Shown in pieces: positions 1-36,891 of a stretch of 36,891 bases of DNA. The notes beneath the pieces were generated by a model. It saw nothing but the letters and a program-made list of their open reading frames with translations, did not search any database and had not been told where the DNA came from. A program made the translations under genes and the position numbers. Each line of letters opens with the position of its first letter. Within the stretch, counting starts at the first letter, position 1. The stretch is from Tannerella sp. (GTDB lineage: Bacteria > Bacteroidota > Bacteroidia > Bacteroidales > Tannerellaceae), in assembly GCA_031264155.1 (NCBI GenBank), contig JAISEJ010000052.1, positions 1 to 36,891 on the forward strand. The letters are read 5' to 3'.

Positions 1-1428
1 TCGTCCGCACAGGAGGCGATAAGTATCGAAGAGGCTTTGGATATTGCGGAAGAAAACAATCCAACCTTAATACGTTCCAAGCTGAACCTGGAGAGGTATC
101 AGTTGAATCTGATTGCGCAGCGGGCGTCTCTCAAGTCGCAGTTTTCCCTTAATCTCGCCCCTTTAGACTACAGTAAAACGCGCAGGTTCGACAGCCGGGT
201 GTCGCAATGGTACACGAACGAGATGCTCAACTCCAGCGGGACGTTTCAGGTGTCGCAGCCCATCTTGCTGACCGACGGGGAAATTTCGCTTATCAATACG
301 TTCGGCTGGCAGGACAACCAGTCCGCGGCAGAAGGTCTTGATAACAGGAATAAAGCGTTCAGTAACAACCTTTATCTCAGACTTGCCCAGCCGGTTTTCA
401 CTTATAACCGCCGCAAAATGGAACTTCGGCGGATAGAGTTTGACTACGAGAACGCCGGCATCAGCTATGCCCTGCAGCGTCTTAATACCGAGCGGAGCAT
501 TACCAACCAGTTTTATGCCGTTTACATGGCGCAGAGCAACCTGGAAATAAGCCGCGAAGAACTGGAAAACGCCCGGCAGAGTTTTGATATCATTCAAAAT
601 AAGGTCGAAGCCGATCTTTCCGCCAAGGAAGAGCTTTATCAGGCGGAACTCAACCTGGCCACGGCGCAGTCGTCGGTTGAAGAGCGCATTGTCGCCCTCG
701 AAAATGCCAAGGATGAACTCAAACAGACGTTAGGCATGTCGCTTGGCGAAAACATAAATGTGAAAGCGGAGATAACGGTCAGCCCGGTTGCCGTCAATCT
801 GGAACAGGCCGTCAACAGCGGCTTGACCTCGCGCATGGAATTGCGCCAGCGCGAGATAGACTCGGAACTTGCCGAACTTCAGATGATTCAGACAAAAGGA
901 CTGAATGAGTTTAAGGGAGACGTGTCCCTGTCCGTCGGAATCATCGGCGACCACGAGAAATTCAACAACATTTACGATAATCCTACTCAAAACCCAAGGG
1001 TGGCCATCAGTTTCACGGTTCCCATCTTCGACTGGGGCGAGAAGAAAGCGCGTGTGCAGGCGCAAAAGACCGCCCAGACGATTGCGAAACTCGAACATGA
1101 AAACCAGAAAATAGACATAGAACTTAATATACGTCAGGTCTGGAGGCGGCTGGAAAACCTGCGCACACAGATAGACATAGCGGAAAAAAACGTCCGCAAT
1201 GCACAGCTTACGTACGATATAAACCTGACGAGATATCGCGAAGGCGACCTCACCGGAATGGAGATAAGCCAGTTCCAGACACAGCTTTCCAACAAGAAAA
1301 TCACCTATTCACAGACGCTTATAAATTATAAGATTGAGCTGCTGAACCTTAAAATACTTTCCTTATACGATTTCGAGAAAGACAGGCCTATTGTTCCTGT
1401 AAAAGAACTTAAGAATAACGAGGATTAA
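1..1428 (+). CDS. TolC-type outer membrane efflux protein, 5' truncated by window edge
   Basis: Frame is open from base 1 (SSAQEAISIEEALDIAEENNPTLIRSK...). The ORF-track start at 37 is an internal TTG. Coiled-coil OMF composition and position at the head of an RND operon. Confidence 0.88.
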   Translation, partial: SSAQEAISIEEALDIAEENNPTLIRSKLNLERYQLNLIAQRASLKSQFSLNLAPLDYSKTRRFDSRVSQWYTNEMLNSSGTFQVSQPILLTDGEISLINTFGWQDNQSAAEGLDNRNKAFSNNLYLRLAQPVFTYNRRKMELRRIEFDYENAGISYALQRLNTERSITNQFYAVYMAQSNLEISREELENARQSFDIIQNKVEADLSAKEELYQAELNLATAQSSVEERIVALENAKDELKQTLGMSLGENINVKAEITVSPVAVNLEQAVNSGLTSRMELRQREIDSELAELQMIQTKGLNEFKGDVSLSVGIIGDHEKFNNIYDNPTQNPRVAISFTVPIFDWGEKKARVQAQKTAQTIAKLEHENQKIDIELNIRQVWRRLENLRTQIDIAEKNVRNAQLTYDINLTRYREGDLTGMEISQFQTQLSNKKITYSQTLINYKIELLNLKILSLYDFEKDRPIVPVKELKNNED

Positions 1429-2508
1429 ATGATGAAATTTTTAAACATATCATATATGAAATACAAAAGCTTATTATCTGCGGCAATTCTTGTCCTGCTT
1501 GCGGCGTGTAACAATCAGCCTCAAAGCAATCAGAACGATATTGAGACGCCCGTATCCGTGCAGGAACTTAAAAAAGGATCTATCAGCAAGTTGATTAATA
1601 CCACAGGGACGGCGCTGGCTACTTATGGCGTCGAACTGAACTCCGAGATGAACGGTATGTACCAGCTTCAGAATAACCCTCAGACAGGCAAACCCTACAA
1701 GCTGGGCGACGCCGTCAAAAAAGGACAGCTTATCATACGCCTCGAAAATAAAGAATACGAGAACGGCATAGCGCTGGAATCGAAGAAGCTCAGTCTCGAG
1801 ATCGCGGAGCAGGAACAGAGCAAACAAAAAGCTTTGTATGAAAAAGGAGGCGTGACCCTGAGCGAGATGCGCAATACGGAGGTGAGAGTCACGAACGCCC
1901 GTTACGACCTCGAGAACGCAGATATAAACCTTGAGAAAATGAACATCAAAGCGCCGTTTGACGGGGTTATTGTCTCGCTGCCCCACTATACCATCAACAG
2001 TCGCGTGGAACAGGGCCGGCCAATGGTCGGATTCATGGATTACGCACGCATGTATATGGACATAAACCTCCCGGAAAGCACGATTGGGTATATTAAACCC
2101 AACCAGCCCGTATTTATCACCCACTATACGTTGCCCGACGATACGCTTGGCGGCGTCATCAGCGAATTGTCGCCTGCGATAAGTTCCGAAACGCGGACGT
2201 TTAAGGGAAAAATACTGGTTGACAACAAGAATTTGAAGTTGCGTCCGGGCATGTTTGTCAAGGCCGACGTCGTGGTCGACAAGGCAGACAGCGTGATTAT
2301 TATCCCCAAGGATGTAGTCCTTTCGATGAGGAACAGGAAATATGTTTACATCGTGGAACGGAATACCGCGATTGTGCGCAATATACAAACCGGCCTTGAA
2401 GATGAGAATAATATTCAGGTTACCGAGGGTCTGAATGAAAACGACAACCTCATCATACGCGGATACGAGACCCTGCGCGAGAACAGCCGCGTCAAGGTAA
2501 TGAAATAA
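1429..2508 (+). CDS. RND efflux periplasmic adaptor (HlyD/MFP family) lipoprotein
   Basis: Lipobox LLAAC; MFP-type segments (KAPFDGVI, KLRPGMFVKADVVV); directly follows the OMF. An alternative start at 1456 (MKYKSLLS) is plausible. Confidence 0.9.
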   Translation: MMKFLNISYMKYKSLLSAAILVLLAACNNQPQSNQNDIETPVSVQELKKGSISKLINTTGTALATYGVELNSEMNGMYQLQNNPQTGKPYKLGDAVKKGQLIIRLENKEYENGIALESKKLSLEIAEQEQSKQKALYEKGGVTLSEMRNTEVRVTNARYDLENADINLEKMNIKAPFDGVIVSLPHYTINSRVEQGRPMVGFMDYARMYMDINLPESTIGYIKPNQPVFITHYTLPDDTLGGVISELSPAISSETRTFKGKILVDNKNLKLRPGMFVKADVVVDKADSVIIIPKDVVLSMRNRKYVYIVERNTAIVRNIQTGLEDENNIQVTEGLNENDNLIIRGYETLRENSRVKVMK

Positions 2509-2543
2509 ACGGCCTTTATGTACATTTTAAGATTGCATGTTAA

Positions 2544-5500
2544 ATGAGAAATATAATCAGATTTGCGATAAAAAATCCTGTTACCATAAGCATGGTTGTA
2601 CTGGCAATACTGTTGCTGGGAAAGATTTCGTATGACCGTCTGAACGTGGATTTGTTGCCTGACATGAATTCGCCCCGTCTCTTTGTCGAGCTTGAGGCGG
2701 GTGAGCGTCCGCCGGAGGAGATTGAGAAGATGTTTATCGAAAGCATGGAATCCATGGCGATACGTCAGAGCGATGTGACGCAGGTGTCGTCGGTTGTCAA
2801 GGCAGGTTCTGCGCGTATAACGGTGGAATACGTACAGAACAAGGATATGGACGAGGCCTTCCTCGACCTCCAGAAAGCCATGAGCCCGTTTTCCCAGAAC
2901 ACCGAGATAGAATCTATTAACATCACACAGCATGACCCCAATACCGCCCCCGTCGTGCTTATTGCCATGTCGCACCGCACGATAACGGATATGGCGGAAT
3001 TGCGCAAGATGGCGGAAAGCTATATCCGTAACGAACTGATACGCCTCGGAGGAGTTGCCGAAGTGGCCCTTTCGGGCCAGGAAACGCCCGTCCTGACAAT
3101 AAAGACCGACCCCTACAAGCTAAGCGCATTCGGCCTGACAATGGAGGACATAGCAACCCGAATAGAAACCAACAACCAAAGCATTTCCGGCGGACGCGTA
3201 AGCGAACTCGGATTGCAGTACATCGTGAAAAGTTCGTCGCTGTTTACATCCGAAGCCGATTTTGAAAACCTCATCGTCAGCTATAAATCGACCGAAGCAG
3301 CCGCCTCGACGGAAACGTCCGCTTCGGCAGCCGGCGACAACCGGGCGCCCCTGTTCCTGCACGAAGTCGCCGCCGTAAAATTTGAAAACGCCCGGCCCGA
3401 AAACATAGTGCGCATAAACGGCGAACGCTGCATCGGACTGTCCGTTTATAAGGAAATGCAGTTTAACACGGTCAAGGTTGTCGACCTCATCGGCCGTCAG
3501 CTGGAGCTAATCGAGCAGGCGTTGCCCGGTTATAAATTTCAAGTAATAAGTAATCAGGGCATATTCATCAAACAGGCCATAAACGAAGTGAAGGACAGCG
3601 CCCTGATGGGAATGGCGCTTGCCGTGCTGGTGCTGTTCGTTTTCCTCCGCCGCATAAGTACGACCTTAATCGTCAGCCTGTCGATACCCATTTCGGTTGT
3701 GGCGACGTTTAATCTTATGTATTTTAACGGACTTACGCTTAACGTCATGACGCTGGGAGGACTGGCGCTGGGAGGAGGCATGCTCGTGGATAATGCCATT
3801 GTCGTCATCGAAAGCATCTTCCGAAAGCATGAGCGGGGGCTTAGCCGCGAAGATTTGATTGTCACGGGAACCGACGAAGTGGCGGGAGCCGTCATCGCCT
3901 CAACGCTGACAACAATCGTCGTCTTTCTCCCCATTGTATACCTGCACGGCGTTTCGGGCGAACTGTTCAAAGATCAGGCCTGGACGGTAGCGTTCTCGCT
4001 TTTCTCGTCGCTGTTTGTCGCGCTGCTGGTGATTCCGATGCTGTATGACAAACTGTCGGGACGCAAAAATGCCGGGATGGTAACGAAATCCATACAGTTC
4101 AAATGGTACAGCGGCCTTCTCGCTTCGCTCCTCAAACGGCGCTGGCTGGTCATCGGCGTTTCCGTACTGCTGCTGATCGCGACGATACTGCTTCTCCCGC
4201 TTGTCGGGACGGAATTTCTGCCGCGCTCGGAAGGCAAAACGTTCAGCATTTCGGTGAAACTGCCCGAAGGCACCCGCCTTGAACGAACCGATGCGGTCGT
4301 TAATAACCTTGAATATTTGCTCCATACGGTAAGCGGGGACAGCCTGTGCACCATATACAGCCATGTCGGTAAAGGCTCGTCGGAAAACGAAGTGTTCGAA
4401 GGAGAGCATACGGCGATGATGAAAGTGATTTTGTCGAAATCATCCCCGTCATCGCCCGAAGAAGTCATGTCGCGGTTTGTGGATGTGACGCACAACATCG
4501 AAGGGCTTGAGCTGGCGTTCAGGCAGGATGACAATTCGTTAGGCTCGCTTTTCGGGAGCGAAGAAGCGCCCCTTGTCGTGGAAATCAAAGGAGAAGACCT
4601 GAACGAGATTGCATCTGTTACCGACGAAGTGCTGGCAAGGCTGGAGGAGGTCGACGGCATCTATAATGTGAAATCGTCCATGGCAGACGGCGCGCCGGAG
4701 CTGCTCGTGTCGATTGACCGTACCGTGTCGGGAATAAACAACATCAGCGTCTCGACGGTTATACAGCAATTGAGGCAACAGCTGCAGGGACGCGAAGTCG
4801 GGAAGATGGATTTTAAAGGCGAGATGCGCGATATCGTAATCAAAGTGCCCGATATCACCGTCAATGAATTGCAAAACCTTGTCATCAAAAACGGGAATCA
4901 GGAATATCGCCTGCGCGAGATCGCCTCGATAACCAGTTCGCGGGCGCCGAAGGAAATCTTCCGCCGCAATCAAAGCCGCATCAACAAAATCCTTGCCGAC
5001 AAGGATGCGGCGCAGTCGCTCGACAAGGTCGCCCGGCAGATACGCCAGTCCGTCGGCGACATAGACCTGCCGGCAAACTATTCGATTGCCGTCACCGGCG
5101 AGGAGGAGAAGCGTCAGGAGTCGATGAACAGCCTCATGTTTGCGCTGCTTCTGTCCGTGATACTCGTTTATATGGTGCTGGCGTCGCAGTTCGAATCGCT
5201 GCTGCATCCGTTCACGATCCTGCTGACCATACCGCTCGCCCTTGTCGGCGCAATCCTGTTGTTTTTAGTTACCGGCATAACGATTAACATCATGGGCGTT
5301 ATCGGCATCATCATGCTGGCAGGTATAGCGGTCAACAATTCGATTCTTCTGGTCGGGCGCATCACGCAGTTGAAGACGGCCATGCCCCTTGCGGAAGCTA
5401 TCGTAGAGGCCGGCCAGCAACGCATACGCCCCATTATAATGACCAGCCTGACGACGATTCTGGCCTTGCTGCCCATGTCGTTCAATATCGGCGAAGGCGC

Positions 5501-5627
5501 GGCGCTGCGTTCGTCGATGGCCATTGCGGTGATCGGCGGACTTGTCACATCGACGCTGATGAGTCTGGCTGTCATTCCATGCGTGTATTATGTGTTTGAA
5601 CAAATGAAAAACAGGGTTAAGCGATGA
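2544..5627 (+). CDS. RND (HAE1/AcrB-type) efflux permease
   Basis: 1027 aa; MRNIIRFAIKNPVTISMVVLAILLLG start, GGGMLVDNAIVVIESI TM4 motif, VMLAGIAVNNSILLV-like TM10 region; operon context. Confidence 0.92.
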   Translation: MRNIIRFAIKNPVTISMVVLAILLLGKISYDRLNVDLLPDMNSPRLFVELEAGERPPEEIEKMFIESMESMAIRQSDVTQVSSVVKAGSARITVEYVQNKDMDEAFLDLQKAMSPFSQNTEIESINITQHDPNTAPVVLIAMSHRTITDMAELRKMAESYIRNELIRLGGVAEVALSGQETPVLTIKTDPYKLSAFGLTMEDIATRIETNNQSISGGRVSELGLQYIVKSSSLFTSEADFENLIVSYKSTEAAASTETSASAAGDNRAPLFLHEVAAVKFENARPENIVRINGERCIGLSVYKEMQFNTVKVVDLIGRQLELIEQALPGYKFQVISNQGIFIKQAINEVKDSALMGMALAVLVLFVFLRRISTTLIVSLSIPISVVATFNLMYFNGLTLNVMTLGGLALGGGMLVDNAIVVIESIFRKHERGLSREDLIVTGTDEVAGAVIASTLTTIVVFLPIVYLHGVSGELFKDQAWTVAFSLFSSLFVALLVIPMLYDKLSGRKNAGMVTKSIQFKWYSGLLASLLKRRWLVIGVSVLLLIATILLLPLVGTEFLPRSEGKTFSISVKLPEGTRLERTDAVVNNLEYLLHTVSGDSLCTIYSHVGKGSSENEVFEGEHTAMMKVILSKSSPSSPEEVMSRFVDVTHNIEGLELAFRQDDNSLGSLFGSEEAPLVVEIKGEDLNEIASVTDEVLARLEEVDGIYNVKSSMADGAPELLVSIDRTVSGINNISVSTVIQQLRQQLQGREVGKMDFKGEMRDIVIKVPDITVNELQNLVIKNGNQEYRLREIASITSSRAPKEIFRRNQSRINKILADKDAAQSLDKVARQIRQSVGDIDLPANYSIAVTGEEEKRQESMNSLMFALLLSVILVYMVLASQFESLLHPFTILLTIPLALVGAILLFLVTGITINIMGVIGIIMLAGIAVNNSILLVGRITQLKTAMPLAEAIVEAGQQRIRPIIMTSLTTILALLPMSFNIGEGAALRSSMAIAVIGGLVTSTLMSLAVIPCVYYVFEQMKNRVKR

Positions 5628-5696
5628 GAAGCAAACAAGATATAACAGTTTTGCCCGGATGCGGCGTATCCGGATTTGGCGACAGACATGTCGACA

Positions 5697-5813
5697 GGCT
5701 ATCGACGGACACGTCGCAGGGCTATCGACGGATACGTCGCAGGGCTTATCGACGGATACGTCGCAGGGCTATCGACGGACACGTCGCAAGGCTATCGACG
5801 GATGCGTCGCAAG
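5697..5813. repeat. about 5 tandem copies of a 23-bp repeat (ggctatcgacggacacgtcgcag; one 24-bp copy), preceded by a degenerate partial copy
   Basis: Direct reading: ggctatcgacggacacgtcgcag / ggctatcgacggatacgtcgcag / ggcttatcgacggatacgtcgcag / ggctatcgacggacacgtcgcaa / ggctatcgacggatgcgtcgcaa. Confidence 0.93.
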
Positions 5814-5874
5814 GCCGGCGACAAAACCGCCCCGCGTGCAGTATATATATGTTCTTCATTCATAAGCGAAAAAG

Positions 5875-8800
5875 ATGAATTTTCTGTTAAATAGAAGGAT
5901 TACAATAAGCATGTTGTTTATATCACTTACCCTGCTGGGGTATGTGTCGTATAAGCAATTGCCAATGGAGATGCTGCCCAACGCAGAGCCGCCTGTACTG
6001 TTCGTGTCGGTCAACTCGCAACAGGAAATGGACCCGTCGTATGTGGAATCGGAGGTCATCATTCCCCTCGAAGGAGCCATAAGCGCGGTCGGAGGCGTGG
6101 ACAAGATCCAGTCGGAAGTAAGCAACCGCCAGTCGTCAATACGCATCGACTTTAAGGCCGATGTTAATTTCAAGACCACCTCCCTGCGTCTGGAGGAAAA
6201 AATGAAAGAAGTATCGGCATCGCTTCCCGACGGTTTTACCGTGCGTGTCCAGAAAGTGAATGTGGCGATGATGAACAGCAACTTCATGGCCCTGCAGGTG
6301 CGCGGTTCGGGCGGCGTCGACCGCGTACGTAACGTCGTCGACGAAAAAATCCTGTCGGAACTCGAAAACATCGACGGCATTGCAGCCGTCACCGTATTCG
6401 GCGGACGCGAAAAAGCAATCGAAGTAAGGCTCGACAAGGATGCCTGCAAGGCGCTGAACCTTACTACCGCAAGGATAAGCAGCCTGCTGAGCGCCAATAC
6501 GCAGGAAAAAGTATTCATCGGCAATGCGCGCGAATCCGACAGCCAGTATTTCGTTCACGTCAATTCGTCGTACACCAAAGTATCGGAGCTTGAGAATATT
6601 GTCGTGGCGCAAGGCCCGGTGCTGCTCAAAGATGTGGCGACCGTATTTTTTGACCTCAAGGAAGAAACGTCGTACAGCCGCGTGAACGGCAAGGAAGCCA
6701 TTTCCGTATCGCTCGTCAACGATGCACAGGCCAACCTCATCGACTTGTCGCACCGCACGACGGAGGTTATCAACCGCCTGAACGCACGCCTCGAGCCGCT
6801 GGACGTGGAGATTGTCATCGACTCCAACACCGCCGAGACGATGGAAGACAATATCAACCAAATCATCAACCTTGCCCTCATAGGCGGACTGCTGGCCGTC
6901 GTAGTGCTCTGGTTTTTCCTTAAAAACGTAAGGCTGGTCTTCTTCATCGCACTGTCGATGCCGATATCCGTATATACGGCCTTTAATTTCTTTTACGCCG
7001 CGGGGATTACGATTAACAGCCTCACGCTCGTCGGCATGGCGCTGGCCGTCGGGATGCTGCTCGACAACAGCGTCGTCGTGCTCGAAAATATCTACCGGCT
7101 GTCGGCGGCCGGCATGTCGCCCGAACGCTCCGTGATGCAGGGCACCAAAGAAGTCTGGCGCTCCATTGTCGCGGCAACCCTCACGACAATCACCGTATTC
7201 ATGCCCTTCGTCTTCTCCGACAATTTCCTCGTCAAGCTGATAGGCAATAATATCGGGGTGTCAATCGTGTCGACGCTCCTTGTCTCGATGGCCGTAGCCC
7301 TGCTGTTCATCCCCATGGCCGCTCATTCGATACTGCGGAAAAAAGGCAGCAGCGTGTTCTACGAGAAAGTATCCCTTTCGCAACGCCCCGTCCAGATCTA
7401 CCTCGTCCTGTTGAAAACGTGCATGCGCAATCCCGGGGTAGCCATATTCGGTTCCGTTATCTTGCTTTTCGTGACCTTGATCATATCCATCTCCACAACG
7501 GTGCAGCAGAACAGGGATGTAGACTCCGACCGCTTCAACGTTTACGTCACCATGCGCACGGGAAGCACCCTCGAAAATACGGATAAAGTAGTCAAGGCGC
7601 TCGAAGAACGGCTCAACGAAATACCGGAAAAGAAAGACATCATAAGCCGCATCAACGAAGAAGAGGCAGTGCTGACGCTCGTCATGCAGGAAAACTATCA
7701 GGCAATAGGAAAACGCAAGATTTCAGAAATAAAAGCCGACGTACAGTCGAAGATGCCGAACGTGGAAGGCGCGGAAATATCCGTTTCGGATGCCACGGGC
7801 GGACAAAACCGGGGCGGCGATATGGGCGGCATGGTAGCGTTCATGAGTCTGCTGGGCATAGGCGACAACCAGGAACGGGTGATCGTGAAAGGCTCCGATT
7901 ATGACATGATGCAACTCGTCGCCGAAGATGTGCGCTATTATCTCGACGAACAGGACTTCATCCGTAACTCGTGGGTCTCGTACACGCGCCGCCAGCCGGA
8001 AGTGCGCCTTAACTTCGACCAGATCCTGCTTACTTCCTACGAAATAACACGCGCCAACATAACCGCAGGACTGGCAGACCTGAATACCGAATATTCGTCG
8101 GGGACGACCTTCAAGGTAGGAGATGAATCGTACGACATCATTATCCGCGAAAAAACGCCGGAAGAAGAGGAAGAAGAAGCGCGGAAACAAAAAACAATCG
8201 ACAACCTCGAAGCCGTACAGATCATGAACGCGAACGGCGGGTTGCACAACCTGAAGGATATCGCGACCGTGAATAAAGCCTTCGGACGCTCGCGCATCAC
8301 GCGCGTTAACCAGGATAAGCAGCTTGAAGTGCGGTATAATTTCATCCGCAGCGTCGAGCAGTCCAAATCCCTGCTCGAAGGCTACCGTGCCGACATAGAC
8401 CAGCTGATCGCCAACTATAACCTTCCCGCCGGCATCGCCATCGAAGTGATACACGAGGAAGACCTGTTTGCCGAGTTCAAGTTCCTCATCCTTGCCGCCT
8501 TTATCCTGATCTTCATGATACTGGCCTGCGTCTTCGAATCCATATCGACCCCGTTCGTCATGCTGTTCTCCATTCCTTTGGCGGCAATCGGCTCGCTGCT
8601 GGCGCTGATTATGACGGGAAACAGCCTGCTCAGCGCCAATACGCTGATCGGATTCATCATCCTGCTGGGCGTTGTGGTGAACAACGGCATCATCCTGATT
8701 GACTATGCCAACATCCTGCGCAAACGCGGGTTCCGCCGCGAACGTGCGCTGATCATGGCCGGCCTGTCCCGCGTACGCCCCATACTGATAACGAGTATAA

Positions 8801-10563
8801 CGACAATCATCGCCATGTTCCCGATGGCAATGGGCGATTCGGAATACGCCGGAGCCATCGGCGCGCCTTTTGCCATAACGGTTATCGGCGGCCTTGCCTT
8901 TTCGTCGCTGCTGACACTGGTAATCATCCCGACCGTCTGCATGGGACTGGAAAACACGACGCAGTGGTACCGCACCCTGTCGCGCAAAATGAAATTCCTG
9001 CACATCCTGCTCGCCATCGCCGGAACAGCCGGCATATACCTGTATGTCGAAGAACTCCTGTGGCAGTCGTTATACTTTGTGGCGCTCATTATCCTTATCC
9101 CCGGAATCACCTATTTCGCCCAGACAAGCCTCCGGCGGGCAAAGGCGGATATCGTCGACCCGGACCGGGAGATCCACATCGTCATACGCAGCCTCGTGAA
9201 AATATACGACCGCGCCGGACGCTTCTCACGCCAGTGGAACAGCGGCCTGGAACTGCGGAAGCGGCTTGGCCTCAGCAGCGAATACCACTCGCTGAAGGAT
9301 TTCGTGAACATAAGCTGGCAGTTCGCACTCTGGGGCTTCACGCTGTATTTCACGTATTTCTATCTGGAAAGCAAGCTGTGGGGCTTTGTCCTGTCGTTTG
9401 CCATCTATGCCCAAACGCTGTACCTGTGGCGCAAAATCCGAACTTACATGTTCTACCGTTTTGCCGGAAGCAAAGCCGTGAAATACATCAACCGCATTAT
9501 ATTCTGGAGCATACCGCCCCTGATCTTATACGGACTGTACGAGAGACTCGACAACCCGGCCATGACGGCGATCATCGGAGTTTTCTGGGGCCTGGGAATC
9601 GCCATCTACGTCACGTCGCAATATCTGTATGAGAAAGACATCAATATCGAACGCATAAGCGGCCGCTTTGCAGGATTGAGACGCGTGCTGTTCCGCAATG
9701 TGAAGAGCATCCCGCTTATCGGGAAACGCCGCCGTCCGTTCAAAGCCCTGCGAGGCGTATCTTTCGAGATAAAGACCGGGATGTTCGGCCTGCTGGGGCC
9801 TAACGGGGCCGGCAAGTCAACGTTCATGCGCATCATCACCGGCATACTGGAACAGAGCTACGGAAGCATCTGGATCAACGGCCTGGATACGCGCGTTTAC
9901 CGCGAAGAGCTGCAAAGCCTCATCGGTTTCCTGCCGCAGGAATTCGGCACGTACGAGAACATGACATCGTACGAGTTCCTCGACTATCAGGCGATCATGA
10001 AGGGGCTGACCGACGAGCGGACGCGGGCGGAGCGGATAGAATACGTCCTCAAGGCCGTGCACATGTACGAGCGCAAGGACGATAAAATCGGCTCGTTCTC
10101 GGGCGGAATGAAGCAGCGCATCGGCATTGCACTGATATTGCTGCACCTGCCGCGAATCCTCGTCGTCGACGAACCTACCGCAGGCCTCGACCCGCGCGAA
10201 CGCATACGCTTCCGCAACCTGCTCGTCGAACTGAGCAAAAACCGCGTGGTCATCTTCTCAACCCATATCATAGAAGACATCTCAAGCTCCTGCAACCAGG
10301 TGGTGGTAATAAACAAAGGCGAGCTGAAGTATTTCGGCGAACCGGAAAAGATGGTCGACATGGCCGTGGGGAAAATCTGGCAGTTCCACATCGACAAGGA
10401 ATCGTTCGATGAAAAGCTCGAGAAATCACTCGTCGTACACAACATCCAGGACGGCGATCTGATACAGGTGCGCTACCTCTCGGCCGGACAGCCCTGGCCC
10501 GGCGCCGTACAGGTGGAGGCAAACCTCGAAGACGCCTACTTATGTCTCTTGAAAAATATGTAA
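5875..10563 (+). CDS. RND efflux permease fused to a TM linker and a C-terminal ABC ATPase domain
   Basis: Single 1562-aa ORF. Residues ~1-1025 RND-like (MNFLLNRRITISMLFISLTLLGY, GMLLDNSVVVLENIYR). Polytopic linker. Then Walker A GLLGPNGAGKST, signature FSGGMKQRIGIA, Walker B ILVVDEPTAGLDP, H-loop VIFSTHIIED. Confidence 0.9.
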   Translation: MNFLLNRRITISMLFISLTLLGYVSYKQLPMEMLPNAEPPVLFVSVNSQQEMDPSYVESEVIIPLEGAISAVGGVDKIQSEVSNRQSSIRIDFKADVNFKTTSLRLEEKMKEVSASLPDGFTVRVQKVNVAMMNSNFMALQVRGSGGVDRVRNVVDEKILSELENIDGIAAVTVFGGREKAIEVRLDKDACKALNLTTARISSLLSANTQEKVFIGNARESDSQYFVHVNSSYTKVSELENIVVAQGPVLLKDVATVFFDLKEETSYSRVNGKEAISVSLVNDAQANLIDLSHRTTEVINRLNARLEPLDVEIVIDSNTAETMEDNINQIINLALIGGLLAVVVLWFFLKNVRLVFFIALSMPISVYTAFNFFYAAGITINSLTLVGMALAVGMLLDNSVVVLENIYRLSAAGMSPERSVMQGTKEVWRSIVAATLTTITVFMPFVFSDNFLVKLIGNNIGVSIVSTLLVSMAVALLFIPMAAHSILRKKGSSVFYEKVSLSQRPVQIYLVLLKTCMRNPGVAIFGSVILLFVTLIISISTTVQQNRDVDSDRFNVYVTMRTGSTLENTDKVVKALEERLNEIPEKKDIISRINEEEAVLTLVMQENYQAIGKRKISEIKADVQSKMPNVEGAEISVSDATGGQNRGGDMGGMVAFMSLLGIGDNQERVIVKGSDYDMMQLVAEDVRYYLDEQDFIRNSWVSYTRRQPEVRLNFDQILLTSYEITRANITAGLADLNTEYSSGTTFKVGDESYDIIIREKTPEEEEEEARKQKTIDNLEAVQIMNANGGLHNLKDIATVNKAFGRSRITRVNQDKQLEVRYNFIRSVEQSKSLLEGYRADIDQLIANYNLPAGIAIEVIHEEDLFAEFKFLILAAFILIFMILACVFESISTPFVMLFSIPLAAIGSLLALIMTGNSLLSANTLIGFIILLGVVVNNGIILIDYANILRKRGFRRERALIMAGLSRVRPILITSITTIIAMFPMAMGDSEYAGAIGAPFAITVIGGLAFSSLLTLVIIPTVCMGLENTTQWYRTLSRKMKFLHILLAIAGTAGIYLYVEELLWQSLYFVALIILIPGITYFAQTSLRRAKADIVDPDREIHIVIRSLVKIYDRAGRFSRQWNSGLELRKRLGLSSEYHSLKDFVNISWQFALWGFTLYFTYFYLESKLWGFVLSFAIYAQTLYLWRKIRTYMFYRFAGSKAVKYINRIIFWSIPPLILYGLYERLDNPAMTAIIGVFWGLGIAIYVTSQYLYEKDINIERISGRFAGLRRVLFRNVKSIPLIGKRRRPFKALRGVSFEIKTGMFGLLGPNGAGKSTFMRIITGILEQSYGSIWINGLDTRVYREELQSLIGFLPQEFGTYENMTSYEFLDYQAIMKGLTDERTRAERIEYVLKAVHMYERKDDKIGSFSGGMKQRIGIALILLHLPRILVVDEPTAGLDPRERIRFRNLLVELSKNRVVIFSTHIIEDISSSCNQVVVINKGELKYFGEPEKMVDMAVGKIWQFHIDKESFDEKLEKSLVVHNIQDGDLIQVRYLSAGQPWPGAVQVEANLEDAYLCLLKNM

Positions 10564-10566
10564 GAT

Positions 10567-11283
10567 ATGAATCTGAAAAATTATATAACGCTCGTAACGA
10601 AAGTCATCCGGTATAATCTGAAAATCATATTTGCCGGTAAGTTCTTCTGGTTCCTCATGGCCGCATTTGCCTTTTTCGCCTTTTTCATGTTCCAGCAGGC
10701 GTGGAACAGGAGCGAAATCAACGAAGGCTCGATATACAGCCTGCTGCTCTTCCCCTGCCTGCTGCTCATCTTCTACCCCGTCGTCTTCGGCATACAAAAC
10801 GACGAAGACAACCGCATCCTCGAGATCATATTCGGCATCCCCAACTACCGCTACAAAATCTGGGGCGTGCGGATGCTGATGGTCTACGCCGCCAACTACG
10901 TCATCCTCGTCATCTTCGCCTACGTCGCCCGCCTGCTGTTGTATCCGGTCAACATATTCGAGATGGCCGCCCAGCTGATCTTCCCCATGCTCTTCTTCGG
11001 AAACCTCGCCTTCATGTTCTCCACCATCACAAAGAGCGGCAACGGCACAGCCGTGATCATGATCGTCCTCGGCCTCGTCTTCTTCATCTTCATGAACGCC
11101 GTCAACACAATGACCAATTCCTTCTGGAACGTCTTCCTGAACCCTTTCACCATCCCCCGCGACATCCACCCCGTGATATGGCAAAACACCATCCTGAAAA
11201 GCCGCATCTTCCTCCTGGCCGGCGGCACAGTCTGGCTGATGATCGGCCTGCTGAACCTCCAGAAGCGCGAGAAGTTCGTATAA
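10567..11283 (+). CDS. ABC-2-type transporter permease
   Basis: 238 aa, about 6 hydrophobic segments; starts 4 bp after the RND-ABC stop; probable membrane partner of the fused ATPase domain. Confidence 0.75.
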   Translation: MNLKNYITLVTKVIRYNLKIIFAGKFFWFLMAAFAFFAFFMFQQAWNRSEINEGSIYSLLLFPCLLLIFYPVVFGIQNDEDNRILEIIFGIPNYRYKIWGVRMLMVYAANYVILVIFAYVARLLLYPVNIFEMAAQLIFPMLFFGNLAFMFSTITKSGNGTAVIMIVLGLVFFIFMNAVNTMTNSFWNVFLNPFTIPRDIHPVIWQNTILKSRIFLLAGGTVWLMIGLLNLQKREKFV

Positions 11284-11331
11284 AATGCATACACAGACGT
11301 CCGTTCGCATGATAACACGATTTCGAGTGGT

Positions 11332-11355
11332 GTATTTATCTTTTTGGATAAATAC
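11332..11355. terminator. AT-rich hairpin between convergent genes (possible bidirectional terminator)
   Basis: gtatttatc-tttttg-gataaatac: perfect 9-bp inverted repeat with 6-nt loop. Confidence 0.5.
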
Positions 11356-11396
11356 GAGTCATGCCTCCAAAGCGGCGCCTTTATCTTCCAGAAACG

Positions 11397-11876
11397 CTAA
11401 TGAATTTTTCCTACAATCATCCGTTCCGGTACCCAGCCGAAAAACCGGCTATCCCGTGAAATTTCCGCATTATCGCCCAACATGTAGTAATATAATGTAT
11501 TACCTAATTGTTTTATTTCGGCTATTCGTTTCACTAACAGCACATCCGTATTTTCAGGATTATTAAAAACGACAATGTCTCCGACTTTAGGTTTTTTAAA
11601 GCCCGGCAACCGATGATATCCCCAGTTACGTCCAGCATCCGCTTCTCGCCAGGAAGCAATATGTGTAAATACATTAATCAAGGGAATATCCGCCCAACGT
11701 TCCGGCAACCGCCCACCGTAGGAAAACTTGTCAATCCACAGCCACTCATTCGTCCTAATCGCAGGCTCCATACTGGCAGATGAAACCTTGCACGGCTCTC
11801 CGATACAAATCCGGATCACAATAGCCAACAGAATGATCACGGCAAAGAACAAAATTATTTTTCCAATTCGTTTCAT
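11397..11876 (-). CDS. Type I signal peptidase (short)
   Basis: N-terminal TM; catalytic-Ser box SSASMEPAI; Lys box DVLLVKRIAEI; GDNAEISRDSRFFGWV box. All catalytic boxes recognisable. Confidence 0.88.
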   Translation of the reverse strand: MKRIGKIILFFAVIILLAIVIRICIGEPCKVSSASMEPAIRTNEWLWIDKFSYGGRLPERWADIPLINVFTHIASWREADAGRNWGYHRLPGFKKPKVGDIVVFNNPENTDVLLVKRIAEIKQLGNTLYYYMLGDNAEISRDSRFFGWVPERMIVGKIH

Positions 11877-12022
11877 ATATAATTATATTTATCCGACCAA
11901 ATGCACCAACGCAATACGAACCGCCTCATCGCTCCCGAAATCCCGGAAGTCTTTCGTAAAGCAAATTTTTCCTCGCTTCTTTTTTGACATATATCATTTG
12001 CCTGTAATCCTGATTTGTTCAT
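11874..12022 (-). other. Short inter-gene region with a 49-aa ORF overlapping both neighbours by ATGA; a second-frame 33-aa ORF lies at 11889-11990; coding status unclear
   Basis: ATG overlaps the stop of the 12019 propeller gene and its TGA overlaps the signal peptidase ATG. Composition is not clearly protein-like, so it may be a decayed gene. Confidence 0.25.
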
Positions 12023-13212
12023 TGCGTAACCTCCGGGACTTTTACTGAAAAGGATATGATGAGCGGATTGTCGTCAACATCCGTATTTTGTAAATACTTT
12101 TTCAACTTACTTTCCGGCATTTCAACTAACGCTTTATTATCGGCCAGCACTTTATCAAGCCTGTAAGAATTGGGGGACGAATAAAAAACATCTCCTTTTG
12201 CACAATGTATGTTTTTAAGGAAAAGGTTACTGATGTTTTTGTTTTTGGATAATTTATACGAATCAATGACAAGACTCTTCCCTGTTCGCTTGTCATAAAA
12301 CAAATGAACATCCTCGATTCCTTCAAATATGGTATAAAGATAGTTTTCCATATCAATTACGTCACCCCAGGGCACGATATAGCCGCTTTGCTGTTTCTCT
12401 TTAAAATCATCCCGCTCACCAAAGATCAAAGTCATCTTTTTTCTGTCCTTTTCGGAGAGCATCCGGTAATTGGATTTGTTGTGAAATTTGTAATATGGAT
12501 ACACTTCCCTGTCTTTAACATAATATATAATATCGCTCAGTACCGGATGATAATAAATCGACCCGTCGGCATGGCAGTCAATAGAACGAATGGAAAGTCT
12601 TGTTATCATTTGCGTTTCCATAGGAAGTTGTGCCGAGACAAAACGGCAATCCTTATCAAGGAAGTGAATGCAAGTCTTTCGCATTTCCGGCTCACTGTAT
12701 CCTTCGTTGTCGCTGGAAAAGAAATTTATAAATCCATCCGCACCGTCGGATGCAATATGCTCCCGATTAAATCCTAACGGAATAACCCGTTCCTGCCGAC
12801 CATCTTCATTATAAACAAACAATCTTCGTGAAAAGTTATCACTAATCAATATTTTATTGTGGACAGGATCTGCCTCAAAACCGGTTATACTGATGTATTC
12901 GTTTGGCCCCTGTCCCATATCCGATATTTTATTGATAAACTTTCCTTCTTCGGTAAATATAAATACCTTGTTGGATTTTGCATTTAATATAAAAAAGCGA
13001 CCATTCATAATCCTCATTTTTAGAACCTGGTCAATTAATGCATCATCGGTCGTCTCCAACCGTATCGTGTCATAATCGGCTACGAAATTCATAAAGTCAT
13101 CCGATGGGTTTACTATTTCAATCGTTGTCCCGCTAAATTCCGTTCGGGGTTTATTGTCTGCGCAAGACAGCAATATGACGGCCATTATCGAAAAAAATAC
13201 TTTCCTGTTCAT
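12019..13212 (-). CDS. 6-bladed beta-propeller lipoprotein (DUF5128-like), copy A
   Basis: Lipobox VILLSC; DTIRLETTDDALIDQ; DMGQGPNEY blade motif; C-term DDNPLIISFSVK. Confidence 0.82.
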   Translation of the reverse strand: MNRKVFFSIMAVILLSCADNKPRTEFSGTTIEIVNPSDDFMNFVADYDTIRLETTDDALIDQVLKMRIMNGRFFILNAKSNKVFIFTEEGKFINKISDMGQGPNEYISITGFEADPVHNKILISDNFSRRLFVYNEDGRQERVIPLGFNREHIASDGADGFINFFSSDNEGYSEPEMRKTCIHFLDKDCRFVSAQLPMETQMITRLSIRSIDCHADGSIYYHPVLSDIIYYVKDREVYPYYKFHNKSNYRMLSEKDRKKMTLIFGERDDFKEKQQSGYIVPWGDVIDMENYLYTIFEGIEDVHLFYDKRTGKSLVIDSYKLSKNKNISNLFLKNIHCAKGDVFYSSPNSYRLDKVLADNKALVEMPESKLKKYLQNTDVDDNPLIISFSVKVPEVTQ

Positions 13213-13221
13213 ATCTTTATT

Positions 13222-14403
13222 TTATTTTATCCTATAGATGATTAATACCGGATTGTCGTCATCCTTTACCCTGTTTACGGCATCCAGGTATTTTTTTGCA
13301 AAGTCCTTGTTTTTAATCGTCTTTTCGGTGAATGCGTCAATATACACATGTCGCATGATTTCAGGACTAATGGCATTAATCAAGACATCATTTTCCATGG
13401 TTGCCAGGGATGAACGCAAGTAAATCGGAAAACCTCCAAATTCGGGAATGGAGAATACATTGCCCGTTGTAATCGTTTCTTTTTTCGCTTTGTCATATAT
13501 TACCCTGAATGCTAACGATATATCCAGAATAATATACCGGGATGTTTCCATAATTTTATGTGCACCTTTTAAGTAGCCTCCTTTTATGGCTATATCCAAA
13601 GCGATGTGTGGATCCCCTTCAATCAGTGCCTGCGGGAGTCGGTTTTTGATAATATTTACATAATAACGGGGGGTAATCTCTTGATTGGGCAAGACTTCAT
13701 AAATAATATCAATTGTGCTGTTAAGCGTCAAGGCCCGGCTATTATACAGGGAATAATAATTTTCCAGTCCCCAGCCCCGGTTAATTCCATCTACCTTCGT
13801 AAAAGGCAAAAAACAGGCTGTTTTATTTTTATCCGTATCAAGTATGAAATGCTGATACCTCCCTAATTTCGAATCACTCCAATCATTTACAATATGATAT
13901 TTTGAACCGTCAAAAGTAAAAAAAGTCATTCCCCAGGAACCATTTAAAGAAATATCACGAATATATTTCCCATTAAAATCATATAACATGATTTTATCCA
14001 ATACGGGAACAAGAACTCCCACAGTTGAATCCATGACAACCATATCGTTTACTGCAGGGGGATATTCTCCCGGCCCAGCTCCCGTTGCCTGTATTTTGGC
14101 ATGAAAACTCCCATCTCGATTAAAAACAAAGACACTTAGAGTAAGTTCGTCATACACCAGTATCTTGTCTTTTCTTAAATGCACTCTTTTTACATCCCCG
14201 ATTAAACATTCGGGACCGGTTTCTAAAATAACAACTTCTACCGAGTCAGTATTTATCAGGAAAGAACCATCCAGTTCTTCCTCCAACCGGTCTATATCCA
14301 CAATAATCTGCTCCAGATTCCCGGGAACTGTTCCGGCAACTCTTTTTTTACAGCCGGTAATAAATAATCCTATACATATCAGTAATAATCCTGTTTTTTT
14401 CAT
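13222..14403 (-). CDS. 6-bladed beta-propeller lipoprotein, copy B
   Basis: Lipobox GLFITGC; ATGAGPGEYPP; C-term DDDNPVLIIYRIK. Confidence 0.8.
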   Translation of the reverse strand: MKKTGLLLICIGLFITGCKKRVAGTVPGNLEQIIVDIDRLEEELDGSFLINTDSVEVVILETGPECLIGDVKRVHLRKDKILVYDELTLSVFVFNRDGSFHAKIQATGAGPGEYPPAVNDMVVMDSTVGVLVPVLDKIMLYDFNGKYIRDISLNGSWGMTFFTFDGSKYHIVNDWSDSKLGRYQHFILDTDKNKTACFLPFTKVDGINRGWGLENYYSLYNSRALTLNSTIDIIYEVLPNQEITPRYYVNIIKNRLPQALIEGDPHIALDIAIKGGYLKGAHKIMETSRYIILDISLAFRVIYDKAKKETITTGNVFSIPEFGGFPIYLRSSLATMENDVLINAISPEIMRHVYIDAFTEKTIKNKDFAKKYLDAVNRVKDDDNPVLIIYRIK

Positions 14404-14404
14404 A

Positions 14405-14530
14405 TTAATCTTTTTTTATGTGATAAAGTAATATCCATGTATTCATTTCTTTCGGGTCATCGCCGCGCCTGAGTACGTTCATTTTGGACCGAAGCCTTTT
14501 TGTTATCATTCCTTCTTTCATGTTTTTCAT
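14405..14530 (-). pseudogene. C-terminal fragment of an F/G/J-type propeller gene
   Basis: Reads MKNMKEGMITKRLRSKMNVLRRGDDPKEMNTWILLYHIKKD*; matches the tail EGMITKEQKERFQSKMNALRRGDDTENMNPWILLYHVKKD of the full copies. Confidence 0.85.
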
Positions 14531-15684
14531 ATTCCCGACAACAAGTCTTTTTTAAATCTGTACTTGACAATAATAAAATTATCACCCTCCGTTAGCGCCC
14601 TTACTTTTTTTTCTGTTTGCCCGTCAAATTTATAATCGGGAAATATTGCTGACAGATAGGCCGGATCTACAATCGAATACAAATACTCATTATCGACATA
14701 AATCGGATCAAGCATCATATTCCCGGACTTAAATTTATGATTGAAACAGATAAACTGGTCACTCTGCCGGTTCAAGATGTATATATAACCGTTATTATTC
14801 AATGCATAAGTGATTATCCAATATTTATCGCCTATTATTTTCCGGCACAGAATGGAATATCCGGTCTCCTCCCGATTTTTCAGGAATCTTCTGGGATCGT
14901 CACCTAATACTTTAGGAGATAAAGGCCGGTCTTTAAACCGTATGGCATATTCCGGATACAAAAGGCCTTCACTTTGAGGCTCTATACGGTATAGATTATT
15001 GTCTTGTCGTCCGGCAGCAAAATACTGACACTTGCCATCATTAAAAAAATGTAATGGATCTCCCGATACAAATCCTCTTGGATATAATTCTTTGAAAGGT
15101 TGCTTTACAATCAACTTTCCCGTTACTTTGGAATAGACCCATATCGTAGAATTAAGATCATTTTCAAATTTCGGCTGATAAAACATGTATAAAGAATCTC
15201 CGATTGATTGAAAATCATTGAGAATGCCGATCTCTTTGGGGAGCGCAATCTTGTCGATAAACACGGATGATGTGTCATAAACATAAATATTCCCGTAAGG
15301 ATCGAGGAATTCCATATTTCCGGTCACCGGATTCAGGAGGAAATCCGTTACTATTGCAAAATATCCGGCGCCTTGTCCACGTAAATGACTTGTATTGAAC
15401 AGGAACCGTCCGTCTCTATCAAAAGAATAAACCGTATAATTTCTTGAACAGAAAAGAAAATACCGGCTTTCCGTAATATAAAACTTCTTAACATTATAAA
15501 ACAAGGCGCTGTCCCTGTTTTCGAGAAAGATCAATTCAACCTTGTCAAATAAATCCGACAAGTCGGGCAGTGTAACCGGATCTCCTATTTCAAGAACACG
15601 GAATGTATCTTCATTGTGTTGTTTTTCCTTACATGCCGAAAATGCCATTGCCAGGCAGATCGCATAAACATAAAATTTATTCAT
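14527..15684 (-). CDS. 6-bladed beta-propeller lipoprotein, copy C
   Basis: Likely start MNKFYVYAICLAMAFSAC (lipobox), not the upstream ATG at 15819; VELIFLENRDSALFYNVKKFYI; LRGQGAGYF. Confidence 0.75.
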   Translation of the reverse strand: MNKFYVYAICLAMAFSACKEKQHNEDTFRVLEIGDPVTLPDLSDLFDKVELIFLENRDSALFYNVKKFYITESRYFLFCSRNYTVYSFDRDGRFLFNTSHLRGQGAGYFAIVTDFLLNPVTGNMEFLDPYGNIYVYDTSSVFIDKIALPKEIGILNDFQSIGDSLYMFYQPKFENDLNSTIWVYSKVTGKLIVKQPFKELYPRGFVSGDPLHFFNDGKCQYFAAGRQDNNLYRIEPQSEGLLYPEYAIRFKDRPLSPKVLGDDPRRFLKNREETGYSILCRKIIGDKYWIITYALNNNGYIYILNRQSDQFICFNHKFKSGNMMLDPIYVDNEYLYSIVDPAYLSAIFPDYKFDGQTEKKVRALTEGDNFIIVKYRFKKDLLSGI

Positions 15685-15815
15685 AGCTAATCGCAATAAG
15701 TCAAACCATTCGGATACCTCACGCTCAATTTGCGAACGATTTTTATTAAAATTGTCATACGAAGTCAAGGTATGAATTATTATAATTATAATAAAGGCAT
15801 TTGAGAATTTCATAT

Positions 15816-16169
15816 TCATTTATGATTATTTTTTATGTAATATTTGATTATAAATTGATTGTCTTTATCAATATGGATGTTTTTTATTGCTTCATGATAA
15901 ATAATACAAAGACCCTTACGATCAAGTATGTAATATTTATTTTTGTACATTAGCATCTTGTCGCACTTGTAGAGTATAGAATTTTCAGTCAATTCCAAAG
16001 GAATAATTTGAATTGAGTCAAAAACGTCTTTGAAATTAAAACTGTTTGGACGTGGGAGTTGAATATTCAAAACAATATGATCATTCCTGCTTTTTTCTTG
16101 TATGCAGCTATAAAATAATAAAATAGATATAATTAGGAGAAAGTATCTCATGATTTTTTTTATAAACAT
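15816..16169 (-). pseudogene. Internally deleted propeller lipoprotein (N-terminus joined to C-terminal tail)
   Basis: 117 aa: lipobox LFYSC, IQIIPLELTENSILYKCDKMLMYKNKYYILD (family N-term), then directly NQFIIKYYIKNN (family C-term). Confidence 0.6.
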
Positions 16170-16224
16170 TTGACAAACATTATTTTATTTAATTCATATC
16201 AAGTGTAATTGATTGCGGCTACTT

Positions 16225-17202
16225 TCATAACTCATAAATTTGAAATTCCTCCTTTTTAGAGCTATAACAGATAAGTTTATTATCAAAAAAACAAATCGAA
16301 TCATACCAGGAATCTATTAACTGATAAATTTTATTGAGTCTGAAATCATTGTTTTCATAGACTAATTCTGCTATATGATTACAGGACGGGATATTCTCCG
16401 AATCATGTCCAATATATAACAAATAAATTTTGTTGTTAAAGGATGAAACACAGTTAAATAGTATATACGTATTTTTTCGCTTGTTATTCAGGCTTTTTGC
16501 CTGTTCGATTCTCTTGAAAGACAGTCTGCTTTCAAATATGTCATAATCAAGATATTTATCCAGCAGGACATTCCCGTGAATATCATATAAAGAAAGAACA
16601 GGATCATCACATTTCACCGAAAGTATGCTGTTATTGAAAAAATGAAGCATATACGTATTGCCGGATATTTTCTCATCTTCCTCGCCGCGATAGCTGCCAA
16701 AGGCAAACTGCAGATTCAGATATTTGTCATATTTCACTAACGGCAATGTATCTGATACTGAGGACAGATATATGTTTGCCGATTCATCCATGCAAAAACC
16801 GAATGGAGTGAATGTGCTGATTTCTTTTCTATCCGCTCTGATAAAATCTCCCTCCGCAGTAAATGTTTTGAATCCGTTACACTCTAATACGTACAGGGTA
16901 TCATTGAAACAGTTAATACCGCCCAGACAGGTAAACTCTCCCGGCCCGTTCCCACGGGCGCCTATACTTCCAAGACAGTTCATATCCGAATCAAATTTCA
17001 GTATCCTCGAATTATATATATCGGAAGCATATATGTTTTTCGTGTCATGCGTAATGCACATAACTTCTTTAAAAAAAGCACTGTCGCTTAATTCTTCGAC
17101 GGTTTTAACAGGTTTCAAACTAATGATCTCTACTTTGTCCTCTGCACATGACAATAAAATAAAGACAATAAATACATTCATCAAAAAAAAATTCGCTTTC
17201 AT
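16225..17202 (-). CDS. 6-bladed beta-propeller lipoprotein, copy D (divergent)
   Basis: Lipobox FILLSC; IGARGNGPGEFTCLGG; repeated blade pattern. Confidence 0.78.
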   Translation of the reverse strand: MKANFFLMNVFIVFILLSCAEDKVEIISLKPVKTVEELSDSAFFKEVMCITHDTKNIYASDIYNSRILKFDSDMNCLGSIGARGNGPGEFTCLGGINCFNDTLYVLECNGFKTFTAEGDFIRADRKEISTFTPFGFCMDESANIYLSSVSDTLPLVKYDKYLNLQFAFGSYRGEEDEKISGNTYMLHFFNNSILSVKCDDPVLSLYDIHGNVLLDKYLDYDIFESRLSFKRIEQAKSLNNKRKNTYILFNCVSSFNNKIYLLYIGHDSENIPSCNHIAELVYENNDFRLNKIYQLIDSWYDSICFFDNKLICYSSKKEEFQIYEL

Positions 17203-17223
17203 TTTAGTTTTTTTTATTAAAGT

Positions 17224-17520
17224 TCAATATAAAGAGGGCGCTGCATGTTCTTTCCGATGACTGCATGACGTCAAAAACAGGAACACAGTAACGCTTAATA
17301 ATGATGTTACGCAGTACTTTTTGTGCACTGCAAGTTGACGCCGGAAGGCGTCTGATTTGGATAACCCCGTGCTGGGCCGAAGGCGCAGCTCGGGGTTATC
17401 CGCCTTGGACGCCTTCCGGCGTCGACCTGCAATACACATATATATGCCATGCGTAACATCAGTTAATAATAAATTTCTCATAATTAATAGCTGTTTAAAA
17501 TAAAAGATAGTTGTTTTCAT
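17224..17520 (-). pseudogene. N-terminal fragment of an F/G/J-type propeller gene interrupted by a MITE
   Basis: MKTTIFYFKQLLIMRNLLL[insert]SVTVFLFLTSCSHRKE then truncation; parent N-term is MRNLLLSVIVFIFLTSCSHRKEQ. Confidence 0.85.
17295..17470. mobile_element. Small palindromic MITE-like element with TIRs and ~8-bp target duplication
   Basis: TIRs tgatgttacgca (17302) / tgcgtaacatca (to 17461); flanking ttaataat at 17295-17302 and 17463-17470; nested inverted repeats gacgccggaaggcgtc/gacgccttccggcgtc and ggataaccccg/cggggttatcc. Confidence 0.85.
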
Positions 17521-17524
17521 TTTC

Positions 17525-17674
17525 TTATATTTGATTGATTTTTGTCAAAAAACACTTTGCGGATTCAAAATATCCAACTGTCAATTCGGGATTATCCTTG
17601 TCGGGAATAAAGACATCGGACAGTTTTTCCATCAGGAATATCGAAGAAATTTCCCACATAACCGATCTGTTCAT
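17525..17674 (-). pseudogene. C-terminal remnant of a thioredoxin-like gene
   Basis: ATGA overlap with the copy E stop; ends FIPDKDNPELTVGYFESAKCFLTKINQI*. The same tail sequence recurs at 29459-29560. Confidence 0.6.
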
Positions 17675-18876
17675 TGTGTAACCTCCGGGACTTTTATTGA
17701 AAAGGATATGATGAGCGGATTGGCGTCAACATCCGTATTTTGTAAATACTTTTTCAATTTGCTCTCCGGCATTGCGGATAACGTCTTGTACGCCTTATTG
17801 AGCCAGTAATAGTTGGGAGACGAATAAAAAACATCCCCCTTCGCACAATGTACGTATTTCAGGAATAGATTACTGGTATTTTCTTTTTTGGATAATTTAT
17901 CCGAATCAAAGACTATACTCTTCCCTGTTTGCTTGTCATAAAACAAGTGAACTTCATTGCCTCCTTCGAATACGGTATATAGATAATTGTCCGTATCTAT
18001 TACGTTACCCCAAGGTACGATATAACCTTCTTTCTGTTTTTCCTTAAAGTCATTCCGTTCTCCGTAGATCAGCGTCATCTCTTTCCTGTCCTTTTCGGAA
18101 AGCATCCTGTAATCGGATTTGTTGCGAAACTTGTAATACGGATGCACTTCCCGGTCTTTAACGCAATATATAATGTCGCTCAGTATCGGCTGATAATAAA
18201 TTGACCCGTCGGCATGGCAATCAACAGGCCGCATCGTACTAAGTTCTATATTCCGTGTTTCCATAGGAAGCTGTGCCGAGACAAAACGGCAATCCTTATC
18301 AAGGAAGTGAATGCAAGTCTTCCGCATTTCCGGCTCACTGTATCCTTCGTTGTCGCTGGAAAAGAAATTTATATATCCGTCTGCGCCATCAGATGTTATA
18401 TGCTCCCGATTAAAGCCTAATGGAATAATCTGTTCCTGTCGACCATCTTCATTATAAACAAACAGTCTTCGTGAAAAGTTATCACTAATCAGTATTTTAT
18501 TGTGGACAGGATCTACCTCAAAGCCGGTTATGCGAATATATTCGCTTGGCCCCTGTCCCGTATCCGATATCTTATTGATAAACTTTCCTTTTTCGGTAAA
18601 TATAAAAATCATGTTGAATTTTGTGTTTAATATAAAAAAACGACCATTCATAATCTTCATCTTTAGAATCTGGTCAATGAGCGCATCATCGGTTGTTTCT
18701 AATCGTATCGTGTCATAATCGGCTACAAAATTCATAAAGTCGTCCGATGGGTTTACTATGTCAATCGTTGTTCCGCTAAATTCCGTCCGGGGCTTATTGT
18801 CTGCGCAGGACAGCAATATAACGGCTATTATCGAAAAAATTAAAGCTGTTAATAAGGAAGATACGGATATTTTCAT
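17671..18876 (-). CDS. 6-bladed beta-propeller lipoprotein, copy E (close paralog of A)
   Basis: SCADNKPRTEFSGTTIDIVNPSDDFMNFVADYDTIRLETTDDALIDQ nearly identical to A; different N-terminus. Confidence 0.83.
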   Translation of the reverse strand: MKISVSSLLTALIFSIIAVILLSCADNKPRTEFSGTTIDIVNPSDDFMNFVADYDTIRLETTDDALIDQILKMKIMNGRFFILNTKFNMIFIFTEKGKFINKISDTGQGPSEYIRITGFEVDPVHNKILISDNFSRRLFVYNEDGRQEQIIPLGFNREHITSDGADGYINFFSSDNEGYSEPEMRKTCIHFLDKDCRFVSAQLPMETRNIELSTMRPVDCHADGSIYYQPILSDIIYCVKDREVHPYYKFRNKSDYRMLSEKDRKEMTLIYGERNDFKEKQKEGYIVPWGNVIDTDNYLYTVFEGGNEVHLFYDKQTGKSIVFDSDKLSKKENTSNLFLKYVHCAKGDVFYSSPNYYWLNKAYKTLSAMPESKLKKYLQNTDVDANPLIISFSIKVPEVTQ

Positions 18877-18877
18877 A

Positions 18878-20098
18878 TTAATCTTTTTTTACGTGATAAA
18901 GTAATATCCAGGGATTCATGTTTTCTGTGTCATCGCCGCGCCTGAGCGCGTTCATTTTGGATTGAAACCTTTCCTTTTGCTCTTTTGTTATCTTTCCTTC
19001 TTTCTCATGCTGATCATACCGGTTAATATCTTCCATGATTCTCTCTGAATCATATATTCCAATCAGTGCATCCTCCGTCTGACCGCAAAATTCATTCCCA
19101 TAAAACATATATTCCAGATCGTCATCTAAACTGCCGACAGATGTCTTTAATTCCTGAGTACGGGCATTGTATACAAAGAATATATCGAATATCTTATAAA
19201 TAGAATTAAAACAAAACAAGTCCCCAACCCGGAACATCTTTTTGATTGATGTAATGCGATCTTTCTGCAGTAACAGATCAAGCGATTTCGTTCTTTCCGT
19301 ATAAATATCCTCAATTTCCTGTGGAGAGTATCTCAATGAACCGAAATCAACCCAATAGAGACGGCTCATTTCCGTATCGCGGAGAAAATAAACCGTGTCG
19401 TACATAGGTTTGCAAAATAATACTCCCTCTTCCTGAGGAGCAAACACCGGATTTCCCATATTGATTGGATATTGTTTGGATGGAAAAAACCTTTCTTTTA
19501 TTCCTCCGTGAATATCCCTGACTACAAGGCTGTACAATTCACCTCTTTTCGGCTGATCCAGAAACAGATAGAATAAACCGTTTTTATAATGCAACTGGTC
19601 GGCATACTGGTTAATTTTGATGGATTCCTTCACCTCTCCGTCAAACGTACAGGACAAAATCGACTGCCGGTAATTATCCAGCAAGTAAATAAGCTGTTCT
19701 TCTTCATTTACGGTAAAATCATTCAATTCGATAATTTCTTCCGGCCCCTGCCCTTTGGAACCTATCCTGTTCAAAAAATTACCCCGCATATCGAAACGAT
19801 AGACAGCACTCGATCTTTGGGATTCCAACACAAAAATATTATCACCGCAAATCGCCACTTTTCTTATTTCACCTAATATGCAGGAGACATTAAATTCTAA
19901 CGGAATTACATCAATTTTATCAACAATTGTTGACAGGAGAATTGTATGATTTATATCAGTACTAATATCCTGCTCCGGTACCGGTATAGTCACATAATCC
20001 CCATGAATAATGCTCCCTCTCTGTTCTTTCCGATGACTGCATGACGTCAAAAATATGAACACAATAACGCTTAATAATAAATTTCTCATAATTGACAA
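18878..20098 (-). CDS. 6-bladed beta-propeller lipoprotein, copy F
   Basis: MRNLLLSVIVFIFLTSCSHRKEQ; IGSKGQGPEEIIEL; tail NPWILLYHVKKD. Confidence 0.83.
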   Translation of the reverse strand: MSIMRNLLLSVIVFIFLTSCSHRKEQRGSIIHGDYVTIPVPEQDISTDINHTILLSTIVDKIDVIPLEFNVSCILGEIRKVAICGDNIFVLESQRSSAVYRFDMRGNFLNRIGSKGQGPEEIIELNDFTVNEEEQLIYLLDNYRQSILSCTFDGEVKESIKINQYADQLHYKNGLFYLFLDQPKRGELYSLVVRDIHGGIKERFFPSKQYPINMGNPVFAPQEEGVLFCKPMYDTVYFLRDTEMSRLYWVDFGSLRYSPQEIEDIYTERTKSLDLLLQKDRITSIKKMFRVGDLFCFNSIYKIFDIFFVYNARTQELKTSVGSLDDDLEYMFYGNEFCGQTEDALIGIYDSERIMEDINRYDQHEKEGKITKEQKERFQSKMNALRRGDDTENMNPWILLYHVKKD

Positions 20099-20221
20099 CT
20101 GTTTAAAATCAAAGATGAAGACATATTAGAAATCTCATATAGAATAAATTTCAATATTAATCCTGAAATAAATTTATCATATAAAGTACCAATACACCTT
20201 CATCTTCTTCATCTTGTGTTT

Positions 20222-20620
20222 TTAATTACTGCCGGATCCCGATCCCGAACTTCCGCCACTCAAGAAATCGTCACAATTTACAGGACTACACATAGAATTT
20301 CCTCCTCTTTTACAATTAACCGCCAAATTTTCAAATGTCACTTTCAGAGTACCTCCAGCAGGTATTGTGAAGGTTATGCCACCAATAACAACAGGTATTC
20401 CCTGGCCTACTATCGTAATACTACAAGGCCCTGTAGTTCTATCATATATAGTACTGGAAGAACTGCCGTCACCTCCACCGGAAGAATTGGACTGCGCAAG
20501 AATCTCTGTGTGCAGTCTACCGTCCATAATTCCATAATTATTGACGGCATGTCGAATATTTAATCCCAACATAAGAGCTAATGCTCCTGTTCCTAAAATT
20601 GTCAATTTAATTTTTTTCAT
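20222..20620 (-). CDS. NVEALA-type small secreted protein 1 (conserved leader, variable Cys cargo)
   Basis: MKKIKLTILGTGALALMLGLNIRHAVNNYGIMDGRLHTEILAQSNSSGGG leader; 4 Cys in the C-terminal domain. Confidence 0.8.
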   Translation of the reverse strand: MKKIKLTILGTGALALMLGLNIRHAVNNYGIMDGRLHTEILAQSNSSGGGDGSSSSTIYDRTTGPCSITIVGQGIPVVIGGITFTIPAGGTLKVTFENLAVNCKRGGNSMCSPVNCDDFLSGGSSGSGSGSN

Positions 20621-20790
20621 TATATATTATAATTATAGTAAATAAAATATTTGTAAACTCTCTATGCTTAAAATAACCACCTTCCACCCCTTGCGGGGCA
20701 TCGTCGATGCTGTTTGCGTAGCAGGCCGTAGAAGCGCTGCCGGACTTGATTAAAAATTATATTCTTCATAATCATCCCTTTCTTTTAATG
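20470..20790 (-). repeat. Leader/upstream cassette copy 1 (includes decayed 3' tail of a TMTC-like gene)
   Basis: Near-identical DNA shared with 24320-24635, 25988-26305 and 31612-31935. Confidence 0.88.
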
Positions 20791-20817
20791 TAGAGACGCG
20801 ATGCATCGCGTCTCTAC
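20790..20817. repeat. 28-bp perfect palindrome gtagagacgcgatgcatcgcgtctctac
   Basis: Direct reading; second near-perfect copy at 24635-24662. Confidence 0.93.
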
Positions 20818-20902
20818 TGCAAGGCTATCACTCTGCAACTGCAGTGCACAAAACCATCTCTCGGAAAATATAAATTCCACATTCGATTTGGATATTTTCA
20901 TA

Positions 20903-22111
20903 TTAATCTTTTTTCACGTGATAAAGTAATATCCAGGGATTCATGTTTTCCGTGTCATCGCCGCGCCTGAGCGCGTTCATTTTGGACTGAAACCTTTCCT
21001 TTTGCTCTTTTGTTATCATTCCTTCTTTCTCATGCTGAGCATACTGGTTAATATCTTCCATGATTCTCTCTGAATCATATATTCCAATTAGTGCATCCTC
21101 CGTCTGACCGCAAAATTCATTCCCATAAAACATATATTCCAGATCGTCATATAAACTGCCGACAGACGTCCTTAATTCTTGAGTATGGATATTGTATACA
21201 AAGAATATATGGATTATCTTATAAAGAGATTTAAAGCAAAGCCAATCCCCAACCCGAAAAACATGATCAATTGATGTGACACGGTTTTTCTGCAGTAACA
21301 GATCAAGCGACTTTGTTCTTTCCATATAAATATCCTCAATTTCCTGTGGAGAAAATCTTAATGAACCGAAATCAACCCAATAGAGACGGCTCATTTCCGT
21401 ATCACGGAGAAAATATATCGTGTCGTTCATGGGTTTAGAAAATAACACGCCTTCCTCTTGTGGAGTAAACGCTTGATGTGTTCGACTGATTGGATATTGT
21501 TTGGACGGAAAGAACCTTTCTTTTATCCCTCCGTGAATATCCCGGACTACAAGGCTGTACAACTCACCTTTTACCGGTTCGTCATAAAACAGATAGAATA
21601 AACCGTTTTTATAATGCAACTGGTCGGCATACTGGTTAATTTTGATGGCTTCCTTCACCTCTCCGTCAAATGTGCAGGACAAAACAGTCTGCCGGTAATT
21701 ATCCAGCAGATAAATAAGCTGTTCTTCTTCATTTACGGTAAAATCACTCAATTCGATAACTTCTTCCGGCCCCTGTCCTTTGGAACCTATCTTGTTCGAA
21801 AAATTGCCCTGCATATTGAAACGATAAACAGTACCCGGTCTTTGGGATTCCAATACAAAAATATTATCGCCACAAATCGCCACTTTTCTTATTTCACCCA
21901 ATATACAGGAGTCGTCAAATTCCAGCGGAATGATATCAATTTTGTCAATAAATGTTGACAGGGGAATTGTATTACTCATATCAGTATTAATATCCTGCTC
22001 CGGTACCGGTATAGTCACATAATCTTCATTAACGCTCTCTCTCTGTTCTTTCCGATGACTGCATGATGTCAAAAACAGGAGCGTAATAATGCCTAATAAT
22101 AAATTTCTCAT
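20903..22111 (-). CDS. 6-bladed beta-propeller lipoprotein, copy G
   Basis: Likely start MRNLLLGIITLLFLTSCSHRKEQ; close paralog of F and J. Confidence 0.83.
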   Translation of the reverse strand: MRNLLLGIITLLFLTSCSHRKEQRESVNEDYVTIPVPEQDINTDMSNTIPLSTFIDKIDIIPLEFDDSCILGEIRKVAICGDNIFVLESQRPGTVYRFNMQGNFSNKIGSKGQGPEEVIELSDFTVNEEEQLIYLLDNYRQTVLSCTFDGEVKEAIKINQYADQLHYKNGLFYLFYDEPVKGELYSLVVRDIHGGIKERFFPSKQYPISRTHQAFTPQEEGVLFSKPMNDTIYFLRDTEMSRLYWVDFGSLRFSPQEIEDIYMERTKSLDLLLQKNRVTSIDHVFRVGDWLCFKSLYKIIHIFFVYNIHTQELRTSVGSLYDDLEYMFYGNEFCGQTEDALIGIYDSERIMEDINQYAQHEKEGMITKEQKERFQSKMNALRRGDDTENMNPWILLYHVKKD

Positions 22112-22190
22112 AATCATCCTTTTTCTCTTATAAATTCCTTTAAATTCCACATTCGATTCAGATTTGATAATATATGCTTTCATTTTCGGT

Positions 22191-22787
22191 TTAGAAATAA
22201 CGTTTTTTGATATTTTTCAAGTAAGCATTATTTAATTGAGGGAATCCCTTGTCGGGAACAAATAGATTGGAAACGTTCAAAGTACTGTCCAAAACAAAAT
22301 AATATGGATAACCAATATTTTCTGCCGGCAAATTAAGATTTGGCGTGTTCGCTACATTAAATTCATGAATTCCATACAGGGGTTTTTGTCTGTTGAAAAT
22401 TTTATTATTTCTATATGCCCCTAAAAACAATATGTTATCTTTATCTATCGAATCAATCCATTGAAGTAATGTATGTATGGAATAACTTACACAACTTTCG
22501 CAATTCATTTCGGAAAACCGGTATACAAGTATCACATTTTGACCTTTCTTGAAAAATTCCTGCAGAGGGATCACATTATCTGACGAATCTTTGACAAGAA
22601 TATCGTTCAATCGGATATTACTGTTTTCAATTTCTGTCGAAAGATTTGTTCTAAGTACATTTAATTCGTCAGACGGTTCTTGAATCAATTTTTTATCTTG
22701 CTTCTTATATTCACGAAAGTTCATGAATGTGAAAAAAATTGCAGAAAGCAAGACTGTAATAATAATGATTGTGGATTTCTTATTCAT
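22191..22787 (-). CDS. Membrane-anchored thioredoxin-like protein
   Basis: N-terminal TM; NVILVYRFSEMNCESCV (CXXC); YPYYFVLDSTLNVSNLFVPDK. Confidence 0.68.
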   Translation of the reverse strand: MNKKSTIIIITVLLSAIFFTFMNFREYKKQDKKLIQEPSDELNVLRTNLSTEIENSNIRLNDILVKDSSDNVIPLQEFFKKGQNVILVYRFSEMNCESCVSYSIHTLLQWIDSIDKDNILFLGAYRNNKIFNRQKPLYGIHEFNVANTPNLNLPAENIGYPYYFVLDSTLNVSNLFVPDKGFPQLNNAYLKNIKKRYF

Positions 22788-22796
22788 GGCTATCGG

Positions 22797-24017
22797 TTAA
22801 AAATCTTTTAACTGAAAAAATACCAGTACGGGATTGTCATCTTCTGATAACCCTTTCAGCTTTTCCTTGTCCTCTTCTGTTATGATAGAACTGTTATACA
22901 GCAAAGAATCGTTCTTGTCTGGAAAATAGAAAGAAATAAACCAGTTATCCGATGTCGCTACGGGAAATGTCATCGCAGGTATTTCATTCCTGTCATCGCA
23001 TATTGCATCGGTGCCACCTGTTAGATTACCGGTGTTTTTGTCCCGGTATACTATGGTTTGCAATCCGGTGAAGTCGTTTTTCAGGAAAAAAGTATTCTGG
23101 GATATGGTTTCAAGGTATTCGCCGAGGTGATAGTAATAATCATTTTGAGTTGTGGCGCTCTCAAATTCGTTCATACTGCCTTTGATATAGCGTTCGGGAA
23201 GTTTCTTCTTGCTGTAATCCATAATATATTTCGCTTCCAGTCGATTCGTCTCACTTATGTAGTGATAAACAGTATCGGTATACTTTTGGGTTATTTTGAT
23301 TGCATTGTTATTAGGATATAAATAATTATATCCACCATAATTGACGATGTCGGATAATACAGGTATAGCGACCGATTTCAATTTGAAGTTCTTGTCGGTT
23401 ACAAACAGCGTATAATCTCCCAAAAGTCCGAGATGTCCATTTCCTTGTCCATCAAGCGCTTTGAAAATATATCCATCCGGAATGACCGCGAGATTGTAGA
23501 ACCCGAAAGGCAATCTCGTTTTTCGGATAAATTGACCGGATGCTGTAAAAAATAATAAAAACGAATGTTGATAAGCGACCAGTTCATCATTGTCCGCATC
23601 ATAAGCTATGTCATATAACCTGATAAGCTCGCCCGGTCCCTGTCCATAGGAAATCCTTATAATAAATTCCCCTTCCCTGTCAAAAATAGCGATTCCTCCT
23701 CCTTTAAACCTGTCGTAAATATAGATATGAGAATCCGTGGCGATTACTTTATAAATGACGTCAAGCAGACTCTCGTCTGTAGTTTCAAGCGGTATCAGTT
23801 TGATTTCTTTTACCAAGGAGCCAAAATCAAAAGATTGTCTTTTAAGAAACGGATTCAAATCTACCTTTATTACAGAATCGATTTCCGTATGCAAGATCGT
23901 GGTGAAATCAAGGTGCAGGGAGGCAATTTGCTCTTCGGTAAAATGTGAACTTTTATTCTGTTGGTTTACACAACTAATAAAAAAAATGATCAAAATCAGA
24001 ATGATATATTTTTGCAT
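22797..24017 (-). CDS. 6-bladed beta-propeller lipoprotein, copy H
   Basis: Lipobox IFFISC; IKLIPLETTDESLLDVIYKV; YGQGPGEL; DDNPVLVFFQLKDF. Confidence 0.82.
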   Translation of the reverse strand: MQKYIILILIIFFISCVNQQNKSSHFTEEQIASLHLDFTTILHTEIDSVIKVDLNPFLKRQSFDFGSLVKEIKLIPLETTDESLLDVIYKVIATDSHIYIYDRFKGGGIAIFDREGEFIIRISYGQGPGELIRLYDIAYDADNDELVAYQHSFLLFFTASGQFIRKTRLPFGFYNLAVIPDGYIFKALDGQGNGHLGLLGDYTLFVTDKNFKLKSVAIPVLSDIVNYGGYNYLYPNNNAIKITQKYTDTVYHYISETNRLEAKYIMDYSKKKLPERYIKGSMNEFESATTQNDYYYHLGEYLETISQNTFFLKNDFTGLQTIVYRDKNTGNLTGGTDAICDDRNEIPAMTFPVATSDNWFISFYFPDKNDSLLYNSSIITEEDKEKLKGLSEDDNPVLVFFQLKDF

Positions 24018-24093
24018 ATGTTTTATTTTTTATATAATAAAAATGGGATGAGAGATACTCTTTGAATAAAAATAAGTATCTCTCAAAACCTGT

Positions 24094-24465
24094 TTAGCAA
24101 CCTACCTTTCTACAATTAGTATTTCCATATGGACAGATAATTTCATACCTATTGTTTGAGTTTGTCTGTGATGAAGCTCCACTTCCACTGATAGATCCGG
24201 CTCCATATGATACACTCCCGTTGCCACTAGACGATTTCGTTAATGGACATGGCCTCTTCTCCTCTCTTTCATCTTTATAGAATCCTTGCCCTTGCCAAAA
24301 ATTACTCCAACCGCCCCATTCTGCTGAAGAATTGGACTGAGCCAACACTTCCATGTGTAATTTACCGTCCATAATTCCATAATTATTGACGGCATGTCGA
24401 ATATTTAATCCCAACATAAGAGCTAATGCTCCTGTTCCTAAAATTGTCAATTTAAATTTTTTCAT
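24094..24465 (-). CDS. NVEALA-type small secreted protein 2
   Basis: Same leader (MKKFKLTILGTGALALMLGLNIRHAVNNYGIMDGKLHMEVLAQSNSS); unrelated cargo ending IICPYGNTNCRKVGC. Confidence 0.8.
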   Translation of the reverse strand: MKKFKLTILGTGALALMLGLNIRHAVNNYGIMDGKLHMEVLAQSNSSAEWGGWSNFWQGQGFYKDEREEKRPCPLTKSSSGNGSVSYGAGSISGSGASSQTNSNNRYEIICPYGNTNCRKVGC

Positions 24466-24635
24466 TGTGTATATAATCATAATAAATAAAATATTTGTAA
24501 ATTCTCTATGCTTAAAATAATCACCTTCTACCCCTTGCAGGGCATCGTCGATGCTGTTTGCGTAGCAGGCGATAAAAAGCGTTGCCGGAATTGATTAAAA
24601 ATTATATTCTTCATAAACATCCCTTTCTTTTAATG
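24320..24635 (-). repeat. Leader/upstream cassette copy 2
   Basis: Near-identical DNA to the other three cassettes, including the decayed TMTC tail ending cttttaat. Confidence 0.88.
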
Positions 24636-24662
24636 TAGAGACGCGAAGCATCGCGTCTCTAC
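24635..24662. repeat. 28-bp near-palindrome gtagagacgcgaagcatcgcgtctctac
   Basis: Differs from 20790-20817 by one central base. Confidence 0.93.
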
Positions 24663-24790
24663 TCATCCTCCAGTCGCCGGTTGATTTCTTTCAGTTTGGC
24701 GATGCTGTCCGTATCCTGTTGATTGCAGCTACCAAAAGATGCTGCAATTAACAGGAATATAATGCTGCGGTATAATGTTTTCATAATCAT
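24659..24790 (-). pseudogene. N-terminal fragment of the 29579 thioredoxin-like gene, stop codon supplied by the palindrome
   Basis: MIMKTLYRSIIFLLIAASFGSCNQQDTDSIAKLKEINRRLEDE* vs MIMKTLCRSIIFLLIAASFGSCNQQDTDSIAKLKEINRRLEDEFYTV... at 30178. Confidence 0.9.
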
Positions 24791-25947
24791 TTTTTGAAGT
24801 AGTATTTTATGAGTAAGGGATTGTCAAATTCACTGTATTGGTTTTTCCTTTCGATATTTTCCGCGTCTAAAATCGTATCGGGTGCGACGGTTCTTTTTTG
24901 TTCAATATTTGACAGTTCCGGCATGAAACCTATAACAAATTTTTCACTCCAGTAAACAGGATAAAAGTATGCGTTTTCCTTTGTTTTCTCGAAAATCAAA
25001 AACTGTTGATTCCTTTTGTCGTAAAAGATATTTACATCTTTGCTTTTCCTCATAACCTGAGTGTATATGTAATCCGAATTGCCTCCCGATGTTCCGAAAA
25101 TACAATTTATAATTTCGGATGTCCGGACTTTCTCCATATATTCCAGTAATATCTTTTTTGTTCTTGCGTCATTATGTTTTTCAACGGGGGGAATAACAAG
25201 TTTATCCAAGTCAATGTTTAATTTCCCAAAATCCCATGTATATGCTACGGAAAGTTTCCCGTCAGCGGACAATTCATAGATGTTATTATCAACCGGCCTT
25301 ACCAGGTAATTGCCGTAGGGAAACAGGGGTGTGCTGATTCTTCTGTAAAAATTATCCGTTTCGGGGAAACATTCATTGACGAAACGGTTTTTACTTTTCG
25401 AATAAAATTTAAGCCTGTTATTATAATCGAAAGTCCAGAAAGCAATCATATCGGAATTTAAATATTTAATGTATTTATAAGCGCCGTTCCCGCTTTCCGG
25501 CAAATTATATTTCCGTATAAAATTACCGTTCATATCGTATTCGTGCAATTTTGAATCAATGGCAGAAACAAATATAATTTTGTTATTATCCTTATCAATA
25601 TCAAAATCTGAGATATGGTTGTATTGTTCCGGTCCCTGTCCCCGGTTGTCAATACTGAACAGAAATTTCCCGCTATGGTCAAATGCGAGTATTTTTGATA
25701 AGTTGTAATCAAAAATGTATAAATTATTGTTATAACAAACAAGTCCGGTTATGTATTTGATAAGAGATTCATCATTCGTTTCGAGCGGAATGATTTCTAC
25801 CTTGTCGAATATGTCGAAAATAGATACATCATTTGAAATATTGTCAATATCAACGAAGATAGCATTTGTTTTATTACCGGTTTGCTCTTTACATCCGTAT
25901 GAAATAAATAAAGAGAGAAGCATTATACATGCAATGATTTGTTTCAT
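24787..25947 (-). CDS. 6-bladed beta-propeller lipoprotein, copy I (paralog of K)
   Basis: Real start MKQIIACIMLLSLFISYGC. The track's upstream start runs out of frame through the NVEALA-3 leader. FDKVEIIPLETNDESLI, NRGQGPEQY, FDNPLLIKYYFKK. Confidence 0.83.
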   Translation of the reverse strand: MKQIIACIMLLSLFISYGCKEQTGNKTNAIFVDIDNISNDVSIFDIFDKVEIIPLETNDESLIKYITGLVCYNNNLYIFDYNLSKILAFDHSGKFLFSIDNRGQGPEQYNHISDFDIDKDNNKIIFVSAIDSKLHEYDMNGNFIRKYNLPESGNGAYKYIKYLNSDMIAFWTFDYNNRLKFYSKSKNRFVNECFPETDNFYRRISTPLFPYGNYLVRPVDNNIYELSADGKLSVAYTWDFGKLNIDLDKLVIPPVEKHNDARTKKILLEYMEKVRTSEIINCIFGTSGGNSDYIYTQVMRKSKDVNIFYDKRNQQFLIFEKTKENAYFYPVYWSEKFVIGFMPELSNIEQKRTVAPDTILDAENIERKNQYSEFDNPLLIKYYFKK

Positions 25948-25972
25948 TCTGATTTCTTTTAAAAAGGATGTG

Positions 25973-26143
25973 TCAAAGGTGATTTGAACCGCTACCTCCA
26001 CCGGAAGAATTGGACTGTGCAAGAATCTCCGTGTGCAGCTTACCGTCCATAATTCCATAATTATTGACGGCATGTCGAATATTTAATCCCAACATAAGAG
26101 CTAATGCCCCTGTTCCTAAAATTGTCAATTTAAATTTTTTCAT
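25973..26143 (-). CDS. NVEALA-type small protein 3, truncated 56-aa stub (absent from the ORF track)
   Basis: MKKFKLTILGTGALALMLGLNIRHAVNNYGIMDGKLHTEILAQSNSSGGGSGSNHL*; 171 bp, in frame. Confidence 0.75.
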   Translation of the reverse strand: MKKFKLTILGTGALALMLGLNIRHAVNNYGIMDGKLHTEILAQSNSSGGGSGSNHL

Positions 26144-26305
26144 TATATTATAATTATAATAAATAAAATATTTGTAAACTCTCTCTACTTAAAATAACCA
26201 CCTTACACCCCTTGCGGGGCATCGTCGATGCTGTTTGCATAGCAGGCGATAAAAAGCGCTACCGGAATTGATTAATATTTATATTCTTCATAATCGTCCC
26301 TTTCT
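25988..26305 (-). repeat. Leader/upstream cassette copy 3 (attached to the intact TMTC-like gene 3' end)
   Basis: Only copy in which the TMTC tail is part of an intact gene. Confidence 0.88.
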
Positions 26306-27564
26306 TTTAATAATTCCCGAATCTCTTTCTTTAACGAATCCGTATCGTACCACACGCGGCTTCGGATGTTGGCATAGATTCCCATGTACAAAAGATAGAC
26401 CGCCGACAGGATGACGACGACAATCCTGTACTTCTTCTTTTTCCTGAAAATCCGAACCGTATAAAAGGACAAGGCAAAAGCAATGCCGGTTGTGGCTATA
26501 TAGGCATAACGGTCGGCAACCACCGCAAAACGCGAAAGCGAAATAATATGCAGGGCTACCGCTATATGGATCAGGAAAAACAGCAAGCTGAAAAGAATTA
26601 CTTTGTTGGAAAGGACAGACCGCCCGAACGAAATCGCCAGGAGGATGATCAGCGAAGGATAAATCAGCAGCCAGCCCGGCAAAGGGGCGCCCACCAGCGA
26701 AGGAAAGGGATATAAATAAGACAGCTTAAAGGGAAAAACCGTTTTGAAAAGATATTCCGAAAAAGCATAGCAGGCATATACAAAACGCTGCCATAAAGGA
26801 TAAGTATCCCTCTGGCTGATGATCGATTTTCCATCCGATTGCGAAAGCATGGTCAGGATACCGAAAACAAACGCCAGGATGAAAAACGGGGCTGCCTGCT
26901 GCCATACTTTTTTATCCCTGAAACTGTGTCCGGTCATCCAGTACAGCAGCAGCATCCAGACAGGAAACGTGACGGCCTGTTCTTTCCCCAGGAAAGAAAA
27001 AACAAAAAGCGCCAGCGTAAAAGCGTAGTACCTGGACTTCCCGTATTTTAAATACAGAAGAAAACTGTAACTCGCCGCTAAATAGTAGAAGGCATAGACC
27101 AGGATTTTGGATGCGCTCATCCAAGCTACCGATTCCACGTTGAACGGGTGTACGGCAAAAATCAAAGCCGTCAGGAACGCAACCAAAGCAGCGTTTTCCG
27201 TCTTTATTTTCGTGTTGATTTCCAGCAACAGCCTGAAACAGCAGTAAACCAGGCAGGTATTGGCGATATGCAACAGCAAACTCGCCAGATGAAACGGGAA
27301 GGGATCGTACCCGAAAAGCGAATGCAAGCTTAAATAAAGCAACTCATTGAAAGGCGCATATTGACCGTGATAAAATTCGGTAAGTATCGCCCACAGGTTC
27401 CTCCACGTAAAGCCGCTGCCGGTGTAATGATTCATCACCACCCACTGATCGTCCCAGTAGTACAGGAAATTATTCCCCAAAATCGGGAAATAGACTGAAA
27501 TCACAACTGCAGCCAGCAACGCAGGGTAAAGACCGTTTTTTAATTTGTCGACAGAAAGTTTCAT
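26272..27564 (-). CDS. Polytopic membrane protein, TMTC/GT-C-like (DUF1736-like region), without TPRs
   Basis: NNFLYYWDDQWVVMNH; ALIFAVHPFNVESVAWMSASKILVYAFYYLAA; many TM segments. Confidence 0.68.
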   Translation of the reverse strand: MKLSVDKLKNGLYPALLAAVVISVYFPILGNNFLYYWDDQWVVMNHYTGSGFTWRNLWAILTEFYHGQYAPFNELLYLSLHSLFGYDPFPFHLASLLLHIANTCLVYCCFRLLLEINTKIKTENAALVAFLTALIFAVHPFNVESVAWMSASKILVYAFYYLAASYSFLLYLKYGKSRYYAFTLALFVFSFLGKEQAVTFPVWMLLLYWMTGHSFRDKKVWQQAAPFFILAFVFGILTMLSQSDGKSIISQRDTYPLWQRFVYACYAFSEYLFKTVFPFKLSYLYPFPSLVGAPLPGWLLIYPSLIILLAISFGRSVLSNKVILFSLLFFLIHIAVALHIISLSRFAVVADRYAYIATTGIAFALSFYTVRIFRKKKKYRIVVVILSAVYLLYMGIYANIRSRVWYDTDSLKKEIRELLKERDDYEEYKY

Positions 27565-28208
27565 TCTTTTTCACTTATAAATTTCTTTTCTACAAATTGA
27601 TAAAAATAATCTGCAAAATATTTTGTCTCAATATCCAGCACAAAAGAAGTAACAACGCGATCCCCGGATGTCAAAAGCAATAACGCCGGAACATTATTCG
27701 CCTGAACTAACCCCATATCTTTATTGCCGAATTCATAAATGTGGATGTCTATATTATTTGATTTCAAATATAGCCTGACATCATCTCCCACATAATCAGC
27801 CAATATTACAATGCGGTCTTTCCCGATTTTCCTTTTTAATTTATTGAGTAATATGAACTGTTCGGAAATGCATGAATTACAGGCTAACAGCGTATAATAT
27901 AATACAACCTTTTCACCCCGCAGAATTTCCGACAAATTTATTGTTTTTTCTTCCTGCAATTTCTCATTTGGATTTAAAAACCGATCACGGTTCACTTCTT
28001 TAACATTAACAGGATGAAATCTGTTATTTTCATATTGCATATATTGTAATATCTGCTCAATAACATATTGATTTCTGTTGCCGTTCACCGGCTCTGTCCT
28101 GTCATCAAATGTGCTGTGATTTTTATTTTTATTGAATAAGAAAACAAAAACAAAAACAGAAAACAGCAGAACAAAAGCTGTTAATAAGGAAGATACGGAT
28201 ATTTTCAT
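27561..28208 (-). CDS. Membrane-anchored thioredoxin-like protein
   Basis: N-terminal TM MKISVSSLLTAFVLLFSVFVFVFLF; VVLYYTLLACNSCISEQ (CXXC); overlaps the start of the TMTC-like gene. Confidence 0.65.
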   Translation of the reverse strand: MKISVSSLLTAFVLLFSVFVFVFLFNKNKNHSTFDDRTEPVNGNRNQYVIEQILQYMQYENNRFHPVNVKEVNRDRFLNPNEKLQEEKTINLSEILRGEKVVLYYTLLACNSCISEQFILLNKLKRKIGKDRIVILADYVGDDVRLYLKSNNIDIHIYEFGNKDMGLVQANNVPALLLLTSGDRVVTSFVLDIETKYFADYFYQFVEKKFISEKE

Positions 28209-28209
28209 A

Positions 28210-29415
28210 TTAATCTTTTTTCACGTGATAAAGTAATACCCAGGGATTCATGTTTTCTGTGTCATCGCCGCGCCTGAGCGCGTTCATTTTGGACTGAAAC
28301 CTTTCCTTTTGCTCTTTTGTTATCATTCCTTCTTTCTCATACCGGTCATACCGGTTAATATCTTCCATGATTCTCTCTGCATCATATATTCCAATTAGCG
28401 CATCCTCCGTCTGACCGTAAAAAACATTCCCATAAAACATATACTCCAGATCGTCATATAAACTGCCGTTAGACGTCCTTAATTCCTGAGTACGGATATT
28501 ATATACAAAAGAAATTTGTAATCCTTTATATATTGAGTTAAAATAAAGCCAGTCTTTAACCCGGAAAACATGATCAATTGATGAAGTGCGATGCATTAGA
28601 TCATACGACTTTATTCTTTCCATATAAATATCCTCAATTTCCTGTGGAGAATATCTCAATGAACCGAAATCGACCCAATAGAGATGACTCATTTCCGTAC
28701 CACGGAGAAAATATATCGTGTCGTTCATGGGTTTAAAAAACAATACTCCCTCCTCCTGTGGAGTAAACACATGATGACCCATATTGAGGATATATTGTTT
28801 GGACGGGAAAAACCTCTCTTTTATTCCTCCGTGAATATCCCTGATAACAAGACTGTACAACTCGCCTTTTACCGGTTGATCCTGAAACAGATAGAATAAA
28901 CCGTTTTTATAATGTATATGATCGGCATACTGATTAATTTTGATGACTTCCTTCACCTCTCCATCAAACGTGCAGGACAAGATCGACTGCCGGTAATTAT
29001 CCTGCAGGTAAATAAGCCGGTCTTCTTCATTTACGGCAAAATCTCTTAATACGACAAGTTCTCCAGGCCCCTGCCCTATGGAACCTATACTGTTCAAAAA
29101 ATTGCCCTGCATATCGAAACGGTAAACAGTACCAGCACCCGGCCTCCGGCGTTCCAAGACAAATATATTATCGCCGCAAATCGCCACTTTGCCGATCTCA
29201 CCTAATATACAGGAGTCATTAAATTCCAGCGGAATTATATCTATTTTATCAACAAACGCTGACAGGGAAATTACATGATCCATATCACGATTCATATCCT
29301 GCTCCGGTACCGGTATAGTCACATAATCCTCATTAACGCTCTCTCTCTGTTCTTTCTGATGACCACATGACATCAAAAACATGAACACAATAACGCTTAA
29401 TAATAAATTTCTCAT
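28210..29415 (-). CDS. 6-bladed beta-propeller lipoprotein, copy J
   Basis: MRNLLLSVIVFMFLMSCGHQKEQ; IGSIGQGPGEL; NPWVLLYHVKKD; paralog of F and G. Confidence 0.83.
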   Translation of the reverse strand: MRNLLLSVIVFMFLMSCGHQKEQRESVNEDYVTIPVPEQDMNRDMDHVISLSAFVDKIDIIPLEFNDSCILGEIGKVAICGDNIFVLERRRPGAGTVYRFDMQGNFLNSIGSIGQGPGELVVLRDFAVNEEDRLIYLQDNYRQSILSCTFDGEVKEVIKINQYADHIHYKNGLFYLFQDQPVKGELYSLVIRDIHGGIKERFFPSKQYILNMGHHVFTPQEEGVLFFKPMNDTIYFLRGTEMSHLYWVDFGSLRYSPQEIEDIYMERIKSYDLMHRTSSIDHVFRVKDWLYFNSIYKGLQISFVYNIRTQELRTSNGSLYDDLEYMFYGNVFYGQTEDALIGIYDAERIMEDINRYDRYEKEGMITKEQKERFQSKMNALRRGDDTENMNPWVLLYHVKKD

Positions 29416-29458
29416 AATTGATAACTGTTTAAAATAAAAGATAGCTGTTTTCATTTTC

Positions 29459-29560
29459 TTATATTTGATTGATTTTTGTCAAAAAACACTTTGCGGATTC
29501 AAGATGTCCAACTGTCAATTCGGAATTATCCTTGTCGGGAATAATATACTCCCATATTGG
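29459..29560 (-). pseudogene. C-terminal remnant of a thioredoxin-like gene (second copy of the 17525 tail)
   Basis: Same tail DNA as 17525-17610 (ttgattgatttttgtcaaaaaacactttgcggattcaa...). Confidence 0.6.
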
Positions 29561-29578
29561 TTTAAATAGCCATTTATT

Positions 29579-30178
29579 TTAGATGTCATATTTTCCACGA
29601 ATTTCTTCTAAATATATTTTCGTCAGTTCCGGATTCATTTTGTTGAAGATATGCAGAAATGATATTTTCATACTTTTATCCAGCACAAAGAAAAATGGCG
29701 CCTCAATTTCCGTAACAGGCAGATTTATGCCGCTTAACATTCGTTTTCCGTAACAGTTATCCCGGAGTCTCAATGGATAGTCGCCGGCAATCAGAATCGT
29801 TTCGTTATGCTCAAAATCAGTAAATTTCTCTTTTATCAATTCAATTGCCGAATCAACGCACGGCGTACAGGTATTGGTTGAAAAACAGAAAACCAGGCGA
29901 GGGTTTAATGCCAGTTTGTACAGCGGAAATGTGTTAATCGAATCTTTTCCCCAAAAAACTTGTTTGTTGTCAAGGGATGTTTGGGAATATTTAATGGTGC
30001 GGCGGTATATCTCCAGACTGATTCGTTCAGCTTCTCTTACGGTATAGAACTCATCCTCCAGTCGCCGGTTGATTTCTTTCAGTTTGGCGATGCTGTCCGT
30101 ATCCTGTTGATTGCAGCTACCGAAAGATGCTGCAATTAACAGGAATATAATGCTGCGGCATAATGTTTTCATAATCAT
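29579..30178 (-). CDS. Thioredoxin-like lipoprotein
   Basis: Lipobox ASFGSC; RLVFCFSTNTCTPCVDSAIELI (CXXC); ATGA overlap with copy K. Confidence 0.72.
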   Translation of the reverse strand: MIMKTLCRSIIFLLIAASFGSCNQQDTDSIAKLKEINRRLEDEFYTVREAERISLEIYRRTIKYSQTSLDNKQVFWGKDSINTFPLYKLALNPRLVFCFSTNTCTPCVDSAIELIKEKFTDFEHNETILIAGDYPLRLRDNCYGKRMLSGINLPVTEIEAPFFFVLDKSMKISFLHIFNKMNPELTKIYLEEIRGKYDI

Positions 30179-31320
30179 TTTTTGAAGTAGTATTTTACAA
30201 GTATAGGATTGTCGAATTCGTTGTATTGATGTTTTCTTTCAATATTTTCAGGGTCTAAAATGGCATCTGGAATTATGGCGTCGAAGTTTTCCGGCAGAAG
30301 ATTTTCTGGAATACGTCCAATCACAAAGTCTTCCGTCCAATAGATAGGATAGAAACCGACATTTTCCGTCGTTTGTTCAAAGAGCAATGTCTGTTTTTTT
30401 ATTTTATGATACATTATATTTATGTACTTGTCCTTTCTCATTATTTGTGAATACGCGTATTCGGCGTTTCCTCCCGACATTCTAAAAATATAGTTGACGA
30501 CTTCGGATGCGGAGATCCGTTTCATGTAATTTGAAATTCTTTCTTTATCCCTGCCATCGAACGACGGCACATCCGGTTTATAATCAATATTTAATTTGCC
30601 GAAATCCCATGTGTATGCAACGGAAATTGTTCCGTCGGACGACATTTCATATATATTATTGTCAATGTTTCTTATTATATAATTATCATGGGAAAAAGTT
30701 TGAATATGGATTTGGTCGAAAAAAGTCTCTTCTTCGGGAAAACATTCGCTGAATATACGATTTTCCTCTTTTGAGTAAAATTTGAGTCTGTTATAATAGT
30801 CGAAAGTCCAGAAGGCTATTACGTTTTTGCTTAAATGTTTTATGGAAATGTATCCGGCGGCAATCTGCGGCAGTTTGTATTTGCTTAAAAACTGTCCGTT
30901 TAAGTCATACTCATGAAGTTCCGCAACGACAGGGGCTATAAACGATAGTACCGCTCTTTCCCCGTCGATATCAAAATCCGAAATATACGTGTATTGGTTT
31001 GGCCCCTGTCCGCGGTTGTCTATTTTAAACTTGAATTTCCCCGCCGCATCAAATGCGAGAATCGTGGAATTATAGTCAAGAATATAGCACGTATTATTAT
31101 GGCATACCAGTTTGCGTATGGATCTTATCAGGGATGAATCGGTTGTTTCCAATGGGACGATTTCAACTTTTTCAAATAAATCAAAAATGGAAACCTCATC
31201 CTGTTTATCTATATCCGTTATTATAATAGCTTTTTCATTTGCTTTCCTGTTAGCCGGATTACAACCGTATAGAATGGAAAGTGAAAATAATGTGACAATG
31301 TATTTTATGTATTGCTTCAT
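30175..31320 (-). CDS. 6-bladed beta-propeller lipoprotein, copy K
   Basis: Likely start MKQYIKYIVTLFSLSILYGC; FEKVEIVPLETTDSSLI; NRGQGPNQY; FDNPILVKYYFKK. Confidence 0.83.
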   Translation of the reverse strand: MKQYIKYIVTLFSLSILYGCNPANRKANEKAIIITDIDKQDEVSIFDLFEKVEIVPLETTDSSLIRSIRKLVCHNNTCYILDYNSTILAFDAAGKFKFKIDNRGQGPNQYTYISDFDIDGERAVLSFIAPVVAELHEYDLNGQFLSKYKLPQIAAGYISIKHLSKNVIAFWTFDYYNRLKFYSKEENRIFSECFPEEETFFDQIHIQTFSHDNYIIRNIDNNIYEMSSDGTISVAYTWDFGKLNIDYKPDVPSFDGRDKERISNYMKRISASEVVNYIFRMSGGNAEYAYSQIMRKDKYINIMYHKIKKQTLLFEQTTENVGFYPIYWTEDFVIGRIPENLLPENFDAIIPDAILDPENIERKHQYNEFDNPILVKYYFKK

Positions 31321-31410
31321 TTTAGTATGTGTTATCGTAATTGATAAAATAATTATTTTTACATGAAAAATCAAGGAAGACTTCAACAAAGAAGTCTTCC
31401 TTTGAAAAAA

Positions 31411-31761
31411 CTACAGGCAATAATGATGCTGACGTCCAGACCATTCACATGGAATGGTGTATTCACCAGAATAACAATTAGTATTTTTCCAACATTGCCC
31501 ATAATACTGTCCGCATGTAATTACTACTTCCGGTAATTCATAACCGCCGCTTCCGCTTCCGTCTCCGCCGCTGCCACTACCATTACCTGATCCGCTACCG
31601 CCCGAACCGCTACCTCCACCGGAAGAATTGGACTGCGCAAGAATCTCCGTGTGCAGTTTACCGTCCATAATTCCATAATTATTGACGGCATGCCGAATGT
31701 TTAATCCCAACATAAGAGCTAATGCTCCTGTTCCTAAAATTGTTAATTTAAATTTTTTCAT
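31411..31761 (-). CDS. NVEALA-type small secreted protein 4
   Basis: Same leader; GSGSGGSGSGNGSGSGGDGSGSGG linker; cargo TCGQYYGQCWKNTNCYSGEYTIPCEWSGRQHHYCL (5 Cys). Confidence 0.82.
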   Translation of the reverse strand: MKKFKLTILGTGALALMLGLNIRHAVNNYGIMDGKLHTEILAQSNSSGGGSGSGGSGSGNGSGSGGDGSGSGGYELPEVVITCGQYYGQCWKNTNCYSGEYTIPCEWSGRQHHYCL

Positions 31762-31935
31762 TGTATAATATATAATAAATAAAACATTTGTAAACTGTAT
31801 ATTTGTAAACTCTCTCTACTTAAAATAACCACCTTCCACCCCTTGCGGGGCATCGTCGATGCTGTTTGCGTAACAGGCTGTAGAAACGCTGCCGGAATTG
31901 ATTAATATTTATATTCTTCATAATCATCCCTTTCT
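31612..31935 (-). repeat. Leader/upstream cassette copy 4
   Basis: Near-identical DNA to the other cassettes; continues into a deleted TMTC-like pseudogene. Confidence 0.88.
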
Positions 31936-32088
31936 TTAACGTATCCCTATCGTGCCGTACGCGGCTCCGGATATGGGCATAGATCTCTCCGTACAAAAGA
32001 CAGACCGACGACAGAATGACGACGACAATCCTGTAGACTGAAATCACAACCGCAGCCAACAGCGCAGGGTGTCGACAGAAAGTTTCAT
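31905..32088 (-). pseudogene. Deletion derivative of the TMTC-like membrane protein gene
   Basis: PALLAAVVISVY joined to RIVVVILSSVCLLYGEIYAHIRSRVRHDRDTLKK; matches both ends of the 26272-27564 product with ~1.06 kb missing. Confidence 0.88.
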
Positions 32089-32184
32089 CCGTATTTTCCA
32101 TTTGGGATTATAAACCCGGAATGTCCCTGCCCGGTGCAAACGGCAGGCAGGGAGCGTTTCCGGTTTTTATTTGGAAAATACCCG

Positions 32185-34086
32185 TTACCATCCGGGATTT
32201 TGTACCAGACCGGGCGTACGTTTTAGCTCGTCTGCCATGATCGGGTATAAATAGTGTTTGGGGGTATCGAATACACGTCCGTCCTGCACTTCAAAACGTT
32301 CCATCCTGTATTTTTTTCCGTTCACTTCTATTTTTCCGTCCGGGTCTTCAACCGGCTTCATTCCGTGCGACCATCTTTGCGTCCGGGGATAAGGCCAGCT
32401 GTCGGCATTGGCATAAGCCCTTTCGCGCGCCGTTTCGGCTGCGTCATCCGGTTCCAGATACAGCCGGCAATGCCATATACGGTGATTTTCATAGAACAGT
32501 TCAACACGGCGTTCGCGCTGTATGTATTCATTCATCAGCGCCTTATTTGTTTTTGCTTCGGGAGGGATTGGAGCCATGAACGAACGTGCGCGTATGGAGT
32601 TAAGCATCGTGTATATTTCATCATTGGGGCCTGTTGTTTCATTGACGGCTTCACAATAGATATACATGATTTCGGGCAGCCTCCATATTGCAGGGCCGTT
32701 TATCACATGACCTCCGTCGCCCCTGTTCCATCCGTCCTTATAGAATTTGCGCAAGTAATAACCCGTGTGCGATGCGTTGTCAAGATAGCTTCCGCTGACG
32801 GCGTCATTTCCTTCCGCCGTATTTAATGCGGTACTGCGGTAAATGGATCCGTGATAGCGTATGTCGCGGTAAAAACGGGGATCGCGTTTGACGCTTTCAT
32901 AAGGATTCCCGTCATCATATCCGTCCGCCACGGCACGGTCGGCATAAACCGGATAGCCGTATCCGTCGGGTGCGATGTATTCGTATTCGTCAACCTGCTG
33001 CTGGATAGGACGCTGGCGTGCATGTCCTCCCTGCGACGGCGGCAATACGTCGCCCGACCATCCGGTGTCCTTGTCCCTGGTAACAACCCAGACCCATTCG
33101 CTCTGTATGGCATCCATATCAAAGAACATATCCCATAAGCGCCGGTATACCTTACTGTTGTTTGTATCGGTATTATTCAGGTCGCCGAAATTAGTCCCGT
33201 CATGTTTGGTGTACAGGCTGTAACGGGGATTCCCGCTGTTGTCCTTACATTCTATTACCGCTTTGGCGGCAGCCGCAGCCGCTGTCCATCGTGCGGCGTC
33301 ATAACTGTATTCGCTTTTATGCAACCGCGTATCGTTGGGAAAATTACCCCCGTTATACATGGGCGTAGCGGCAATCCACCGGGCCATCGCTTTCAGGCCG
33401 AGGCATGCACCTTTGTCAACGCGCCCGAAATACTGGCCTCCGTTGAATGCGTCGACCCTGCTGTATGCGGCGTCGGCATCCGCACAGATACGTTCAACGA
33501 TCTCGTGCGCAGATAACTGTTCGAACTCCATGCTTTCCCCGGGATTGACAACATAGTCTACATAAGCAACCTCTCCATAAGAACGCAATAACAGGAAATG
33601 AAGGTATCCCCTGAGGAAATAGGTTTCGCCGACGCGCCTGACGATATCGCCTTCGCGTCCGGACTGCGGATTGTCGGGCGTATTATATTTTTCTACCCCC
33701 TCGAGGATAATATTCGCTTTGCGCACACGGGTATACAGGTCCCACCAGTACTGTCCGGTGCTGCTGCGGTCGGGCATGCCCTGCGACGGGCCGTAGTTCC
33801 CGATATGGAACTGGTGCGGTATGGATGCCTCGTGGCTGCTCGCGCTACATTCGTCGGTAACGGCGGCCGTCCCGAAGTGATTGAAATAGATAAGAGGCTT
33901 ATTAGCGCCTTTTGCATCCGCATAAAGATCCGTAACTAACTGTTCCACTTTTTCGTAGCGTGTAAACACTTCCGATTCGTTCACCTTATCGTCCGGCATT
34001 TTATCCAGATAATCATCACAGCCGATGAATAAGGAAGATATACCGATTATAAATCCGGTTAATAATTTAAATTTTATACTGTTCAT
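32185..34086 (-). CDS. susD-like: SusD/RagB-family outer membrane lipoprotein
   Basis: Lipobox SLFIGC followed by DDYLDKMPDDKVNE; SusD-type length and C-terminus; immediately downstream of SusC. Confidence 0.93.
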   Translation of the reverse strand: MNSIKFKLLTGFIIGISSLFIGCDDYLDKMPDDKVNESEVFTRYEKVEQLVTDLYADAKGANKPLIYFNHFGTAAVTDECSASSHEASIPHQFHIGNYGPSQGMPDRSSTGQYWWDLYTRVRKANIILEGVEKYNTPDNPQSGREGDIVRRVGETYFLRGYLHFLLLRSYGEVAYVDYVVNPGESMEFEQLSAHEIVERICADADAAYSRVDAFNGGQYFGRVDKGACLGLKAMARWIAATPMYNGGNFPNDTRLHKSEYSYDAARWTAAAAAAKAVIECKDNSGNPRYSLYTKHDGTNFGDLNNTDTNNSKVYRRLWDMFFDMDAIQSEWVWVVTRDKDTGWSGDVLPPSQGGHARQRPIQQQVDEYEYIAPDGYGYPVYADRAVADGYDDGNPYESVKRDPRFYRDIRYHGSIYRSTALNTAEGNDAVSGSYLDNASHTGYYLRKFYKDGWNRGDGGHVINGPAIWRLPEIMYIYCEAVNETTGPNDEIYTMLNSIRARSFMAPIPPEAKTNKALMNEYIQRERRVELFYENHRIWHCRLYLEPDDAAETARERAYANADSWPYPRTQRWSHGMKPVEDPDGKIEVNGKKYRMERFEVQDGRVFDTPKHYLYPIMADELKRTPGLVQNPGW

Positions 34087-34107
34087 AATTTTTTCCGTAT
34101 TAAATGA

Positions 34108-36891
34108 TTAATAAGTAATATCTATACCAAAATTGAATATGCGCTGTATGGGATACCATGCTCCGTTTCCGTTTTTTGTTTCGGGGTCTACGTCCACATC
34201 TTTCAAATGGTCTATGGTGAAAAGATTCATTCCCTGTACATATACCCTTACGTTTTGCAGTCCGGCAAACTTGATGGCGTTTCTGGAAAACGAATAGCCT
34301 ATTTCAAAATTTTTCAGGCGCAGATAGGATGCATCATAGAGGAACAGGCTGCTGTTTCCGTTTTTATTGTTATCATACGTGCCGTAAGTCAGGCGGGGAT
34401 ATTTAGCCGTCTCTTTGGTCGCTTCCGTCCAGCGGTCGAGGTGCATGGGTTTCACTTTCCCGACCTGGTCCTGTTCGTAACTGGAGAAATCCCATACGGC
34501 AGGCCCGTTCAGGAGGATATTGCTGTTTGTAGCTCCCTGCAATAACAGGCTCATGTCAAAACCCTTGTACTGTATTCCCAGCGGAATACCGAACTGGATT
34601 TCCGGCGTCCTCGGATATCCCTTGTTCATACGGTCGCCTTCGTCGTCAATCTTGCCGTCGCCGTTCAGGTCTCTATAGACGACGTCTCCCGGATACAGCC
34701 TGCCCCACGGCTGAAAACCGCTGCCGCCGTTCATTGCATTCAGGCTGTTGGCTTCCGCTTCGTCGCGCACAAAATGATCGACTACATAGACGAAGTATTC
34801 ATCAATACGTTTGCCGGTATTTCTCCTGTAATCGTTTTCATAATATATTTCGTTCATGAAATTGATTTTATTACGGGCATACGTGAAATTCGGCTTGATG
34901 TAATAGCGGAAATCGCGTCCGACACGTCCGCTCCATCCGATTTCGAAATCGACGCCCTTATTATCGACAATACCTGAGTTGATGAACGGCGCGTCTTTAC
35001 CTACGATATCGGGGAAGCCCAATTTATCTCCGCCGCTCAGGTTCGTAATAATATCGTAGCGGTGTTCATTGAAGAAATCGAAAGCCAAAGTCAGGCGTTC
35101 GTTCAGGAACGAAGCGTCGATACCGATATTCAGCTTGCGTGCTTTTTCCCACGTAAGGTCTGGATTTGCAAAATTGCCTTCCCGGAGACCGCTGTTACCG
35201 TTGCCAAATTCGTTTACTCCAAAGTTATAGCCGCTTCCGCCGACATAGAATTGCAAATAAGCAAAACGGTCGTCATTCGAATCCGATATTTTATCGCTTC
35301 CGACCAGTCCGAAGGAGCCTCTCAGCTTCAGGCTGTTCAGCCAGTCTTTAGCGCCTTCCATAAAGGCTTCCCGCGAGATCACCCATCCTACGGAACCGGC
35401 AGGGAACAAACCGTACCGTTTACCCGGCGCAAAGTTTTCGGAGCCGTTGTATCCGACGTTAAATTCCGCCAGGTATTTATTCTCGTATGCATAGGTAGCG
35501 CGTCCCGAAATACCCTGGTAACGATAATCCACGCGGTTGTCGTAGCTCCGTGTGGAACGGTTGAACAATACCAGGGCCGAAACGTCGTGCACGCCGAACT
35601 GACGCAGGTAGTCCAGTTTGAACTGGTAATACGTTTTGCTCTGAGCTGCGTTATGAGACAGGGAGTTGCCGATCGTTTCGTCGGTGTTGTACCAGGGGTT
35701 GCCCAGCCTGTACTTGCCGTCATAAGAAGTATTGTTCATGTAATAGGAACCGTTGCTTCCGTCTTCCGGCTGGAACGTAGCGTATCGTCCGTAATTGGCA
35801 TAACCGTCTGCGCGCGTATCCAGCCGGCGGTTGATCCAGCGTCCTTCTTCGGCGTCGTATGAAAATACGCCTTCTACCTTTAGCCCCCGGGTGATGAAAT
35901 CAAGTTTGTGCCCGATGGCAAAAGAACCGTTCAGGAACGTTTTTTTCTCGTTCAGGTAGCCCGTGCGCGACAGTTCTCCCAAAATATTGTAGCGGTGCTG
36001 ATAGTCGCCGTACAACATGCCGTAGGGATTGTTTATTACATAACTGTCGTTTTCGGAATTGCCGTTGTTCTCGACAATTACAGGCAGGTACGGGGGTTGC
36101 GTGTTGGCAATGGAAACGATCCTGTCGGCGGTGGTGCCCGGCGCATTCCGGTCCGTTATGCGCGCGCCGAGGTCGAGCCTGACGTAAAAATCTTTCGTGA
36201 TGTCAACGTCTACGTTTGCACGGAAATTATAACGTTTAAAGACGGCTTGCGTGTCGTACTGCGTTAAGTCGGTATGTTTGTAATTGCCGCTCTGCTGGAA
36301 ATAATCGGCCATGACGTAGTAGCGCGCCTGGTCGGAACCTCCGCGGACAGACAGGCTGTAATCCTGCTGTATGCCCGTTTTAAATGCATAATCGAAGTAG
36401 TCGATGTTGTAACCCAAACCGTCGGAGTTGTCACCCTTTGCCTTGCGGTAGTTGGCGATTGCCTGATCGGTAAACAAAGTAAGGTTGGAGGGATCTACGC
36501 CGGGATTGGAGTTAATGACCGCTTCGTTGTAAAGCATGGCATAATCGGCTGAACCCAAATAGGTGGGAAATTTCACCGGGTTGTTCGTTCCTGCCGAAGC
36601 TTTGAAATTCACCGTAGCCTTTTCCTGCGCCTTTCCTCTTTTCGTCTGGATGATGATAACGCCGTTAGCGCCTCGGACGCCGTAAGGGGCGGTAGCAGAG
36701 GCGTCTTTAAGAATAGAGAAGGTTTCTATTTCTTCCGGCGCCAGATAGCTCATGTCACGTTCGACACCGTCGACGATGATAATCGGGGATTTGTCGCCGT
36801 AAGTACCCATACCGCGAATACGGACTTCGGAAACATCGACGCCCGGTTCGCCGCCGCTAAACTGGTTTACCATAAGTCCCGGCATACGTCC
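34108..36891 (-). CDS. susC-like: SusC/RagA-family TonB-linked outer membrane protein, 5' truncated by window edge
   Basis: Plug domain VRIRGMGTYGDKSPIIIVDGVERDMSYLAPEEIETFSILKDASATAPYGVRGANGVIIIQTKRGK; barrel to C-term FNFGIDITY. Confidence 0.94.
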   Translation of the reverse strand, partial: GRMPGLMVNQFSGGEPGVDVSEVRIRGMGTYGDKSPIIIVDGVERDMSYLAPEEIETFSILKDASATAPYGVRGANGVIIIQTKRGKAQEKATVNFKASAGTNNPVKFPTYLGSADYAMLYNEAVINSNPGVDPSNLTLFTDQAIANYRKAKGDNSDGLGYNIDYFDYAFKTGIQQDYSLSVRGGSDQARYYVMADYFQQSGNYKHTDLTQYDTQAVFKRYNFRANVDVDITKDFYVRLDLGARITDRNAPGTTADRIVSIANTQPPYLPVIVENNGNSENDSYVINNPYGMLYGDYQHRYNILGELSRTGYLNEKKTFLNGSFAIGHKLDFITRGLKVEGVFSYDAEEGRWINRRLDTRADGYANYGRYATFQPEDGSNGSYYMNNTSYDGKYRLGNPWYNTDETIGNSLSHNAAQSKTYYQFKLDYLRQFGVHDVSALVLFNRSTRSYDNRVDYRYQGISGRATYAYENKYLAEFNVGYNGSENFAPGKRYGLFPAGSVGWVISREAFMEGAKDWLNSLKLRGSFGLVGSDKISDSNDDRFAYLQFYVGGSGYNFGVNEFGNGNSGLREGNFANPDLTWEKARKLNIGIDASFLNERLTLAFDFFNEHRYDIITNLSGGDKLGFPDIVGKDAPFINSGIVDNKGVDFEIGWSGRVGRDFRYYIKPNFTYARNKINFMNEIYYENDYRRNTGKRIDEYFVYVVDHFVRDEAEANSLNAMNGGSGFQPWGRLYPGDVVYRDLNGDGKIDDEGDRMNKGYPRTPEIQFGIPLGIQYKGFDMSLLLQGATNSNILLNGPAVWDFSSYEQDQVGKVKPMHLDRWTEATKETAKYPRLTYGTYDNNKNGNSSLFLYDASYLRLKNFEIGYSFSRNAIKFAGLQNVRVYVQGMNLFTIDHLKDVDVDPETKNGNGAWYPIQRIFNFGIDITY

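Follow-up and report, generated by a model that had tools for sequence, protein, structure and literature searches.

The locus considered here raises the question of how four genes came to encode an almost identical N terminus ahead of C-terminal regions with little in common, and what such a leader might do for the cargo behind it. The genes lie on a contig of Tannerella sp., all 36,891 nucleotides of which were analyzed and are referred to as the window. All four open reading frames are present where a first-pass annotation of this DNA had placed them, and all lie on the minus strand, which it had left unstated:

20222-20620, minus strand: peptide precursor A, leader plus 4-Cys cargo, with an ortholog at L018:4207-4617
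24094-24465, minus strand: peptide precursor B, leader plus 4-Cys cargo
25973-26143, minus strand: leader C, a stub that has lost its cargo; the leader joins DNA that in L023 lies 72 nt past the stop of the cargo
31411-31761, minus strand: peptide precursor D, LAQ-class leader, Gly/Ser linker of ~30 aa and 43-aa cargo with 5 Cys

The leaders are 96-98% identical as protein and 90-96% identical as DNA over a 126-nt core, which bears out the near-identity at the DNA level seen in the first pass, and chance can be excluded because the BLAST E-values between copies run from 1e-104 to 1e-148. Most DNA differences are synonymous (6 synonymous and 0 nonsynonymous between C and D; 4 synonymous codons and 1 nonsynonymous between A and D), indicating purifying selection on the leader. 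The homology begins ~165 nt upstream of the ATG (~290 nt in the D/C pair), taking in noncoding DNA that holds a scar of the 3' end of a GT-C glycosyltransferase-like gene, and stops at about codon 50-52 (~+150), where mean identity in 30-nt blocks drops from 0.82-0.98 in the leader to 0.25-0.35 past the junction.

Each leader starts with MKK, followed by a hydrophobic segment, a spacer of ~20 residues between the hydrophobic core and the predicted site at LA/Q, which is longer than usual for a Sec signal peptide, and an E-[IV]-L-A-Q motif with YG upstream. The label NVEALA-type, given in the first pass, does not literally apply, as none of A-D matches the Pfam NVEALA family (PF14055) even at E=10 and YG...E(I/V)LAQ stands in place of an NVEALA-like end. 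Profile comparison nevertheless recovers a distant relation between the two kinds of leader (hhalign 90.8%, E=1.2e-6). As judged from these alignments, LAQ leaders form a class of their own with only a distant relation to NVEALA leaders, in a sample of about 20 LAQ genes from only 7 genomes. NVEALA proteins, too, are small precursors from Bacteroidales in which an N-terminal hydrophobic segment is followed by a spacer, a conserved motif ending in A and a short Cys-rich cargo, and they usually adjoin a propeller or another lipoprotein. LAQ precursors differ from them in their Ser/Gly linkers, which are richer in Gly, Ser, Thr, and Asn (0.66 versus 0.36, p=5e-7), and in the processing genes found nearby.

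The cargos have the 4-5 Cys originally counted (4 in A, 4 in B, and 5 in D), and aligning all cargos together produced no convincing fold in common. The claim that they lack similarity holds among the four window copies but not across genomes, where they belong to ordinary conserved families: cargos A and D align with ordinary divergence between species (55 and 53%, respectively). For A, the ortholog in the sister genome (L018) has the same leader class, with 79% identity in the leader; no match of cargo A to NVEALA members was shown. Cargo D has clear homologs behind NVEALA leaders in L023 and L024, and in the L023 pair the 53% amino acid identity of the cargos is accompanied by 55% in the adjoining propellers, with leader similarity at background level. 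Cargo B has a weaker homolog behind the NVEALA leader of L092 (43% across 49 aligned residues; p about 7e-4 by shuffling), and the propellers are 58% identical. A third leader exchange was found outside the window, between L019 and L098 (cargo 57%, leader 32%), with a propeller match that covers only part of the gene because of a contig end. When run on 393 genomes from the order, a profile of cargo D matched the window copy alone, so that the D-type matches considered here are from within the genus; a query of genome contigs gave a single named relative, Tannerella sp. MAG Cc175_bin96.

Downstream of the peptide genes, and elsewhere in the window, lie genes for β-propeller lipoproteins:

13222-14403, minus strand: orphan propeller, 86.5% identical in nucleotides to L019:555-1769; its ortholog in G001 adjoins a peptide gene
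18878-20098, minus strand: propeller A, partner of cargo A (PF17170, E=1.9e-34)
20903-22183, minus strand: orphan A-type propeller, no peptide gene of its own, score ratio 0.84 to propeller A
22797-24017, minus strand: propeller B, partner of cargo B (PF17170, E=8.7e-29; the copy compared with L092)
24787-25947, minus strand: propeller C; the listed open reading frame reaches 26073, and homology favors a start near 25947
28210-29454, minus strand: orphan A-type propeller, no peptide gene of its own (PF17170), score ratio 0.77 to propeller A
30175-31389, minus strand: DUF5128 propeller lipoprotein, partner of cargo D (PF17170, E=2.7e-42; the copy compared with L023)

For the 19 pairs of cargos that matched at z>=7, the propellers have a mean similarity of 0.38, compared with 0.06 when permuted (p=0.0002); this test on significant cargo matches replaced a rank correlation across every pair, which was uninformative. 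The leaders of cargo-matched pairs are likewise more similar than random (p=0.001), owing to the ancestry that members of a class have in common. Since cargo similarity tracks the adjacent propeller, cargo and propeller are inherited together as a module, and it is the leader in front of that module that is exchanged. The proposal that cargo is swapped behind a fixed leader therefore needs turning around. A fixed export and processing leader does precede an exchangeable cargo, and the same cargo stands behind two leader classes in related species; however, the cargo behind a leader is not random, for it keeps to its downstream propeller gene while the leader is replaced or homogenized. The pairing is not strict, as about 43 of 96 propellers lack a recognized upstream peptide gene.

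With moderate confidence, we read the locus, from a Tannerellaceae-like gut bacterium, as a modular array that encodes secreted cystine-rich peptides, built from an interchangeable leader and a cargo-propeller module. The propellers resemble PDB 4raa (BF0058), a DUF5128/DUF4934 lipoprotein, in family and in fold (TM-score 0.72/0.82); it is the nearest solved structure to the AlphaFold model of propeller A (pLDDT 84.9). Unlike 4raa, which has no known function, the propellers here covary with an adjacent peptide. Other fold neighbors include BtuG1 and XusB, which are ligand-binding or surface lipoproteins, and LRP6 in complex with DKK1 or constrained peptides. NVEALA-type peptides and DUF5128 propellers recur across Bacteroidales; a search of the literature for NVEALA, DUF5128, DUF4934, and BF3164 returned no functional account, and none of the papers searched mentions NVEALA.

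One possible end use, which we consider on the doubtful side, is antagonism, with the cargo a secreted toxin, the propeller lipoprotein its cognate immunity protein, and orphan propellers orphan immunity genes. Co-inheritance of cargo and propeller, the many orphan propellers, the duplicated and broken units in the window, and the rapid diversification of cargos are all consistent with such arrays, but no toxin-like domain was found, and there is no immunity protein among the closest propeller folds whose role is known. A toxin/immunity function is compatible with the modular array and would simply be what the array is used for. Somewhat less probable still is peptide signaling or ligand delivery, in which the propeller would be a cell-surface receptor or carrier for its own peptide. 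The presence among the fold neighbors of propellers that bind peptides or disulfide-rich proteins, and of Bacteroides surface binding lipoproteins, points in this direction; however, the similarity is generic for β-propellers (TM-score 0.3-0.5), and the peptides have neither a regulator nor a TonB receptor as a recurrent neighbor (SusC in 4 of 60 loci). The idea of SusC/D as a constant partner was set aside, these genes being seen in only 2-4 of 60 leader loci, as was a nearby RND/ABC exporter, which lies in convergent orientation and has few or no counterparts in the 60 loci.

Candidates for a processing pathway are also encoded in the window and recur in other clusters of the same kind; they are listed here together with one gene remnant:

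11397-11876, minus strand: accessory signal peptidase I (S26; PF10502, E=5.7e-25)
22191-22787, minus strand: thioredoxin-fold CxxC protein of the B module, assigned from the CxxC and cis-Pro alignment
24659-24790, minus strand: remnant of a thioredoxin-like gene in the C module, ending abruptly at a palindrome
26272-27564, minus strand: GT-C glycosyltransferase-like membrane protein with DD, HP, and KEQ motifs, PMT_2 below cut-off
27561-28208, minus strand: thioredoxin-fold CxxC protein, 73% amino acid identity to L018:2197-2844
29579-30178, minus strand: thioredoxin-fold CxxC lipoprotein of the D module (PDB profile match to ResA, E=2.4e-4), collinear with L023

The S26 protein retains both catalytic boxes (SSASMEP with the Ser motif and VKR with the Lys motif) and has no C-terminal tail, the stop following VGKIH. 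Leader loci hold 14 S26 genes in 674 kb, about 21 per Mb, compared with about 4 entries per roughly 3-Mb genome. Accessory S26 genes occur with both leader classes and are largely separate on the S26 tree, where the window copy groups with those of LAQ clusters (100/99 support) and the other accessory copy of the same genome (L188) falls with those of the Wzy/transglutaminase set. A dedicated signal peptidase encoded beside its substrate has precedent, for example SipW with TasA. As in that case, an accessory S26 peptidase is encoded with precursors that are its likely substrates; the present arrangement differs in having two types of S26 that divide along with the two leader classes, and in counting glycan-transfer genes among its members.

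The glycan-transfer genes follow the same division. A GT-C glycosyltransferase and/or a GtrB-like GT2 lies near the leaders of 10 LAQ contigs and of no NVEALA contig, whereas a Wzy_C ligase and/or a transglutaminase-like protein lies near those of 17 NVEALA contigs and of no LAQ contig (Fisher p=1.2e-7, with gene classes assigned by homemade profiles and three leaders missed by the regular expression, ending NINALA, NVEAQA, and NIEALG, placed in NVEALA by eye). The GT-C gene recurs with LAQ leaders only. Both gene sets occur together in single genomes (G000, G001, and G012). The GT2 of related clusters matches GtrB (5ekp) by profile at E=1.6e-116 and also matches ArnC structures; none is encoded inside the window, which comes from a genome that is 67% complete. 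The likeness to pairs of GtrB-like GT2 and GT-C transferases, such as ArnC/ArnT and those of TMTC and PMT O-mannosylation, extends to the GT-C protein, in which W-D-D is invariant across 8 sequences. The first-loop DD motif described for TMTCs (PMC7801869) and their KEQxxT-like motif both have counterparts here. Unlike these transferases, however, the protein has no TPR tail, and its PMT_2 score is under the Pfam cut-off, such that membership is not claimed; the predicted structure is of low quality, with pLDDT 69 and a best Foldseek match at E=0.011. The GT-C class is accordingly a candidate assignment resting mainly on motifs, and sugar transfer is putative.

Could these enzymes instead be maturases of a RiPP-like pathway, with the leader guiding a core-modifying enzyme? 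The constant N terminus, the variable Cys-rich C terminus, and the cluster-specific enzymes that track leader class are all reminiscent of one, and the GT-C, ligase, or transglutaminase-like proteins would be the maturases. We consider this improbable. A signal peptidase accompanies the leader, itself a hydrophobic segment of the signal type; cargos can be as long as 90 aa; the enzymes that recur in these clusters work outside the cytoplasm; and Wzy_C and GT-C are glycan-transfer folds rather than peptide cyclases. The earlier remark that the window holds no RiPP maturase stands to the extent that Pfam and NCBIfam scans of the neighbors found no known one, but candidate processing genes are present, namely the S26, GT-C, and three CxxC thioredoxin-fold genes. 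The best reading is that the peptides consist of a Sec-type processing tag and a Ser/Gly linker on a cystine-rich cargo and are not RiPPs in the usual sense.

For such a modular array, we envisage a unit of three parts: a Sec-type leader with its Ser/Gly linker, which would direct the peptide, like an address label, to one processing pathway; the cystine-rich cargo; and, directly downstream, the matching propeller lipoprotein with six blades, whose gene often precedes one for a thioredoxin-like CxxC protein. The precursor would be translocated by Sec and cut at about LA/Q by the accessory, leader-class-specific signal peptidase I. Disulfides would then form or rearrange with help from the thioredoxin-like proteins, in whose alignment CxxC and cis-Pro are invariant in 20 of 20 sequences. 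The Ser/Thr-Gly linker might be glycosylated by the GT-C/GtrB-like pair, and the cargo would finally be captured or displayed at the cell surface by its own propeller. A more ambitious version, which we offer tentatively and would not yet back over its alternatives, is a two-key secretion system: leader class would determine which of two complete sets of processing genes (signal peptidase and glycan-transfer enzymes) in the same cell is used, the cargo would fit a propeller lipoprotein of its own, and both keys would be freely recombined in evolution. For NVEALA-type peptides and DUF5128 propellers, the locus offers a testable logic, in which the leader names the pathway and the cargo names the partner, and places accessory signal peptidase, thioredoxin-like, and glycan-transfer genes in the same system; it may also provide a natural, recombining secretion tag.

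Two palindromes mark the 5' edges of leader cassettes:

20790-20817, unstranded: palindrome of 28 bp bordering leader cassette A on its 5' side
24635-24662, unstranded: palindrome of 28 bp bordering leader cassette B on its 5' side

The block 24661-25989 is 89.2% identical in nucleotides to L023:4835-6159 and has sharp edges, with leader C on one side and a palindrome on the other; in stub C, the leader passes into intergenic DNA belonging to the propeller gene that comes next. The B module is collinear with L092 at 66% nucleotide identity over 1.9 kb. Cargo-propeller modules would duplicate and lose parts, while the leader cassette would spread and be homogenized by recombination, so that a module would receive whichever leader fits the local processing genes. 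The rival idea that these are ordinary paralogs of one duplicated peptide gene, with the signal conserved, the mature part diverging fast, and no leader exchange, fits the purifying selection on leaders and the tendency of signal regions to outlast mature parts, but is very unlikely given the same cargo and matching propeller behind a different leader class in other species, the abrupt end of DNA homology at the junction, its extension into the upstream DNA with the GT-C scar, and the homogenization of leaders within genomes.

The 28-bp palindrome occurs at about 16 places in the genome. Leader identity is 97.6-99.2% within G001, 90-96% within G000, and 82-86% between genomes; leaders are more alike within than between genomes although cargo A is orthologous across them.

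The four leader genes proposed by the first-pass annotation exist, all on the minus strand:

20222-20620 (-), leader gene A
24094-24465 (-), leader gene B
25973-26143 (-), leader gene C, a stub
31411-31761 (-), leader gene D

Their common 47-aa leader is 96-98% identical, and the near-identity does reach the DNA, beginning ~165 nt 5' of the start codon and collapsing after roughly codon 50-52, with substitutions that are for the most part synonymous. Three more copies lie elsewhere in the genome, one with an in-frame stop. The label NVEALA-type, however, does not hold literally: the NVEALA model (Pfam PF14055) gives no match to this leader, which is distantly similar to NVEALA leaders and belongs to a class ending in E-[IV]-L-A-Q (LAQ), whose linkers are rich in Ser/Thr/Gly. 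The leaders evidently undergo concerted evolution within genomes. Identity is 97.6-99.2% among three leaders of a related genome, G001, and 90-96% among the window's, but only 82-86% between the two genomes despite orthologous cargo A. The window corresponds to contig 210 in a metagenome-assembled genome of 2.34 Mb and 67% completeness, whose closest named relative is Tannerella sp. MAG isolate Cc175_bin96 (JAIRMH), from a series that we take to be of termite-gut origin.

The proposed exchange of leader and cargo (the part beyond the leader) is borne out by congeners in which the same cargo stands behind the other leader class. The cargo of D follows a canonical NVEALA leader in two congeners (loci L023 and L024), as does that of B in another (L092), and an LAQ-class cargo of G001 (L019) recurs behind an NVEALA leader in genome G027 (L098). 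Tested against 3000 shuffles each, the matches for D, A and L019/L098 are better than all; that of B is the weakest, as one shuffle scores higher. The B module and L092 share the gene order peptide-propeller-thioredoxin; their propellers are 58% identical, and propeller plus thioredoxin align at 66% nucleotide identity over 1.9 kb.

Directly downstream of each of A, B and D lies the gene of a six-bladed DUF5128 propeller lipoprotein. Over ~50 regions of the window's and related genomes, a recognised propeller is the next gene for 37 of 58 leader genes, and several of the remainder adjoin another lipoprotein. When 61 peptide-propeller pairs were ranked by cargo similarity, strong cargo matches came with very similar propellers, even across leader classes (p=0.0002); the propellers beside cargo A in the window and G001 match, as do the D propeller and that beside D-type cargo in G027. 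The propeller structure model is good (pLDDT 84.9), matching 4raa first and then other propellers, Bacteroides surface lipoproteins included.

Sequence comparison supports a modular logic of leader, cargo and propeller, and on the best reading the leader would be a processing tag, joined by a linker to a disulfide-rich cargo belonging to one propeller. The leader would be cleaved, the linker glycosylated and the cargo bound by its own propeller. Orphan propellers (43/96) and broken units are compatible with toxin/immunity turnover, but also with receptor families. Two near-duplicate propellers (12019-13212 and 17671-18876; score ratio 0.83) lack a peptide gene and have no close relatives among the fetched loci, and 14397-14519, a 3'-end remnant of an A-type propeller, adjoins orphan propeller 13222-14403. 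At L189 (G026:C78), a propeller near propeller B in sequence (4754-6157; score ratio 0.59) has no recognised peptide gene and is accompanied by a thioredoxin and an LAQ-type signal peptidase, with a 2991-aa ORF nearby.

Processing of the tag would fall to genes that track leader class. With classes assigned by homemade profiles over about 90 regions and a 9-kb limit, LAQ leaders have GT-C or GT2 genes nearby on 10 contigs and Wzy_C/transglutaminase genes on 0, whereas NVEALA leaders have the latter on 17 and the former on 0 (p=1.2e-7); three leaders placed in LAQ by profile were reassigned to NVEALA on account of their terminal motifs, NINALA, NVEAQA and NIEALG. Both sets occur together in single genomes, which disfavours lineage as the cause. 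The GT2 is GtrB-like. Invariant W-D-D and KEQ-type motifs in the GT-C protein resemble those reported for TMTC O-mannosyltransferases (PMC7801869), and the weak fold model of this protein has an oligosaccharyltransferase and ArnT as its first matches. CxxC and cis-Pro are conserved in 20/20 thioredoxin-like proteins, and a profile search finds ResA. Across Bacteroidales (L100, L162, L170, L181, L183, L184 and L188), islands recur that combine genes for a signal peptidase with Wzy_C O-antigen-ligase-like and transglutaminase-like genes; a Trx-DUF1573 protein and NVEALA peptides accompany several of them.

Leader loci are rich in accessory signal peptidase I (S26) genes, with about 21 per Mb. 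Among 20 accessory S26 regions picked irrespective of leaders, with gene content read by eye from maps, 13 hold a propeller, thioredoxin, GT-C/GT2, Wzy_C or transglutaminase gene. The S26 tree has two supported groups of GT-C-associated copies, one containing the window copy (100/99), and a separate, weakly supported group (89/77) of 16/17 Wzy/transglutaminase-associated copies, among them that of L188 from the window's own genome. The window copy, 11397..11876 (-), keeps the Ser and Lys motifs and ends early at a stop.

Edges of the modules can be seen in the DNA. Block 24661-25989 spans propeller C (24787..25947 (-)) and a thioredoxin stub and shares 89.2% identity with L023:4835-6159; it starts 72 nt past the cargo stop codon in L023 and directly after leader C in the window, and its other edge is the palindrome at 24635-24662. 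Palindromes mark the start of cassettes A and B, with a same-base junction to a scar of the GT-C gene's last codons:

20790-20817 and 24635-24662, 28-bp palindrome, GTAGAGACGCGATGC(A/T)TCGCGTCTCTAC, edges of two leader cassettes

Only upstream of C is the GT-C gene intact, which suggests that the leader cassettes of A, B and D derive from the leader-C region. The palindrome occurs at about 16 places in the genome and so may be only a handy recombination site. Remnants of a GT-C gene (31820-32101) and of a thioredoxin-like gene (24659-24790) are signs of array duplication and decay. Repeat 17295-17470, beside stretches copying the start of an A-type propeller, also occurs on contig 154 of the window's genome (up to 96.7% over 90 nt). 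Elsewhere in the window, 5875-10563 (+) is a single 1562-aa ORF, an unusual fusion of an AcrB-type RND permease (residues 2-1021) and an ABC ATPase (1292-1436), which is followed by an ABC-2-like permease and adjoins OEP, HlyD and RND genes.
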